DNA from: Bacteroidaceae bacterium
GTDB taxonomy: Bacteria > Bacteroidota > Bacteroidia > Bacteroidales > Bacteroidaceae
NCBI GenBank assembly: GCA_017507105.1
Contig: JAFWBM010000011.1
Coordinates: forward strand, 1 to 61,057
Direction: 5' to 3'
Length of the DNA: 61,057 nt
The number at the start of each line of letters is the position of its first letter. Position 1 is the stretch's first letter. Below the pieces are notes generated by a model. The model saw only the letters and a program-made list of their open reading frames with translations. It made no database searches and was not told the origin of the DNA. A program made the position numbers and the translations under genes. This document shows positions 1 through 61,057 of the stretch, one piece after another.

Positions 1-1
1 A

Positions 2-304
2 CTTACACAATGCTACATAGACCTAGGCAGTGCTATAGGTGTAAAGATTGGAGACTATTTCAGTATATACGAGGTGCAAACAAAGGTTGGAAAAACCATT
101 GACAAGGAGATTGGTAAGATAAAGGTTATAGAAGTTGACGAAGAGATCGCTAACTGCAAGGTAACAAAAGGAGAGAAAGAGGTAAAGAAGGCTATGGACC
201 GTTATCTACAGAACCTACAGGCCGAGCAGGATATACCTGAGGAGGAGAGAAAAACCAAACCTTTGAAGGTAAAATCGACTCCCGCTCCATTATTCTCATT
301 CTAA
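2..304 (+). CDS. C-terminal end of a CsgG-like exported protein (5' end outside window)
   Basis: The reading frame is open from the left edge to a TAA at 302-304, so only the last 100 residues are visible and the internal GTG at 74 is not a credible start. The segment shows GSAIGVKIGDYFSIYE followed by beta-rich GKIKVIEVDEE and CKVTKGEKEV. This resembles the C-terminal part of CsgG/FlgT-type proteins, where a vGD-f-vy motif precedes a short domain of the form G-i-vv-v-e-a-v-kG. A CsgG-like identity is inferred from this pattern and from the LPP20-like neighbours, which often accompany CsgG-like proteins. The next gene starts 58 bp downstream on the same strand, suggesting an operon. Confidence 0.5.
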   Translation, partial: LTQCYIDLGSAIGVKIGDYFSIYEVQTKVGKTIDKEIGKIKVIEVDEEIANCKVTKGEKEVKKAMDRYLQNLQAEQDIPEEERKTKPLKVKSTPAPLFSF

Positions 305-362
305 AAAGACTCAAATAAGGAGCTGTGTTTAAACCAATACAATTCCCCAATAAAAAGAAATT

Positions 363-1607
363 ATGAAAAGAATATTATTCACGTTATCACTTGTACTATT
401 TTTCTGCATTGCAAATGCACAAGATTATCTTCAAATAGTAACTTTAGAGGGTATTAACGGGTTAAACGGTACTTTCACAACAGCAGGTGCTTCAGCCAAC
501 AAAAAAGAGGTTGAAACAAATGCAGTAAAATCCCTATTCCATACACTTCTCTTCTTAGGAGTGGACGGAACCAATGATGGTGCAAAACTTGTATGCAAAG
601 AGAATCCTGTTTATACTAACTCTTTTTTCAATAGTTCTGCAAGATATGCCGGTTATGTGATAAGTTGCGAAGAGATTGCAAAGCCCAAAAAGATAGCAGG
701 TATATACCAAGCAACATATCGTGTAACTATACGCCTGCAACAGCTCATAAACGATGTACGCAAGAACACCGGTTACGAGAATGTAAAAAAAGAGGAAAAG
801 CGTCTTACTCCCAAGCCAAAGATTATCGTTGTTCCGTACAAGACAGATGGAGAGAGTTACAAGGCTATACTAGAGAATGATCGTGACCTTCGTGCTGCTG
901 TAAGTGAGGTGCAAAAGGGATTCGAAAAACTAGACATTGAAACTGAGAATATTATATCCAGTGTTGGAGGAAGCAGCAAACGTCGTGCACTATATGAAGA
1001 GAATGCCGATGCTGCCGATTCAAACGACAAGCAGCTACTTATGTCATCAGATGCAGACGTATATGTAGTTGTAGATCTTGAGAAGAATATAAGTGCAAGC
1101 GGTTCAAGCGTCTCGGTTATTATGACAGCGTATGAGACTGCCACCGATAATATTTGGGCAACAGAAAATAGTTGGACAAATAAGTTCAGAACAACTGATG
1201 TAGGGCAGCTATGTGCATATGCGGTAAGAGACTTCCTTCCTCCTTTCCTTGAGCAAATTGTAAAGAACTTCAATGAGCCAACCAGCGCTGTAATACAGTT
1301 CTCCGTAAGCAATAGCTCTGCTGCAAGTATGCGCGACCGTTGCAATAATGGACGCCGTATCTCGGATGTAATACAGGAGTGGCTCGATGACAATGCACAT
1401 GACGGAGAGTATCACACACAAGGTATAGTTGACGAATCCGCTATCTTTGATGATGTTCTTATACCGAAGGCTGACAAACGTGGTAAGAAGATGAATGCCG
1501 AGAAATTTGGAAGCCAGCTATGCGATGCACTCTACGAGGTTGGTGTAGATACAAGAATGGTTACAGAGGGTAACAATATTATAATAACCATAACATCCGT
1601 AGAATAA
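363..1607 (+). CDS. Exported protein resembling the DUF6175 group, function unknown
   Basis: 414 residues with a clear Sec signal peptide (MKRILF, then a hydrophobic core ending CIANA, cleavage near residue 19). The mature protein is mixed alpha/beta. A central strand KPKIIVVPY (about residue 155) starts a region with VYVVVDLEKN and SVSVIMTAYETATD, reminiscent of the CsgG/LPP20-type exported fold in which a short ABC-like strand is followed by a conserved turn. I do not recognise a catalytic motif. The stop is 2 bp before the next start, so it is almost certainly co-transcribed with both neighbours. The DUF6175 link is from memory of similar Bacteroidales proteins and is weak. Confidence 0.6.
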   Translation: MKRILFTLSLVLFFCIANAQDYLQIVTLEGINGLNGTFTTAGASANKKEVETNAVKSLFHTLLFLGVDGTNDGAKLVCKENPVYTNSFFNSSARYAGYVISCEEIAKPKKIAGIYQATYRVTIRLQQLINDVRKNTGYENVKKEEKRLTPKPKIIVVPYKTDGESYKAILENDRDLRAAVSEVQKGFEKLDIETENIISSVGGSSKRRALYEENADAADSNDKQLLMSSDADVYVVVDLEKNISASGSSVSVIMTAYETATDNIWATENSWTNKFRTTDVGQLCAYAVRDFLPPFLEQIVKNFNEPTSAVIQFSVSNSSAASMRDRCNNGRRISDVIQEWLDDNAHDGEYHTQGIVDESAIFDDVLIPKADKRGKKMNAEKFGSQLCDALYEVGVDTRMVTEGNNIIITITSVE

Positions 1608-1609
1608 CT

Positions 1610-2950
1610 ATGAAAAAGATTTTCCTATCACTGCTGCTTGTGCTGATAGGATTGGCACAAGCGTACGCACAGACTCCATCATGGGTTATGCAGCGTCCTA
1701 TCAATGATAAAGAGTATATAGGCATAGGTATTGCTTCTTTATCGGACGATGATTACATGAAGGTAGCTGCACAGAATGCATTGGCGGACATCTCGTCACA
1801 GATAGCTACAAAGATAGAGAACAGTTCTTTCCTACATACAGTAGATGTTGATGGAAAGTCTAGACAGATGTTTGAGGACAAGATTGTTAACAGTATGTGT
1901 GCATGGCTCGAAGGAATGGAACTTAAAGAGAGTTACAAGAGCCAAGAGAAATACTATGTACTATATACCTTAAATAAGGAGGTTTACCGCAAAAATAGCG
2001 AGAAACGTCAAAGCGAAGCAATTGCTAAAGGACTTGACTTCCTGAACAAAGGTCGCGCTGCTGAAGATGCAATGAATTTGGTACAGGCGGTACAACTTTA
2101 CGGTAAAGGTCTTGAGGCTGTTGAGCCCTGGCTTTTCATGGACCTTAGCACAAAGGTAAATGGAATACGCATAGATGTACCGACAGAACTATACGATTCA
2201 TATATTAACGTATTCTCGGGTATGGCAATAACAACAAATGTTGCCAATCTTGAGGGAGAAGCCTTCAAGCCAATAAAGACACCTATTGCAGCATGCTTGT
2301 CAAGAAACGGTTATGTATTGCCTAATGTAAAGCTTAAAGCCGAATTTAAGGCAGGGAGCGGTGCTGTTACCCCTACAATTGAGACCGATTATAATGGAAC
2401 TGCCGAATTCTATGTTACCAACATAACATCTAAGGACAAGGTACAAGAGATTAGAATTGGTATTGACGATAGTTTTGTGTCAACACTTCCAAAGAGCTAC
2501 CGTGAACTGCTGAATCCAAATACATGGCCATCGGCAAAAGTGACCATTACTTTGGCACAGAGCGGAAGCACAGCCTACCTTTACCTTAATGAAAAGAATG
2601 ATCTCGAAGGAATTGAAAGACACATAGGCAGCACTCTGGCAAACAACTACTTTACATTGACAGAAGACCCCGATGCAGCAGAATGTTTCATAGATCTTTC
2701 TACCATCATGGAGATTGGAGAAATGGTGACAAGTGGAAGATATAACTTAAACACCTGTTATTGTACACTTATTCTAAAGATATATAATAATCAGACGCAA
2801 CAACTTCTTCTAGACTACACCGTAAACAGAGTTAAAGTTCTTGCACCGGAAAATAAGACAGCAGAGGAGACTATTGCAATGTGCATACGCGAGGTTATGA
2901 AACGCGTAAAACAGGATTTACCTAAAAAAATAAAAAAAATGAATCTTTAA
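1610..2950 (+). CDS. LPP20-family exported protein with C-terminal extension
   Basis: 446 residues with a signal peptide ending near QAYAQ (residue 21). The mature N-terminus reads TPSWVMQRP...YIGIGIAS...AAQNALADISSQIATKIENS, the hallmark of the LPP20 fold (Pfam PF02169): P-sW, y-G-G, then an Ala-rich helix of the form A-a-A-adia-qi. About residues 30-140 form that domain. The rest contains a beta region around residues 230-300 (VLPNVKLKAEF) and an alpha/beta tail with a second exported-domain-like strand near residue 385. Function is unknown; LPP20-like proteins in CsgG-type loci are periplasmic or outer-membrane-associated. It lies 2 bp after the preceding gene and 15 bp before the next. 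Confidence 0.65.
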   Translation: MKKIFLSLLLVLIGLAQAYAQTPSWVMQRPINDKEYIGIGIASLSDDDYMKVAAQNALADISSQIATKIENSSFLHTVDVDGKSRQMFEDKIVNSMCAWLEGMELKESYKSQEKYYVLYTLNKEVYRKNSEKRQSEAIAKGLDFLNKGRAAEDAMNLVQAVQLYGKGLEAVEPWLFMDLSTKVNGIRIDVPTELYDSYINVFSGMAITTNVANLEGEAFKPIKTPIAACLSRNGYVLPNVKLKAEFKAGSGAVTPTIETDYNGTAEFYVTNITSKDKVQEIRIGIDDSFVSTLPKSYRELLNPNTWPSAKVTITLAQSGSTAYLYLNEKNDLEGIERHIGSTLANNYFTLTEDPDAAECFIDLSTIMEIGEMVTSGRYNLNTCYCTLILKIYNNQTQQLLLDYTVNRVKVLAPENKTAEETIAMCIREVMKRVKQDLPKKIKKMNL

Positions 2951-2965
2951 TTAAATTATAGAACC

Positions 2966-3514
2966 ATGAAAAAGTTTTTTGTATTAGCACTGTGTGTGTG
3001 CGCGATATGTATGCTAGGCAGCTGTCGTTCATCAAAACAAGAGAAAAGCCCAATAAAGACTTTTGTAATGCCTTGTAGCGAATATACCAGTGGCGAAGGC
3101 GCATTGAGAGCATGGGCTTCAGGTATTTCTGACAACGAGAATACTGCACGTAAGAAAGCAATGACCAGTGCATCGGCTGAATTGGCAGCAATGCTTTCAA
3201 AGGCTGTACAGTCTACAACAGAAGATTACTCAGCTTCATTGACAGAAGCAAACAAGGCAGCCTCCAAGTCTTTCCTCAGCGATAGAACAAAGATTACTGT
3301 AGATAAGACCATTTCAGGTGCTACCATAATCTGTGACCGTTGGAATAAAGACGAGAATGGACAATATACTAACTATATTGTACTTGAGTTAAAAGGTGCT
3401 GAGTACCTCAAAGCTCTGTATGAAGAGTTGAGCAAGAACCAGGAGGTTCAAATTGACAAGCAACTGCTTGAGGAGCTCTTTATGAAAAACATAAACGAGA
3501 ACTACAACAAATAA
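2966..3514 (+). CDS. LPP20-like lipoprotein
   Basis: 182 residues. The N-terminus is a lipoprotein signal with lipobox LGSC (Cys20), so the mature protein should be membrane anchored. The body carries GEGALRAWASGISDNENTARKKAMTSASAELA, matching the LPP20-type pattern of an aromatic/Gly strand followed by a long helix of regularly spaced Ala residues, then a strand pair ATIICDRW and NYIVLELKG. It therefore looks like a second, smaller LPP20-class protein after the 446-residue one. It is the last gene before a hairpin terminator. Exact role unknown; probably an envelope complex with the CsgG-like and DUF6175-like products. Confidence 0.6.
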   Translation: MKKFFVLALCVCAICMLGSCRSSKQEKSPIKTFVMPCSEYTSGEGALRAWASGISDNENTARKKAMTSASAELAAMLSKAVQSTTEDYSASLTEANKAASKSFLSDRTKITVDKTISGATIICDRWNKDENGQYTNYIVLELKGAEYLKALYEELSKNQEVQIDKQLLEELFMKNINENYNK

Positions 3515-3537
3515 AGCTTGAAATCATAATTTATATG

Positions 3538-3573
3538 TGTGGCGGAACACCTACATAAGGCATGTCCGCCACA
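3538..3573 (+). terminator. Hairpin terminator after the CsgG/LPP20-like operon
   Basis: A 9-bp perfect stem (3538-3546 with 3565-3573) with an 18-nt loop lies 24 bp after the lipoprotein stop and is followed by TTTAATTT. It separates this operon from the DUF5009 gene 18 bp downstream. Confidence 0.6.
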
Positions 3574-3591
3574 TTTAATTTATAATACATT

Positions 3592-4710
3592 ATGCCTTCT
3601 TCAAATAAAGATAGAGTACTCTCTTTGGACGTTTTAAGAGGATTTGACCTTTTCATGCTTGTTGGTCTGCAACCTGTATTGTGGCAGATTCTAACAAAAA
3701 AAGATTTATCACTATTTGGGACTCCACTACTCTCACTCATTGACCACGCAGCGTGGGAGGGGTTTACTCCTTGGGATCTTGTCATGCCGCTTTTTATGTT
3801 TATGTCGGGGGTTACCATACCATTTTCATTACCCAAATACATAAATAAAGGAACTTATACACTATGGAGTAGAATTTTAAAACGTGTACTAATTCTTTAT
3901 CTTCTTGGAATGGTGGTACAAGGCAATCTGTTGGCACTCGACATCAACAGAATATATTTATATAGCAATACCCTACAAGCTATAGCAATAGGCTATCTAT
4001 TAACAATACCTATAGCCTTATATCTCAAACCTAGATACCAGATTATTGCAATTATAACACTGCTTACGATATATGCGGTACCTATGCATCTGTTCGGTGA
4101 TTGGAGTAGAGATGGTAACTTTGCCGCAATTGTAGACAACTATATTTTGGGACGTTTCCGCGATGGGACAACGCTGACAGCAGATGGTGCATGGCTACAC
4201 GCCGATTGGTACGACTACACATGGATATGGAGCAGCATCACATTTTGTTGCACAGTAACTATGGGTAATCTTGCAGGTCACATGATAAAGAATGGGAATA
4301 GCCAAAAAGAAAAAACAGCATTAAGAATGTTACTGGTTGGTATTACTCTTATTGCCTTTTCTGAAATATTGGGTATATACCACCCTATTATTAAGCGTAT
4401 ATGGAGCAGTAGCATGACACTATATAGTGGAGGATGGTGTTTCATTCTGCTTGCATTGTTCTATTGGTGGATTGATGTGAAGGGACATAAAGGTGGAGTT
4501 GAATGGCTTTTATGTTATGGATGCAATGCTATCAGTGCTTATATGATTGGCGAGGTCATAAATTTCCGCTGTATTGTACACTCCATATTTCATGGAATCG
4601 AACAGTATATCGGTGATTGGTATCCTATCTTTCTTACAGCCGGTAATTATATTATACTGTATATAATATTAGCTCTGTTGTACAAACATAGAATTTTCCT
4701 TAAAGTGTAA
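3592..4710 (+). CDS. DUF5009/NagX-like polytopic membrane acyltransferase
   Basis: 372 residues with about ten hydrophobic segments. The N-terminus RVLSLDVLRGFDLFMLVG and the later WEGFTPWDLVMPLFMFMSGVT are characteristic of the heparan-alpha-glucosaminide N-acetyltransferase-like family (DUF5009/DUF1624, related to NagX and HGSNAT), integral membrane proteins that move acyl groups onto sugars. LDVLRGFD and the P-F-F-h-G segment are the diagnostic signatures. The likely role is acetylation of amino sugars from host or microbial glycans, inferred from family only. It appears to stand alone: a terminator precedes it and a separate promoter follows it at 4771-4802. Confidence 0.8.
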   Translation: MPSSNKDRVLSLDVLRGFDLFMLVGLQPVLWQILTKKDLSLFGTPLLSLIDHAAWEGFTPWDLVMPLFMFMSGVTIPFSLPKYINKGTYTLWSRILKRVLILYLLGMVVQGNLLALDINRIYLYSNTLQAIAIGYLLTIPIALYLKPRYQIIAIITLLTIYAVPMHLFGDWSRDGNFAAIVDNYILGRFRDGTTLTADGAWLHADWYDYTWIWSSITFCCTVTMGNLAGHMIKNGNSQKEKTALRMLLVGITLIAFSEILGIYHPIIKRIWSSSMTLYSGGWCFILLALFYWWIDVKGHKGGVEWLLCYGCNAISAYMIGEVINFRCIVHSIFHGIEQYIGDWYPIFLTAGNYIILYIILALLYKHRIFLKV

Positions 4711-4770
4711 TGTTTATACTATTATATACCATAAAGTTATAAGAGCTGTACACTATATTAGATTCATTTT

Positions 4771-4802
4771 TTTGGTATATAATATAAAAAGACGTACCTT
4801 TG
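4771..4802 (+). promoter_or_regulatory. Bacteroides-type promoter for kdsD operon
   Basis: TTTG at 4771-4774 and TACCTTTG at 4795-4802, separated by 20 bp, match the Bacteroidetes primary sigma consensus TTTG-N19..21-TAnnTTTG exactly. Transcription should start near 4809, leaving about 46 nt of leader before the kdsD ATG at 4855. Confidence 0.75.
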
Positions 4803-4854
4803 TTGATGTTGGGAAAATATAATATTACATAACCAAAGTAAATAAGCATTAAAT

Positions 4855-5802
4855 ATGGCAGACGTTATAAGTGTAGCAATAAAATGCTTTCAAGACGAAG
4901 CTAAGGCAATACTGAATCTAATACCTAAACTTGATGATAACTTCGTCAAGGCTATAGACTTGATAATAGAGAGCAATGGCAAATTGATTGTAACCGGTGT
5001 AGGAAAATCGGGACATATAGGTGCAAAAATTGCTTCAACATTGGCAAGTACCGGTACCCCATCTTTCTTTGTAAACCCTCTTGATGCCTTTCATGGCGAT
5101 CTAGGAATGTTTACATCGGGAGACGTTGTACTAGCAATATCCAATTCGGGACAGACTGATGAACTTTTACGTTTCATACCATTACTGACAGAGCGCAAAA
5201 TTCCAATCATATCAATGTCGGGTAACCCGGCATCATTGTTGGCAAAATATTCAGATTGCCATCTCAATGTTTCAGTCGACCATGAAGCGTGCCCACTTAA
5301 TTTGGCACCTACATCATCGACTACAGCAACCCTTGCCATGGGTGATGCTATTGCATGCGCACTTATGACAGTACGCAAGTTCAAAGCATCAGACTTTGCA
5401 CAGTTCCACCCGGGTGGAGCATTGGGACGCCGTCTGCTCTCACGCGTAAAGGATTATATGGTAAGCACAGACCTACCCATTGTTACTCGTGACTCGAAGA
5501 TAAGTGATGCGCTCATGCAAATAAGCCGTACGAAAATGGGTATTGCAGTAGTCATTGAGGACGACAAGATTTTGGGCGTCGTAACCGACGGAGATATACG
5601 ACGTGCTATGCAACGCGACCAGGAGCATTTCTTTGATCTTACTGTCAAGGATCTCATGAGCCACAATCCCAAGACTGTACAAGAGACTGCAAAACTGACA
5701 CAGGCCGAGGCAATTATGCGTAAACATAATGTACACTCAATAATTGTGGTAAACTCAGAAGGCAAGTTTGTCGGAGTAATTGATATGTTCAGCTGTATAT
5801 AA
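4855..5802 (+). CDS. kdsD: Arabinose-5-phosphate isomerase (KpsF/GutQ family)
   Basis: 315 residues. It converts ribulose 5-phosphate to arabinose 5-phosphate, the first committed step of KDO synthesis for lipopolysaccharide. An N-terminal SIS domain (about residues 35-180) shows GKSGHIG (50-56), HGDLG (80-84) and SNSGQTDE (96-103), followed by two CBS repeats (about 205-315). Length and domain order match KdsD/KpsF/GutQ. The start is supported by the upstream promoter. The cytidylyltransferase begins 2 bp after the stop, so the pair is co-transcribed, which fits a pathway making and then activating an acidic sugar. Confidence 0.9.
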   Translation: MADVISVAIKCFQDEAKAILNLIPKLDDNFVKAIDLIIESNGKLIVTGVGKSGHIGAKIASTLASTGTPSFFVNPLDAFHGDLGMFTSGDVVLAISNSGQTDELLRFIPLLTERKIPIISMSGNPASLLAKYSDCHLNVSVDHEACPLNLAPTSSTTATLAMGDAIACALMTVRKFKASDFAQFHPGGALGRRLLSRVKDYMVSTDLPIVTRDSKISDALMQISRTKMGIAVVIEDDKILGVVTDGDIRRAMQRDQEHFFDLTVKDLMSHNPKTVQETAKLTQAEAIMRKHNVHSIIVVNSEGKFVGVIDMFSCI

Positions 5803-5804
5803 TC

Positions 5805-6446
5805 ATGAAAGTTGTTGCATTTGTACCAATAAGACTGAACAGTAAACGTGTAGCAGGCAAAAACCTTAAATTATTGGGTGACAAGCCACTACTGCTATAT
5901 ATTTTGGAGACACTAGTCAAGGTACCACAACTGACTGATGTATATGTATACTGTAGTCAGGAAAGCATTATTCCCTATTTGCCCAAGGGGGTAAAATTTC
6001 TTAAACGAGACAGTTCACTTGATAGTGACGAGACGTTAGGAAAAGAGATATATGAAGCATTTGTAAGAGATATAGATGCAGACATATATATGTTGGCACA
6101 TACCACATCGCCTTTCATAAAACCCGAGACAATAAGCAACGCACTTGAGAAGGTTATTAATGGAGGACACGACTCTTCTTTTTCGGCACAGAAAATACAG
6201 ACATTCACATGGTATGATGGAAAACCTTTAAACTACGACCTCAAAGAGATTCCTCGTACACAAACCATAGAGCCTGTATATGTAGAAACAAGTGCTTTCT
6301 ATATCTTCAAACGTGAAGTCTGGACCGAATTACATCAAAGAGTCGGTAACAGACCATTTATGGCTATTACAGATGCTATAGAAGGTGTTGACATTGATAA
6401 CCCTGAAGATTTCGATTTTGCAACTAAAATAATAGGTTCACTTTAA
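5805..6446 (+). CDS. Acylneuraminate cytidylyltransferase-like protein (NeuA family)
   Basis: 213 residues. The N-terminal signature PIRLNSKRVAGKNLKLLGDK is the nucleotide-binding motif of CMP-sugar synthetases of the NeuA/KdsB superfamily and is closer to NeuA (R-nSKr-gKN) than to classical KdsB. Further matches are DSDETLG, the AHTTSPF motif (normally Q-tSPl) and D-IEGVDIDNPEDF near the C-terminus. It should transfer CMP from CTP to a nonulosonic or ulosonic acid. Because it follows kdsD directly, its substrate may be KDO or a KDO-like acid rather than sialic acid; that is inference. The last eight codons also form the left arm of a perfect 23-bp palindrome. Confidence 0.75.
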   Translation: MKVVAFVPIRLNSKRVAGKNLKLLGDKPLLLYILETLVKVPQLTDVYVYCSQESIIPYLPKGVKFLKRDSSLDSDETLGKEIYEAFVRDIDADIYMLAHTTSPFIKPETISNALEKVINGGHDSSFSAQKIQTFTWYDGKPLNYDLKEIPRTQTIEPVYVETSAFYIFKREVWTELHQRVGNRPFMAITDAIEGVDIDNPEDFDFATKIIGSL

Positions 6447-6471
6447 TGAAGTGAACCTATTATTTTAGTTG
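6421..6471. terminator. Bidirectional terminator with perfect 23-bp stem
   Basis: 6421-6443 is the exact reverse complement of 6449-6471, with the 5-nt loop TAATG. The left arm lies inside the 3' coding end of the cytidylyltransferase and the stop codon lies in the loop. It separates convergent genes (stops at 6446 and 6487) and has A/T-rich outer arms, so it can end transcription in both directions. Confidence 0.85.
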
Positions 6472-6486
6472 TATGTAATATAGCAA

Positions 6487-7047
6487 TCAACACGAGGGGA
6501 TATCAATCTTCTCATACTTATATCCCAAACGACGCAACTCAATGGCTGCTCCTATGCGATATAAAACCTTGACAGTACGCGCAAATGTGTAATAGGCCAT
6601 AGGACTCTGCGGTTGAATATCCTCATGGCGTATAAGCGATAATGCAGCATAAGAACAACGTCTAAAAACCTCCTCGCAATCTTTTGCATATTGAGACTCA
6701 AGTGAAAAACCTAAAATGTCTCTTACAATATGCTCGTCCATATCGTCGAATCCCTTTGCTCCATATAGAGTGCTATACCCATCTTTACAATGAGTACTCC
6801 AATCCTTATCCCAATAGTTGGCAATAGCCATTCCCATATATCCTGCCCAAGCAACAGCCACTGCAGGATAATCATTTATCTGAGCTACCGCATCTGCAAT
6901 ATAGTCAAGAGCAAGAGCCTCCCAGCGCTCCTCTACATCCTGCGAGGATAACAAGACTCCGTCAAGCATTTTACACGAAGTACACAACTGCAAAAGTTCA
7001 TCCTGTATACGTTTCTCGAACGTACGCAAATATTCAGTATCCTCCAT
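6487..7047 (-). CDS. Conserved hypothetical cytoplasmic protein
   Basis: 186 residues, beginning MEDTEYLRTF at the ATG 7047-7045; an upstream TTG would add one residue. Mostly alpha-helical and acidic, with no signal peptide or membrane segment. Aromatic stretches such as YPAVAVAWAGYMGMAIANYWDKDW and many Cys/His residues are visible, but I recognise no family. Its ATG overlaps the stop of the Pmp3-type gene (TGATG), so translation is probably coupled and the two are co-expressed behind pepT. No function is proposed. Confidence 0.7.
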   Translation of the reverse strand: MEDTEYLRTFEKRIQDELLQLCTSCKMLDGVLLSSQDVEERWEALALDYIADAVAQINDYPAVAVAWAGYMGMAIANYWDKDWSTHCKDGYSTLYGAKGFDDMDEHIVRDILGFSLESQYAKDCEEVFRRCSYAALSLIRHEDIQPQSPMAYYTFARTVKVLYRIGAAIELRRLGYKYEKIDIPSC

Positions 7048-7202
7048 CAATTCTGTTTATTAATTATAATCAATGCTGCAATAACACCCGGTACCCACCC
7101 ACAAAGAGTAAGCAAAAACACTATAAGTATCGAACCGCATCCTTTATCTGCAACTGCAAGAGGTGGAAATATTATAGATAACAAAACTCTTATTAAAGAC
7201 AT
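7047..7202 (-). CDS. YqaE/Pmp3-family small membrane protein
   Basis: A 51-residue ORF from ATG at 7202 to TGA at 7047. It begins MSLIRVLLSIIFPPLAVADK, continues with GCGSILIVFLLTLCGW and then VPGVIAALIIINKQ. The features FPPLAV, KGCG and GW-PG-I-AL are diagnostic of the Pmp3/YqaE/UPF0057 family: two-helix inner-membrane peptides linked to ion homeostasis and stress tolerance in plants and yeast. Length is normal (about 50 residues). It starts 9 bp after pepT ends and its stop overlaps the next start by one base. Confidence 0.88.
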   Translation of the reverse strand: MSLIRVLLSIIFPPLAVADKGCGSILIVFLLTLCGWVPGVIAALIIINKQN

Positions 7203-7211
7203 ATCCAACTA

Positions 7212-8453
7212 CTATTTCATATTGACCAATCCAGCAATAATCTTCACTATTGTCTTTACAGCCTTCTCCATGACCTGCACAGAAACAAACTCATATCTGC
7301 TATGGAAATTTATGCCACCGGCAAAGAGATTTGGGCAAGGCAGCCCCATAAATGAGAGTTGCGCTCCATCGGTTCCTCCACGTATAGGTTTAACCTTAGG
7401 CTCTACCCCGGCCTGTATCATTGCCTCCTTTGCCAACTCTACAATATACATTTTAGGTTCAACCATCTCGCGCATGTTACGATACTGTTCCTTCAGCTCT
7501 AATGAAACGACACCATTACCAAAACGTTCATTCATCATTGCAGCCACCTGTTTCATAAATGCCATACGGGTTTCGAATATCTCTTTACTGTGGTCTCGAA
7601 TGATATATGATACAGTAGCAGAATCGACTCCTCCGTTTATACCCATGAGATGATAAAAACCTTCGTAGCCCTGAGTACACTCGGGAGACTCTTGCGAGGG
7701 TATTGCATCAACCAATGCAGTAGCAACACGTAGGGCATTCAACATTTTGCCTTTCGCATAACCGGGATGCACATTACGTCCCTGAATATTAAATGTTGCG
7801 CTACCCGCATTGAAATTCTCAAACTCCAACTCACCCTCACAACTTCCGTCAACGGTATATGCCCAATCGCATCCGAAAAGAGGGACATTGAAGTGATGAG
7901 CACCACGACCAATCTCCTCATCGGGGTTAAAGGCTATGCGCACTTTTCCATGCTCAATCTCGGGATGAGCCTGCAGATACTCTACAGCTGATATAATCTC
8001 AGCTATTCCGGCCTTATCATCAGCACCCAGCAGTGTGTGTCCATCTGTTACAATAAGATCATCCCCTACATACTCCTTTACTTCCGGGAAGTCGGATGTT
8101 GTAAGCACAACACCGGCTTCACCATCAAGCACAATATCTCCCCCGTCATAGTTTTCAACTATACGAGGTTTCACATCCTTTCCACTCATATCCGGACTTG
8201 TATCCATATGAGCAATGAAACCAATTACCGGCAACTCGCGACTACTATTAGAGGGCAATGTTGCATATAGATAGCCTTTTTCGTCAAGACAGACATCCTC
8301 GAGATTCATCTCTTTCAATCTCTTTTCGAGGTAACGTGCAAAAACAAACTGTCCGTCACTTGAAGGAACACATGTAGCATCATCTATAGATTGCGTATCG
8401 AAAGAGACATACTCCATGAAACGCTGTACCATTTTATCTTTAATCTCGTTCAT
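7212..8453 (-). CDS. pepT: Peptidase T, aminotripeptidase
   Basis: 413 residues, M20 metallopeptidase family. It releases the N-terminal residue from tripeptides in the cytoplasm using two zinc ions. Visible ligand motifs: [11 protein letters not shown] (His82, Asp84), LGADDKAG (Asp145-Asp146), NPDEEIGRG (Glu179-Glu180) and the C-terminal [21 protein letters not shown] is also typical of PepT. Length matches the family (about 405-415). The Pmp3-like gene starts 9 bp downstream, giving a three-gene transcript. I found no clear consensus promoter in the 127 bp upstream. Confidence 0.93.
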
Positions 8454-8580
8454 AATTCTTATTACTGATAGTTTATTTTGCTAAAATACCAAATAATCGG
8501 TAATCGAGCAAATATGGAATACCATTTTTATAATCGCATAGTTAACTTACACACTGTTTTTATAATTACAGTATAGTGAG

Positions 8581-9129
8581 TTAATTTACATCTGAGTATT
8601 GCATATGCCACATCCTATGCCCCAGGAAAGCAGTCTCATTTATACGTTCGAAACCTAATGAGGAGTATAGCTTTTCGGCCTTTGGATTATCAAAGTCTAC
8701 CAATAGGCCTATACGTTTATGGCCTTCGGAAAGAGCCTTATCTCGCATAGCCTTCAATAAGAGTGCACCTATACCCATTCCGCGATGCGAAGGTATTACT
8801 GCCAACGAATCGAAATAATACTCGCCTGCCTCAGTCTCGTTTTCGATATTCATTGTATACCCCATACGAGCCTCTATAAGCTCAAGCAAAGGATGGCGCA
8901 AACTATGAAGAAGCGCGCCATCATAAGCCACAATTGCACCTACTCGACATCCCCCGTTTTCTGCAATCAATGTATTACGATAGCTATATTGCGTATCCTC
9001 ACGGGCTGCTAACTCACAAAATATATCATATAAAGGATGTTCCTTGCCACTACCAAGTGCTATCACAACCACCTCGGCAATAAAAGCAAAATCATCTTTT
9101 ACTGCATTACGTATTATTGTATCTTCCAT
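8581..9129 (-). CDS. GNAT-family N-acetyltransferase
   Basis: 182 residues from the ATG at 9129; a longer reading from GTG at 9147 is rejected because it would overlap the predicted transcription start. The fold is GNAT: IIRNAVKDDFAFIAEVV at the N-terminus, FDSLAVIPSHRGMGIGALLL as motif A with the acetyl-CoA-binding R-G-M-G-I-G loop (the Q/R-x-x-G-x-G/A pattern), and NPKAEKLYSSLGFERI as motif B. The substrate cannot be read from sequence. It is a separate leftward unit 127 bp before pepT. Confidence 0.85.
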   Translation of the reverse strand: MEDTIIRNAVKDDFAFIAEVVVIALGSGKEHPLYDIFCELAAREDTQYSYRNTLIAENGGCRVGAIVAYDGALLHSLRHPLLELIEARMGYTMNIENETEAGEYYFDSLAVIPSHRGMGIGALLLKAMRDKALSEGHKRIGLLVDFDNPKAEKLYSSLGFERINETAFLGHRMWHMQYSDVN

Positions 9130-9148
9130 TTTTATAGTTTTTAGCACA

Positions 9149-9156
9149 CAAAATTA
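9149..9156 (-). promoter_or_regulatory. Probable -7 element of GNAT gene
   Basis: On the minus strand 9156-9149 reads TAATTTTG, a perfect TAnnTTTG. No exact TTTG is found 19-21 bp upstream. A transcription start near 9142 would give a short 13-nt leader to the ATG at 9129 and argues against the GTG start at 9147. Confidence 0.45.
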
Positions 9157-9460
9157 GTACAATTATTCAATAAGATAAACAGTAAGAGATTTTATTAGAC
9201 AAAGGCTGATTCTTTTATTGATTTAAACTTAAACATGATAAACATAGTAATAATCAGCACAATAAGCACGCCACATCTGTTTACACATTCCAACAATTTC
9301 CAGGCATTTTACAACACAATGACACATATTATTGTATTTTAAGATATTTTTGCAACCTGTATAAAGGCTTTATAAAACTTTTATTTATTTTTGCCAAAAG
9401 ATGTAAACAAATTACATTAAATATTTTTATCCATTTATAAACCTATAAACGATATAGAAT
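9157..9460. other. AT-rich intergenic region upstream of the T9SS-type protein
   Basis: About 300 bp with no ORF of note. Two plus-strand TATTTTTG octamers (9345-9352 and 9386-9393) match the Bacteroides -7 consensus, but neither has an exact TTTG at the right spacing. The second is the better candidate for the gene at 9461, giving a leader of about 60 nt. No repeat or hairpin stood out. Confidence 0.4.
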
Positions 9461-11839
9461 ATGAAGAAAATCTTTACAACAATTCATACACTATTTATTT
9501 GCACAACATCTCTTATGTCACAAGTAATCTACTCGACAGATTTCAAAACCGAGGATGATTTCAAGGCATGGACTGTAATAGATGTAAATAACGACACAAA
9601 GACATGGATGTTTGATGAAGTGGGTGAGCCATCACATCTTTACTACACATACGACTCTGCCAATCCTGCAGACGACTGGATAATTTCACCTGCATTAAGT
9701 TCCGATAAAAGCGGAGCACTTGCAATATCTTTTAAAGTAAAAGGAAGTTCATATACCGAGAAATTGGAACTGATGTATGGAGATGCTCCCAATGCAGAAT
9801 CCATGACAAACAGGGTAAGCGATGTACTGGAACTAAAGGATAATATATCTACCCACAGCTACCTTATAGATATTGAAGCAGGGAAGCCAATTCATCTGGG
9901 ATTCAGAGCATGCAGTGATGCTGACAAATGGAGATTATACCTATGCGAGGTAAAGATACAATTCACTGATACCCCTATTGACCTTTATGTTTCAGAAATT
10001 ACATCTCCTAAAAGCGACTTCGGACTATCACAGGAAGAGGTTACCGTAAAGGTAAAGAACAACGGTAGCATAGATGTAAATTCCTTTGAAGTAGCCTTCT
10101 CTGTTAATGAAAATATTATTGCTACAGAAAAGGTTGACCAATTTCTTGCCAAGGGAGCCGAACTTGAGTACACATTCAAAACTAAAGCAGACCTAAGCAC
10201 TCCACGTACCTTGTTCAACATAAAAGCATGGACAATTGAACCCAATGATATAAACAACTTTAATGACACCTGTTATACAGAGGTTTTGCATAAAGCCCCT
10301 GCCAGCATACCTTACTATATGGGATTTGAGCATAACGAGTATACAGACGGTATAACTACATTCAACCTTAATGATGATGATGGCAATTGGGATATATATA
10401 CCGACCCTTGGTGGAATTTGGCGCATACCGGCGACTACTGTCTCGCATATAACTACAATAGAGATAACAATGCTAATGATTGGGCAATACTTGAACCTAT
10501 TAGCATAGAAGAAGCAGGATACTATGTTCTGAGATTCTGGTTCTCGGGTGACAACACCCATCCTGAAAAGCTCGGTGTATATTATGGAAACGAAGGCACC
10601 CCCTCTGCTATGACTAACAAGATTGTTGAATATGCACCATTTGCACACAGTGAATACGTAGAATCTATCAACATCATATACTTGGAGAAGCAGAGTAATC
10701 TATATATAGGTTTCTACGCATTCAGCGACAAGGACGAAAACTGGATATGTATTGACGATGTATCTTTGGAGAAGATATCGAGTGAAGATATAGACCTTGC
10801 TGTAACAAATATCTCGAACCCCACTAACTATGTACACAAAGGAACAGATAAGAATATTGAATTCACAATACGCAGTCTCTGTATAAGTGATGTTGATGCA
10901 ACAATTATTGCCAAGTTGGATGACAATATTATTAAAGAGACAAATGAAACAATTAAAGCACAAGCTATAGTTAATTATACTATTGAAGGAGCATTGGATG
11001 CACTCCCTGCAGGAGAACACACACTTACTATTGAGGTACAGAGTAGCGATGACAAAGTTACAGAAAACAACACCTTTACATTATCATTCCGGGTAATGGG
11101 AACACCGACTGAGTATTGGGATTTTGAAGATGGTGTATTACCTTCCGAGTTCACATTCCGTTCCGAGGACGATGGAACAGTCAACTCCAGTGCCGGAGAG
11201 GAATTCAACGAAGAGGGATGGGGAATATTTAACATTCAAACTCATCCATTGTATGGAGAACATATGCTTGCAGGAACAAGCTGGCTTGATGGAACAGAAA
11301 GAGCAGATCGTTGGTGTGTACTACCCGAATTCAAAGCTGACAGTGAATCATATCTTGTATGGGATGTGGCATCATTCAACCCATCATACCTTGAGTCATA
11401 CTCTATCATGGTATCAACAAGTGGTGATGATAGCTGGTACTACTTCACTCAAGAGGAGTTCATAAACGAAAGTGCAGACTTCAAGACACGCGGTGTCTCT
11501 TTAGCAGAATATGCAAATGAAGAATCAATACATATTGCTTTCAGAATACGCTCTAAGAATTGTGAGAACCTTATTCTCGACAACATTGCACTTTATGGAG
11601 GAATGTCAACCGGAATTGAGAATATATCAGACAAGGCATTTAACATAGTAGTTGAGAATAATAATATTGAAGTGACAGGAGACGATGTTATATCGGTAGC
11701 ACTATACAATGCCAATGGTATTCTTGCAGAAGAAAGTTATGGCAAGAACATCTCTACCAATAATCTGAAGAACGGTATATATGTAATAAAAGTCACAACA
11801 AACAGCCGTACATACAATCAGAAGATAATTATAAAATAA
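9461..11839 (+). CDS. Secreted multi-domain adhesin-like protein with T9SS type A tail
   Basis: 792 residues with an N-terminal signal peptide (to about residue 20). Three choice-of-anchor J / cleaved-adhesin-like beta-sandwich domains are visible at about 22-165, 280-435 and 548-715, each with FE/DF...W, DDWIISP-like or RWCVLPEF motifs and a terminal D-I-ly-g strand. Two CARDB-like spacers (VKVKNNGS at about 190; a second near 460-540) separate them. The last about 70 residues, ending LKNGIYVIKVTTNSRTYNQK, match the type IX secretion sorting domain, which directs export across the outer membrane and surface attachment. It is monocistronic, with a strong hairpin after the stop. Ligand unknown. 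Confidence 0.85.
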   Translation: MKKIFTTIHTLFICTTSLMSQVIYSTDFKTEDDFKAWTVIDVNNDTKTWMFDEVGEPSHLYYTYDSANPADDWIISPALSSDKSGALAISFKVKGSSYTEKLELMYGDAPNAESMTNRVSDVLELKDNISTHSYLIDIEAGKPIHLGFRACSDADKWRLYLCEVKIQFTDTPIDLYVSEITSPKSDFGLSQEEVTVKVKNNGSIDVNSFEVAFSVNENIIATEKVDQFLAKGAELEYTFKTKADLSTPRTLFNIKAWTIEPNDINNFNDTCYTEVLHKAPASIPYYMGFEHNEYTDGITTFNLNDDDGNWDIYTDPWWNLAHTGDYCLAYNYNRDNNANDWAILEPISIEEAGYYVLRFWFSGDNTHPEKLGVYYGNEGTPSAMTNKIVEYAPFAHSEYVESINIIYLEKQSNLYIGFYAFSDKDENWICIDDVSLEKISSEDIDLAVTNISNPTNYVHKGTDKNIEFTIRSLCISDVDATIIAKLDDNIIKETNETIKAQAIVNYTIEGALDALPAGEHTLTIEVQSSDDKVTENNTFTLSFRVMGTPTEYWDFEDGVLPSEFTFRSEDDGTVNSSAGEEFNEEGWGIFNIQTHPLYGEHMLAGTSWLDGTERADRWCVLPEFKADSESYLVWDVASFNPSYLESYSIMVSTSGDDSWYYFTQEEFINESADFKTRGVSLAEYANEESIHIAFRIRSKNCENLILDNIALYGGMSTGIENISDKAFNIVVENNNIEVTGDDVISVALYNANGILAEESYGKNISTNNLKNGIYVIKVTTNSRTYNQKIIIK

Positions 11840-11857
11840 TAATAGTGTTGGCTGTAT

Positions 11858-11901
11858 AAACTAATTTAGCGCGAGCATAAATGCTCGCGCTAAATTAGTT
11901 T
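11858..11901. terminator. Bidirectional terminator, perfect 21-bp stem
   Basis: 11858-11878 is the exact reverse complement of 11881-11901, around a nominal 2-nt loop; a few central A-T pairs must open in RNA. The core is GC-rich (GCGCGAGCA) with A/T-rich outer arms. It lies between convergent stops at 11839 and 11934. Confidence 0.85.
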
Positions 11902-11933
11902 TAGAACACAAATACACCTATTACCGTAAAGAC

Positions 11934-12746
11934 TTACAAAGCATCTACATAGCGTGTACGGAACGATTCACGCGCCTTTCGTTTATAGAGTTTTACAACA
12001 TCATACGGTATAGCAGAGGAAGATACAAACCTCCTTGTCGCATCGGGATATTTTGCAAGCGCTGTGGCCAAGAGCCACGCAACACCCATACGCACATAAT
12101 AGGGAGAGATTCCTTGCACTGTGCCTTGCTGTGGGGTTTCCGGCTTTTTCTTTACACTCTTATAGTTAGATACTATACATTCAAAATCAATAGAAGCAAC
12201 ACGTTTAAAGACTACATCCAACCACTCGTCAGTAAGAAAATAACACATTGATACGACTATGGCAAACCGAACCTCAAACTCTTTATTAGAGCCATACCAT
12301 TGTTTCAGAAAAGACCAAAGCATCCTTTTATCAACACCGGCCATCCACTTTGCATGAGAACAGTACGAATCACACACTGCCCAATTGTCAAGTATAGGTA
12401 TATAACTTTCAAGCATAGAGAGACGCTCATCTAGTGAATATCTACCACTATTTATAAGATAGCCCCACACAACACACTCTTCATGACATAAGGTATCACT
12501 AGAGACTGCCTCAAAACATCTAATAATTTCTTTCCCACTCAAACATCTCTTCCGACTTCCATCTTCAAACACCACCTCACATCCTTTACGTGATATTTCT
12601 TTTGCCAACTGTTTCATTTGGGGTATATGCAAACCTATAACCCTGCGTGTCGGCAATGCATTTACAACCCTTAGATGCCCGTCTCTATAGTGTAAATCAC
12701 TGTTGAATCGCCTGCTGACCAATGGCTGTAGCAGATGTTCTATCAT
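11934..12746 (-). CDS. DNA alkylation repair protein (AlkD-like)
   Basis: 270 residues, all-helical, of the AlkC/AlkD HEAT-like-repeat DNA glycosylase family that excises N3- and N7-alkylated bases. Recognisable segments are GLHIPQMKQLAKEI near residue 40, the central PILDNWAVCDSYCS (the Bacteroidetes form of the AlkD nWd-vD segment) and YYVRMGVAWLLATALAKYP near residue 220, followed by a helix rich in basic residues. Catalytic assignment relies on the conserved D-W region. It begins 2 bp after the flavin reductase stop, so the two are co-transcribed. Confidence 0.85.
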   Translation of the reverse strand: MIEHLLQPLVSRRFNSDLHYRDGHLRVVNALPTRRVIGLHIPQMKQLAKEISRKGCEVVFEDGSRKRCLSGKEIIRCFEAVSSDTLCHEECVVWGYLINSGRYSLDERLSMLESYIPILDNWAVCDSYCSHAKWMAGVDKRMLWSFLKQWYGSNKEFEVRFAIVVSMCYFLTDEWLDVVFKRVASIDFECIVSNYKSVKKKPETPQQGTVQGISPYYVRMGVAWLLATALAKYPDATRRFVSSSAIPYDVVKLYKRKARESFRTRYVDAL

Positions 12747-12748
12747 AA

Positions 12749-13306
12749 TTATTTAAGTTTTTTACCGTCCGAAAAAGCCTTCCCGACCTTTGCACCGAGT
12801 TCCATATAATAGTTGTTTATCGGATCGTATGTAAGGGGACGCAACTTCCCGACATCAATTTTCCCATCAGTAAGTATACGTTCATCCGCACTTATATTTA
12901 CGATTCTACCTACAAGATGATTGCTATCCTCATCGTAACTTACAAATTCGCACTCGAGTGTCATTGGCAGTTCTTCAATAAGAGGAGCATTTACAAATTC
13001 TGATTTCTTTGCATGAAACCCTGCTTTTGTAAACTTCTCAGGTTCATTGTTACCCGATACAATACCTACATAGTCACATGCATCAAGCTGCTCTACAGTA
13101 CCTACACTTACCGTAAATGATTTGGTCAAAACTATATTCTGTGTTGTCTTGTGTCCTTCGGAGAGACAGATGCCGATATGCTCATCGGTAAAGATACCAC
13201 CCCATGCTGCATTCATCACATTAGGCTTTCCGTTCTCATCATATGCTGCCACTATAAGGACCGGCATTGGATAGAGCCAACTCTTTGCTGCAAAATTCTT
13301 ACGCAT
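12749..13306 (-). CDS. Flavin reductase family protein
   Basis: 185 residues of the FMN-binding split-barrel flavin reductase family (DIM6/NTAB). Motifs include PVLIVAAYDENGKPNVMNAAWGG at the N-terminus, FTVSVGTVEQLDACDYVGIVSGN in the middle and LECEFVSYDEDSNHLVGRIV, which together form the FMN pocket. It probably reduces flavin or serves as the reductase for a partner; the partner is not identifiable here. It sits 30 bp after the O-acetyltransferase and 2 bp before the AlkD-like gene, in one leftward operon. Confidence 0.88.
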   Translation of the reverse strand: MRKNFAAKSWLYPMPVLIVAAYDENGKPNVMNAAWGGIFTDEHIGICLSEGHKTTQNIVLTKSFTVSVGTVEQLDACDYVGIVSGNNEPEKFTKAGFHAKKSEFVNAPLIEELPMTLECEFVSYDEDSNHLVGRIVNISADERILTDGKIDVGKLRPLTYDPINNYYMELGAKVGKAFSDGKKLK

Positions 13307-13336
13307 AACTATACTATTTTTTATAAAACTGCTTTA

Positions 13337-13888
13337 CTATATTTTTTTTATAACTCTGCAAGGATTACCAACAGCTACACTATTATCAGGGATATCCTTC
13401 ACAACCACACTACCACCACCAATAACCACGTTACTACCTATTGTGACACCCGGCATCACATGTACTCCTGCACCAATCCACACATTATTTCCAACAGTAA
13501 TGGGATGCGCATACTCAATCCCTTTATTCCTTAAATCGGCTTCTATTGGGTGGCCGGCTGTATAAAACCCGCAATTGGGAGCAACAAAAACATTACAACC
13601 AAAACGCACCGGTGCTGCATCCAGAATAACCAAGTTATGGTTGGAATAGAAATTCTCACCCAGATGAATATTGTAACCATAATCACACCAGAACGAAGGC
13701 TCTATGGTAAAAACTTCACCATGACTACCTAACAAGGAGGATAGTATTTCGTTTCTTAATGCAGAATCATACGGCAAAGTATTGCACCGTTGGCACTCTA
13801 TCTTGCAAACTCGTCTTTCCTCAATTAATTGCTTATCGTAATTGGCATCATATAGTTCGCCATTTATCATCTTTTCTTTTTCTGTCAT
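13337..13888 (-). CDS. Sugar O-acetyltransferase, maltose/galactoside acetyltransferase type
   Basis: 183 residues from ATG at 13888 (MTEKEKMINGELYD). The possible upstream start at 13903 is rejected because it overlaps a perfect -7 promoter element. The N-terminal MINGELYDANYDKQL is the Maa domain. The rest is a left-handed beta-helix of hexapeptide repeats ending with IGGGSVVVKDIPDNSVAVGNP, with the His of YTAGHP as likely catalytic base. It transfers acetyl from acetyl-CoA to a sugar hydroxyl. It leads the operon with flavin reductase and AlkD-like genes. Confidence 0.88.
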   Translation of the reverse strand: MTEKEKMINGELYDANYDKQLIEERRVCKIECQRCNTLPYDSALRNEILSSLLGSHGEVFTIEPSFWCDYGYNIHLGENFYSNHNLVILDAAPVRFGCNVFVAPNCGFYTAGHPIEADLRNKGIEYAHPITVGNNVWIGAGVHVMPGVTIGSNVVIGGGSVVVKDIPDNSVAVGNPCRVIKKI

Positions 13889-13900
13889 AACTATTTTTTT

Positions 13901-13908
13901 CAAAGTTA
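13901..13908 (-). promoter_or_regulatory. -7 promoter element of the O-acetyltransferase operon
   Basis: Minus strand 13908-13901 reads TAACTTTG, an exact TAnnTTTG. A TTTG at 19-21 bp is not present, so the -33 part is weak. The predicted start near 13894 lies just upstream of the chosen ATG at 13888. Confidence 0.5.
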
Positions 13909-13958
13909 CTGATTTTAATGTAATAAATATACCATGCCAAAAACATTTTAACTTTCAC

Positions 13959-14008
13959 AAACAATTAGGGTTGGCACCTGCCATAGCATATGCCAACCCT
14001 AATTGTTT
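13959..14008 (-). terminator. Terminator with 18-bp perfect stem after DUF2147 gene
   Basis: 13959-13976 is the exact reverse complement of 13991-14008, with a 14-nt loop. It begins 18 bp after the DUF2147 stop on the minus strand and is followed there by GTGAAAGTTAAAATG, so the T-run is mostly within the A/T-rich stem base. Confidence 0.75.
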
Positions 14009-14025
14009 AAATAGGTGTTAATAGA

Positions 14026-14481
14026 TTATTTAAGTTTCTGCCAATATATGGTAGTTCCTATACCCCAGATATTACCAAATAGTTTAAGTTTATTAGGCTC
14101 TACAAACTCAGCCTCAACATTAACTCGGATACCTTTTGAGGGATCATATATCTTAGCACCATTCCACTCTTTATCCTCGGCATCATATTTAAGACCCTTA
14201 ACTATTACAACCTTATCTATATCTATATTACGCAGACTTTTGTCGGGATTCTTTACATCCTTACGTCTGTTACCATTCTTATCGAAAGGATTCTCCACCC
14301 AAAACATCTGTGCCATATATGTGCCGTCCGACATTTTGGTTACACGCACTTTACTTTTGCTACCACCTCGGTCTGTCAAATACTCGCCAACGATATTATC
14401 GGCATTGTCATTAAGATTCTGAGAGAAAGATGGTACTGCAAAGAATATTGCACATACCAATGTAACGATAAACTTTTTCAT
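14026..14481 (-). CDS. DUF2147 periplasmic protein
   Basis: 151 residues from ATG 14481. The ORF can be extended upstream to 14568, but an exact promoter at 14514-14544 lies inside that extension and GGAAAGG precedes 14481, so the shorter form is preferred. A signal peptide (MKKFIVTLVCAIFFAVPSFSQ) is followed by the DUF2147 domain: IVGEYLTDRGGSKSKVRVTK, a strand-rich centre with NPDKSLRNIDIDKVVIVKGL, and the C-terminal LKLFGNIWGIGTTIYWQKL. DUF2147 is a small beta-barrel-like family in the periplasm with no established activity. Monocistronic. Confidence 0.85.
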   Translation of the reverse strand: MKKFIVTLVCAIFFAVPSFSQNLNDNADNIVGEYLTDRGGSKSKVRVTKMSDGTYMAQMFWVENPFDKNGNRRKDVKNPDKSLRNIDIDKVVIVKGLKYDAEDKEWNGAKIYDPSKGIRVNVEAEFVEPNKLKLFGNIWGIGTTIYWQKLK

Positions 14482-14513
14482 TCCTTTCCAGTTAATATTA
14501 TATAAATCCAATG

Positions 14514-14544
14514 CAAAAGTAGTCCGTTTTAACAACACCTCAAA
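14514..14544 (-). promoter_or_regulatory. Bacteroides-type promoter for DUF2147 gene
   Basis: Minus strand: TTTG (14544-14541), 19 bp, TACTTTTG (14521-14514). Both hexamer positions match the consensus exactly. Transcription should start near 14507, about 26 nt before the ATG. Confidence 0.75.
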
Positions 14545-14703
14545 AGGAAAACTTTTAAAATTGCACATTTTAACCTTAGTTGTGCAATTATTGGATAAAA
14601 TTTAGACAAAATTAATTCTATATAGATTATAATTTTACTAAATTCGCGTCCGAATCAGAAATCACATTAATTAACATCTTTCAAATCTTATATTACTATA
14701 TAG

Positions 14704-15063
14704 ATGAAATTTATATATGCAATCCTTGGAAGTATCGCCTTAGCACTTGGTATCATTGGTATATTTCTACCAATATTGCCCACCACTCCATTCCTTCTGC
14801 TTGCAGCAGCACTATACTTCCGCAGTTCAAGAAGATTATACGAATGGTTGCTATCACATCCGCATCTTGGCACATATATAAAGAATTTCCGCGAGCACAA
14901 AGCAATACCTTTGCGTGTAAAGATTGTATCGGTAAGCCTCGTTTGGATTACACTGCTGTATTGTGCAATATCAATAGCCGGAAACTGGTGGCAGAGTACA
15001 CTCTTCATACTGCTTGCCACACTCATATCAATTCATATACTACACTATAAAACTTTAAGATAA
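14704..15063 (+). CDS. YbaN/DUF454 family membrane protein
   Basis: 119 residues with an N-terminal membrane hairpin (IYAILGSIALALGIIGIFLPILPTTPFLLLAAALYF) and a second hydrophobic pair at about 75-115. GIFLPILPTTPFLLLAA followed by F-rSS-rlY-WLLsHP-lG-yI-nfr is the signature of the DUF454/YbaN inner-membrane family. Function is not established. It is a lone plus-strand gene, convergent with msrC (stops 3 bp apart), and I see no distinct terminator in that gap. Confidence 0.88.
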   Translation: MKFIYAILGSIALALGIIGIFLPILPTTPFLLLAAALYFRSSRRLYEWLLSHPHLGTYIKNFREHKAIPLRVKIVSVSLVWITLLYCAISIAGNWWQSTLFILLATLISIHILHYKTLR

Positions 15064-15066
15064 GAA

Positions 15067-15540
15067 TCACCTGCTAATCAGTGCTACTATCTTTTCGAGC
15101 CATCTGCTATCACACTCGTCAAACGTCGAGTATCTGTCGCTATCTATATCAAGAACAGCTGTAACACATCCGTCTGCAAGCAGAGGTACCACAATCTCGC
15201 TCTTCGATTCGCTGCTACAAGCGATATGTCCGGGAAAGAGTTGTACATCATCTACAATCTGTACCCTCTTCTCTTTCCACGCTGTACCGCATACGCCCTT
15301 ACCAAAAGCAATCCGAGAGCATGCCAAAGGCCCCTGAAACGGTCCCAACAACAACATATCATCATATACTCTATAGAATCCGGTCCACCAGAAACCAAAC
15401 GTATAATGCAGCATCGAGGATATATTTGCCATGTTTGCAATAATATCCGCCTCGCCCTCCACTACTGCCTGCACTTGCGTATAAAGCAGACGATACTTAT
15501 CCTCCTTGCTACCCTCTGAAATCTTTAATTCCTCGGCCAT
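15067..15540 (-). CDS. msrC: Free methionine-(R)-sulfoxide reductase (GAF domain)
   Basis: 157 residues from ATG 15540; a TTG at 15549 would overlap the upstream stop and is less likely. A single GAF domain with GPFQGPLACSRIAFGKGVCG and FPGHIACSSESKSEIVVPL. Cys74, Cys84 and Cys108 align with the E. coli fRMsr cysteines 84, 94 and 118 at a constant offset of ten, so the catalytic set is complete. The enzyme repairs oxidised free methionine. It is the last gene of the feoAB operon, 5 bp after the regulator, which places methionine repair in the same expression unit as iron import. Confidence 0.9.
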   Translation of the reverse strand: MAEELKISEGSKEDKYRLLYTQVQAVVEGEADIIANMANISSMLHYTFGFWWTGFYRVYDDMLLLGPFQGPLACSRIAFGKGVCGTAWKEKRVQIVDDVQLFPGHIACSSESKSEIVVPLLADGCVTAVLDIDSDRYSTFDECDSRWLEKIVALISR

Positions 15541-15545
15541 TTTTA

Positions 15546-16145
15546 TCAATTAAAATCAGAAATATCAACAAGCTTATTCATTATAGCATATACTGTAAGT
15601 CCCGGAACCGAGTTTATACCCAGTTTACGTGAAATATTCCTACGATGCGATATTACTGTATAGACCGATATATTGAATTCATCGGCAATCTCCTTGTTTG
15701 TTCTACCTTTTGCAACCGCCACTAGAATATCACGTTCGCGCACCGATAGTTCATTTATCTCATTCTTTGGATTCTGCAGTGTCTCCTCAATTGCACTCCG
15801 CAATTTCTGTATAACACGCTGCGCGTTGTCATAAATATTGATGCAACCATCATAAAGACGCATCACTCCCTCTTCGTAGCCACTGTTTGTCAATGCAACT
15901 ATTGAGACATTATCGCCATTTACGCAGAAGAATGAGCGCACATCGAACCTCTCGTTATAGTTTACAACAGCCGGGTTAATCACTACAATATCAGGACGAC
16001 TTTTTATATTCGTATAATAAGTAGGGTTAGCCAATGTACTCATTATCTCAAAGTCGCTGCTGCGGCTTATTATTTCCTTGAATCCAAGTGCTACTATTTC
16101 AGATGGCTCAATGAGCAGTATCTTATATTTGCTGTGCCTATTCAT
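15546..16145 (-). CDS. NarL/LuxR-type regulator with degenerate receiver
   Basis: 199 residues. The C-terminal LuxR helix-turn-helix (about 133-185) reads LSVRERDILVAVAKGRTNKEIADEF followed by SVYTVISHRRNISRKLG, a full match to the DNA-binding family. The N-terminal 120 residues have the receiver layout but lack the phosphorylation chemistry: the acceptor position in DIVVINP is Asn57 instead of Asp, the usual acidic pair is EPSE, and the conserved Lys segment is replaced by CINIYD. It is therefore probably not controlled by classical phosphotransfer. It overlaps the hemerythrin gene by 8 bp. Confidence 0.88.
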   Translation of the reverse strand: MNRHSKYKILLIEPSEIVALGFKEIISRSSDFEIMSTLANPTYYTNIKSRPDIVVINPAVVNYNERFDVRSFFCVNGDNVSIVALTNSGYEEGVMRLYDGCINIYDNAQRVIQKLRSAIEETLQNPKNEINELSVRERDILVAVAKGRTNKEIADEFNISVYTVISHRRNISRKLGINSVPGLTVYAIMNKLVDISDFN

Positions 16146-16854
16146 TACTCGTTTCTAATTTTTCGACTAAGGATATAAGTATCTTATTCTCTATCAAGGA
16201 GTGTTTCTGTAAGTCACTTTCCACATCATATATATCTTTCAATATCTCGAAACGTATAGGCGAAGAGTAATCTTCGGGAAGATATTTTATGATAATATTC
16301 TTAAGGTCGTTAAGTTTCTCACCAATGTAGCTGTGATTCTCTTCGAATTTTGATATTGAGAAATCGAGTTGCAGGCTTTTCCCATTCTTCAATAACGATT
16401 CTATATATGGGAAGACAATATTCTCCTCAAACATGAAGTGGTTTGTCACTTCGGCATCATAATCGTCATAGAACTTATCTATCAGACGACGGTTTATACT
16501 ATCAAGTTCAGCCACCATCATATGAATCTTATTATGTATATGAGGGAAGCATACTGTTTTGTAGTAAACATGCGAAGCGCGCAGATATCCTGTTATATCG
16601 GGCAAATCCTCTTTACGCAACATATCCACATTAGGGGTATAATCGCGGAACGAATATATGTTGCATATCATTAGGAATAGTTCGGTTGACATTCTGTATC
16701 TTTCACAAATCTCGGCCACAGTAGCCTCGCCAAAACCGAGTTTTATTCCTATACGGTGCAATATAGAGAGCAGTTCGTTATCTGCAGATATCAAGTCGGC
16801 CATCTTCATTCGTGCCGAGTATAATGTATTATTTATCATTCTATTATTTATCAT
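16138..16854 (-). CDS. Hemerythrin-domain protein, RIC/ScdA/YtfE-like
   Basis: 238 residues. Residues about 25-68 resemble the ScdA N-terminal domain (LGFGEATVAEICERYRMSTELFLMICNIY). The following four-helix bundle carries candidate di-iron ligands: His95/His105/His107, His139 with Glu143 (NHFMFEEN), His174 (EENHSYI) and His218 with Glu222 (QKHSLIEN). RIC proteins repair or supply iron for Fe-S clusters after NO or oxidative damage; other hemerythrin-like proteins sense oxygen. The gene begins 4 bp after feoAB ends and overlaps the regulator, so an input role for the regulator is also possible. Confidence 0.85.
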   Translation of the reverse strand: MINNRMINNTLYSARMKMADLISADNELLSILHRIGIKLGFGEATVAEICERYRMSTELFLMICNIYSFRDYTPNVDMLRKEDLPDITGYLRASHVYYKTVCFPHIHNKIHMMVAELDSINRRLIDKFYDDYDAEVTNHFMFEENIVFPYIESLLKNGKSLQLDFSISKFEENHSYIGEKLNDLKNIIIKYLPEDYSSPIRFEILKDIYDVESDLQKHSLIENKILISLVEKLETSNE

Positions 16855-16858
16855 AAAT

Positions 16859-19252
16859 TTACAAAATCAATGAACCTATTGTATAAACAAAATAACCGGC
16901 AATCCATGCCACAGCTGTATTATACAGGACGGCAAACAAAGCCCATTTTCTGTTACCTGTCTCATCAGCTATTGCAGCAACAGTTGCTATACATGGAAAG
17001 AATAGCAATATAAAGACCAGGAATGATGTAGCAGAAGCCGGAGTAAAATCACCCGAGGCAATTATAGCCTCCTGTAATCCCTCTTCGCTCTCGCTGCTAT
17101 AAAGAACACCCATTGTACTCACAACAAGTTCCTTGGCCGGTATACTTGTGATAATTCCTATTGTAGCACGCCAATTAAGACCCAATGGTTCCATAACCGG
17201 AGATAAAGCCTTGCCTATTATTCCTATATACGAATTTTCATAATCATTATCACACAACTCTGTTGTTGTTTGTCCAACACTCTCTGCCATCTCGGGACGC
17301 GGATAATAACTCAAAAACCATATTATGATGGTAGATGCCAGAATAATGGTTCCAATCTTGCGCAGATACTGCTCACATTTCTCCCACATATGCCGCAAGG
17401 TTGCTTTCAATGTAGGCATACGATATGGGGGCAGTTCCATTACAAAAGGAGTCTCATCTGTCTTGAACTTTGTTTTTCGCAATATACGTGCCGTAAACGC
17501 CGCCACAAGCACTCCAAGTATATAAAGCGAGATAAGAACAGTTGGCGCATATTCGGGAAAGAATGTAGCCGCAAACAAAATAAACACCGGAAGTCGTGCA
17601 CTACACGACATAAAAGGGGTTATAAGAATTGTTATTATGCGGCTGCTCCTACTCTCTATAGTGCGTGTTGCCATAATTGCCGGCACATTACAGCCAAAGC
17701 CCATAAGCATGGGAATGAATGATTTTCCATGCAAACCCATCTTATGCATTATCCTATCCATTATGAAAGCTGCGCGTGCCATATATCCCGAATCCTCCAT
17801 TAGAGAAATAAACAGATATAATATAAGTATCTGAGGTAGAAATACTGCAACACTACCTACTCCACCAATTATACCGTTGACTATAAGATTCTGCAATGCA
17901 CCTTCAGGCATTATGCTTGTAACAAAATCACCCAGCATACCAAAAGCTGCATCAATCCAGTCTTGCGGATATGCACCTAGATTAAACACAGCCGTAAACA
18001 TCAGCCACATTAGAGAGAGGAAAAGCGGAAATCCCAACCATTTATTTGCCACCAGACGGTCTATACGCCTTGTCTTTTGCAAGGTATCCTTGCTGCCCAC
18101 CTTGAAAGTCTCTTGCAGGGCACCGTTTATGAATCCATATTTAGCATCGCTAATAGCTGTTTCCACATCAAGTCCCAGCCTATTGTGTACACTCTTCGAA
18201 GCTTTCAGAGCTAACTTTTTCCACGATTCTACATCCTTGCATCTATCCAACAAATGTAGTGCTTCTTTATCCTGCTCCATCAATTTAAGTGCCCAATAGC
18301 GCACAGGGAACTGTTGTGGAAGATCATCGGAAACGTGTAACTTAGCCGATAAAGGAGCTAGTTCATCTTCAAGCACATTTCCATAGTTGATATGTATGTG
18401 ACGTATCGTCTTGTTCTCTCCCTCGAACAGTTCAATTACAGTATCAAGTAGTTTGTCAAGTCCCTTGGCAAGCTTTGCCACAGTAGGAATCATTGGGATT
18501 CCCATCATTCCACCCAAATGTTCATAGTCAAGTTTGGCACCGCTGGCTTCAAGTTCATCGAACATATTAAGAGCCACCACTGTACGCAGGTTCATATCTA
18601 TCAGTTCTGTTGTAAGATATAGATTACGTTCTAGGTTTGATGCAACCACCGCATTTATTATAACATCGGGTTGTTTTTCAAAAAGGTGGCGACGCACATA
18701 ACGTTCCTCAGGCGAATAGGCCGATATGGAGTATGTTCCCGGCAAATCTGTTATATTTATACGATAACCCTTATAACTAAAGGTCCCCGTCTTTGCATCT
18801 ACAGTGACTCCGCTGTAGTTACCTACATGCTCGCTGCTACCAGACAATGCATTAAACAGCGAAGTTTTGCCACTATTAGGGTTACCAACCAAAGCCACCT
18901 CAATGATCTTATCTCGACGTGTCGATGATGGACGATGTATGCAGTTGCATCCAAGACTGCCGGTGCAGCCCTCGCACGCCGACATACATCCAAAAGAGTT
19001 TATCGGAGTCAATTCCTTCTTAGCCTCCTCCTCGGGCAGCACCTCAATCATCGATGCCTCGTTACGACGCAATGAAACATCGTAACCCATTACGTTATAT
19101 TTTACCGGATCGTGCATAGGCGAGTCCAAAACCGACTTTACCTTCTCGCCACGTATGAATCCCATCTCCATAATACGTTTACGGAATCCACCGTGTCCCG
19201 ACAGGCGCACTATGACAGCCGTTTCCCCATTCTTCAATTCCGATAATTTCAT
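16859..19252 (-). CDS. feoB: Ferrous iron transporter FeoA-FeoB fusion
   Basis: 797 residues from ATG 19252; the longer TTG start at 19282 is less plausible. Residues 1-72 are a FeoA SH3-like domain (MKLSELKNGETAVIVRLSGH...MGYDVSLRRNEA). A linker with five cysteines (89, 93, 96, 102, 104) leads to the FeoB G-domain: G1 GNPNSGKT at 123-130 and G3 DLPGTYS. The GDI region and the polytopic transporter with two Gate-like repeats follow, including GFGCNVPAIMATRTIES. It imports Fe2+ across the inner membrane. It leads the operon with hemerythrin, regulator and msrC genes. Confidence 0.93.
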   Translation of the reverse strand: MKLSELKNGETAVIVRLSGHGGFRKRIMEMGFIRGEKVKSVLDSPMHDPVKYNVMGYDVSLRRNEASMIEVLPEEEAKKELTPINSFGCMSACEGCTGSLGCNCIHRPSSTRRDKIIEVALVGNPNSGKTSLFNALSGSSEHVGNYSGVTVDAKTGTFSYKGYRINITDLPGTYSISAYSPEERYVRRHLFEKQPDVIINAVVASNLERNLYLTTELIDMNLRTVVALNMFDELEASGAKLDYEHLGGMMGIPMIPTVAKLAKGLDKLLDTVIELFEGENKTIRHIHINYGNVLEDELAPLSAKLHVSDDLPQQFPVRYWALKLMEQDKEALHLLDRCKDVESWKKLALKASKSVHNRLGLDVETAISDAKYGFINGALQETFKVGSKDTLQKTRRIDRLVANKWLGFPLFLSLMWLMFTAVFNLGAYPQDWIDAAFGMLGDFVTSIMPEGALQNLIVNGIIGGVGSVAVFLPQILILYLFISLMEDSGYMARAAFIMDRIMHKMGLHGKSFIPMLMGFGCNVPAIMATRTIESRSSRIITILITPFMSCSARLPVFILFAATFFPEYAPTVLISLYILGVLVAAFTARILRKTKFKTDETPFVMELPPYRMPTLKATLRHMWEKCEQYLRKIGTIILASTIIIWFLSYYPRPEMAESVGQTTTELCDNDYENSYIGIIGKALSPVMEPLGLNWRATIGIITSIPAKELVVSTMGVLYSSESEEGLQEAIIASGDFTPASATSFLVFILLFFPCIATVAAIADETGNRKWALFAVLYNTAVAWIAGYFVYTIGSLIL

Positions 19253-19320
19253 TATCTTTATATATATTGTAATCTCCTCCAAAATAGCATGGAGAGATAT
19301 CCGATTAGCACCATCACTTA

Positions 19321-19364
19321 ATTTTGCAAATGCAAAATTAACACTACATTATCTAAACTACAAT
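19321..19364 (-). promoter_or_regulatory. feoAB promoter with overlapping dyad operator
   Basis: Minus strand: ATTG (19364-19361, 3 of 4 to TTTG), 20 bp, TAATTTTG (19340-19333, exact). Transcription would start near 19326, giving a leader of about 74 nt. A perfect 8-bp inverted repeat (ATTTTGCA-AA-TGCAAAAT, 19321-19338) overlaps the -7 element and start site, where a repressor would block transcription. It does not resemble a classical Fur box. Confidence 0.6.
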
Positions 19365-19421
19365 AACTAATTTATGTAAATTTGCACATCCTATAGTTAT
19401 TTCTTGCTATATATAAAAAAA

Positions 19422-19446
19422 CTCTGTGCGCTTTTTGCGCACAGAG
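19422..19446 (-). terminator. Intrinsic terminator at left end of phage-like cluster
   Basis: A 10-bp GC-rich perfect stem (19422-19431 with 19437-19446) with a 5-nt loop is followed on the minus strand by TTTTTTTATATAT. It lies 20 bp after the last leftward gene of the cluster and insulates the feoAB promoter region. Confidence 0.85.
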
Positions 19447-19466
19447 AAGAAATAATGGGCTAACAA

Positions 19467-19886
19467 TCAGGCAGGTTTACGCCGCAACGACAATATATGC
19501 TCAATCGACGCCGCTCCTTCATTATTCAAAGCTCTATAGAATTGTGCATTTTCGGGACTCACATATACAAGCCAATTGGCAAACAGTGCATTCTGTAAAT
19601 ATACCTCACAATGCTTCACAAGGTTATCAAGTTGTTCACTTTTCCAATTGGCGGGCATTTTCAGATTATATATAACCTTATCTTCCTCCAGTGTGAGATG
19701 GGAATAAGGTACAAGCAACATTGAAAGAGCTGTAACAGCAGCATACCACATTGGTTCTATTCGTTGTAGATCATCATCGCACGATGCCACAATATCAACA
19801 GCCTGCAGCTGTTTCCCAAGATGAGCCGACATAATGTGTAACGACTCTATTATCTTATTTTTCTCAATCTCTATTTTTATTTCCAT
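19467..19886 (-). CDS. Phage connector-like small protein (paralogue 3)
   Basis: 139 residues, no signal or membrane segment. It begins with a strand MEIKIEIEKNKIIESL, has an acidic D-rich turn, a helix, an YNLKMPANW strand, a long helix ending FANWL and a basic tail (LRRKPA). The same order occurs in the two small proteins at 28305-28805 and 28828-29307, so I regard the three as diverged paralogues. Similar small proteins occur in Bacteroidetes phages near head genes, where a neck or connector role is usually guessed. It is the last gene of the left arm, 8 bp after the 961-residue gene. Confidence 0.55.
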   Translation of the reverse strand: MEIKIEIEKNKIIESLHIMSAHLGKQLQAVDIVASCDDDLQRIEPMWYAAVTALSMLLVPYSHLTLEEDKVIYNLKMPANWKSEQLDNLVKHCEVYLQNALFANWLVYVSPENAQFYRALNNEGAASIEHILSLRRKPA

Positions 19887-19894
19887 TCTTTTAC

Positions 19895-22780
19895 TCAGTT
19901 TATTCTATTGTTCCATGATGTATCGACATCAATTTCCATTGCTGTTATACGGCTGTCACTAAGCACATTGCCGACAACAGCTATCATATAATAACGATAC
20001 GATTGTGTAGGTACATAGGGAAAGGAGAGATCGTTGAAGCTACCACGTCTTTCACTACCCGATATTATCTTATAGTTTCTGCCATCGTTGCTGCAAAGCA
20101 GATAACATGCAATGCCCTTAAACAAGGTATCGGAATTGCCGTCTATCATTACCATTGCATGCAACATCATATGCATTATCCTTTTATGTATCTTTGTGCC
20201 CCACAACATAGGCCTTGTAAGAATGGCAAAAGAGTTGCTCTTTTCCTTTCCCGTACTAAACAACGACAGCAATGTCTTGTTTCCATCACTCTCTTCTATG
20301 GCCATAAGATGGGGATAGGTATTAACAAATCCTTTGAATACTCTGTCACATCTACTCCAAGCTCCATCCGATAACGAATAGATATAGCTGTAGCTATGGT
20401 TATGATTAGAAACTATAAGTTCCTGTTCACTATAAAGAAAACCGACTACAGCATTTTTCAGGTAATCAACAAAGGATATAATCCTTCTGTAGCACTCTTG
20501 CAGAGAGACAACTGTTGCTATCTTATTCAACAGATTGTTCTGTAGCAAAACTTCACAATCAGAATTTGCAGTATCAATCGCTGTCGACAAGTTGGTTACA
20601 TTTCCACCCATTATAAGCAACAATCCTTTGGAAGTAGAAAAGAGCACTCCCGAGTCAATTCCTATTACAGATGATACATTATTACACACTTCGCGCGACA
20701 GTGGATAGCATGTTGTATAGGCTGAAGCACCAGTATCATCTATCGCCATCACCCATATCCCATTAGAACAGAACACATACAAAGGATGTTGTCCAAACTC
20801 TCCTTGCGAAAGTGTCACAGTATTGCTACACATTGCCAATATCTTATTGTCCGATGGTGTATATGTCTGCTTGGCGGGAAAGAAGAAGGGATTATCAACC
20901 CCAGAGACTCGCATCACATTCTCTCGTATCTCGTAAAGGTTACGTTCTTCGGGAGCATAAGAATCCTCTACTATATCCCATCCGTTACATATCTCTACAT
21001 CTGCAATTTTTCGTGCCATGCTATTTATATTGCTAACTGCTATTTTCACCGTTATAGTATCACCTGCTGTAGCAACTCCCCTTATATAGAAAAGCGATAA
21101 GAATTCCGGTTCTGTCCCTTTGAGACTTATATCAAGGTTAGCATCCTTATAGCTCCAATATCCCGTATTGGAGTATACCAAAGTATACTCTCCTACACTC
21201 TGCCCAAAAAGTTTCAGAATATTATCCTTGTAATATTTTGCAAGTTTTGTGTTCGAGACAGCAAAAACAGCACTTATGCTTACATACATTCCTCCGGAAT
21301 AGTCATTGAGATAACATGCCAGGTTCAGCATTGCGTGCGCTGTAAGTTTAAAATCCTTTTTATACCTCACTCCATCAATTGTAACAATAAAAAAGGTGCG
21401 CGTAGCCCTCACATCAGGATACATGATATAAGGTGATAGATAATATCTTCCGTTGTTGTATCCCACTTTTAGTCTTCCTTCAAAATCCTTTTTTATCTGC
21501 GCCAATCCATTTTTGGTATTCAATTCGGTAAATATAACAGCATCTATCTCTTTTGTCTCCATACCTTGTGGATAGTAGCAATTGTCAGAGTATCCTTTGA
21601 AATAGGTCTCACGTAAATTGCCCAAATGCAATCGCCCATTAAAAACATAGCTGCACGAAGCTGTTATTGTAGATGGAGATATACTCTCGTCTCCCATTGT
21701 TGCGCACAAAGCCAGGCTCGTCGGAGAGACATCCTCGCATACATTCAAACGATTCCCATAGATATCATACTCCATTACCTTATAAAAAAGGGAATGTTTA
21801 AGTACTTCGGAGTATATTTCACCATCAGGTTTTATCTCGTATCGCTCATAATCAGCCGACAGCACCGTATACACTTCATTCTGATGCACGGACGCAATAT
21901 TTCCTTTCTCTACCACTTTATGGCCGGGAATAGAGCCCGATGTAAAGATATCCAGTGAAACAATTATATTCTCCCAATTTCCCAAGTCCAATCCTTCAAA
22001 AACAAAGGAAGGCTTAAATCCCTGTACCTTTACCGTATAGGTAGAGTAACCATCACTTGGATTGTTTGGTGCAGAATAGAAGTTACCAGAGTCCTTAGAC
22101 ATCTCCTCGACACTGTTCCTATCCTCAACATAGAAGATGGGTGAGAAAGATATATAACTTCCATCATAGAGTTTATATGCCAACCTGAAAAGTGCCCGGT
22201 CTATATAGCACCCCATTCCGTTTAGTTTGGATATACACTCATCGTAATAACCTATTGAAGCACGACTCCAATAGGACGACGCACTACTCTCATCAGGCGG
22301 ATTTCCAAAAAAGTAACAATCTTCGGTCTTTACCTTCACCACCTGCGATGTCGTATTTATGGTTATGTCTGGCATTTGCGGCCGCTCACCCAACCATTTA
22401 TAGTGATCGGTATCAAATATCGCATACAATATCGCAGTATCGGTAAAGAGAGAGACTATATTTCCTATAATCTCCATCCTCTCTACCCCTACACAATTCT
22501 GCAACATATGCAGTGAATCTGCATCAGCCGATTCAAACTTCTCATTGTATATATGTATATGCCCGCCATTCTCGGTAATGCAGAGATACCTCGATGCCAT
22601 ACTGTGCCAATACACCTGCTTATATCTGTATGGGAAACTCGCAACCTTGTCGGGTACAGGTAAAGGTTGTAACGAGCCATTCTTTACACGAACATTCAAG
22701 AGATCGAGACAATCTCCATCCTGAGCATACAGATTATCGCAGTTATACACAACCCCTTTGAAAGGAATAATCTTACGCAT
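19895..22780 (-). CDS. Large phage tail or DNA-stabilisation-like protein
   Basis: 961 residues, strand-rich, no signal peptide or membrane helix. The N-terminus MRKIIPFKGVVYNCDNLYAQ...LLNVRVKNGSLQPLPVPDKV resembles the opening of podovirus-type stabilisation or tail-hub proteins (P22 gp10-like), in which short repeats of the form R-N-v-v-n-G-l-p-p start a beta-propeller-rich protein. Later segments such as YSLSDGAWSRCDRVFKGFVNTYPHLMAI fit propeller blades. The identity is an inference from architecture and position after the lysis genes, not from a diagnostic motif. The ORF is intact over 2.9 kb, which argues against simple decay. Confidence 0.5.
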   Translation of the reverse strand: MRKIIPFKGVVYNCDNLYAQDGDCLDLLNVRVKNGSLQPLPVPDKVASFPYRYKQVYWHSMASRYLCITENGGHIHIYNEKFESADADSLHMLQNCVGVERMEIIGNIVSLFTDTAILYAIFDTDHYKWLGERPQMPDITINTTSQVVKVKTEDCYFFGNPPDESSASSYWSRASIGYYDECISKLNGMGCYIDRALFRLAYKLYDGSYISFSPIFYVEDRNSVEEMSKDSGNFYSAPNNPSDGYSTYTVKVQGFKPSFVFEGLDLGNWENIIVSLDIFTSGSIPGHKVVEKGNIASVHQNEVYTVLSADYERYEIKPDGEIYSEVLKHSLFYKVMEYDIYGNRLNVCEDVSPTSLALCATMGDESISPSTITASCSYVFNGRLHLGNLRETYFKGYSDNCYYPQGMETKEIDAVIFTELNTKNGLAQIKKDFEGRLKVGYNNGRYYLSPYIMYPDVRATRTFFIVTIDGVRYKKDFKLTAHAMLNLACYLNDYSGGMYVSISAVFAVSNTKLAKYYKDNILKLFGQSVGEYTLVYSNTGYWSYKDANLDISLKGTEPEFLSLFYIRGVATAGDTITVKIAVSNINSMARKIADVEICNGWDIVEDSYAPEERNLYEIRENVMRVSGVDNPFFFPAKQTYTPSDNKILAMCSNTVTLSQGEFGQHPLYVFCSNGIWVMAIDDTGASAYTTCYPLSREVCNNVSSVIGIDSGVLFSTSKGLLLIMGGNVTNLSTAIDTANSDCEVLLQNNLLNKIATVVSLQECYRRIISFVDYLKNAVVGFLYSEQELIVSNHNHSYSYIYSLSDGAWSRCDRVFKGFVNTYPHLMAIEESDGNKTLLSLFSTGKEKSNSFAILTRPMLWGTKIHKRIMHMMLHAMVMIDGNSDTLFKGIACYLLCSNDGRNYKIISGSERRGSFNDLSFPYVPTQSYRYYMIAVVGNVLSDSRITAMEIDVDTSWNNRIN

Positions 22781-22795
22781 AACTATTTTCTATTT

Positions 22796-23191
22796 TTATA
22801 ATTCTTTTAAAAAGATATCGGTAATCTTTCTCTTTCCGACATAGAGGAGGAACAGTATAACAATCAGTGCTACTATAAAATATTTATAACCGTTACTCTT
22901 ATTTTTAACCTCCTTCACAACCTCCTTTACACTTATCAAAGTATCTATACGCCATAATGTATCTATGCGCAGATGTTCGCGGTACTGTATGCGTGTACGA
23001 GTGAGGTAGACCGTATCTGACCTCTCCCTCACAAGTACACTATCCACAACAAAAATACTATCGCGCGAATGTGCACCCGTATGCTGTTCTACAGTACGAG
23101 CATTGCACTCTTGCCTACGTTGTGTAACACACGATACAAACAACAACAATACGAATGAGATACTAAATGCTATTCTTACGCTCTTTATCAT
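22796..23191 (-). CDS. Unimolecular-spanin-like lipoprotein
   Basis: 131 residues. A lipoprotein signal with lipobox FVSC (Cys21) is followed by a hydrophilic, strand/coil-prone middle with repeated RIDTLWRIDTLI-type segments and a C-terminal membrane helix (YFIVALIVILFLLYV, about 103-118) with a basic end. An outer-membrane lipid anchor at the N-terminus plus an inner-membrane helix at the C-terminus is the architecture of unimolecular spanins (T1 gp11 type), which fuse the two membranes in the last step of phage lysis. It overlaps the holin-like gene by 29 nt out of frame, as lysis genes often do. Confidence 0.6.
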   Translation of the reverse strand: MIKSVRIAFSISFVLLLFVSCVTQRRQECNARTVEQHTGAHSRDSIFVVDSVLVRERSDTVYLTRTRIQYREHLRIDTLWRIDTLISVKEVVKEVKNKSNGYKYFIVALIVILFLLYVGKRKITDIFLKEL

Positions 23192-23633
23192 ACCAATCGA
23201 AATAATTATTTAGATAGCTATTGCGTTTTACGACCCTCAGACTTAGCAAATAGTATAGAAAGTCGAGAATACGGAACAGCGTTCCCCCTTCTTGTGTCAC
23301 CATACGTGCATTACGCAAGATGTTTGTACCATAGAAGTATATCGCCACATAAGTAAGGAACGATACACACTGTACTATAGCATGATGCTCCCCTTTAAAA
23401 TATCCTATCAGATACAGTGATGCAGCAAGCACAAAGAAGAGTGCAGTATCGCGAAAGAAACAGAAAGCCTTTTTAAAACTCCACTCGCGATGGTTGCTCA
23501 GGTCGGCAAGCAAACCGAATATAAAATTCACAGCAAAGAGAATTACCATCCCGAATATCTCGTTTTTTATAGGGAACAACAATGCCACAACATTTGCAAA
23601 GAGTGTTGAGATCATCAGTTTCATTGTATCCAT
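23163..23633 (-). CDS. Holin-like membrane protein
   Basis: 156 residues with about three to four hydrophobic segments (residues about 10-22, 27-43, 63-78 and 88-105) and a positively charged C-terminus (RVVKRNSYLNNYFDWYDKERK). Size, topology and the segment FAVNFIFGLLADLSNHREWSFKKA, a helix followed by a polar loop, resemble the phage_holin_4/toxin-secretion holin families common in Bacteroidetes phages. It sits next to the spanin-like gene. No endolysin is present beside them, which is unusual for a lysis cassette. Confidence 0.6.
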   Translation of the reverse strand: MDTMKLMISTLFANVVALLFPIKNEIFGMVILFAVNFIFGLLADLSNHREWSFKKAFCFFRDTALFFVLAASLYLIGYFKGEHHAIVQCVSFLTYVAIYFYGTNILRNARMVTQEGGTLFRILDFLYYLLSLRVVKRNSYLNNYFDWYDKERKNSI

Positions 23634-23636
23634 GTG

Positions 23637-23918
23637 TTAAAGAATAAGATATTTTACTAAAAGCAACTCGCTTTTTGACGAGAGTTTTATATATTGTCCC
23701 GGCATTGTACCTTCCAATGTAACTTCGCACCGTTGCTCATCGAAACCGAAATCATCGTGGTGTAAATACTCCTCAACACCATCAATACTCACCATTACAT
23801 TAACAGGATATGGCCCGTTCTTATGCACTCGTATTCTTATATCTCCACCATTGCAACAGTGAGGTGCTGTCTCCCATAAGCCACCGTTATTGAAACATTC
23901 CAATTTTATTATAGACAT
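23637..23918 (-). CDS. Small phage-cluster protein of unknown function
   Basis: 93 residues, predicted all-beta, no signal or membrane segment. It begins MSIIKLECFNNGGLWETAPHCCNGGDIRIRVH and has alternating hydrophobic strands ending YIKLSSKSELLLVKYLIL. Four base pairs separate it from the 218-residue connector-like gene and 3 bp from the holin-like gene. I do not recognise the family; a minor virion or accessory-domain role is only a guess from position. Confidence 0.6.
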   Translation of the reverse strand: MSIIKLECFNNGGLWETAPHCCNGGDIRIRVHKNGPYPVNVMVSIDGVEEYLHHDDFGFDEQRCEVTLEGTMPGQYIKLSSKSELLLVKYLIL

Positions 23919-23922
23919 AATT

Positions 23923-24579
23923 CTATCCTAATTTATTTTGTTGAACATTATCAAGGGATGCCGCAGCCAATGCCATAAAGGAGTTTGCACTATCATGACG
24001 CTCAAATACATTCATCAAAAGCGCCGCACATTGATATGCCACCGCATTATGCAGAGCCTCATCATAGCCCGACAACCCTTCCAAAGGATTATATTCAGCC
24101 TCGTAAATAAACTTATCTACCGATACTCGTCTATCCTTCGGTGAAGCCCAAAAACAGAGTACGGGTTTATTGTTAGCCATTACCCCTTTAGTACACACCG
24201 GGCGGTTGCATCCCGAGCGTGTATATGGATTCTGTTGCATCAAAGCCATTGGCGAATCCATAGGATAGAGTCGTGTAACATCGCGACTCCATCCATCCAA
24301 ACGGAATGCTATAAGATCTACAAAATCACTCGGCAATGTAATTGTACCCGTACCGTCACCATTAAATAGCAAGTCACCAAGCGATGGCACATAACTTTTC
24401 GGGTTCACCGTTCCTGTTCCTCTGTTTTTCTGTACGAAGAGTACAGCCTGAGGCATCAGAGCATCTATGTGACGCGGTAATTGTCGCATATCCTGTGTCA
24501 ACAATGTAACATTCGAGTCATCGTCCATCTCATTTATCAGCTGCAGCACCCTGCTGCGCAGTTCATCGGCAGTAATCAT
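23923..24579 (-). CDS. Head-tail connector-like phage protein
   Basis: 218 residues, mostly helical. MITADELRSRVLQLINEMDD, then a Pro-rich turn, a beta hairpin GTGTITLPSDFVDLIAFRLDGW and long helices at the end (YDEALHNAVAYQCAALLMNVFER...). This layout, short helices, a LP-dFl-l-r-dgW strand, then C-terminal helices with AVAYQCAALL, is typical of the gp6/neck adaptor class in Bacteroidetes phages. It overlaps the preceding gene by 4 bp (ATGA). Its position after the capsid gene supports a neck role. Confidence 0.55.
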   Translation of the reverse strand: MITADELRSRVLQLINEMDDDSNVTLLTQDMRQLPRHIDALMPQAVLFVQKNRGTGTVNPKSYVPSLGDLLFNGDGTGTITLPSDFVDLIAFRLDGWSRDVTRLYPMDSPMALMQQNPYTRSGCNRPVCTKGVMANNKPVLCFWASPKDRRVSVDKFIYEAEYNPLEGLSGYDEALHNAVAYQCAALLMNVFERHDSANSFMALAAASLDNVQQNKLG

Positions 24580-25007
24580 AACCAGTTAGGAAAATTCACA
24601 CCAAGTTCCTGAGCCTTTTCTCTCACACAGTGTTTGTTCTGTAATCCCGACAACGGCACCTTATATGGAGCAGCCATAAGCACAGCACGCGCCTGTTGGG
24701 TATTTGTCACATCGGGGAAGGTATTATCATCCTTCACATCTACTGAACTATCACTATTATCGTTCTCTTTCTGCTCTTCGTCGATATCCTGTACAAAGCC
24801 ACGTTTTATTACTCCGTTACGGAAATCGGCACTATTCTCTATAGCACTCTGATAAAGTGGATTGTCTGTCACATATTGTGCAGGAACTATTCCTGCCGAG
24901 TTTACAGCACCACCACTGAACTCAACCCTTACCAGAGCTGTTCCTATGCGGAAAAAACAGTTTCTCTCAATCTGTCCGCGAATCTCATATGTCACTCTCT
25001 TTTTCAT
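24576..25007 (-). CDS. Phage head-associated protein with C-terminal SAP/HeH-like motif
   Basis: 143 residues from ATG 25007 (MKKRVTYEIRGQIERN). The ORF continues 45 bp upstream, but a hairpin at 25023-25058 occupies that stretch, so the shorter start is preferred. The N-terminal half is strand-rich (FFRIGTALVRVEFSGG...VPAQYVTDNPLYQSAIENSADFRNGVIKRGF), a pattern I associate with small proteins beside capsid genes in Bacteroidetes phages. An acidic linker leads to QARAVLMAAPYKVPLSGLQN and then KAQELGVNFPNWL, resembling a HeH/LEM-like helical motif used for DNA or protein contacts. It is 72 bp after the capsid gene and overlaps the next by 4 bp. Confidence 0.55.
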   Translation of the reverse strand: MKKRVTYEIRGQIERNCFFRIGTALVRVEFSGGAVNSAGIVPAQYVTDNPLYQSAIENSADFRNGVIKRGFVQDIDEEQKENDNSDSSVDVKDDNTFPDVTNTQQARAVLMAAPYKVPLSGLQNKHCVREKAQELGVNFPNWL

Positions 25008-25022
25008 ATTCAGTTTCTTTAT

Positions 25023-25058
25023 AGGGGCATGCCAAACATCCGTACTAGGCATGCCCCT
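25023..25058 (-). terminator. Hairpin immediately after the capsid-like gene
   Basis: An 11-bp perfect GC-rich stem (25023-25033 with 25048-25058) with a 14-nt loop sits 21 bp after the capsid stop, and no T-run follows. It more likely protects the capsid mRNA 3' end or acts as a partial attenuator than as a full terminator, and would raise capsid output over the downstream genes. Confidence 0.5.
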
Positions 25059-25079
25059 GAATAGTTTTAAATAGATTTA

Positions 25080-26705
25080 TTACTCGACAGGTGCCATTAT
25101 CTCACCAGTATACTCGACCCATGTAGAACCTGTATATGTAACCACTGTTCCGGCTGTAAACCAAACCTTTTGTTCTCCACCTACGGTATGATATACATCT
25201 GCAGTCAGCACAACCACATCATTTGTATTGGGCGATGTAGGAAGCTTGGCAGCACTTGTCACCTTAGCAGCACCGGGTATGTCACTCTTTGCAGCAGCAC
25301 CATTCACCCAGATGTGACTATATCCCTTAAGGCAAAGACAATCGATGGTCATTACAACCTCGCGTTTTGCCTCTTCACCCTCTACACGCTCGGTCTCCAT
25401 ATTCTCATTCTTCATGCAGTAACGTACAAGACCGTTCTCATCTATAAGACCACCACAATGCGAATATCCCAGAGCATCAAGTGTGGGGTCATGCACCAAA
25501 GCAATATCGCCAAATACGGTATGTATGCGTGTACATGCTACGCCCCATACCTGATCGTCTTTTACTGTTATATTTTTATGCAATGTAAGATCAATCTTCT
25601 GTATGTCGTTCAATAGCTGTTTACCCAAGAACCACACTGCTTTTCGCGAGCAGTTAAAACCTGTAAACTTAACCATTGAAAGGTTTATAAGATCGGCAAA
25701 TGTGATGGTTGAAGATAGGTCGTACTGACGCTTGAACTGCCAGCGTAATCCTTTACTGAAGTAGTCCCATTGATAACCCATCGAGGGATCCATAGCTTGT
25801 ACCTTGAACTTACCAGGCTGTCCCACCCACGCTGTACGACAACTCTCGAGGCGGAACTGACGCAAGATAGCCTCGGCAATCTGAGCCTCACTGAACTTTA
25901 TCTTTTTCTTTTGCGCTTTAAAGTAGTCACTTACAATGCTGTTGCACAACTGTTTCTGCAAGTAAACTCTCTCGGGAACGGGTACTACAGTACTGGGCGA
26001 GATAAATTTCTGAGTCTCATATGCTGCGGATGAAAGAAGGATAACCTCGGTGCCTGCAGGAATTGTAGGGACCACGCAATACTCATCTGTTGAATTTACC
26101 TTAGGACCATTAACAGCCATAGCGATAGGAGCCTCTGTTGTATCGTTCTTTCCCACGAAGAAAAGCATGAGGTCTACACCGGGAAGTTCAATCTGTCCTG
26201 TTGGATCATATCCGTTTACACCTTTACAGATAGCAGTATAATACTCCTGGAAAATTTTTCTGTCACCAGTTGTCGAGAACGGAATCTCGGCTCTTGTTGC
26301 CTTAATACCGGTATAGGTTGCATTTGTATATGCTTTGGAACGTTTCTCATCAATCATGTAATGGTCGACCTCAAAGGAGTTTACCTGTACACGTCTTTTC
26401 ACTCGACGCTTTACAGTGTCTATGACACTCTCGTCACTTGCAACCTCAATAATCTTCTCATCAATCTCGGCCTCTATAAGATCACTCATCTCCGACACAT
26501 TGGATACAGTTGTAGCACTTCCGTTACCATGCGATGCCAAGCCTGCTATGCCGCGCGATGCACGAGGTGAGCCCGAGGCAACCACTCCCACTGTTGCCAT
26601 AACTACACCGCCTGCATCATCGGCAAACAGATAAAGAGCCATACACATCAACGAAAGAAGAATAAATAGAGGGTTCTTCTTTACAAAATCAAATGTTTTT
26701 TTCAT
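25080..26705 (-). CDS. Probable phage major capsid protein with hydrophobic N-terminus
   Basis: 541 residues. The core has segments typical of phage capsid proteins: YTGIKATRAEIPFSTT, a long helix FSEAQIAEAILRQFRLESCRTAW, VWFLGKQLLNDIQKIDLTLHKN and, most tellingly, TVFGDIALVHDPTLDALGYSHCG, the f-G-i-l-hdp-lD--g strand-turn of HK97-like capsid C-terminal domains. The last about 80 residues look like a small added beta domain (DVYHTVGGEQKVWFTAG). The first 45 residues contain a strong hydrophobic helix (LFILLSLMCMALYLF), unusual for a capsid protein; an alternative start at Met36 would remove it. It follows the scaffold-like gene, the normal order in phages. Confidence 0.6.
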   Translation of the reverse strand: MKKTFDFVKKNPLFILLSLMCMALYLFADDAGGVVMATVGVVASGSPRASRGIAGLASHGNGSATTVSNVSEMSDLIEAEIDEKIIEVASDESVIDTVKRRVKRRVQVNSFEVDHYMIDEKRSKAYTNATYTGIKATRAEIPFSTTGDRKIFQEYYTAICKGVNGYDPTGQIELPGVDLMLFFVGKNDTTEAPIAMAVNGPKVNSTDEYCVVPTIPAGTEVILLSSAAYETQKFISPSTVVPVPERVYLQKQLCNSIVSDYFKAQKKKIKFSEAQIAEAILRQFRLESCRTAWVGQPGKFKVQAMDPSMGYQWDYFSKGLRWQFKRQYDLSSTITFADLINLSMVKFTGFNCSRKAVWFLGKQLLNDIQKIDLTLHKNITVKDDQVWGVACTRIHTVFGDIALVHDPTLDALGYSHCGGLIDENGLVRYCMKNENMETERVEGEEAKREVVMTIDCLCLKGYSHIWVNGAAAKSDIPGAAKVTSAAKLPTSPNTNDVVVLTADVYHTVGGEQKVWFTAGTVVTYTGSTWVEYTGEIMAPVE

Positions 26706-26749
26706 TGTAAAATAGTTTTAATTGGTTTATAAAATATTGAAATAGTAGT

Positions 26750-27550
26750 TTAAGCCTCAAGAGCCGACTCGATGAGTGAGTTTCTGCGTTTGGGTTTGGG
26801 CGCAATCTCGGGAGCTACCGATGAAACACCTTTAGGCATACCGTCGCCAAACTCCCTGCGTAATCTTTGTATATTTGTATTACGCCCTTTAATATCTCCG
26901 GCCTCAAATGCCTGCTCTACATCATTGTCATAATTTATGGCATGTTCAAGAGCAGTACATACCTCTATATTGTAATCACCCGACAGGATAGGCAACACCA
27001 AACGTTCCCATGCCAACTCGAGAAATTCAGCCGGTTCATAGCCACGCTCTTTACAGAACTGCTCTATAAGCGGCTTGCTAAGCTCAAGATTACGTTCATA
27101 GAGTTTACGGTCGTTCGAGAGTGTGAGCAACTCATTTCGTCTCTCTTCATCGGCAATAAGCATCTCTTCGTACTCGGGTGTTCCTTCGTGTATATTCATG
27201 AAACCACGTCCGAAGTATCGTGCCATAGCCGAATGTGCATTACGTCTTCCTTTAACCATGTCAGAAAGCATCTGCGATAAGCGCGGATCACTCTCTATTG
27301 CTAAAGCAAGTTTCTCGTTCTGCTCACGGTTGATTCTCAGATGCTCAACCAAAAGAAGCTGCGACTCCTTATCGGCAAGATTGAAACTATTGCCGAAAAT
27401 CTCTTTTAGTTGGCTATTCAAGTCGGAATAGTCTGCTGCATTATCGGCTATGCTGCTATCGGCATACTGATTATTCTCCTGGGGCTGCATTGGTTGCACA
27501 GCGGCCTTGGCCTGCCCCATCTGTGCATTTTCATCTGTTTTCTGATACAT
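26750..27550 (-). CDS. Scaffold-like phage protein
   Basis: 266 residues, acidic and mainly helical, with a Gln/Asn/Ala-rich flexible N-terminus (residues 1-45). A central coiled-coil-prone part follows (DKESQLLLVEHLRINREQNEKLALAIESDPRL, and DEERRNELLTLSNDRKLYERNLELSKPLIEQF). The C-terminus is short and basic (KPKRRNSLIESALEA). Acidic helical proteins with a basic C-terminal hook directly before the capsid gene are typical scaffolding proteins, and that is the basis of the call. First gene of the left arm, starting at the divergent control region. Confidence 0.55.
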   Translation of the reverse strand: MYQKTDENAQMGQAKAAVQPMQPQENNQYADSSIADNAADYSDLNSQLKEIFGNSFNLADKESQLLLVEHLRINREQNEKLALAIESDPRLSQMLSDMVKGRRNAHSAMARYFGRGFMNIHEGTPEYEEMLIADEERRNELLTLSNDRKLYERNLELSKPLIEQFCKERGYEPAEFLELAWERLVLPILSGDYNIEVCTALEHAINYDNDVEQAFEAGDIKGRNTNIQRLRREFGDGMPKGVSSVAPEIAPKPKRRNSLIESALEA

Positions 27551-27603
27551 AATTGTGTGTATTTATTTCGACGGCAAAGAAAACATGCAAACCGCGTGAG
27601 GCA

Positions 27604-27617
27604 GTTGCAAAACTGAC
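27604..27617 (-). repeat. Dyad operator-like motif, copy 1
   Basis: The minus strand reads GTCAGTTTTGCAAC and continues TG, so the full copy is the symmetric CAGTT-TTGC-AACTG. It is 54 bp upstream of the scaffold-like start. The complete symmetry suggests binding by a dimeric regulator. Confidence 0.6.
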
Positions 27618-27646
27618 AATCTGTGCAAGCGTGTCGGGGTGTTTTA

Positions 27647-27660
27647 GTCAGTTTTACAAC
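27647..27660 (+). repeat. Dyad operator-like motif, copy 2
   Basis: Reads GTCAGTTTTACAAC followed by T, one mismatch to copy 1 on the opposite strand and symmetric in 4 of 5 arm positions. It lies 29 bp from copy 1. Confidence 0.6.
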
Positions 27661-27786
27661 TTTGGTGTTTAGAAACGCAGAACTCAATTAGAGTGTGTAC
27701 ATTTATATACAAGCCAATAGGGAAAATTGCTAATATCCTCAACGATAGACTCTTTGATAAAAGTTATAGTTCCTGTTGAAAAATTA

Positions 27787-27800
27787 GGCAGTTTTGCAAC
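27787..27800 (+). repeat. Dyad operator-like motif, copy 3
   Basis: Reads GGCAGTTTTGCAAC followed by T, one mismatch to copy 1. It lies 21 bp upstream of the candidate -7 element at 27822, close to where a -33 box would sit, so a bound protein would affect rightward transcription. Confidence 0.6.
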
Positions 27801-27858
27801 TCTGTTAGCCATTTTTGACTATATTTTTGCAAGTAACAATCTAAAAAAGTTACTAAAC

Positions 27859-28308
27859 ATGAATGAAGAGAAAAAAGACAAAAGTGTACGTGAGCAGCGT
27901 AAAGATGCTATTCTCGCCACATTTTTCGAGACTATGAAAAAGCTATCAGAAAAGAATCCGCTTGTAACCTATGGCGAGGTTATGGAGAAAGCCGTAAAGG
28001 AGAGTGCCCCACGTTTCTTTGTAAACTACGAGAGTGCGAGAAGGCTTATCTCATTAATGGCAAGAAAGAAAAGACTACCGGTAAACAACAAGAACAAATT
28101 GGAGATGTACAAGGAGATTTATCGCCGCTACACCGAGAGCGACAAAAAGAAGAATGGCAAATACAAATCGCTCGAGGAGATACTATCCGAGCCTGCTCCC
28201 TCATTCTACGTCGACAGAAGTACATTCCAGGGACTTGTTTACAGAACACTGCGCGAGCGTTGCAACTATAACAATTTCATAAACTCATTAAATAAAGGTA
28301 TTGCATGA
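27859..28308 (+). CDS. Terminase small subunit-like protein with duplicated motif
   Basis: 149 residues from ATG 27859. The ORF opens at 27727, but its extra 44 residues would overlap the predicted promoter, so the inner ATG is chosen. Highly basic and helical. It holds the same motif twice: APRFFVNYESARRLISLM (about 50-67) and APSFYVDRSTFQGLVYRTL (about 115-133). The aP-FyV-a-r-is unit is familiar from Bacteroidetes phage proteins of the packaging region. Position just upstream of TerL genes and DNA-binding character suggest a TerS role; no classical helix-turn-helix is evident. Its TGA overlaps the next ATG by 4 bp. Confidence 0.5.
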   Translation: MNEEKKDKSVREQRKDAILATFFETMKKLSEKNPLVTYGEVMEKAVKESAPRFFVNYESARRLISLMARKKRLPVNNKNKLEMYKEIYRRYTESDKKKNGKYKSLEEILSEPAPSFYVDRSTFQGLVYRTLRERCNYNNFINSLNKGIA

Positions 28309-28805
28309 AGAAAGAGATACTTACCATAAGGCACAAAGATATAATGCAACGTCTATTTTTACACAGTTACTACAGAGGCGAAGCGCATAAGACGGCAGGC
28401 ATGCCAAAACATTTCTCGGCCGGAATACAAGCTTCGGAGAGCGACAGTGATATGCTTGAGAACCATATCTCGACAGCCATCACCGAATGTGTAAAACTGC
28501 TATCAAGATATTTCGCCGTATGCAGTGTCAAGAAAATCGATGAAAATGAAAGTAGAATAACCGAGCTCCATCTGCAACCACCATGCAATTTCCCTAGAGA
28601 ATCTTTGTCACAGATGGAGCAATGCATAGGTAACTATATTGTCATGCGCACCCTGCAACAATGGCTTGCCCAGCACAAACCCGATGACTCCTTATTGGCC
28701 GCCGAAGAGGTAAAATCTTCTACAATAGACATACGCGAGACTGCATCATTGCGCAAAAGACCATGCAGAACTGCGCATAAGAGTAACAAGAGTATTGAAT
28801 TATAG
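28305..28805 (+). CDS. Phage connector-like small protein (paralogue 1)
   Basis: 166 residues, no signal or membrane segment. N-terminal strand EILTIRHKDIMQRLFLHSYYRGEAHK, acidic turn (ESDSDML), helix with AITECVKLLSRYF, a strand ending NFP, helix SLSQMEQCIGNYIVMRTLQQWL, and a long basic tail (RKRPCRTAHKSNK). The order matches the two other small proteins of the cluster (28828-29307 and 19467-19886). The function may be a head-neck ring or connector; no enzymatic motif is seen. Translationally coupled to the TerS-like gene by a 4-bp overlap. Confidence 0.5.
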   Translation: MKKEILTIRHKDIMQRLFLHSYYRGEAHKTAGMPKHFSAGIQASESDSDMLENHISTAITECVKLLSRYFAVCSVKKIDENESRITELHLQPPCNFPRESLSQMEQCIGNYIVMRTLQQWLAQHKPDDSLLAAEEVKSSTIDIRETASLRKRPCRTAHKSNKSIEL

Positions 28806-28827
28806 TATAAACTGCACCATATCATAT

Positions 28828-29307
28828 ATGATGGAAAAGACAATAATAATAGATAAAGAGCATTTGCTCTATCAAGTAAATCTCAAGAATCACTATATGG
28901 GTGAGTCACTCAAGCGCGTCGACATTAATGCCGACACAATGCAAAGCGACACCGATGACAACGAACTTTTCGATATATTCATAGAAGAGGCATGCAATGC
29001 AATAGCCTCTTCTGTGGCATTACGTTTTAAAGGTATGAGATACGAAAACGACGGACGATATATAGCTTTTACATTTATAACATCAGGAGAGCCAATGAGC
29101 AATATTCTTCCAATGCTGAAGCAAAGCATCAACGACTATCTTGTCAATGAACTAATACTGCAATGGCTACTATTGCGCTATCCTCAGATGAGTCAGAGTT
29201 ACATATCGCTACGTCCTGCATTGATGAGCAACGTGCAACAGCAATTTGCCAAATTGTCGAACACAAGAAAAACACGCCGCAGAGCAACCGATCTTGGTGG
29301 TATATAA
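28828..29307 (+). CDS. Phage connector-like small protein (paralogue 2)
   Basis: 159 residues from ATG 28828; the ORF can be read from 28795, but that would overlap the preceding stop. N-terminal strand MEKTIIIDKEHLLYQVNLKNHYMGESLK, D-rich turn, IFIEEACNAIASSVALRF helix, an AFTFITSGEPMS strand, the helix MLKQSINDYLVNELILQWLL and a basic C-terminal tail (RKTRRRATD). Clearly related in layout to the preceding gene, pointing to tandem duplication. It ends 5 bp before the TerL start. Confidence 0.5.
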   Translation: MMEKTIIIDKEHLLYQVNLKNHYMGESLKRVDINADTMQSDTDDNELFDIFIEEACNAIASSVALRFKGMRYENDGRYIAFTFITSGEPMSNILPMLKQSINDYLVNELILQWLLLRYPQMSQSYISLRPALMSNVQQQFAKLSNTRKTRRRATDLGGI

Positions 29308-29312
29308 AAGAG

Positions 29313-31286
29313 ATGCAAAAGGAAAAGATAATAGAAGAGAACATTGAACGTCGTAAAAAGATAACATTGCCTTACAATCCCATAAGTGGCGAGGGCTCAA
29401 CCAGCATCGGGCGTTACCCCATCGCTATTGAAGGGTTCCCTATAAAAGAGATACATTTGCCGCTCACAATGGTAGACGAAGAGAGCGTACAAAGACTTAG
29501 CGAGATGGGAGCCTACAGATATCTTCAATCGTCCGGGATAGAGGAACCGACGGAGCGCGACATACTGCGACTGTGGCTTGAGTTCTGCCGCATAAGATTA
29601 AAACACGATTTTGAGTATTGGGCCAAGAGCACAGCCATTATATCGGATAAGGGCAAGGGACGTGATATTCCATTCACACTCAACAGAGCACAGAGGATAT
29701 ATCTCAAAGAGATGGAGAAGTTACGTATAGCCGAGAGGCCTATTGACATAATTTTGTGTAAAGCACGTCAATGGGGAGGCTCTACCCTCACACAGCTATA
29801 TATGCTGTGGATACAGTTGGTTCACAAGAGTAACTGGAACAGCGTAATATGTGGCGACATTGAGAAACAGTCATCGGTGGTTGCAGGCATGCTCTCAAAG
29901 GTAGTAAACCACTATCCACGATGGGCGACTGGCGGACAAAAACTCACTACATTCCCATTCCAAGGCACTCGCAACAGCCGTGTGATAAACATAGGGAACA
30001 GCCGCTATTCGCTAGGTTCATCACAGAAGCCCGACTCGCTTCGAAGTGAAGATATAAGCATGGCACATCTTACAGAGGTTGGTCTGTGGAAAGCAACTGC
30101 AGGACGGAAACCGGAAGATCTGGTACAATCAATCTTCGGCTCTATAGCAAGCGGTCCATACACCGTTAAGGTGATGGAATCGACAGCCAAGGGTGTTGGT
30201 AACTTTTTCCATCGCACATGGATAGATGCAACCGAAGGACGCAACAATTTTACTCCCGTATTTATCCCCTGGTACAGCATAGATCTTTACAGCAAACCTA
30301 TATCCAAGCATGAGTATGGCAGTTTCATAGAGAGCATGAACGATTACGAGAAGGAGCTTTTCAGAATAGGCGCTACATTGGAAGCCATAAACTGGTATCG
30401 CGACAAGAGGCTCGAGATATGCGATGAGTGGCGTCTATTCTCTGAGTTCCCATCAACAGCCAATGAAGCATTCCAAAGCACCGGACGACGCATTTTCCGC
30501 ATTCAGTATGTAAGCAACATACGCAAAGACTGTGTACCGGCCCACTTCATTGGAGATATCGATAATGGCAAATTCATCCCACTGCAGCCGGGTGAAGATA
30601 AAAAAGAGAACACGCTACACGTGTGGCTGATGCCCGATAGCGAAAATCTTTTTCGTGACAGATATATTGTAACTGTAGATGTAGGAGGCATAAGCGACAA
30701 AGCCGACTACTCATGCATAGTAGTAGCCGACCGCCTGGCGATGCGCGATGGTGGCATACCCGAGATAGTTGCATGCTGGCATGGACATATAGAACACGAC
30801 AAGCTTGCATGGAAAGCAGTGGAGCTTGCTCGTGTCTATGGTAACGCATTGCTTATAATAGAAGCCAACACTCTTGAGACCGAAGGAACCGAGGGCGATA
30901 ATTTCGAATACATACTGAATGAGATAGCCGGTAAATACAGTAACCTCTACAGCCGCACATCGCAGCAGGAGATAAGACAGGGACGTCCGCGACGATGGGG
31001 TTTTCACACCAACTCGTCGACCAAACCTATGGTGATTAATTTCCTTATAAAAGCTATGAGAGACAGCCTATATATAGAGCGCTGTATAGAGACCACATAC
31101 GAGCTCGATCTATACGAACTGAAGGAAAACGGAAAAGAGATGGGTGCCGTAGAAGGCAATCACGATGACAGAGTCATGGCCACTGCAATACTCATCTGGG
31201 CCTGCTATAACTATCCCATTGCATCGCGAAACAATATTGTTACAAATAGACACAAAACGCGAATTGTAAGCGAGGCAAGCATATAA
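29313..31286 (+). CDS. Phage terminase large subunit (DNA packaging motor)
   Basis: 657 residues from ATG 29313; an upstream in-frame start at 29163 would overlap the preceding gene by 145 bp and is rejected. ATPase: a deviant Walker A KARQWGGST (150-158), Walker B with catalytic carboxylate SMAHLTEVGLW (Glu255) and coupling motif VMESTAKG (288-295). The C-terminal RNase H-like nuclease has VTVDVGG (Asp456), LLIIEANT (Glu517) and NHDDR (Asp618/Asp619). All catalytic positions are intact. It cuts and pumps DNA into procapsids. Last gene of the right arm; no portal gene follows. Confidence 0.85.
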   Translation: MQKEKIIEENIERRKKITLPYNPISGEGSTSIGRYPIAIEGFPIKEIHLPLTMVDEESVQRLSEMGAYRYLQSSGIEEPTERDILRLWLEFCRIRLKHDFEYWAKSTAIISDKGKGRDIPFTLNRAQRIYLKEMEKLRIAERPIDIILCKARQWGGSTLTQLYMLWIQLVHKSNWNSVICGDIEKQSSVVAGMLSKVVNHYPRWATGGQKLTTFPFQGTRNSRVINIGNSRYSLGSSQKPDSLRSEDISMAHLTEVGLWKATAGRKPEDLVQSIFGSIASGPYTVKVMESTAKGVGNFFHRTWIDATEGRNNFTPVFIPWYSIDLYSKPISKHEYGSFIESMNDYEKELFRIGATLEAINWYRDKRLEICDEWRLFSEFPSTANEAFQSTGRRIFRIQYVSNIRKDCVPAHFIGDIDNGKFIPLQPGEDKKENTLHVWLMPDSENLFRDRYIVTVDVGGISDKADYSCIVVADRLAMRDGGIPEIVACWHGHIEHDKLAWKAVELARVYGNALLIIEANTLETEGTEGDNFEYILNEIAGKYSNLYSRTSQQEIRQGRPRRWGFHTNSSTKPMVINFLIKAMRDSLYIERCIETTYELDLYELKENGKEMGAVEGNHDDRVMATAILIWACYNYPIASRNNIVTNRHKTRIVSEASI

Positions 31287-31394
31287 CATCATAATTCGCC
31301 ACCAACAACTGATAAAACATATGGAATATAAGAATAGATACGAAAAAAAAGAGTTAACTTAGTCCACTTCAAAAAGAAAAGCCATTTTAAACAG

Positions 31395-31958
31395 ATGCTC
31401 CTTATTAACGACAAGATAGATATACCGAATATAGAAGAGGTTATAGAGTCTTTGCCTCAGCAGCGGCGCGACCAGGTACTCGCCATAAAAAGCGTGAATG
31501 GGCAAAGAACCTCGGCTGCTGCATACCTTCTGCTATGCGAAGGACTTGAAAGAGGCTATGGTATAAAGGAGATGCCCGTCTTCATTTATAATGAACATGG
31601 CAAACCCCGGCTTAAGGATTATCCTCATATTCATTTCAACATGAGTCATTGTAAGTACGCAGCCATCTGTGCCATCGATAATGTCCCAGTAGGGGTAGAC
31701 ATTGAGACCATAAGGCCCTATAACAGAAGATTGGCGCAATATACCATGAACAGCAAGGAACTTGCAATTATAGAATCTTCAGATACTCCCGAAATAGAGT
31801 TCATACGTCTCTGGACCAGGAAAGAGGCCGTAGCAAAAATGATAGGACGCGGACTTAACAATATTAAAGGATTGCTTGACTGTTACAGTGGAGAAATTGA
31901 GACAATCGCAAATATTGATAAGGGTTATATATACAGTGTATGTAAGGATAAGGATTAG
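31395..31958 (+). CDS. 4'-phosphopantetheinyl transferase family protein
   Basis: 187 residues, Sfp-type. The first Mg2+ motif is VGVDIETI and the second is WTRKEAVAKMIGRGL (the W-x-K-E-A signature). HFNMSHCKYAAICAI is the preceding His-bearing strand. It attaches the phosphopantetheine arm of CoA to a carrier protein. Length is short for Sfp but normal for Bacteroidetes versions. It stands 108 bp after the TerL gene on the same strand and next to chromosomal genes, so it probably marks the right border of the phage-like cluster rather than belonging to it. Confidence 0.88.
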   Translation: MLLINDKIDIPNIEEVIESLPQQRRDQVLAIKSVNGQRTSAAAYLLLCEGLERGYGIKEMPVFIYNEHGKPRLKDYPHIHFNMSHCKYAAICAIDNVPVGVDIETIRPYNRRLAQYTMNSKELAIIESSDTPEIEFIRLWTRKEAVAKMIGRGLNNIKGLLDCYSGEIETIANIDKGYIYSVCKDKD

Positions 31959-31965
31959 CTGCAAA

Positions 31966-32727
31966 TTATAGCTCAATCTCCATATTATCATATCCAAGAA
32001 AAACGCCCTCGGGAAGTACCTTCTCAATCTTGGCATGTAAGCCTATATGATGCATTATATGTGTAAAGAATGTTCTCTCGGGTTTAAGAAATTCCACGAT
32101 GCGCAAAGCCTCGAGTACAGTCTGGTGTGTCCTATGAGGTTTTGAAAAACGCAAGGCATTTATCACAAGTAATTTTACCCCCTTTAGTGCATCCAACTCT
32201 TCAGGAGTTATATAACTCATATCTGTGATATAGGCAAACTCCCCTATTCTGTAACCCAATATAGGCATCCTTCCATGAAATACCTGTATTGGCATTATCT
32301 GTACACCATCTATATCAAGAATATTGCCGGCCGCAATCTCATGTACCTCAAGATTAGCAACACCGGGATATTTATTTTCGGCAAAACAATAGGGAAAGAA
32401 ACCACGCACGTGCTCAATAGTATCCTCGTCGGCATAGATATCTATCGCACCACTGCGGCAAAACGGGCGAAGATCGTCTATCCCTGCAATGTGATCGTAG
32501 TGATGATGTGTAAGCAACAGTGCATCAATCTTCTTATAGCTGCATCTAAGCATTTGTGTCCTGAAATCGGGACCACAATCAATCAGGATATTTTTTCCAT
32601 TAACCTCGACAATAGCCGATGTGCGTAATCGGGAGTCACGAGCATCGCACGATGTACATACCTCGCACGAGCAAGCCAATTCGGGCACTCCTGTCGATGT
32701 TCCTGTACCAAGCAACCTTATCTTCAT
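31966..32727 (-). CDS. MBL-fold metallohydrolase, PhnP-like
   Basis: 253 residues. The metal motif THHHYDH is at 73-79, preceded by ILIDCGPDFR (Asp50, the beta-lactamase-fold ligand strand). The N-terminal Cys-rich insertion ACSCEVCTSCDARDSRLRTS is typical of the PhnP/cyclic-phosphate hydrolase subgroup and may bind an extra zinc. Further metal ligands are in AYITDMS and HIMHHIGLH. It probably hydrolyses a phosphodiester; the substrate is unknown. It overlaps the murB stop by 4 bp (ATGA), so it is translationally coupled to murB. Confidence 0.88.
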   Translation of the reverse strand: MKIRLLGTGTSTGVPELACSCEVCTSCDARDSRLRTSAIVEVNGKNILIDCGPDFRTQMLRCSYKKIDALLLTHHHYDHIAGIDDLRPFCRSGAIDIYADEDTIEHVRGFFPYCFAENKYPGVANLEVHEIAAGNILDIDGVQIMPIQVFHGRMPILGYRIGEFAYITDMSYITPEELDALKGVKLLVINALRFSKPHRTHQTVLEALRIVEFLKPERTFFTHIMHHIGLHAKIEKVLPEGVFLGYDNMEIEL

Positions 32728-33740
32728 TCTATAATATTTACCTCGCGTTGTATATCCACACCGAACTTCTCCTTTACAGAGTCGGCAATCAGTTGTGAAT
32801 AGTTATATATATCTTTTCCTGTAGCATCGCCATGATTTACAATCACCAACGGTTGATGACAATATACACCCACATCACCCATACGTTTCTCTTTCCATCC
32901 GCACCGGTCTATGAGCCATGCCGCAGATAGTTTCTTTCCTCCATCAGCTGTATCATACTGTGGCATAGCAGGATACTCTTTCAAAAGGGATGCTGCATGT
33001 TGTGATGTAATTACCGGGTTCATGAAGAAACTGCCTGCGCTTCCCAAGACTGATGTATCGGGAAGTTTCGCACTCCTTATATCCTTGACAGCCTCTCTTA
33101 TACTTTGTGGAGTTACATCGCCGGCATTGACTACCATGTTACGCAGGTTGCCATACTCCAGACTATATTTTGCATCGGGTAATTTTCTCAAACGGTAAGT
33201 GACATAAGTGATAACGTATCTGTTCTTACCCGCCTTCTTGAAGAAACTGTCACGATAGGCAAAGGAGCACTCCTCGGCAGTAAAACTGAATAGATCTCCA
33301 TCCTGCAACCCAACAGCCTCGACACGCTCAATAAGGTTACCGGCCTCAACACCGTAGGCACCCACATTCTGTACAGCGCTTGCACCCACCTCGCCGGGTA
33401 TTGCCGAGAGATTCTCCAGTCCCTGCCAACCCATCTGTATCGAGTAATCTATAAAATTGTCAAGTGTCACTCCACTACCAACACGCACCAGCACTTCGCT
33501 ATCCGTCTCTTCCAAAATCTTTATATCCTTTATAGCCGAGTGCAATATTGTCCCGCAGTAGTCACCCATAAAGAGCAGATTGCTGCCCCCGCCAATAACA
33601 AAGCATGGCTGTTGAATACCACTCTTTATAATCTCTTCAAGCTCGTACTGCGACTCAAATTCAATAAATGTCGCAGCCTTGACATCTACACCGAATGTGT
33701 TATGATGCAACAATGAATAGTCACTCTCTCTCTTTATCAT
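32724..33740 (-). CDS. murB: UDP-N-acetylenolpyruvoylglucosamine reductase
   Basis: 338 residues from ATG 33740 (MIKRESDYSLLHHNTFGVDV). The longer ORF to 33791 is rejected because the promoter at 33778-33809 overlaps it. It reduces the enolpyruvyl ether to lactyl to make UDP-MurNAc in peptidoglycan synthesis, with FAD and NADPH. FAD-binding motifs: FVIGGGSNLLF and SAIPGEVGASAVQNVGAYGVE. Active-site segments: SFAYRDSFFK, LGSAGSFFMNPV (proton-donor Ser) and the C-terminal Glu of IQREVNII. It is the E. coli-like type I form. Confidence 0.93.
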   Translation of the reverse strand: MIKRESDYSLLHHNTFGVDVKAATFIEFESQYELEEIIKSGIQQPCFVIGGGSNLLFMGDYCGTILHSAIKDIKILEETDSEVLVRVGSGVTLDNFIDYSIQMGWQGLENLSAIPGEVGASAVQNVGAYGVEAGNLIERVEAVGLQDGDLFSFTAEECSFAYRDSFFKKAGKNRYVITYVTYRLRKLPDAKYSLEYGNLRNMVVNAGDVTPQSIREAVKDIRSAKLPDTSVLGSAGSFFMNPVITSQHAASLLKEYPAMPQYDTADGGKKLSAAWLIDRCGWKEKRMGDVGVYCHQPLVIVNHGDATGKDIYNYSQLIADSVKEKFGVDIQREVNIIE

Positions 33741-33777
33741 TACAGAATATATTAAATCCGAAAGACTGTTTAATTGG

Positions 33778-33809
33778 CAAAAGTAGCACATTTGCCATTT
33801 CCAAACAAA
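33778..33809 (-). promoter_or_regulatory. Bacteroides-type promoter for murB
   Basis: Minus strand: TTTG (33809-33806), 20 bp, TACTTTTG (33785-33778), both exact matches. The start is expected near 33771, giving a leader of about 31 nt to the ATG at 33740. Confidence 0.75.
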
Positions 33810-34015
33810 TATTTTCCAACATTACAGCGAAATGACATATTAACATAAGACCCATCAATAAAAGCACATTTACCTAAGAAATAATAACATTTTAACGCTG
33901 CCAACACACACATTAAAGAACCAGCAAAACGAAGTGCTGACAAAACGAAAATCCACAACAAAGTCACCCATCTTAACAGATATTCCCAATCATCACCGGT
34001 ATATCACGCGTATCA
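33810..34015. other. Intergenic stretch between murB and fimbrial promoter regions
   Basis: About 200 bp of AT-rich sequence between the divergent murB and fimbrial units. I see no ORF, hairpin or promoter beyond those listed at its two ends. Confidence 0.4.
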
Positions 34016-34044
34016 TATTGATAATCAACGATTTACCCCCCCCA
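34016..34044 (+). repeat. 29-bp repeat with C8 tract, copy upstream of fimbrial promoter
   Basis: Starts TATTGATAATCAAC and ends in TTTA plus eight Cs and A. It matches the copy at 34270-34298 in 27 of 29 positions. The C8 tract is 34036-34043, ending 20 bp upstream of the -33 box. Read in the frame of the second copy it has no start codon and stops soon after, so it is not itself coding. Confidence 0.75.
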
Positions 34045-34063
34045 TTAAATACCCGATAAAACT

Positions 34064-34095
34064 CTTGCAGGTGTAAAATAAATTTTATATTTTTG
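34064..34095 (+). promoter_or_regulatory. Promoter of the fimbrial operon
   Basis: CTTG (34064-34067, 3 of 4 to TTTG), 20 bp, TATTTTTG (34088-34095, exact). Transcription would start near 34102, giving a leader of about 143 nt before the DUF3575 gene at 34245. Confidence 0.6.
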
Positions 34096-34244
34096 CAAAA
34101 TACAACTTTTATATTTTTATAATTTATATACAATCAATCATAGCCTGAAGAAATAATATTAATACCAACAATAACGACAAACACCAAACAAATCTAATTA
34201 AAAAACAGATATAGTCAATAAATCCTTTACCAACTAAACACAAC

Positions 34245-35504
34245 ATGCTTGCCCGAATCTTTGCTATCTTATTGATAATCAACATTTTACCCCCCCCAAT
34301 CAGCATCTTTGGGCAAGATGCTGTTGATTCTGTAAAGGTATATTTCAAGCAGGGCTATTCAAAACTGGATATAAATCTCGGCAATAATAAAGAGACATTC
34401 AACCGCATTGCCGATAGTCTGAAGATAACAAATGCCGACTCTATATATATTCTGCGTGGTATCTCGGTAATAGGAGGTGCTTCCCCCGAGGGTAGCATCA
34501 AGATGAACAAAAGGCTTTCGCAGAAACGTGCAAACGCACTTTTCAACTATCTTGCAAAGTATGGCAACATACCCGACTCATTAAAGACATTCACCTACTT
34601 GGGACGCGACTGGCAGGGACTTCTCGACCTTGTGCGCAAAGACCCCGATGTACCCTACAGAGATGAAGTTATAGAACTGCTCCGAGATATTGTTGATAAA
34701 TGCAAAGATGGAGAGAAGAGGCAAGACAACAACATAGGCCGCATCTCGAGCCTAAGAAATGGCGTGCCCTATCGCTACATGTACAACAAACTCTTCCCCG
34801 AGCTACGTGCATCACGCCTTATCTTATACTACGACAGGGTATGGAATCCCATATCAATTATACCGTTGAAGTTCGATAGCCACCGACAACAACTGAAAGA
34901 AAAGCTGGAGCAGATTCCGGTACCCCCCACAGAGACCCCGTTATACGTGGCTGTAAAGAGCAATCTGCTATACGATGCCATGCTTGTACCAAATATAGGA
35001 GCCGAGTTATATCTGGGAAGTAACTGGAGCATAGCTGCCAATTGGATGTATGCATGGTGGGACAACAGCCATAGCGATATTTTCTGGAGAATTTATGGTG
35101 GCGATATTGCAATAAGAAGATGGTTCGGAAACAGAGCGAAGGAGAAACCCTTGACAGGACACCATATAGGCCTATACTTCCAGACCTTGACATACGACTT
35201 TGCGACAGGAGGTCGTGGCTACATGGGTGGCGAGCCCGGCAGCAACATCTTCGACAGAGCCAATTATATTGCAGCACTCGAATATGGTTATTCATTACCC
35301 ATAGCCAAGAGACTCAACCTCGACTTTGCAATAGGCTTGGGATACTTCTGGGGTAAATACTACGAGTACGAGCCTAAAGATGGCTGTTATGTATGGCAGG
35401 CAACCAAGCAACGCCACTACTTCGGCCCCACAAAAGCCGAAGTATCACTTGTGTGGTTGCTTGGCAAGGGTAATGTAAACAAGAGAATAGGAGGAAGCAA
35501 ATGA
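34245..35504 (+). CDS. DUF3575 outer-membrane protein of fimbrial operon
   Basis: 419 residues. The signal peptide MLARIFAILLIINILPPPIS includes Pro16-18 encoded by a C8 tract (34290-34297). The middle part (about 50-200) has an OmpA-like pattern: ILRGISVIGGASPEGS and KRLSQKRANALFNYL, as in OmpA peptidoglycan-binding domains. The C-terminal part (about 225-415) is the DUF3575 beta-barrel-like domain (LYVAVKSNLLYDAMLVPNIGAELYLG...YFWGKYYEYEPKDGCYVW). DUF3575 proteins habitually accompany Bacteroidales fimbrillins and are thought to anchor or export them. It overlaps the next gene by 4 bp. Confidence 0.85.
   Translation: MLARIFAILLIINILPPPISIFGQDAVDSVKVYFKQGYSKLDINLGNNKETFNRIADSLKITNADSIYILRGISVIGGASPEGSIKMNKRLSQKRANALFNYLAKYGNIPDSLKTFTYLGRDWQGLLDLVRKDPDVPYRDEVIELLRDIVDKCKDGEKRQDNNIGRISSLRNGVPYRYMYNKLFPELRASRLILYYDRVWNPISIIPLKFDSHRQQLKEKLEQIPVPPTETPLYVAVKSNLLYDAMLVPNIGAELYLGSNWSIAANWMYAWWDNSHSDIFWRIYGGDIAIRRWFGNRAKEKPLTGHHIGLYFQTLTYDFATGGRGYMGGEPGSNIFDRANYIAALEYGYSLPIAKRLNLDFAIGLGYFWGKYYEYEPKDGCYVWQATKQRHYFGPTKAEVSLVWLLGKGNVNKRIGGSK
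34270..34298 (+). repeat. 29-bp repeat with C8 tract, copy inside signal-peptide codons
   Basis: Second copy of the repeat at 34016-34044, spaced 254 bp from the first. The tract of eight Cs (34290-34297) encodes Pro-Pro-Pro of the DUF3575 signal peptide, so a change of one C would shift the reading frame at residue 16. Confidence 0.75.
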
Positions 35505-36532
35505 GGGTATTATCGTACATACTTATAGCACTATTCCTCCTTTCGTGCGAGCACAAGGAGCTATGCTACCACCACCCGCACACAGCCAATGTAAGGATCG
35601 ATTCCGATTGGTCGTTGTTCGAAGAGGAGGAGGTGCCTACCGGTATGACCGTAATGATATATCCACAAGATGGAGGAAGCCCGGTGCGCCACAGTACAAA
35701 CACCATCGACCATGCAATAGTGAGCCTGCCGGCCGGCATGTATAACACAATTGTATATAACCAAAGCGAAAACGAGTTTACCACAATATCGTTCGAGGGT
35801 ATGAATAGTTTCTCCACAGCAAAAGTTGCGGCAAACACAGCTACCTCACGATGGTACGAGTCACGTGCCGGTGCCGAGCGTCTTGTAATGCAAACCGAAC
35901 CTTTCGGAACCGACTGCTACACCGACGCGATAGTTACCCAAGAGATGGTAGAGAGTACAGGAGAGGAGATCCTGGCATCATCGCAACAGAAGAAAAGGAT
36001 AAATAACGAACCTGTTATTGCCACACACATCCCTGAAGGCATTTCGTATCAGATATCAGTAAAGATACATATAAAAGGTATATACAATCTGCGTTCGGTG
36101 CGTGCATCGCTCAAAGGAGTTGCCGGCAGCTATTCACTTTCGGAGGCAGCGCCTACCAACGAGAAGGCAACACAGTTACTCGAGAAGTGGTCTATGACAC
36201 ACGATGAGGCCGACCCCACGAAAGGGTATATAACAGCCGAGATAACCAGTCTGGGATTACCCAAGGGACATAGTGCAACAGCAAGCGAGAACCTCTTTAC
36301 CGCTTCTATACTGCTTGTAGACAACAAGACAATCATAGATATGCCGTTCGAGGTGGGCGACAAATGGCAGAAAGAGTACGACGAGCAGGGCAATCCCAAG
36401 CATAAGCTATATCTTGAGTTGTGGGCAGACACCACTCTCCCCGATGTCAAGCCTGCAGACTCGGGCGATGGAGGTTTCGATGCAACTGTAGAAGACTGGG
36501 GCGACGAGGAGAATGTAGATTTAGGAGTATAA
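35501..36532 (+). CDS. DUF5119 fimbrial lipoprotein
   Basis: 343 residues. The lipobox LLSC (Cys16) follows a short hydrophobic signal, and the mature start EHKELCYHHPHTANVRIDSDW is the DUF5119 hallmark (C-H-LCy-h-t--v--fdW). The rest is beta-rich with no catalytic motif. DUF5119 proteins co-occur with DUF3575 and fimbrillins in Bacteroidales and probably act as anchoring or accessory subunits, comparable to FimB/Mfa2. Translation is coupled to the DUF3575 gene by an ATGA overlap, so the two should vary together if the C8 tract slips. Confidence 0.82.
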   Translation: MRVLSYILIALFLLSCEHKELCYHHPHTANVRIDSDWSLFEEEEVPTGMTVMIYPQDGGSPVRHSTNTIDHAIVSLPAGMYNTIVYNQSENEFTTISFEGMNSFSTAKVAANTATSRWYESRAGAERLVMQTEPFGTDCYTDAIVTQEMVESTGEEILASSQQKKRINNEPVIATHIPEGISYQISVKIHIKGIYNLRSVRASLKGVAGSYSLSEAAPTNEKATQLLEKWSMTHDEADPTKGYITAEITSLGLPKGHSATASENLFTASILLVDNKTIIDMPFEVGDKWQKEYDEQGNPKHKLYLELWADTTLPDVKPADSGDGGFDATVEDWGDEENVDLGV

Positions 36533-36592
36533 AACCATATATAATATTAGGTGTGAAAAATTAATTTATTGTTTAACTATATTTTTTAAGTT

Positions 36593-37753
36593 ATGAAAAA
36601 GAGTTTTTATTTAGGGCTTATAACCCTTGCAACTATGTCAATGGCAAGTTGCTCAAATGATGAAGTATTCGAGAGCATGCCTCAGAACAATGCTATCGAG
36701 TTCAGTACCTATCTAGGACGTGATGCACAGACACGTGCCCCACAGTTGGTAGCAGACAATTTCAAGAATTTTGGAGTTTTTGCATCGTACACACAAAGTG
36801 CAGATTGGAGCAATCACACACCCAACTTCATGTACAACCAATATGTGGTAGAGAATACCGGTACTTGGAGTTACTCTCCTAAAAAGTATTGGCCCACAAA
36901 GCAGGGCGAGAAAATCTCATTCTTTGCTTATGCACCTCATGCAAATGATGCAAGTACCGGCATTGATGTCACAAGTAATAATAGTCACACAGGTGCACCT
37001 ACTATCAAATACACAGTATCACAAGCTAACCTTGCAACACAGGCCGACTTTGTAGCCGATGTATTGATGAATCAGATAAAAGAAGGCGATGGCAGTTCTT
37101 TGGATGATGCCGACAGAACAGTTAAATTTACACTAAATCACGAGCTTACCCGTGTTGGTTTCGAGGCTAAGCTCGACCGCCCAGCATGGGGTGATGCTGC
37201 TAACAAGACACAGGTAAACATTACCTCTATCAAGTTCCAAACAGCCCCCAACCTATACGAAACAGCAACATATACTTTTGCGACAACAAATGATCCAAAC
37301 GTAAGAGGTGAATGGAGTGCTCATACTACACACGGTAGCGATCTTGACATCACAAGTTTGCTCAACACATCACCAGCAACAGAGTTAGGAGATTACACCA
37401 AAAACGGTATTCTTCTTAAAAACACAACAGCTGTTACTCTCTTCAAGAAAACAGACGGAGTGCAGGAGTATCTATTCCTTATTCCTAAAGATGAAGACGG
37501 TACTGACGCTGATGGCATGAAAATAGAAGTAGAATACGACATTGTAACACAAGACGATGCACTTGTCGGCAGATACTCTTGCACATCTGCCAAGAAAGTG
37601 ATAGTAGTACCGGAAGACAACCTACAACAAGGCAAAGCATACAATTTTGTACTGACATTCGGTTTGAACGAAATTGTACTTGATGCAGTACTTACAGATT
37701 GGGATAAAACAGATGTTAATCAGAATGTTGACTGGCCCAAGGTTGATGCATAA
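36593..37753 (+). CDS. Fimbrillin-family lipoprotein, probable main shaft subunit
   Basis: 386 residues, Mfa_like_1 (PF13149) type. Lipobox MASC gives Cys20. DAQTRAPQ with Arg48 marks the site where Arg-specific proteases cut related fimbrillins to start strand-exchange polymerisation. A YWPTKQGEKISFFAYAPH segment is typical of the N-terminal domain, and the C-terminal half ends in beta strands (NFVLTFGLNEIVLDAVLTDW). It is placed first among the fimbrillins and directly before a hairpin, consistent with highest expression. The 60-bp gap before it is AT-rich and may hold a weak promoter, but no consensus was found. Confidence 0.85.
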   Translation: MKKSFYLGLITLATMSMASCSNDEVFESMPQNNAIEFSTYLGRDAQTRAPQLVADNFKNFGVFASYTQSADWSNHTPNFMYNQYVVENTGTWSYSPKKYWPTKQGEKISFFAYAPHANDASTGIDVTSNNSHTGAPTIKYTVSQANLATQADFVADVLMNQIKEGDGSSLDDADRTVKFTLNHELTRVGFEAKLDRPAWGDAANKTQVNITSIKFQTAPNLYETATYTFATTNDPNVRGEWSAHTTHGSDLDITSLLNTSPATELGDYTKNGILLKNTTAVTLFKKTDGVQEYLFLIPKDEDGTDADGMKIEVEYDIVTQDDALVGRYSCTSAKKVIVVPEDNLQQGKAYNFVLTFGLNEIVLDAVLTDWDKTDVNQNVDWPKVDA

Positions 37754-37801
37754 ACATTTTTATACAATAAATAAATATAGCACAAATTAATGAAAGCTAT
37801 A

Positions 37802-37831
37802 GGCTATGAGGGATTGAACCCCCTCATAGCC
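37802..37831 (+). terminator. Hairpin after the first fimbrillin gene
   Basis: An 11-bp perfect stem (37802-37812 with 37821-37831) with an 8-nt loop, 49 bp after the stop and 54 bp before the next fimbrillin. No strong T-run follows, so it probably acts as an attenuator or mRNA stabiliser that raises the first fimbrillin over the minor subunits. Confidence 0.55.
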
Positions 37832-37884
37832 ACAAAGTAAGACGATAAAAGGAGAACTGCAATCGTTTTAAAACCCCAAAAAGA

Positions 37885-39006
37885 ATGATAAGAATAACAC
37901 CTATATATTATAGACTTTCAATAATACATCTGCTCATTGCAGCATTACTCTCGGCATCGTGCAGCGGCGATAAGAGCGCCCCTCTATACAACGATGACAG
38001 AATAACATTCGGGGCAGAGAGCGATGATGGATGGAACGACATTACACGTGCCACAATACTTACCAAAGAGCTATTACACGAGAAGGGCTTTGGCGTCTTT
38101 GCATACTATACCAAGAAAGATACATGGAGCGATTTCGATAAATCGATAGCCCCCAATTTCATGAACAACACAAAGGTAACATCGGACAACAACGGTGTCG
38201 CATGGGACTACTCCCCACTCAAATACTGGCCTCATGACAAACAAGAGAAGGTTAGTTTCTTCGCATACGCACCATATAACGAGCTATACAGCATAGAGGG
38301 TACGAGAATGGTATACAATGTACCGCAGGATATTCAGCAGCAGTCCGACCTATGCTGGAGCATAACAGACACCGACGACTTAAGCTATGGAACAGTGGGA
38401 AACGACAAGATTACCTTTAGGTTCAGACATGCACTTGCAGGAATAGGATTTACAGTACAAGCCCAGGCAAACGGCTCATCACCACTACCCGAAGGCATGA
38501 GCATAAGGATAAAGAAGATAACACTTACATCATCTACCGACAATACAGGAACCGGCATCGGAGCATTATATACCAAAGGAAAGCTTGAACTTGATAATGA
38601 AGCAAATGATGCAGTATGGTACGATTGTCAAGGAGCAGGAAAGTATACTGTATCGCAAAATAACTTTGTGGGCAAGGCACCCGAAGGATTCCTGCTCGAC
38701 AAGGACAATACCGACAACAAGAAGACGCTGAACATAAACGACTCGTATATAATGGTTATCCCTCAGGATTTCACTAGCGAGGGATTCAATATTGTAATAG
38801 AGTATGATGTGATATTAGAGAAGGGAGAGAATATTTATTCTACCTATACCAATGTAGGAACCGGAAACATTAAGACCGACTTGGAATCGGGCAAGATATA
38901 TACTATAAACATAACAGTAGACCTTAATAAGACAACAGTGGAGCTTGTGAGCGTTACAGAGTGGAAAGATGGCGGAGAAGTTGTACTGCCCGGACTTGTG
39001 GCATAA
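37885..39006 (+). CDS. Fimbrillin-family lipoprotein
   Basis: 373 residues. Lipobox SASC with Cys26 and maturation-like DITRATI (Arg55). The segment KYWPHDKQEKVSFFAYAPY repeats the first fimbrillin's N-terminal domain signature, so the two are paralogues. The C-terminal domain ends with strands IYTINITVDLNKTTVELVSVTEW. Most likely a minor or accessory fimbrial subunit. The next gene starts about 20 bp after the stop. Confidence 0.83.
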   Translation: MIRITPIYYRLSIIHLLIAALLSASCSGDKSAPLYNDDRITFGAESDDGWNDITRATILTKELLHEKGFGVFAYYTKKDTWSDFDKSIAPNFMNNTKVTSDNNGVAWDYSPLKYWPHDKQEKVSFFAYAPYNELYSIEGTRMVYNVPQDIQQQSDLCWSITDTDDLSYGTVGNDKITFRFRHALAGIGFTVQAQANGSSPLPEGMSIRIKKITLTSSTDNTGTGIGALYTKGKLELDNEANDAVWYDCQGAGKYTVSQNNFVGKAPEGFLLDKDNTDNKKTLNINDSYIMVIPQDFTSEGFNIVIEYDVILEKGENIYSTYTNVGTGNIKTDLESGKIYTINITVDLNKTTVELVSVTEWKDGGEVVLPGLVA

Positions 39007-39025
39007 ATGGATTAGGAAGATGGGA

Positions 39026-40105
39026 ATGAGACTGTTTAAATATATATTAATAATTGCACCGCTACTGCTATCGGCATGCAGCAACGATGAGCAACAGGCA
39101 GCAAGCCTCACCGACAAGAGTATAAAGATAGAGTTGTCGGGAGGAGAGAGAAATATCAGTCGCGCATACCTTATCAATGGAAATGATGCCATATATGATA
39201 AAGGTGAGTTTACACTGGACGCCTACAACAACAAGGATAATTCGATATACATAAACGAGGGATGGATATATCTTTTTAATGGCAACTGGCGATTCCGAGA
39301 TGTTGTAAACCAGGGTAACCTGATAGACTTTTATTGGCCCAACGACAACGATGTAAACTTCCTTGCCTATCTGCCGCACGACTTGAGCAAGAGTGTGGTG
39401 AAACGCGAAGATATAACATACGACACAAACGAAGGTGTAAAGTTCTCGGCAGAGATGCCAACTGTTATAGACTACGCGACAAAGGCAGATACCATAGCCG
39501 AGAATTTAACCAGACAGGAGTTCATATATGCCTGCCGACTGAACCAAAACTATGAGAGCGATGAAGGACATGTGAAACTAAGATTCGTCCATCCGTTTGC
39601 CGTAATAAACTTTCACCTGTTGCAGGCACATCGTGACCTTACAATAAACAGCATAACACTGCATAATGTCGATAACAGGGGACTCTTTACCTGTATACAA
39701 GATACATACGAATATTATAAACAGGGCAACGAGGGACAAGAATATCTTACCCATGATAATTGGGATACAGAGAACCCCTCCACCTTTGCGGTAAACCTGA
39801 ACAAAACGGTACCAGAAGACGGTATAAACTATGAGTCGCACTTAGGAGGCCCATTCATGGTCATTCCGCAAAACTTAGATGGTATAACATTGAGCGTAAA
39901 CTACTCATGGGACACAAAAGAAAATGAAGAGACAAATAAAGTGTATATAAAGACAGAAGGTATCCCCTACTGGGAGCCGGGAAAGAGATACACCTATCTG
40001 CTGAATCTAGGTGATAACCTTGAAGAGATACTTTTCAAGGTAATAGTGGAACCTTGGGATGCCATAGAGGATGATGGGTATGAAAACAAATACGATGTAA
40101 AATAA
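39026..40105 (+). CDS. Fimbrillin-family lipoprotein
   Basis: 359 residues from ATG 39026. The ORF opens at 38969, but that overlaps the preceding gene; AGGAAG lies 8 bp before 39026. Lipobox SAC (Cys18) and maturation-like NISRAYL (Arg46). The core IDFYWPNDNDVNFLAYLPHDL corresponds to the YWP-F-AY-P segment of the other fimbrillins. Ends in EEILFKVIVEPWDAIED. Probably a minor subunit. The next gene begins 1 bp after the stop. Confidence 0.8.
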   Translation: MRLFKYILIIAPLLLSACSNDEQQAASLTDKSIKIELSGGERNISRAYLINGNDAIYDKGEFTLDAYNNKDNSIYINEGWIYLFNGNWRFRDVVNQGNLIDFYWPNDNDVNFLAYLPHDLSKSVVKREDITYDTNEGVKFSAEMPTVIDYATKADTIAENLTRQEFIYACRLNQNYESDEGHVKLRFVHPFAVINFHLLQAHRDLTINSITLHNVDNRGLFTCIQDTYEYYKQGNEGQEYLTHDNWDTENPSTFAVNLNKTVPEDGINYESHLGGPFMVIPQNLDGITLSVNYSWDTKENEETNKVYIKTEGIPYWEPGKRYTYLLNLGDNLEEILFKVIVEPWDAIEDDGYENKYDVK

Positions 40106-40106
40106 A

Positions 40107-41186
40107 ATGAGAAAGACAATATATATACTGTTATTAATAGCAACTATATGGGGATGCGATAACGAGACTCCTATGGAGATTCCTGCACACGACCCTGCAT
40201 CCATATATCTGACAGCTGTAACGGGCATGACAGAGACTACACGAACACCCTATGAATATACTGTCCCAAACAGGAGCAATGAAGGTATACTGCGCACCGA
40301 GGTGTGGGCTACATCGAACAAAGGGACATACTTTTCCAACGATTGGAACGGCAAGAATCATGGAAATGATGTAGCCATACACACTCTTACAAATTTCGAC
40401 TCGGAACACCCGAAGCTGCTGAATCAGGCGGTATACCCACAAAGCGGTACACCGGTATATTTTATAGGATTACACCCACAGAATATGTGGCAATTGAGCG
40501 ATGACGGCAAAAAGACATCGTGCACATTCACAGGATGTGAGGATCTCATGTATGCCACAAGAAAGGAGGGGCAATATGCAAGCCCCAACCCCACGTTGGG
40601 GTATCAAGTGCGTGAACTCTATTTTCAGCATCTTCTTACATTGGTAAATATTAAAATGGTTGCCGAAGATCAGATGACGACACAGGCGTGGGGCAAGATA
40701 ACAGACATAAAAATCTCTAGCAAAAACACCTGTAGCATAAACATTGGCAACGAAGGTACTCAGAATGTAAACAGCGACGTGGATTATGGCTACTCAAGTG
40801 CCGATGCAAAGAAATTGCCACTTTTCAAGAAAGGGACAAATGAGATATTTCCCACAGTTGGAGGATACCTGCTCGACTACTATCCCAATGTGTCAACTCC
40901 TCAAGAGGTTGCTTACGTAATGTGCTCGCCTGTAGATGCCATTAAAACTGTGGTGGTAGATGGTAACGAAGAGCCATATTACGAGTACACATTGGATATT
41001 GTCACTGAGAGACGTAATGTTTCCATCCCTATAGACCTGCGAATAAACAGCGAAACACTATTTGAAGGAAGCACGCGAAGCAGGAGTTTTACACTGACAC
41101 TGACCTTCAAAATGGGTAACACTATATTGGTATCGGGCGATGTTGTCGATTGGACATTCGAAGGCAACAGCAACGTCGAGCTATAA
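40107..41186 (+). CDS. Fimbrillin-like lipoprotein (diverged)
   Basis: 359 residues. Lipobox IWGC (Cys17) and ETTRTPYEY with Arg46. The N-terminal domain is more diverged than in the first three; instead of F-AYaP it has TPVYFIGLHPQNMWQLSDDG. It is closest to the next gene: both share VWATSNKGTY/VWFSTTNGKY, a PVYFIGL/SVYCVGLYP strand and DLMYATRK/DIMFAKQ. The C-terminus ends VSGDVVDWTF. Probably an accessory or subterminal subunit. Confidence 0.75.
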   Translation: MRKTIYILLLIATIWGCDNETPMEIPAHDPASIYLTAVTGMTETTRTPYEYTVPNRSNEGILRTEVWATSNKGTYFSNDWNGKNHGNDVAIHTLTNFDSEHPKLLNQAVYPQSGTPVYFIGLHPQNMWQLSDDGKKTSCTFTGCEDLMYATRKEGQYASPNPTLGYQVRELYFQHLLTLVNIKMVAEDQMTTQAWGKITDIKISSKNTCSINIGNEGTQNVNSDVDYGYSSADAKKLPLFKKGTNEIFPTVGGYLLDYYPNVSTPQEVAYVMCSPVDAIKTVVVDGNEEPYYEYTLDIVTERRNVSIPIDLRINSETLFEGSTRSRSFTLTLTFKMGNTILVSGDVVDWTFEGNSNVEL

Positions 41187-41201
41187 AAACAGAAAAACAA
41201 G

Positions 41202-42155
41202 ATGAAAAGAATATCTTCAATTATATTTGCCATACTGCTTGTTGCATCGTGCAATGACGATAAAGCACCGACAATGCGTGACAACAGCATAGGACTTAAT
41301 GCTGACATAATAGCGCAACAAGAGACACGTTCAGGCTCACTTGATATCCATAAAGGAACATCTACCGAGGGGATGACAGCCGGTGTATGGTTCTCTACCA
41401 CAAACGGGAAGTATGACACTACCGACCCTCTACTGATATCACTGCCATTCCACTCTACCATAGAATACAATGGCGGTGAGACACCCACAACACCATACTA
41501 CGACCCCGATTCGAAAAAGAATCCGTTGTGCTACCCTACAGACAACACCTCGGTATATTGTGTAGGTCTATACCCTGCTAGCGGATGGGAGTGGACGACA
41601 ACAGCCGATTACACTGTTGCCCGGCATACCGTTAATGGCAAACAAGATATAATGTTTGCAAAACAGATATCGGGAACATGGAATAATCCTTTCCCCAGAC
41701 AGCAATACAAACACCTGCTTATGTGGATAGATGTAGAGATGAGGGCAACCGACCACGATGCTATAAGGAATTGGGGCAAGATAAACACCATTACAATAAA
41801 GAGCCCAAGCAACAAGGTTGCTATCAACCTAAAAAGCGGAGAGGTTGATTACAACGCAGGCAATGCCGAAAATATTGTTATCAGCGACACTCCAACTGAA
41901 TTGGAGACAACCATCAAGAGTATTGGAACATCAACCTTGTGTATACCCCAAAAGGAAATTACACTAATAATTGAAAGCGACAACTTCAGCAAAGAGGTAA
42001 ATGTAAATCTTGTGGATGCAGGAGGAAATCTCTTGGACAACGATGCTGGTGCTGCCGGTAAACTATTCATCATAAATCTATATTTCAACACATTCAACGA
42101 GATATATGCCAACTGCAGCCTTATACCTTGGAATGAACAAGAAATCGAACTTTAA
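41202..42155 (+). CDS. Fimbrillin-like lipoprotein (diverged)
   Basis: 317 residues, paralogue of the preceding gene. Lipobox VASC (Cys17) and QQETRSGSL with Arg43. Shared segments: GVWFSTTNGKYDTT, SVYCVGLYPASGWEW and DIMFAKQISGTW, then a short C-terminal domain ending IYANCSLIPWNEQEIEL. Two diverged copies in tandem suggest duplication followed by specialisation near the tip. The next gene starts 10 bp downstream. Confidence 0.75.
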   Translation: MKRISSIIFAILLVASCNDDKAPTMRDNSIGLNADIIAQQETRSGSLDIHKGTSTEGMTAGVWFSTTNGKYDTTDPLLISLPFHSTIEYNGGETPTTPYYDPDSKKNPLCYPTDNTSVYCVGLYPASGWEWTTTADYTVARHTVNGKQDIMFAKQISGTWNNPFPRQQYKHLLMWIDVEMRATDHDAIRNWGKINTITIKSPSNKVAINLKSGEVDYNAGNAENIVISDTPTELETTIKSIGTSTLCIPQKEITLIIESDNFSKEVNVNLVDAGGNLLDNDAGAAGKLFIINLYFNTFNEIYANCSLIPWNEQEIEL

Positions 42156-42165
42156 ATGAGTCTAT

Positions 42166-45100
42166 ATGAGAATCGCCACACACATATATAACCTTCTTGT
42201 ATTGTTATTCACAGCCTTGATACTCACATTAACAGGCTGCGAAGATAAGCTACTTGACAATGGAACAGGAGAACATGAACAGATAGGTTTCTGTGCCAGA
42301 CTGACAGAGACTACACGAGGCATGTCGGGACATATGAACATCCCATACATTAATATTGTAGAGGAGGAATGGATGCTTAACGGCAATGAGCAGAAGAAGA
42401 ACACACGCGCAAATGTACTAAACAGCCTGGATGGTGTTAACGTTGGGATGTATGCTTACCAATACAACAATATAAATTCTCAAAGCGGAGTAGTATCAAA
42501 CCATCACTACCGTTTCATAAACAAAGAAGAGTTGCAAACAGCCGACCCAGGCTCTCCGGTGCTGTGGAACACTGTAGTACAGGATTCACTGCGTGTATAT
42601 GGCTATGCCCCATATAACAACGATAACGTAACACTTACCAACAGCAACAACAATACCACAATAACATACAAAGTTGATAGTGATGTATTTAAACAGACCG
42701 ACCTTATAGCTACAGAGGTTAAGAAGGTGTCAGGAGAATATAACCAGAATATACCGCTTACCTTCAAACATATACTTACCGGAATACGTTTCAAAGCAGG
42801 ATTCTCGTGCAAAGTAAAGAGCCTGAAGATTGAAAAGGTATACAGCAAAGGAGAGTATACTATAGGAGAGATATGGCGTAACCGTTCAGAGATAGCCGAT
42901 TTTGCCCTGCCTATAGCAAGCGAAGGAAAGGTGTGCGAGCAGAATGAGTATATCACTGATGGAGAGTACATATTGATGATGGTGCCGCAGATTCTTCCCA
43001 ACGACGCATGTGTTGTTATGGAGTATGAAGGAGCAACATCCGGCACACCATCGGGTACCATAAGAGCAAGTCTCAAGGGATTGAAATGGGAAGAGGGCAC
43101 ATTGATAACTTATGTAATAAACCAACAGGCCGAAAAGAAATATGTATACTTTGACCTGAATGCCGGAAATGTAGTAATAAAGACCAAGAGCTATAGCGGA
43201 TATGTTTTTGTAGGAGGTAATGCTGTTAAAGTCTCTAAAACTTTCTCATCCATTCAGGAACAGGCAAACTATCACTACTATATATATCAATCGACAAACA
43301 GCAACAAGAACCAGACAGGATGGGAGAGTGCAGTAGAAACCGGTACATGCCGTATTCCATCCTACAAGCCTGTTGAAGTAAACGGAGAATTCTGGAGCAG
43401 CTACATAACAAATAACAGTAGCGTAGAGAGTGTTATAGAGAAATGGGATACAGAGGCAAACATAACATCTGACAAGAACAACGTTACGGTACCGACAACA
43501 GCTACAGGTGTTGTCAGAGCTACAGGACGAACCAGCACAGCCAATTACATAAGCGTACTGGGAGAGGCATGTGAAGGAGCCGCTGCCACAATATCCACCA
43601 CCGACTCCACCATCTGTACAATAACTATCGACAATATATACTCGACACATATGGTAAGAAGTACAGGACGAACAACGGGTGGAATAACATATAAACCTAC
43701 AACAGATAAGTCCCGACTTACCATAAACATGATTGGAGACAATAGAGTCGGCAGTATCCACTATTACAGTGGCAAAGTCGCAAGTGCACTTTTGAATAAC
43801 AACAGACTTATACTCCAAGGTAGCGGTTCACTGACTGTTGCCACATCCGACTTCTACAAAGGCATGTCGGCTCAGTCGAGCAATGTAGCAACATATCAGG
43901 GAGATAAAATAACAGGTTACTTTAGTAACTATTGGTGTTCGGCAATTGGAGGAAACGACGGTATTGAAGGTAATTCCATCGGCATTTTCATAAATAGCGG
44001 AACTGTTTTTGCCGGTACAACACAAGCAGAGAACTGCACAGCCATTGGTGCAGGAGGAAACGACAAAGGTGTAATTACAATATCGGGAGGAAATGTAACA
44101 GCTGTTGCAACAACGACAGGAACAGCCATAGGAGGCGGTATCGGTTTCAGCTCAACTGGAGGAGTGGGTAACGTATATATAAAAGGTGGAAACGTATTTG
44201 CATATAACCATATAAACGAATGGGAGATACCAAGCGCAGCTATTGGAAGTGCCGGTTCATGGCAGGAGAGAGGAGGTAATGGCGAAGTTGTAATCTCGGG
44301 TGGATATGTTTATGCACAGACTGCTTTGGGCACTGCCATTGGAGGTGGCAGTAGTGAGACACGTGAAGGTGGAGATGCAACGGTCACGATATCGGGAAAC
44401 AGCTATGTAATAGCAAAGAGTATCTCAGGAATAGATAAATACACAAATACCGAGTATGCCGCAGGAGCCGGTATTGGTGGTGGTACCGGTGGTACAGGAA
44501 AGACACAATCAGGCAAGGAGGCCTATGGCGGCTCGGCTTTCATTACAATAGAGGGTAACCCTACTATACGTACAGGTTCTATTGGCGGTGGAAAGACAAA
44601 CAACCCGAAAGGCACAATAGGATATGCTCAGATTACGGTAAAAGGAGGCGATATCATGGCACAGTTTGTCATGGCTGCCGGTGCCGATAAGAGTAAAGAT
44701 ACCGAGTTCAACATGTCGGGCGGCACCATAAGCAATAGTTTTGTAAATGACAAAGAGTATTATCATGTATCGGACTATGGAGGTGCCGTTTACATGGAGG
44801 ATGGAAAATTCACCATGACCGGAGGAACAATACAAAACTGTACATCCGAAGCCGGTGGCGCGATATACATAAAGAAGGGAGATAACTCGAACAAGACACC
44901 CGAGTTCTTGATGAAAGGGGGAACCATAAAAAAATGTATATCGGAAACTCATGGAGGTGCACTATACATAGAAGACGGAAATGTCACCATATCGGGAGGA
45001 ATCATAAGCGGTAATCTTGCTCGCAAAGGTAACGGAGGAGGTATATATATCGCAGCCGGCAACCTATCTATGGATGGTAATTCCGAAATAAGCGATAACT

Positions 45101-45744
45101 CGGCGCTGCAAAGAGAAAACAAGCTATTGGGCAATGGTGGAGCCATCTATGCCACATCGACAGAGAGCGATGTTAATATAGATATAAAATCGGGTTATAT
45201 AATAAACAACACATGTGATGCCAATGGTGGCGGACTATGTGTAAACATGAATGAAAACCATAGTACCGCTAACGTAACAGTGGGAATTGAAGGCAGCACA
45301 GATATAACAAACCCCGATATTTCGGGTAACAAGTCGGTACTCTACGGAGGAGGATTATATGCAATAGGAGAAAATGCAATAATAAGAATCTACAGCGGAC
45401 AGATAATGTACAACCACGTATCCAACTATGTACCCAACGAGAATGTTACAAACATGCTTGGAACGGTTATTCTTAAAGGCGGTAATGTTACACACCAAAA
45501 GGTTACATTCGACTCAAATGCCGACGATGCAACGATTGATGGACAAAAGACCTACGTACAGAACATCGTTACTGCCACAAACAGTTCTCTGGTACCACCC
45601 GACAACAGTCTGGTTCAGCGCAACTTCTATGACTTCCAGGGATGGAACAGCCGTCCCGATGGTAATGGTATGACATATACAGCCGGACAACTGATGAACA
45701 TCACAGAGGACATTACGTTGTATGCTCAGTGGAAAGAGCAGTAA
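42166..45744 (+). CDS. Fimbrillin/beta-helix/InlB-repeat chimera, probable fimbrial tip adhesin
   Basis: 1192 residues, the last and longest gene of the operon. Lipobox LTGC (Cys25), LTETTRGM with Arg51, and a fimbrillin-like domain with VYGYAPYN and FKHILTGIRFKAG (about 60-350). From about residue 540 to 1100 short Gly-rich repeats (GGTI-N, GGAVYMEDGKFTMTGGTIQN, GGGIYIAAGN) predict a right-handed beta-helix. The last about 80 residues form an InlB B-repeat (YDFQGWNSRPDGNGMTYTAG...ITLYAQWKE). The order of anchor-like head, beta-helix and surface repeat fits a tip adhesin exposed to the host or neighbours. No ligand can be named. Confidence 0.8.
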   Translation: MRIATHIYNLLVLLFTALILTLTGCEDKLLDNGTGEHEQIGFCARLTETTRGMSGHMNIPYINIVEEEWMLNGNEQKKNTRANVLNSLDGVNVGMYAYQYNNINSQSGVVSNHHYRFINKEELQTADPGSPVLWNTVVQDSLRVYGYAPYNNDNVTLTNSNNNTTITYKVDSDVFKQTDLIATEVKKVSGEYNQNIPLTFKHILTGIRFKAGFSCKVKSLKIEKVYSKGEYTIGEIWRNRSEIADFALPIASEGKVCEQNEYITDGEYILMMVPQILPNDACVVMEYEGATSGTPSGTIRASLKGLKWEEGTLITYVINQQAEKKYVYFDLNAGNVVIKTKSYSGYVFVGGNAVKVSKTFSSIQEQANYHYYIYQSTNSNKNQTGWESAVETGTCRIPSYKPVEVNGEFWSSYITNNSSVESVIEKWDTEANITSDKNNVTVPTTATGVVRATGRTSTANYISVLGEACEGAAATISTTDSTICTITIDNIYSTHMVRSTGRTTGGITYKPTTDKSRLTINMIGDNRVGSIHYYSGKVASALLNNNRLILQGSGSLTVATSDFYKGMSAQSSNVATYQGDKITGYFSNYWCSAIGGNDGIEGNSIGIFINSGTVFAGTTQAENCTAIGAGGNDKGVITISGGNVTAVATTTGTAIGGGIGFSSTGGVGNVYIKGGNVFAYNHINEWEIPSAAIGSAGSWQERGGNGEVVISGGYVYAQTALGTAIGGGSSETREGGDATVTISGNSYVIAKSISGIDKYTNTEYAAGAGIGGGTGGTGKTQSGKEAYGGSAFITIEGNPTIRTGSIGGGKTNNPKGTIGYAQITVKGGDIMAQFVMAAGADKSKDTEFNMSGGTISNSFVNDKEYYHVSDYGGAVYMEDGKFTMTGGTIQNCTSEAGGAIYIKKGDNSNKTPEFLMKGGTIKKCISETHGGALYIEDGNVTISGGIISGNLARKGNGGGIYIAAGNLSMDGNSEISDNSALQRENKLLGNGGAIYATSTESDVNIDIKSGYIINNTCDANGGGLCVNMNENHSTANVTVGIEGSTDITNPDISGNKSVLYGGGLYAIGENAIIRIYSGQIMYNHVSNYVPNENVTNMLGTVILKGGNVTHQKVTFDSNADDATIDGQKTYVQNIVTATNSSLVPPDNSLVQRNFYDFQGWNSRPDGNGMTYTAGQLMNITEDITLYAQWKEQ

Positions 45745-45770
45745 TCAGATAATTTATTAATTCAAAATAA

Positions 45771-45806
45771 TCAATCTCCATCAGGTAAACGCCTGATGGA
45801 GATTGA
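45771..45806 (+). terminator. Terminator of the fimbrial operon
   Basis: A 15-bp perfect stem (45771-45785 with 45792-45806) with a 6-nt loop, 26 bp after the stop, followed by CGTTTAAAG. No strong T-run, but the stem is long and well placed. Confidence 0.7.
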
Positions 45807-45838
45807 CGTTTAAAGAGAGTGGCTGCGATGCCATCTAC

Positions 45839-45914
45839 ATGAAACTTTACAGGAACTTAATGGATAATATATAAACGGGAGATAGTTCCTGAATAATATT
45901 CATTAAAGTTTCAT
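45839..45914. other. Nested inverted repeat at the 3' end of the small unknown gene
   Basis: Outer arms 45839-45849 and 45904-45914 (11 bp) and inner arms 45850-45857 and 45884-45891 (8 bp) are all perfect. The right side has a 12-nt bulge between the two stems. It covers the last codons of the minus-strand gene at 45903 and could fold as its 3' end structure or terminator. Confidence 0.4.
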
Positions 45915-46220
45915 ATCTATGGCATCGGCAAGCGAACTGTTCAATGGAGGGACCGACGAAGGTATATCAAAATCGCTCTTCTTAAGAGGACGAGGAGCAC
46001 GATAGATTCCGCTACCTATTAACTCCTGTGTGTCCACATAGAAGATTCCCGATTGTTTGTCAGACTTTACGATGACAAAGCCATCATAAGTCAACTCACT
46101 CTCATAAACCTTGCGCAAAAACTCCGCTCTGTCTGAAACGCGCATACACTTAACTCCACTCTCGGTAATCACCTCTTCGAATCTGTCGAGAAGATGATTC
46201 ATTAATTTTTCATTCAACAT
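45903..46220 (-). CDS. Small conserved hypothetical protein
   Basis: 105 residues from ATG 46220 (MLNEKLMNHLLDRFEEVI); the upstream part of the ORF starting at 46262 is hydrophobic and looks like chance extension. A further Met at 46202 is also possible. The segment LTYDGFVIVKSDKQSGIFYVDTQEL suggests an alpha/beta fold. Highly charged, no signal or membrane segment. I do not recognise it. It is convergent with the fimbrial operon and isolated from its neighbours by hairpins. Confidence 0.6.
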   Translation of the reverse strand: MLNEKLMNHLLDRFEEVITESGVKCMRVSDRAEFLRKVYESELTYDGFVIVKSDKQSGIFYVDTQELIGSGIYRAPRPLKKSDFDIPSSVPPLNSSLADAIDMKL

Positions 46221-46388
46221 CCAACGATATTTAATAATTACAAATAATAGAGAAAAAAACACTTTTATTCTTACATTAAAAAGAATAATTATTTCTCTTT
46301 TGCAATAATAAATACCACTTTCGCGTTTTTGCTAGTTTTTGCCCCTATTTTTTAACATCTTTTAACCGAATATTTGATTTTTCGGCAC

Positions 46389-47045
46389 TTAACCTAAGAA
46401 TTTCTCGAGAATCATCCACACTGCAACCATGTGACAAACATCGCCAAGCAGTACGAAGAAATGAAAGACTGAGTGTATATATTTTACCTTGTGAAAACTG
46501 TAAAGTACAGCACCTGTTATATAACTAACCCCTTCGGCCAAAACCAAAAAAAATACCCATCCGTCTACGCGTTCGTAAAAATGTTTTATAGCAACAAGTA
46601 TAACAAGCCCCATGAGCACGAAACAGGTTGTCTCGATATAGTTATGCCTCTTGAGTGCAAAAAGGCTCATACAGGTGCCTACAATGGCGCACAGCCAGCA
46701 AAAGATAAATATACCCCATCCCCAATAACCTGCATCGTAAAGAACAATGAGCGTAATAGGGGAATAACTGCCGGCAATGTGCCAATATATTGCCGAGTGA
46801 TCGAGCTTTCTCAATGTCTGTTTTGTCTCTCCAATGGGAAAGGAGTGATAGAGAGTAGAAAAAAGATAGGAACTTACGACACCAAATAAATAGAGCCATA
46901 AACTCACCTGTACCACAGTATTGCCCAAACGGTAACCTTTTACAAGAAAAATGGTACAAACAACGATTCCCATCAATATGCCTACGCCATGCGAAATGGC
47001 ATTTACAAACTCTTCACCCTTTGTGTATTTCTTTAGTAAGTTCAT
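46389..47045 (-). CDS. Hemolysin III / YqfA-family seven-helix membrane protein
   Basis: 218 residues with seven predicted membrane helices. The signature GEEFVNAISHGVGILMG near the N-terminus, SSYLFSTLYHSFP with the S-x-x-Y-H motif, LRKLDHSAIYWHIAGSYSP and the late SVFHFFVLLGDVCHMVAVW with conserved His residues are typical of the hemolysin III/TrhA branch of the PAQR family. Those His residues probably bind zinc. Despite the name, a role as membrane-energetics or lipid-related protein is more likely than haemolysis. Upstream, TAAATTTG (47058-47051 minus) fits a -7 box placed very close to the ATG; weak. Confidence 0.88.
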   Translation of the reverse strand: MNLLKKYTKGEEFVNAISHGVGILMGIVVCTIFLVKGYRLGNTVVQVSLWLYLFGVVSSYLFSTLYHSFPIGETKQTLRKLDHSAIYWHIAGSYSPITLIVLYDAGYWGWGIFIFCWLCAIVGTCMSLFALKRHNYIETTCFVLMGLVILVAIKHFYERVDGWVFFLVLAEGVSYITGAVLYSFHKVKYIHSVFHFFVLLGDVCHMVAVWMILEKFLG

Positions 47046-47066
47046 AGTAACAAATTTAATGGTGCT

Positions 47067-47122
47067 AATATATACAAAAAAACGAAGACCATTATTTTGG
47101 TCTTCGTTTTTTTGTATATATT
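47067..47122 (-). terminator. Terminator after glgP, perfect 24-bp stem
   Basis: 47067-47090 is the exact reverse complement of 47099-47122, with an 8-nt loop. A run of seven A/T pairs sits within the stem. It begins 10 bp after the glycogen phosphorylase stop, read leftward, and ends just upstream of the hemolysin III gene. Confidence 0.8.
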
Positions 47123-47131
47123 ACATATCTA

Positions 47132-49696
47132 TTATGCAAGCCATTTAACGAACGCGAAGTCCTGACGATGAGGCAACTCCTCGTGCTTGGGGTACATACG
47201 ATAGCAGATTCTGAAGCTACCTGCGTTGTTCATCACATACTCGGTGTGGAATGTGAAGATATTACCCTCGCGCTTGATAACGTCAAGAGGCTGTACCGAG
47301 AATACATAATCGCGGCCATCCTTATCTGTTGCAAGTGTAACGAGCTCGATACCTACTGCATCGTCCAAGCCCTTCTCATCAACCTTGAATGTGATGCTAT
47401 ACTTGTTACCTGCATTGATAGTACCTGCCTCAACATTTGAGTCACGCTCGGCCGAGATAACCTCGATATCGTTCCACTTGGCAGCAACAGCCTCCTTCCA
47501 AGTTGCAAGTTCACGTGCAGCCTTGCTGTCGTTTGCAACGAGGTGATGGTAACGCTGACCCAACTTACCATAGAACTTGCTATAGTAGTCATCGAGCTGA
47601 CGTTTCATTGTGAAGTGAGGAGCGATACCTGCTATTGAGTTCTTTATATAACCAATCCACTCATCGCTGTATGCCTTGTCGCCACGATTGTAGTACAAGG
47701 GAAGAATCTCGCTTTCGAGCAATGTATATATTGTTGCAGCATCGAGCTGATCCTGGAACTCCTGGTTCTGATATGTACGTTTCTCCTTAAGAGCCCAACC
47801 TGCACCGGGTTTGTAACCCTCGCACCACCATCCATCGAGAACCGAGAAGTTAAGAACACCGTTCATAAGTGCCTTCTCACCTGATGTACCTGATGCCTCA
47901 AGAGGACGTGTAGGAGTATTCATCCAGATATCAACACCCGATACGAGCATCTTAGCAAGCTGCATATCGTAGTTCTCGAGGAAGATAATCTTACCAACAA
48001 ACTCGGGACGACGTGAAATCTCGATGATACGCTTGATGAGACCCTGACCTGCGCCATCGTGGGGGTGAGCCTTACCTGCGAACAAGAAGATGATAGGACG
48101 TTTCTCGTTGTTGAGAATCTTAGAAAGACGCTCAAGGTCGGTGAATAGAAGGTGAGCACGCTTGTATGTTGCAAAACGACGCGCAAAACCAATTACAAGT
48201 GCATCGGGGTTAATCTTGTTAACGATATCTACAATGCGCATGGGGTCGCCCTGATTCTTGAGCCAGTTCTCGCTAAATGCCTGACGAATGTACTCGATAA
48301 GACGTTTCTTAAGAGCTACACGTGTCTCCCAAATTGTATCATTGGGTACATTGTGTATTGCCTCCCAGATAGAAGCGTTAGACTGGTCGCCCATAAAGTT
48401 GGGGTCGAAATATTTAGCGTAGAGGTTTCTCCACTCTGTTGCTGCCCATGTGGGGAAGTGAACACCGTTGGTAACGTAACCTACGTGGTTCTCTGAGGGG
48501 AAGTAGCCTTTCCATATTCCTGCAAACATATCCTTAGATACCTTACCGTGAAGACGGCTCACACCATTAATCTCCTGGCATGTGTTGCAAGCGAATGTAG
48601 ACATACAGAAACGCTCGTTAGCATCACCTGCATTGATACGACCAAGATTCATGAGGTCATCCCATGTGATGTTAAGCTGAGCTGCATAACCCTTCATATA
48701 CTTGCCGAAGAGTGTTGCATCGAAATAGTCGTGACCGGCAGGAACAGGTGTGTGGACTGTATAAAGACTTGATGAACGTACAATCTCCAAAGCCTCCTCG
48801 TAAGAGTAACCATCCTTGATGTACTGTGTAAGACGGTAGAGGTTGCAAAGTGCAGCATGACCCTCGTTGCAGTGATAGATATCTTTCTTGATACCGAGTT
48901 TCTCGAGCATGATCATACCACCGATACCGAGCAAAATCTCCTGCTTCAAACGGTTTTCCCAATCACCACCATAAAGCTTGTGTGTTATAGGACGGTCGTA
49001 CTCACTGTTCATCTCGAAATCGGTATCGAGAAGGTAAAGTGATACGCGACCTACGTTCACACGCCATACGTTAGCATGAACTAAGTAATCCATGAAGGGA
49101 ACGCTCACTACCATAGGTGTGATACCGTCTGCCTCGTAAACGCGGTCAATGGGGAGTGTATTGAAGTTCTGTGCCTCGTAGTTAGCTATCTGAGAGCCAT
49201 CCATTGAGAGTGACTGAGAGAAATAGCCATATCTGTACAAGAAACCTACAGCACACATATCGACATTTGAATCTGAAGCCTCTTTCAGATAGTCACCGGC
49301 AAGAATACCAAGACCACCTGAATATATTTTCAGTACATGAGAAAGACCATACTCCATACAGAAGTATGCTACAGAAGGACGGTTTGCATCGGGCTTAACG
49401 TCCATATATGCGCGGAACTGTGCATATACCTCATCAAGTTTCTTAAGAACGTTCTTATTCTTAGCAAGTTCATCGAGTTTCTCTACACCGAGTTTCTCGA
49501 GCAAAAGAACAGGATTCTCAACACACTCCTCATAGAGCTTTGCATCGAGCATACGGAACAAGTCCTTTACATCCTGATTCCACTCCCACCACAAGTTATG
49601 AGCCAACTCCTCGAGTTTGGCAAGGGGTTCGGGAATGTACGATTTAACACTGATCGCTTTCCAAGCGGGTTGATTTGAGTTACTAATTGCAATCAT
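47132..49696 (-). CDS. glgP: Alpha-glucan (glycogen) phosphorylase
   Basis: 854 residues, GT35. It releases glucose 1-phosphate from glycogen with pyridoxal phosphate as cofactor. The N-terminal DUF3417 part (about 1-110) reads [21 protein letters not shown], followed by [34 protein letters not shown] typical of the TIGR02094 branch, [10 protein letters not shown] in the middle and [14 protein letters not shown] near residue 610 with the PLP lysine. Length matches this subfamily. It follows the GT3 glycogen synthase by 91 bp, so synthesis and breakdown are linked in one transcript or adjacent units. Confidence 0.93.
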
Positions 49697-49787
49697 ATTT
49701 TTAATATATGGTTATTTATTTACACTTTACATTGAAACAACTCAAAAATCTGCCACACATAATACATGTGCAAGCAGACGAGATGAA

Positions 49788-51449
49788 TCATTTTCTTTCC
49801 GCAGCAGCCTTCAGAGCAAAATCATAAGCGCGTAAATAGTTGTTAATAAAGTGTTTCCACAACGCTTTATCGGCCAACTTAGACACTTTCTGCCTATACT
49901 CGGCGACCTCTTTCTCGGAAATTTTTGCAAAGGTACAAATAATTTTTGTAATAACATCGGCTGCATCGAAATAGTTGCTATCATTTCTTTCAACAACCTC
50001 TACACCATCACTCAGAAGGCCTTTTCTCTTTAGTACAGAATTTACCCAAAGACCAAATCCCGCAAGATTGGTGGTAATTGTAGGTATATGGAAAGCTGCG
50101 CTCTCGAGCGGAGTGTATCCCCAAGGCTCATAATATGAAGGATATATACTTAGGTCATTACCTATAAGGACATCGTAATATTCCTTGTTGAATATGCCAT
50201 CACTGCCTTTAAGGTAGCATGGAACATATATAACCTTAACCTTGTTCTTGCCATCATAATTGGCCAATCCCATCTTACGTATAGAGACAGCTATTGCATC
50301 TTCATTGAAGTTACACAGATGGTGGGTAAGGTATGGATCGGCAAGAGGAATACTCCACTCCTGCTCGTTAGTTGCCAGACGTTTCTGCAGGTCTCCACGT
50401 CCGCAATCCGACCATGCCGGCACATCAATGAAGGCTATGACATCGCGCTCCAGGTCATCGTTGGCATTAAGACGTGCCATTGTCTCTAGGAACAAATCGA
50501 TACCTTTGTTGCGCATCTCCATACGTCCGCCTATACCTATTATAAGTGCATCGTCCGAAATTGTACAACCCGTAAGGGCACGAGCAACACGCAGACGCAA
50601 AGCACGAGCCTCGGCACGACGCTCATCGAAGAGCTTGCCTACGGGAACAAAATCTTTCTCAAAACCATTCTCAAGGATAACGTCGATATCGCGCTCTATC
50701 AGCTGCTTGCACTCGTTGGCAGTCAACTCGCTCACTGTTGTGAAGCAATCGACATTATGTGCCGACTGTTTCTCTATTGAGTGTTTCGACTGCACATTTA
50801 GTTCATCAGCCATCTGATCGCCATTATATCCATCAAAGAAATCGTAGAGTGGTTTTCCGTTAGATGCAATTGAACGTCCTATGCTTGTTGCATGAGTTGT
50901 AAATATGGTACCTACAGCGGGCAGGTTTTTCTTGAGGTAAAGTGCTGCACTACCGCTCTGCCACTCATGCGCCTGTACAACGACATTATCTTTAGCTGTC
51001 AGATGGAACTTATAGAAACTCTCTATCACACATCCTACCGCGTAGCCAAAAAGGACTGAGTCGTCATAGTCGCCATACGCATGCAATGAGTCGACCTTAA
51101 AATTATCCCAAAGCATATAATAGAAACTCTCTTTCTCGCTATAGTAAGCATCAAAATCGACAAGTATAACCTTAGGACGGCCGGGAATCTCCCAATATCC
51201 GCAACGCACTTTGAATTTTTCATCCTCAATGCTGTTGCGCCATTTCTTCCACAATCTCTTATCCTCGGTAAAGAGAGGATTATCATTTTCTACCCACAAA
51301 TCGGGACCTATATATATAGTATTCAACTTCTCTATGGAAGAAAGCGTCTCTGCTTTTGTAGAAAGAACAGTATATATACCACCGACCTTATTACACACCT
51401 CCCAGCTAATCTCAAAAAGATAGTCGGGGAGCATTAGATTATTTTTCAT
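49788..51449 (-). CDS. Glycogen synthase, GT3 (animal/fungal-type) family
   Basis: 553 residues. LFEISWEVCNKVGGIYTVLSTKAETL at the N-terminus is the GT3 hallmark (E--WEv--KvGGIytV--tKa). Further motifs: VVVQAHEWQSGSAALYL, TTHATSIGRSIAS, FTTVSELTANECK and the C-terminal SYYEPWGYTPLESAAFHIPTITTNLAGFG (the E-P-x-G-x-T-P-x-E donor loop). It extends alpha-1,4-glucan from UDP-glucose, unlike the ADP-glucose GT5 GlgA of E. coli. GT3 synthases are found in several Bacteroidetes. The length (about 550) is shorter than in animals. The paired glgP recycles the polymer. Confidence 0.9.
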   Translation of the reverse strand: MKNNLMLPDYLFEISWEVCNKVGGIYTVLSTKAETLSSIEKLNTIYIGPDLWVENDNPLFTEDKRLWKKWRNSIEDEKFKVRCGYWEIPGRPKVILVDFDAYYSEKESFYYMLWDNFKVDSLHAYGDYDDSVLFGYAVGCVIESFYKFHLTAKDNVVVQAHEWQSGSAALYLKKNLPAVGTIFTTHATSIGRSIASNGKPLYDFFDGYNGDQMADELNVQSKHSIEKQSAHNVDCFTTVSELTANECKQLIERDIDVILENGFEKDFVPVGKLFDERRAEARALRLRVARALTGCTISDDALIIGIGGRMEMRNKGIDLFLETMARLNANDDLERDVIAFIDVPAWSDCGRGDLQKRLATNEQEWSIPLADPYLTHHLCNFNEDAIAVSIRKMGLANYDGKNKVKVIYVPCYLKGSDGIFNKEYYDVLIGNDLSIYPSYYEPWGYTPLESAAFHIPTITTNLAGFGLWVNSVLKRKGLLSDGVEVVERNDSNYFDAADVITKIICTFAKISEKEVAEYRQKVSKLADKALWKHFINNYLRAYDFALKAAAERK

Positions 51450-51550
51450 TTAGAAGCTATTAAAGTTTCTGATTTTAATTAATGTTGTTTTTCACTTATA
51501 CCCACAAACGGGGGTATCATCAAAAGAAGATGAAACCCTCGTTGTACTAT

Positions 51551-51588
51551 ACTTATAACCGGTTACGTTTTTGTAACCGGTTATAAGT
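51551..51588 (-). terminator. Terminator of the V-ATPase operon
   Basis: A 16-bp perfect stem (51551-51566 with 51573-51588) with a 6-nt loop, 12 bp after the K-subunit stop on the minus strand. The 101 bp from it to the glycogen synthase start hold only a weak 6-bp hairpin near 51500; no clear consensus promoter for the glycogen genes is visible. Confidence 0.7.
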
Positions 51589-51600
51589 AGAACATCTGTT

Positions 51601-52068
<468 letters not shown>

Positions 52069-52095
52069 TTAGTTTTTATTTATTATTAAATTTTT

Positions 52096-53922
52096 CTATT
52101 TGAAAGGCTTGTATGCTGTACCTCCACCCTCGTATCCTGCGTTCTTGAAGAACTCTACAAATGTAAGGCGGATAGGGTGAACGAATGCTCCAAGTGTATT
52201 CATAAATATATTCAGGCTATGTCCAAACAGGAAGATGATAACCATCACAACAGAACCTAGTACAGGAATATCGGGACTCATCTGCACTGCAATGTTATTG
52301 AACACTGTAGCAAGCACTCCACCCGAAAGACCGAGTGCAAACAGACGTATGTATGAAAGCATATCGCCCAACAATCCGGTAGCCATATTGTATGCATCCC
52401 ATAATCCAAGGCCTATATTCAGAAATATATTCTTGCCGGGAGAATTGTAAAGCAACGCTCCTGCTGCACCTGCTCCATATAGAACATATATGACAGCCAT
52501 AGGTATAGCCGGGATGAACACCATTGCCACTGTAGTAAGGATAATAATCAACCATCCTATTGTTGCAACAGCATACCTGAATCCCAATTGAATTATCTGG
52601 TTGGCAATCTTTATACCCATAGCATAACATATCTGTATACCTCCGAGTATAAGAGAGAGGTTGAACAACATGTCATTCGGGTCGTTCAGTTTACCTGTCT
52701 CGGGATTCATATATGCAAACGATACATTATCGCGCCACCAATCGAGGAAAGAGATGTTCCACTCATATATATTAAAGCCGAAGAATGTACCGGTCAGCGA
52801 ACCGCATAGAATGGTAGAAAGCCCCAACGTAAGTGCAAGGCGCGCATATCCTATCATACTGTTACCCTTTTTCATAAGCATAAGCAGTATTGCTGACGCA
52901 ATTGAAATGACCATACCATAACCCATATCTCCAAGACACAATCCAAAGAATATCATGTAGAATGGAGCAAAGAATGGTGTAAGATCCAATTCATTGTATT
53001 TAGGCAACATATATAGCTCGCATATAGGCTCGAATAACTTAAAGAAGGCGTTATTCTTGAAACGGACAGGAACATCGTCACCCGGCTTGGGATCAGATAT
53101 CTCATAGAAAACAGGTTCCTCTCGTAACACACCCTCAAGTGTCTCTCTATCCTCTTTAGGCACCCATCCCTGCAATAATACAAGGCGCTCGTCAGATACC
53201 CTTTCGCCACATAGCTCTATGCGCGAGAACTCAATATTGTGTTGCAACTCATCGACAGCCGCACGTATCACAGGGAGTTTCTCATTAGCATAAGAGGAAA
53301 GCTGCTCATCTACCAGCTTTATCTCAAGACGCAAGCGCTCGGCCTCATTCTTCAACGCCCCAAGAGACATCTCTGGTATCTTTACAGGCTCGGCATCTAT
53401 ATCGGGTAAGAGCCCGTCGGGTGTCACTGTAACAAAGTAGAGATGTGTAGCCACCTGATTTATGATGACTGCATTGTATTTCTCTATCCACGCTTCGTCA
53501 AAGAGACGTACATTAGAGGTAAACAGAGTTATGGTATAACCCTCGCTCTTTATCTTATCTAGCATTGCTGTATCGAAATCGCCCCAAGGCTCCATCGTGG
53601 CGATATCCTTCTCTACCACCATCAGCAACTGCTTCATCTTCTCGGATGTAGCGAGCATCTCATCTACCCTGCCGACGACATCGAGCGCGCCTGCCGATGA
53701 TGATGCTGTCGACTTGCTTTCGGGTGCCAACATCTCGAGCGTCTTCAACAGACGAAGATAGCGGTTGTAGTCGGTAAACAGCTGTTGCATCTGCTGCGAT
53801 TCAGTCACACCGTTGTCGCGCAACTCTACATGCAAGACACCTGCACTACGCAATTTCACAAGGAACTCTTTATACTCCTTGTGATAGATGAGTGCAGTAA
53901 GTTTTTTCATCTTACTTATCAT
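52096..53922 (-). CDS. ntpI: V-type ATPase subunit I (a-subunit type)
   Basis: 608 residues. The N-terminal half is cytoplasmic with coiled-coil stretches (LKNEAERLRLEIKLVDEQLSSYANEKLP) and connects to the peripheral stalk. The C-terminal half (about 310-608) has seven or eight membrane helices, including FGLCLGDMGYGMVISIASAILL, LSGGVLATVFNNIAVQM and IFLFGHSLNIFMNTLGAFVHPIRLTFVEFFKNAGY. These hold the conserved ion-path Arg (HPIRL) and the hallmark GD-GYG. It overlaps subunit D by 4 bp (ATGA) and is 48 bp before subunit K. Confidence 0.93.
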   Translation of the reverse strand: MISKMKKLTALIYHKEYKEFLVKLRSAGVLHVELRDNGVTESQQMQQLFTDYNRYLRLLKTLEMLAPESKSTASSSAGALDVVGRVDEMLATSEKMKQLLMVVEKDIATMEPWGDFDTAMLDKIKSEGYTITLFTSNVRLFDEAWIEKYNAVIINQVATHLYFVTVTPDGLLPDIDAEPVKIPEMSLGALKNEAERLRLEIKLVDEQLSSYANEKLPVIRAAVDELQHNIEFSRIELCGERVSDERLVLLQGWVPKEDRETLEGVLREEPVFYEISDPKPGDDVPVRFKNNAFFKLFEPICELYMLPKYNELDLTPFFAPFYMIFFGLCLGDMGYGMVISIASAILLMLMKKGNSMIGYARLALTLGLSTILCGSLTGTFFGFNIYEWNISFLDWWRDNVSFAYMNPETGKLNDPNDMLFNLSLILGGIQICYAMGIKIANQIIQLGFRYAVATIGWLIIILTTVAMVFIPAIPMAVIYVLYGAGAAGALLYNSPGKNIFLNIGLGLWDAYNMATGLLGDMLSYIRLFALGLSGGVLATVFNNIAVQMSPDIPVLGSVVMVIIFLFGHSLNIFMNTLGAFVHPIRLTFVEFFKNAGYEGGGTAYKPFK

Positions 53923-54521
53923 GCTGTCACCTCCTCTCTTTGCTCTAAAAGCGATTTCAAAATCTTCTGCGAAGATTTGGAGAGATTCTCTTCATCCTCC
54001 ATAAAACGCTTTATCTTACGTATTGCATCCTGATAACCGGGTATCTGCACCTTCTCGAAGAGGTTAACCTTTTGTGTTGTCTTTTTACGGGCATCCTCCA
54101 GAAGCACCAGCTTACGGTTAAGCAGGTCTCTGCTTATCGCTGTCATTGCCATCTGCTTGAGCAATTCTATACCGTCGGCTATCCACTTGGGAGAATTGAA
54201 CATACTGTATCGGGCAACGACAAATTCAGCATCTTTAAGTACAGGAACCATTACTCCTGCCACTTTCTTGCGGTCAATGATAAGCTTGCCTGTCTTCACA
54301 TACGACGGGTCAAACTCGTTCCAAAGCATAAACAAGGCACGGTACTGGTCAAGCTGACGGGCATACTCCTCGTCATGTCTAACCATCTCGTCCTTACACT
54401 TCTTAACCTCGATACGCAAAGCACTCTCCTTGCTTTTTATAATAGGGAGTGTCCTTTGACGCATCTTCAACTGTTTTTCAAGATGTTGAAGCGATGTCTT
54501 GTTATATTGGAATGAAATCAT
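53919..54521 (-). CDS. ntpD: V-type ATPase subunit D (central rotor)
   Basis: 200 residues, almost entirely helical with long antiparallel coiled coil: N-terminal NKTSLQHLEKQLKMRQRTLPIIKSKESALRIEVKK, and C-terminal LLNRKLVLLEDARKKTTQKVNLFEKVQIPGYQDAIRKIKRFMED. These match the D subunit at its normal length; it turns inside the A3B3 head and joins the ring. Translational coupling to subunit I by ATGA overlap, 11 bp after subunit B. Confidence 0.92.
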   Translation of the reverse strand: MISFQYNKTSLQHLEKQLKMRQRTLPIIKSKESALRIEVKKCKDEMVRHDEEYARQLDQYRALFMLWNEFDPSYVKTGKLIIDRKKVAGVMVPVLKDAEFVVARYSMFNSPKWIADGIELLKQMAMTAISRDLLNRKLVLLEDARKKTTQKVNLFEKVQIPGYQDAIRKIKRFMEDEENLSKSSQKILKSLLEQREEVTA

Positions 54522-54532
54522 TACGAATTATA

Positions 54533-55852
54533 TTATTTTACCCAATGTTCATCGACAAGCTCTTTACGTATATTAACCTCTTCGGGTTTGAAGTAGGTAG
54601 AGAAGAGCCCCCATGTAACATCGAGCATCTCTGTAGTATTCAAGTTTACATCAATTGCAAGCAGCTTGTCGGAATACTCCTTGGCAAATGCCAATGTACG
54701 CTTATCGTAGTCGGTAAGGTCAAATCCGTTCTCGAGCTTTGTCTTGGCATTGGCAGCATCGGCATAAAGACGTACGGCTGCATTCATCACCTGCGGATGG
54801 TCCTTACGTGTCTTCTTACCGGCAACAAGCTGTTTCAAACGAGAAAGCGAACGGAAGGGGTCTACAATAACCTTACCGATATCACTGTCACGACGCAAGA
54901 ATAGCTGTCCTTCGGTAATGTAACCGGTGTTATCGGGCACTGCATGTGTGATATCGCCACCCGAAAGTGTTGTCACTGCAATAATGGTGATAGAACCTCC
55001 CGAGGGGAACTGTACTGCCTTCTCGTAAATCTTCGCAAGATCGGAGTACAGTGAACCGGGCATTGAGTCTTTCGATGGAATCTGGTCCATACGGTTAGAG
55101 ACTATAGAGAGCGCATCGGCATACATTGTCATATCGGTGAGCAGCACCAATACCTTCTGATTCTTCTCAACTGCGAAATACTCGGCTGCAGTAAGTGCCA
55201 TATCGGGAATGAGCAGACGCTCCACTGCAGGGTCTTCGGTTGTATTCATAAAGCATATAATGCGGTCGAGTGCACCGGCATTTGAGAAAAGATTTTTAAA
55301 GTAGAGGTAATCGTCATTTGTCATACCCATACCTCCAAGAATAATCTTATCGGTCTCGGCACGCATTGCCACATTAGCCATCACCTGGTTATAGGGTTGG
55401 TCGGGATCGGCAAAGAAAGGAATCTTCTGTCCGGTCACCAGAGTATTGTTAAGGTCGATACCGGCGATACCTGTTGCAATGAGCTCGGAGGGTTGCTTAC
55501 GACGTACCGGATTAACCGAAGGGCCACCAATCTCAACCTCGGTACCCTCTACTACGGGACCACCATCAATTGGGTCGCCATAGGCGTTAAAGAAACGTCC
55601 TGCAAGCTGGTCACTCACCTTAAGCGAGGGAGCCTTGCCCAGGAATACAACTTCGGCATTTGTCGGAATACCACCTGTACCCTCGAAAACCTGTAGTGTA
55701 ACCTCATCGCCCATAATCTTAACCACTTGGGCAAGTTTTCCGTTAACGGTAGCAAGTTCATCATATCCGACACCTGTCGCCTTTAGCGAACATGTTGCCT
55801 TTGTTATGGAGTTTATCTTTGTATATATCTTCTGAAAAGCTTCAGTTGCCAT
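54533..55852 (-). CDS. ntpB: V-type ATPase subunit B
   Basis: 439 residues, regulatory nucleotide-binding subunit of the A3B3 head. Recognisable: TKINSITKATCSLKATGVGYDELA at the start, PSVNPVRRKQPSELIATGIAGIDLNNTLVTGQKIPFFADPDQPYNQ in the middle (no true Walker A, as expected for B) and SRMDQIPSKDSMPGSLYSDLAKIYE-type segments (here VSNRMDQIPSKDSMPGSLYSDL). The segment DITHAVPDNTGYITEGQLFLRRD closes the catalytic interface. Position after A and before D is standard. Confidence 0.93.
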   Translation of the reverse strand: MATEAFQKIYTKINSITKATCSLKATGVGYDELATVNGKLAQVVKIMGDEVTLQVFEGTGGIPTNAEVVFLGKAPSLKVSDQLAGRFFNAYGDPIDGGPVVEGTEVEIGGPSVNPVRRKQPSELIATGIAGIDLNNTLVTGQKIPFFADPDQPYNQVMANVAMRAETDKIILGGMGMTNDDYLYFKNLFSNAGALDRIICFMNTTEDPAVERLLIPDMALTAAEYFAVEKNQKVLVLLTDMTMYADALSIVSNRMDQIPSKDSMPGSLYSDLAKIYEKAVQFPSGGSITIIAVTTLSGGDITHAVPDNTGYITEGQLFLRRDSDIGKVIVDPFRSLSRLKQLVAGKKTRKDHPQVMNAAVRLYADAANAKTKLENGFDLTDYDKRTLAFAKEYSDKLLAIDVNLNTTEMLDVTWGLFSTYFKPEEVNIRKELVDEHWVK

Positions 55853-55872
55853 ATTATATAGGTCTTAAATGG

Positions 55873-57630
55873 TTAAGCAATCTTTTTGGTAGCCAACAAA
55901 TCCTGCAACTGTGCAAGATAGCTGTTGTAGTTGGCCGAATTATACTCGGAGTAGTTCATCTGTTTGCACAGGTTGATTACCTTCTTGAAGAAATCAGTAA
56001 CAGCTTCAAAGTCCTCGAAATCGAAATCGGAACGGCAGATGTCTGTAACCATACTCAATATATTCTGCTGACGCTCAAGGGGTGTTACCGAGTCGACCTC
56101 GTCGAATGCATCCTGCTGCAACACAACATAGTCTATCAACTCCGACTTCCAGAATGTAACATGATAATCAACAGGAACACCGTCATCACCAAGGATATTT
56201 ATCTGCTCGGCAATCTCCTTACCACGCAACAGACGTGTCTTGGCCTCGTTCACCATATCGAGCCATCCATCACCAATACGCTTGGTGATATAATCGCCAA
56301 ACTCGGGATACTCTATATACTTAGAGTATGAGTCTATAGGATTGACAGCCGGATAACGTTTCTTATCGGCACGCTCCTGCTCAAGAGCATAGAAACAGCG
56401 AGCCACCTTCTTTGTGTTCTCGGTTACAGGCTCCTTAAGGTTACCACCGGCAGGCGACACTGTACCAATGAAGGTAATTGAACCAACCTCGCCATTGTTC
56501 AGGTATACATATCCCGCGCGACTGTAGAAGTTTGCTATTATAGATGAAATATCCATTGGGAAGGCATCGGGACCGGGCAACTCCTCCATACGGTTAGACA
56601 TCTCACGCAGAGCCTGTGCCCAACGCGAAGTAGAGTCGGCCATAAGAAGCACTCTGAGACCCATTGCACGATAATACTCGGCAATAGTCATGGCTGTATA
56701 AACCGAAGCCTCACGTGCTGCCACCGGCATGTTAGAGGTATTTGCTATGATGATTGTACGCTCCATCAGCTTGCGGCCTGTATGGGGGTCGATAAGTTCG
56801 GGGAACTCGGTAAAGATTTCCACAACCTCGTTGGCACGCTCACCGCACGCTGCGATGATAACTATATCGGCCTCGGCCTGTTTCGAGATGGCATGCTGCA
56901 ACACAGTCTTTCCTGTACCGAAAGGACCGGGAATAAATCCGGTACCACCCTCAACAATGGGGTTCAATGTATCTATTGTTCTCACACCTGTCTCGAGCAA
57001 TTTGAATGGACGGGTTTTCTCTTTATAATCCTCCATTGCGACACGTACGGGCCACTTCTGAATCATGTTGAGACTCTTCTCCTCGCCATCGGCGCTTACT
57101 ATTACAGCAATGGTATCTGTTATATGATAATCACCCTCGGCGGCAATGCTCTTTACACTCCATTCGCCTTTAAGGGCAAAAGGAGCCATTATCTTCAACG
57201 GCTGATGATTCTCCTCTACACTACCCAACCATGCTGCTGCACCTACCTTATCGCCCACCTTTACAAGCGGTTCGAAGTGCCACACCTTCTCTTCGTCAAG
57301 AGGATTGGTGTAGTCGCCACGTTTCAGGAAGACACCCTCCATCTTGTCAAGGTCGTTCTGCAAACCATCGTAGTTCTTCGACAGCATACCGGGAGCAAGA
57401 GATACTTCGAGCATATGACCGGTAAATTCAGCTTCCTCACCAATCTTCAGGCGTCGTGTACTCTCAAACACCTGAACATAGACCTTTGCTCCGTTTATTT
57501 TAATGACCTCGGCCATCAAACGGTCACCTCCGGTTTTTATATAGCAAATCTCATTCTGTGCTACAGGACCATCCACTGCGAGCAACACCATATTTGCTAT
57601 AACTCCGGTTACTTTTCCTTTTGTTGCCAT
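55873..57630 (-). CDS. ntpA: V-type ATPase subunit A (catalytic)
   Basis: 585 residues from ATG 57630 (MATKGKVTGV); a TTG at 57654 would overlap the DUF2764 stop and is rejected. Walker A GPFGTGKT is at 235-242, with the bulge domain (about 110-200) typical of A subunits, ACGERANEVVEIFTEFPEL, LMADSTSRWAQALREMSNRMEELPG and IGTVSPAGGNLKEPVTENT (SPpGGd-type loop; here SPAGGN). It hydrolyses or makes ATP at the A/B interface. Confidence 0.93.
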   Translation of the reverse strand: MATKGKVTGVIANMVLLAVDGPVAQNEICYIKTGGDRLMAEVIKINGAKVYVQVFESTRRLKIGEEAEFTGHMLEVSLAPGMLSKNYDGLQNDLDKMEGVFLKRGDYTNPLDEEKVWHFEPLVKVGDKVGAAAWLGSVEENHQPLKIMAPFALKGEWSVKSIAAEGDYHITDTIAVIVSADGEEKSLNMIQKWPVRVAMEDYKEKTRPFKLLETGVRTIDTLNPIVEGGTGFIPGPFGTGKTVLQHAISKQAEADIVIIAACGERANEVVEIFTEFPELIDPHTGRKLMERTIIIANTSNMPVAAREASVYTAMTIAEYYRAMGLRVLLMADSTSRWAQALREMSNRMEELPGPDAFPMDISSIIANFYSRAGYVYLNNGEVGSITFIGTVSPAGGNLKEPVTENTKKVARCFYALEQERADKKRYPAVNPIDSYSKYIEYPEFGDYITKRIGDGWLDMVNEAKTRLLRGKEIAEQINILGDDGVPVDYHVTFWKSELIDYVVLQQDAFDEVDSVTPLERQQNILSMVTDICRSDFDFEDFEAVTDFFKKVINLCKQMNYSEYNSANYNSYLAQLQDLLATKKIA

Positions 57631-57650
57631 ATATATATTCTTAATTTTTA

Positions 57651-58490
57651 TCAATTCAATGAGTCGGTGAATACGGCTCCACTCTTCAAGCCGTCGATAA
57701 GTTCATTATAACGCTCCATTCCACGTTCGGCATCCATCTTGGACCAACGCTCAATAATATCCAGTTTCTGCAAGAAGACATAGAGCTTCTCTACAGTAAA
57801 ATAGTTAAACACAGAACTATCATCGAGCCATCTCCAGCGCATCTCATCAATCTGGTGCTCGCGCTCGTGTAATCTATCATTCTCGCACAATCTAACAAGT
57901 GCCTCGAAATAGTCTATCTCATTGGAAAGACCAAAATCACGAGCACCCGATGTGCGCAAAGCCTCGGCTACCTCGTTGTTACCCACCACGCACTCTGCCA
58001 CGTTGAGCTTGTACTTGCGAGCAATCAATGCTATAAGAATATTATTTACATTCAGATTATACTCGAACCATGAAGACAAAAACTTGTTCGACACCGACAT
58101 TGCATACTCGTAATAATGGGCACTGAGTATATCGCTCCATATATATCCTCCATTCTCTTCGTTTTCGAAATAGAAAACAAGGAAATCATAAATATAAGAT
58201 GGAACATCCTTACTGCGCACATCGCCCTCCTTGGCCGAGGTGATGATTGCTGCAAGCTCATCACGAGTGAAACATCCAAGTCTCTCGAGCTCTACCTCAA
58301 AACCATAAGAAAGAAGAGTGAGCAGATTCTTATTGTCAAACGACAAGAAGAACAGATCTACAAGCGCTGCATCCTGCTTTGTCAGTTGGGGGTACAACTC
58401 TTCTCTAAAGCTATCTATCGAGTAATTAACCTTGCTGCCATCAAATGCCACATCGGGCAAACCGGCAACCAGGCAGTAATAATTGCCCAT
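57651..58490 (-). CDS. DUF2764 protein, V-ATPase-associated, C-subunit-like
   Basis: 279 residues, helical and acidic. MGNYYCLVAGLPDVAFDGSKVNYSIDSFREELYPQLTKQDAALVDLFFL matches the DUF2764 family, found in V-ATPase operons of Bacteroidetes in the slot used for subunit C (NtpC) elsewhere. The length is shorter than NtpC, but the YYfLvAgLPdl opening and helical repeats suggest it replaces the C subunit, which joins D to the ring. Direct proof of that role is lacking from sequence. It is 20 bp upstream of subunit A and 6 bp after E. Confidence 0.85.
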   Translation of the reverse strand: MGNYYCLVAGLPDVAFDGSKVNYSIDSFREELYPQLTKQDAALVDLFFLSFDNKNLLTLLSYGFEVELERLGCFTRDELAAIITSAKEGDVRSKDVPSYIYDFLVFYFENEENGGYIWSDILSAHYYEYAMSVSNKFLSSWFEYNLNVNNILIALIARKYKLNVAECVVGNNEVAEALRTSGARDFGLSNEIDYFEALVRLCENDRLHEREHQIDEMRWRWLDDSSVFNYFTVEKLYVFLQKLDIIERWSKMDAERGMERYNELIDGLKSGAVFTDSLN

Positions 58491-58496
58491 TATACT

Positions 58497-59084
58497 TTAG
58501 AATAAAAGTTCAACAATCTGTGGACGTAAGAAAGATTTGAGGAAAACTTCAAATTCGCCCTCACCAAAATTAACTTTATACGAGCCATCGGCAGGAGCTA
58601 TGGAGAAAGAGCTCTTCAAACCATTAACCTGCTTAATCTCAACACCTTTATCAAGCAGTGCCTTAGCCTTGGCAGCAAAGAAGCTCTTTAGTTCGGCAGC
58701 CTCGGATGTAGATATTACCAAAGGCTCATCGGCGCTCCAGCGCTCCGCTATCTTAACAAGGATGTTTTTAAGAGAGTCGCCTGCAAGAGCCTCTTTTACA
58801 GATGCCGAAACAATTGTATCGGTAATGATATTGGCAGCCTCGGACTTTATTGCACTTACAGCCTGTGCACCATATAGTTTCAACTCGGAACGTGTATTTG
58901 AATCCAGCTCGGCAGCAGCCTTCTGCGCATTTGCAACTATAGCATCGGCACTCTTCTGCGCCTCACTCAAAATCTGTGCAGCCTTTTCCTGCGCCTCGGC
59001 AATAAGGCGCTCGGCCTCGAGCTTGCCCTTCTCAACTCCCTCGTTAAAAATCTTTTCGGTAAGTTCCTGAATTTTATTTTCCAT
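58497..59084 (-). CDS. ntpE: V-type ATPase subunit E (peripheral stalk)
   Basis: 195 residues. A long N-terminal helix, KIQELTEKIFNEGVEKGKLEAERLIAEAQEKAAQILSEAQKSADAIVANAQK, predicts a coiled coil; the C-terminal globular part has GVEIKQVNGLKSSFSIAPADGSYKVNFGEGEFEVFLKSFLRPQIVELLF, as in E subunits. It forms the stator. First gene of the operon behind the promoter at 59155-59185. No separate G/H partner gene is visible, so another protein or E alone must complete the stalk. Confidence 0.9.
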   Translation of the reverse strand: MENKIQELTEKIFNEGVEKGKLEAERLIAEAQEKAAQILSEAQKSADAIVANAQKAAAELDSNTRSELKLYGAQAVSAIKSEAANIITDTIVSASVKEALAGDSLKNILVKIAERWSADEPLVISTSEAAELKSFFAAKAKALLDKGVEIKQVNGLKSSFSIAPADGSYKVNFGEGEFEVFLKSFLRPQIVELLF

Positions 59085-59154
59085 ATGTATTTAGTTTGTT
59101 TTTCACAATCAAAGCAACAGGCCCATTCAAAAAAGAGCCTATTTTCTTACTCTA

Positions 59155-59185
59155 CAAAATTAACTCTTTTTATTGTATATTCAAT
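59155..59185 (-). promoter_or_regulatory. Promoter of the V-ATPase operon
   Basis: Minus strand: ATTG (59185-59182, 3 of 4), 19 bp, TAATTTTG (59162-59155, exact). The start is expected near 59148, with a 64-nt leader to subunit E. Confidence 0.6.
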
Positions 59186-59590
59186 TGAAAATGATGTTTA
59201 ATGTTTATAAAATCTTTAAATTTTAATAAATAGATAATTCCACTCCACACTATTACAAAAATATAGCACATATAGGCCTTATAATAATCATATAAGGCAT
59301 TTATTATTTTAAAATCGCTACAACATTATAACTATTTATATAAATAGCCCCTATATATAGCAGTAATTTAATAAACATATTAATCGCACACCACTTTAAT
59401 GATATGCGATTAAAACAGATTAGTAAAAAGCAACACTATTATGTTGCCTGTATCATTTATTCCATGTTGCACCGGAAAATATAAGTTATCGTAATTTAGC
59501 TGAATAAATTAAGCGCACGCACTTTTTTAAGTGCGTGCGCTTTAAATAAAATGGGGAGCATGTCACCCTTTTATAAAGAAGGAGATGCTT
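59186..59590. other. AT-rich 3' region of the PEGA/FISUMP gene with three hairpins
   Basis: About 400 bp without a gene. Three perfect inverted repeats occur: 59511-59524 with 59529-59542 (14 bp, GC-rich, loop TTTT), 59380-59388 with 59405-59413 (9 bp), and 59276-59283 with 59291-59298 (8 bp). The first lies 49 bp after the leftward gene's stop and is the likely terminator; the others may add 3' structure. No ORF or tRNA is seen. Confidence 0.5.
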
Positions 59591-61057
59591 TTATTCTGAA
59601 ACAGGACGCACCGTGTCCCCGGAGTAACGGTTGCCGTTGATCCAGTAGTACCTGCTACTACTGAAGTACAAGTACCAAGCGCTGCCGCTGTTGTTGCTAC
59701 CCAACGAACTCGACCTATAGTAGCCGTAGGTGCCTCTGTAGCGGACATCAGTATCGCCGCGATAGCCCGCAGCCGGAAGGAAGAGACTATTACCATTGGG
59801 GCCCGTTACCTTGTAACCTTCGATGCTGTTAACGGTGGTCCACACCCAGGTGCATTTCTCTCGCAATTCATCCATCTCGGCACGTGTGGGCATACGCCAA
59901 CTGCCACCCCATCGTACATGGGCTACATCATCCTTTGGCTCAAGAACGGTTTTATTATCGACTGTACCATACTTTTTCTTAGTACAATATTTAGTCATGG
60001 TATCTTTACTGCCATTACACCATTTATAGGTTGCCCAAGTGTATTTTCTCTTTGTATCGGTCTCGCCCCAAGCGTAGTAATCGCCATAATCCTCGGGCTT
60101 TGAGGCACCTACATTGCAGGTGGCCCATTTAAGACCGCTGGGAAGGCCCAGGTCGACATATTCATGGCCGTTTATACTGTTATTACCACTGCCCTGCTTT
60201 GCATATGTAGACTGCTGAATTTGTTGCACTGCAACCGTTTGTGTTGGTTTGGTTTCACCACGTTTCAATGCTACATTCTCTTCGGTTGTCTCACCCTCGT
60301 TTATTGTAATATCAACGGTTAGTGACTCGTAACCATCCTTGGACAATGTTACTTTGTGGCTGCCTATAAGAAGATCATCTATATTGCAAGGGGTGGTACC
60401 ATACTCCTTACCATCTATGGTTATCTTGGCACCCAAAGGAGAGGATGCAATTGAAAGGGAGCCAACAATAGGGGTTGGTTGTTGCAGTGTGTATTGCGCA
60501 TCTTTTCCCTCCTCTACTGTTATGGTCTCGAAAGCGGCTTTGTGGTTGGCCTTGCGGCACTCTATGTTGTATGAGCCTTTATTAAGCCTGCCACTCCAGC
60601 TGCCGCTACCCTTGCGCTCACCATCTATATATATTTCGGCGCCACCGGCAACGCTCAGTGTTATTGCTGCAAATTTAGGACGCAGTGTTATCTCCTCGAC
60701 ATATGTCTGTTTGGGATTATCGAGCACAAGCAGGCCTTCGGAGTTATGATAGTCTCTAGAGATTATTCTATACGAATAGCGTCCGAGTGGCATATTAAAG
60801 CCAAGCTCGCCATTCTCATCTATATTGCCAAGTGACTCTTCAACAGCATTGGACTCATTCCTTTTATACATAATGGTAGCATCAGAATCGGCAGGGGTAA
60901 TCTTAAAGTATACCCACTGTTTCTGTATCTTCTGCGCCTGGGGAGAGAGTACCATACTATATACCAAACCGGGCTGTATGGTGGTTCTAAGGTCATAACG
61001 ACGCACTGGGTTGTAGCCTTCACGCGTTATTGTCACATGCTTGGCATTGCGCTGTAC
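59591..61057 (-). CDS. PEGA-repeat protein with FISUMP/C-lectin-like C-terminus (5' end outside window)
   Basis: The frame is open through the right edge, so the N-terminus is missing; 488 residues are visible. Beta-rich domains include at least two PEGA repeats (LSVAGGAEIYIDGERKGSGSWSG and SIASSPLGAKITIDGKEYGTTPCNIDDLL, then VTLSKDGYESLTVDITI), surface stalk modules. After a Gln/Thr linker comes GHEYVDLGLPSGLKWATCNVGASKPEDYGDYYAWGET, the start of a FISUMP domain (TIGR02145, sulfatase-modifying-factor or C-lectin-like fold), ending in VRPVSE. The last about 60 codons are rich in TAC, AAC and AGC and higher in GC. Probably exported, but its signal is not visible. Confidence 0.8.
   Translation of the reverse strand, partial: VQRNAKHVTITREGYNPVRRYDLRTTIQPGLVYSMVLSPQAQKIQKQWVYFKITPADSDATIMYKRNESNAVEESLGNIDENGELGFNMPLGRYSYRIISRDYHNSEGLLVLDNPKQTYVEEITLRPKFAAITLSVAGGAEIYIDGERKGSGSWSGRLNKGSYNIECRKANHKAAFETITVEEGKDAQYTLQQPTPIVGSLSIASSPLGAKITIDGKEYGTTPCNIDDLLIGSHKVTLSKDGYESLTVDITINEGETTEENVALKRGETKPTQTVAVQQIQQSTYAKQGSGNNSINGHEYVDLGLPSGLKWATCNVGASKPEDYGDYYAWGETDTKRKYTWATYKWCNGSKDTMTKYCTKKKYGTVDNKTVLEPKDDVAHVRWGGSWRMPTRAEMDELREKCTWVWTTVNSIEGYKVTGPNGNSLFLPAAGYRGDTDVRYRGTYGYYRSSSLGSNNSGSAWYLYFSSSRYYWINGNRYSGDTVRPVSE

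Follow-up and report, generated by a model that had tools for sequence, protein, structure and literature searches.

The region at positions 19467–31286 of the 61-kb window (the whole stretch of DNA analyzed here) harbors 13 ORFs in two divergent arms, which we designate locus 1. A sequence-only reading had described thirteen intact genes in this arrangement, an intrinsic terminator between the first of them and feoAB, and no flanking att-like repeat, and each of these features is borne out here. All 13 ORFs are located; the leftward arm is closed before feoAB by a terminator on the minus strand (19446–19422), with a 10-pair stem followed by a T run; and at least 60 repeat families are present, the 20 largest of which include no convincing flanking direct repeat. 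The region contains 14 terminator-type sites versus 10.5 in shuffled sequences, and the g1/feoAB site is the strongest among those listed. The GC content of the cluster is 38–46%, versus 42% for the window as a whole.

The leftward arm (minus strand throughout) ends with g1 (19467–19886), a member of the phrog_19255 family (E = 9.7e-5) and a paralogue of g11 and g12, and with g2 (19895–22780), which encodes a large tail/stabilization-like protein of 961 residues that matches phrog_32516 (E = 6.3e-58; function not annotated) and has a homologue in phage BF1-TP2. The putative spanin-like lipoprotein g3 (22796–23191), for which profile searches return nothing significant, overlaps g4 (23163–23633), a predicted holin-like membrane protein with a weak match to Phage_holin_4_1 (E = 0.0083, missing the cut-off) and a second match to phrog_15037 (E = 6.3e-10), a family without known function. 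The product of g5 (23637–23918; 93 residues) is found at 55–69% identity in 22 other genomes of the genus, and g6 (23923–24579) encodes a head–tail adaptor of the SU10 type (SU10_adaptor, E = 1.1e-6, passing the cut-off). Between the adaptor and capsid genes lies g7 (24576–25052; 158 residues), which has no profile match and also adjoins the major capsid protein (MCP) gene in prophage relatives. We assign g8 (25080–26705) as an SU10-type MCP mostly via its relatives: the SU10_MCP profile is weak against the window protein (E = 0.063, missing the cut-off) and is found in 22 of the 23 aligned members, with a best E of 4.1e-11. The MCP profile matches none of the solved chains searched, and the predicted MCP structure (mean pLDDT of 48) was left out of the evidence. 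The last gene of this arm, g9 (26750–27550), adjoins the MCP gene and matches phrog_22323 (E = 7.2e-12; function not annotated); the scaffold-like label of g9, like the spanin label of g3, is provisional and comes from position and the look of the sequence.

The rightward arm (plus strand) begins with the TerS-like g10 (27859–28308; phrog_27246, E = 2.5e-12, function not annotated), whose counterparts in phages also precede TerL, followed by the phrog_19255 paralogues g11 (28305–28805; E = 1.3e-11) and g12 (28831–29307; E = 5.3e-5) and by the terminase large subunit TerL, g13 (29313–31286; phrog_2, E = 4.5e-20). Some starts in this arm appear over-extended, since homologues suggest later ATGs: g10 more likely starts at ATG 27859 than with the open frame at 27727, TerL more likely at about ATG 29313 than at 29163, and the comparison suggests ATG 28831 for g12 rather than 28795. 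All 37 genus rows keep the presumed catalytic residues of the TerL ATPase and nuclease; the PF03354 terminase model finds no match in the genome of the window, a shortcoming of that model. The predicted structure of g12 (pLDDT of 83) matches no solved structure at E ≤ 0.001; in BFVD it matches one unnamed podovirus protein (3.4e-5).

A second locus, a regulatory locus and their dispersal

The 13-gene cluster itself harbors no portal, endolysin, repressor or integrase, as the sequence-only reading had noted. This holds for locus 1 only, because a portal and a repressor of the same system lie elsewhere in the same genome: the cluster is intact but is only part of the element. Locus 2 (contig C24, 948–8323) encodes two small proteins, a 1,442-residue ejection-type protein and a portal, the latter 37% identical to the BF1-TP2 portal and matching P22_portal with E = 2.1e-39. 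The regulatory locus, locus R (contig C48, 12811–14321), encodes an S24 CI-like repressor, in which the presumed cleavage residues are invariant, together with a pair of small divergent genes. Neither an endolysin nor a receptor-binding protein is identified in this genome. A tyrosine-integrase-type gene lies directly beside locus 2 at the contig end, and 4 of 19 other fragments also carry such a gene close to locus 2, on a side that differs between them.

Loci 1 and 2 are contiguous in genomes G303 and G304, in forms of 20–22 kb in which we read no integrase or replication genes; they lie 107 kb apart in G317 and on separate large contigs in G020, and in five genomes of one clade g2 has moved, intact, to a fourth site. 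The pieces of the element have thus moved apart without decay. Because the loci are dispersed over distant sites in genomes such as G317 and G020, packaging of the whole gene set in one piece of DNA is unlikely there. The position between feoAB and an sfp gene is not constant in the genus, and the neighbors of locus 1 vary between genomes. In genera lacking the element, we searched for an empty site with the arrangement murB–MBL beside ligA; no ligA is present in the 1.5-kb flanks of 30 MBL loci, and therefore no empty site is found.

Prevalence, descent and selection

Element-type TerL is present in 42 of the 44 genomes of the genus, and the portal and the repressor in 41 each; every genus genome carries TerL or portal, and all three proteins are matched in each of the 11 best-quality genomes. 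The genus genomes identified by title are metagenome-assembled (MAGs), and bin errors are therefore possible; rpoB is found in 32 of the MAGs. Copies are mostly single per genome. In a family-wide sample, 13 of 280 genomes from other genera have a TerL match, all of them distant (28–46%). The genus sequences are monophyletic for TerL (99.7/100) and portal (100/100) and more weakly so for MCP (90.8/77, from an alignment of the window copy with 22 of the 35 relatives located), and the three trees have zero conflicting splits at ≥95.

To represent the host we used a tree of one gene, rpoB, from nucleotide sequences, the rpoB protein tree being poorly resolved. Over all genomes, rpoB shares 8 of 22, 10 of 22 and 14 of 19 splits with TerL, portal and MCP, respectively, with three to four conflicting rpoB splits at ≥95; leaving out G308 (and, for the portal, G306 as well), a step confined to this congruence test, removes all rpoB conflict and raises the shared splits to 13, 16 and 17. 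The dN/dS ratios of MCP, portal, holin and TerL range from 0.011 to 0.066 (0.012 for MCP), and measured TerL pairs give 0.03–0.10, such that the element genes are under strong purifying selection. Variable occupancy or pseudogenes in sibling genomes, the outcome that the sequence-only reading had named as pointing to an ordinary or dying prophage, were looked for and the opposite was found: near-universal presence, and a single internal stop across the 488 best alignments.

A candidate operator at the packaging promoter

The position in the window that best matches a palindrome from upstream of the repressor gene lies at the promoter of the packaging operon (g10–TerL). This site, TAGCCATTTTTGACTA (27806–27821, no strand assigned), is a putative S24-repressor operator and the top site for the repressor-upstream matrix, built only from operator or repressor rows with >40% identity, scoring 20.4 versus 13.1 for the next-best position in the 61-kb window. 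It abuts a TAnnTTTG element (27822–27829, plus strand), which we take to be a −7-like promoter consensus, and an operator/promoter-element spacing of 16–17 bp is also found in 22 other locus-1 fragments. In this count the window was added by hand, the over-extended g10 query having placed its site outside, and fragment L039 of G172, which carries a 9-kb insertion, was left out; G172, G240, G312 and G317 have no operator at locus 1. The signal at locus 2 is slight, with 4 of 28 regions above the 5% threshold, and plain dyad counts upstream of c24_1 and in the g9–g10 region likewise give little signal. The bare pattern, allowing at most one mismatch, occurs at 52 sites in eight genomes versus 63 for the reversed control and is not enriched; the pattern alone therefore adds no genes to the regulon. 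Among six pattern-site loci that were read, one is the locus-1 promoter of G046, and the other five contain no recognizable phage gene. A further 12 pattern-site regions, searched only for the G240 lysis genes and fiber-like protein, give no match.

A probable domesticated particle system and its relatives

We consider it likely that locus 1 belongs to a particle system of phage origin that is spread over several loci, inherited vertically for the most part and core to this Bacteroidaceae genus, and propose that this system works in the manner of a gene transfer agent (GTA). That a domesticated, GTA-like particle producer might reside here was one branch of the sequence-only reading, and strong support for it comes from retention throughout the genus, largely vertical descent, purifying selection and dispersal without decay. 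Among the traits by which the available text of PMC9662315 defines GTAs, proteins derived from caudoviricetes are represented by the TerL, portal, adaptor and MCP profiles and their phage homologues, full endogenization (often at several loci) by loci 1, 2 and R and the fourth g2 site of one clade, and mostly vertical co-diversification with the host by the comparison of TerL, portal and MCP with one host gene, rpoB. The definition further lists the packaging of largely random host DNA, a head too small for the full element genome and delivery of the DNA to other cells, traits that the element would share on the GTA reading. On balance we also favor an independent domestication, at the root of the genus, of a phage with an SU10-type capsid and a P22-type portal into a GTA, to our knowledge the first in Bacteroidota, the genes of which stay intact at three to four drifting sites while one SOS-type repressor, through its operator, links the regulatory locus with the packaging arm at least.

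This reading, a domesticated GTA-like particle under SOS-type control, is the one that best accommodates the gene content, genus-wide retention, descent, selection, dispersal and common operator motif that we observe directly. We infer from these that the repressor would shut its own promoter and the g10–TerL promoter via the common palindromic operator until DNA damage leads to RecA-assisted self-cleavage. Heads would then assemble from the SU10-type capsid and P22-type portal, TerL would package host DNA, the holin, the spanin and an endolysin encoded elsewhere would lyse the cell, and the particles would carry host DNA to relatives in the fashion of a GTA.

The main rival, which we regard as unlikely, is a domesticated PBSX-type killer particle, which may package host DNA, kills competitors and delivers no genes. 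The same content would be expected of it (capsid, TerL, portal and lysis genes in loci without mobility or replication genes), and an S24 repressor whose presumed cleavage residues do not vary is in keeping with induction by DNA damage; however, no receptor-binding or killing gene is recognized, and the portal and the 1,442-residue protein, both kept in the loci read, suit DNA delivery, although a killer could keep both. PBSX-type defective prophages are likewise phage particle genes retained by the host, but occupy a single contiguous locus. A protein shell or injection device that serves the host and takes no part in DNA packaging, for which g1, g5, g11, g12 and several small proteins without known role leave room, is very unlikely given the retained TerL residues, the low dN/dS of TerL pairs and the retention of the portal. 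Slightly less probable still is a very successful prophage group, inserted separately and recently and fragmented by assembly. Related prophages do occur in the genus (G116:C6 and G320:C128), and an integrase-type gene lies beside locus 2 in some genomes (5 of 20 fragments, counting that of the window), but an ordinary prophage is rejected by the near-universal, mostly single-copy presence in one clade, the agreement with rpoB, the separate positions in long contigs with g2 alone at a fourth site, and the lack of decay; instead of forming a single contiguous stretch that can excise and carries integrase and replication genes, the element is dispersed, and even the contiguous G303 and G304 forms have neither gene and are short beside phages of 64–68 kb. 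A phage satellite borrowing missing parts from a helper, as the sequence-only reading had also offered and as locus 1 alone, with neither portal nor endolysin, might suggest, is rejected as scarcely credible by the same-system portal on contig C24 of the same genome, a portal tree that never conflicts with TerL, the lack of a mobility gene in locus 1 and genus-wide vertical descent.

Few lineages are known to have GTAs, and Bacteroidota is a dominant gut phylum. If the GTA-like reading is correct, capsid-mediated DNA exchange would be among the core traits of a genus of ruminant-gut bacteria that retains, at several sites and much like its own core genes, the capsid, packaging, portal and lysis genes of an ancient virus. 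Bacteria of the ruminant gut could then exchange DNA by this route, and prophage finders that seek contiguous clusters could miss such elements. Because the element is found across the genus, with defined loci, a candidate operator and a repressor, it allows direct tests of how GTAs arise: which of the phage genes persist, in what way they scatter and how a single regulator can hold the pieces together.

The literature searched, as far as its text was available, names no published GTA in Bacteroidota, and the accessible portion of PMC12946183 names lateral transduction, not a GTA, for Bacteroides. The alphaproteobacterial GTAs (RcGTA and others), as described in the available part of PMC9662315, are phage-derived genes fixed over several host loci that co-diversify with the host. 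The element resembles them in both respects but belongs to an unrelated phylum, and combines a P22-type portal with a capsid and adaptor of the SU10 type and an S24 repressor that is CI-like. FpGTA I of Faecalibacterium (Bacillota), in the accessible text of PMC12946183, is one 10.5-kb operon with TerS, TerL, portal, scaffold and MCP; the element is a similarly compact gut-bacterial set, but in Bacteroidota and at several loci.

Among phages, the temperate Bacteroides phages BF1-TP2, BKO1-TP3 and BS-TP4 (PQ571263, PQ571269 and PQ571277) have TerL proteins 39–41% identical to that of the element, homologues of MCP, g2, holin, adaptor and the TerS-like protein, and the same divergent capsid and TerL arms. 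Unlike the element, they span 64–68 kb, and in BF1-TP2 genes for replication, recombination and regulation are annotated and the portal gene directly follows TerL. Finally, the nearest sequences outside the element are prophage-like relatives (Bacteroides timonensis NZ_CBVI010000075, UBA7335, IMG/VR 2695420547_000003 and 3300022661_000338, and G116:C6), with 56–61% identity in TerL, 55–60% in portal and 46–73% in MCP; in these, unlike in the element, portal and TerL are close, convergent and at one locus, and they form the outgroup to the genus clade.

Gene content of the phage-derived cluster and the portal locus

ORF calling in the window bore out the positions of the 13 ORFs that the sequence-only reading had assigned to a phage-derived cluster (locus 1, 19467–31286), in which g1 to g9 form a leftward arm that ends in a terminator and g10 to g13 a rightward arm; ORF GC content (38–46%) is like that of the surroundings (42%). 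Profile searches identify g13 as TerL (phrog_2, E 4.5e-20) and g6 as an SU10-type adaptor (E 1.1e-6), and the holin match of g4 (E 0.0083) is under the cut-off; in the window, the holin gene overlaps the spanin-like gene. The window's MCP (g8) taken alone matches SU10_MCP weakly (E 0.063), and 22 of the 23 aligned MCP members match this family, with a best E of 4.1e-11. An unnamed phage family, phrog_19255, is matched alike by g1, g11, and g12. True starts probably lie later than those of the mechanical ORFs for g10 (27859), g12 (28831), and TerL (about 29313). Outside locus 1, feoA and feoB are a single fused open frame of 807 aa (16859–19282), and a 34-nt repeat with a terminal C run occurs twice at 34011–34298, its copies 254 bp apart.

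TerL and the large tail/stabilisation-like protein g2 match three temperate Bacteroides phages of 64–68 kb, BF1-TP2 (PQ571263), BKO1-TP3 (PQ571269), and BS-TP4 (PQ571277), in whose records the TerL gene is labelled "tail spike protein." The portal gene of BF1-TP2 lies directly 3' of TerL, and its product has a single match in the window's own genome, on a contig other than that of locus 1 (C24:6485–8266, 37%, E 2.3e-114), which itself matches Pfam P22_portal (E 2.1e-39) and phrog_156 (portal; E 4.7e-62). At this second locus (locus 2), genes for 194-aa, 160-aa, and 1,442-aa proteins precede the portal gene in the same direction; the order of the 194-aa-type protein, large protein, and portal is constant in 19 of 19 fragments, with the 160-aa protein detected in 12. 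The 1,442-aa ejection-type protein (fragment L037, 2042–6367) has no Pfam family in a profile search and contains an HEIVGH stretch, which we take to resemble a zinc-metallopeptidase motif. Divergent from locus 2 is a small gene (L037 610–864 in the own genome; 79 aa in genomes G303, G304, and G046), present in 13 locus-2 fragments, the own one included, and without a profile match. A tyrosine-integrase-type gene directly adjoins locus 2 on C24 (L037 3–578; Phage_int_SAM_5, E 3.5e-20; also Arm-DNA-bind_5) and is cut by the contig end, and relatives (64–84%) are found near locus 2, on varying sides, in 4 of 19 other fragments (L094, L097, L105, and L106). This gene may encode a recombinase of an inversion system or a mobile element, and the contig ends found there hint at repeats.

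Distribution, descent, and selection in the genus

TerL was matched in 34 of 301 genomes of a family sample, 21 from the window's genus (every genus member of the sample, judging by the genome handles) and 13 among the 280 others. Identity to the window's TerL is 70–79% in the other 20 genus genomes and 28–46% in the 13 non-genus genomes, 4 of which have a portal match in the 1.5-kb TerL flank, in a phage-like arrangement. Genus-wide, a TerL match is found in 43 of 44 genomes, of the element type in 42; the sole copy in G320 is prophage-type (44%). The portal was found in 41 of 44, at least one of the two genes in every genome, and both in all 11 genomes of best quality; rpoB was found in 32 of the 44, which are fragmentary MAGs. 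By their titles, TerL loci from a separate scan come mostly from Bacteroidaceae/Bacteroidales MAGs, many of them from the hindgut of goats, sheep, deer, yak, and buffalo, and an IMG/VR scan returned three relatives (61, 61, and 40%). G116, a genome of the same genus, harbors, beside its element copy, a separate prophage-like relative (G116:C6; L049, L104), with TerL at 59%, MCP at 73%, and portal at 56%, the portal match containing three reported stops.

The genus TerL sequences (37 rows) form one clade versus 15 phage/prophage sequences (SH-aLRT/bootstrap 99.7/100), as do the genus portals (35 rows) versus 8 such sequences (100/100); the MCP clade (28 versus 6) is less firm (90.8/77). Compared pairwise, the TerL, portal, and MCP trees have 17 of 27, 16 of 25, and 21 of 22 splits in common and zero conflicts at ≥95, an agreement that holds despite loci 1 and 2 being unlinked in many genomes. 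A nucleotide rpoB tree shares 8 of 22 splits with the TerL tree, 10 of 22 with the portal tree, and 14 of 19 with the MCP tree, and 3, 4, and 3 well-supported rpoB splits, respectively, conflict with these trees. Removal of G308, which may represent a transfer or a chimaeric MAG, abolishes the conflicts for TerL (13 shared) and MCP (17 shared), and removal of G308 and G306 abolishes those for the portal (16 shared).

For the close pair G186/G214, dN/dS is 0.012 for MCP, 0.017 for portal, 0.011 for holin, 0.066 for TerL, and 0.128 for g2, and is highest for g11 (0.249); host genes of this pair give 0.050 (atpA), 0.038 (ligA), and 0.137 (murB). These are Nei-Gojobori-type counts from our own script; saturation affects other pairs in part. 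Across 488 best alignments, a single internal stop was seen, in g9 of G323; the count excludes truncated pieces and stops ahead of residue 60, which precede the presumed starts. In TerL, all 37 genus rows agree at K200, R202, E305, D506, E567, and D669, taken to be ATPase and nuclease positions.

Dispersal of the loci and candidate GTA membership

Locus-1 gene order is preserved as far as the fragments reach in 18 fragments from other genus genomes, except that g2 to g4 are absent from the locus in G240 and a 9-kb insertion between g9 and g10 parts the two arms in G172 (L039); g1 or g5 was unrecognised in several fragments. MBL-fold and murB genes are found beyond TerL in the window (after sfp), G186, G214, and G303, and not in the remaining fragments that reach that far. 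In G303 and G304, loci 1 and 2 form a contiguous stretch of 20–22 kb with the repressor between them, and in G186 the ATP synthase operon stands between the two loci. G317 has them on the same contig at a distance of 107 kb, and G020 has them on two contigs that each exceed 250 kb. Between g5 and g1, g2 is absent in G240, G312, and G317; an intact homologue (1007–1076 aa) is found at another site in these genomes and in G172 and G305, where the g5–g1 stretch is outside the sequence seen. The relocated homologues are 48–68% identical mutually and 29–30% identical to the window's g2, and their neighbors are mostly host-type genes in the four genomes with wider surroundings read; no g2 homologue was found in the fragmented MAG G296. 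Parts of the element thus move and are retained.

Beside the relocated g2 of G240, holin, lysozyme-like, and Rz-like genes stand in a row (G240:C130, L320 17437–18750) and may form a lysis cassette at this fourth site. The lysozyme-like protein, by its look of GH24 type, is 44% identical to the lysozyme of the separate G116 prophage. No endolysin was found in the regions of the own genome covered by the analysis.

Presence as genus core, descent with the host, selection, scattering, and the lack of mobility or replication genes within the loci together argue that the element is domesticated; the integrase-type gene adjoining locus 2 in some genomes counts against this reading. Most likely the element works like a gene transfer agent (GTA), and it is a candidate member of that class; a killer particle of PBSX type is the chief rival explanation. 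The GTA definition in PMC9662315 comprises six features, including random packaging, head size, and delivery, and three are found here, namely phage-derived proteins, multi-locus endogenisation, and co-diversification with the host. A 2026 paper on packaged gut DNA (PMC12946183) names GTAs for Oscillospiraceae and Ruminococcaceae and lateral transduction for Bacteroides, and a term search for the stem "Bacteroid" gave no hit in PMC9662315 or in the 2024 review PMC11841831. No GTA in Bacteroidota was found in the full-text literature searched; because that literature was mostly non-subscription papers, with bioRxiv preprints outside its scope, this candidate would only provisionally be the first GTA of the phylum.

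The S24 repressor and a putative operator at locus 1

Many genomes encode an S24-peptidase repressor (Peptidase_S24, E 8.9e-11; phrog_4 "transcriptional repressor," E 1.1e-19) close to locus 1 or locus 2. The genus form (≥48% to the query) is found in 41 of 44 genomes, and the best match outside the genus is 39%, in a family sample with 114 non-genus genomes. An Ala-Gly pair, presumably the cleavage site, and the Ser of G-x-S-M and Lys of R-x-x-K, presumably the catalytic pair, are invariant in an alignment of 17 repressors from other genomes and are present in the own protein. The own repressor is on contig C48, adjoining the ATP synthase operon. Divergent from it are two small genes, of 70 and 125 aa (L219 7812–8417), that have counterparts beside the repressor in G020, G046, and G304 and may encode regulators or accessory proteins.

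A TAGCC-N6-GGCTA dyad occurs upstream of the repressor in 13 of 28 distinct regions, with a top dyad count of 4 in 10 shuffles. When a matrix derived from these upstream regions alone was run over the 61-kb window, the best position was 27806–27821 (score 20.4; next 13.1), a putative operator between the divergent arms and immediately 5' of g10. With this matrix, 14 of 26 intergenic regions between the arms are above the 95% level of shuffles. Counting against the operator, there is little trace of a site at locus 2 (4 of 28 regions above that level), no creditable site was found at locus 1 of G172, G240, G312, and G317, and a genome-wide search showed no enrichment of the bare pattern. When the repressor's own region is set aside, the best site lies in the g10 promoter in 17 of 27 comparable locus-1 fragments (18 with the window), with about 0.65 expected by length; the tally that includes the 9-kb insert of G172 and excludes the window is 18 of 28 versus 1.15 expected. 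These sequence matches make a good case for a regulatory link between locus 1 and the repressor locus via a shared putative operator. A TAnnTTTG box, which we take to be the Bacteroides -7 element, begins 16–17 bp past the operator start in 22 of 27 locus-1 fragments (23 with the window).
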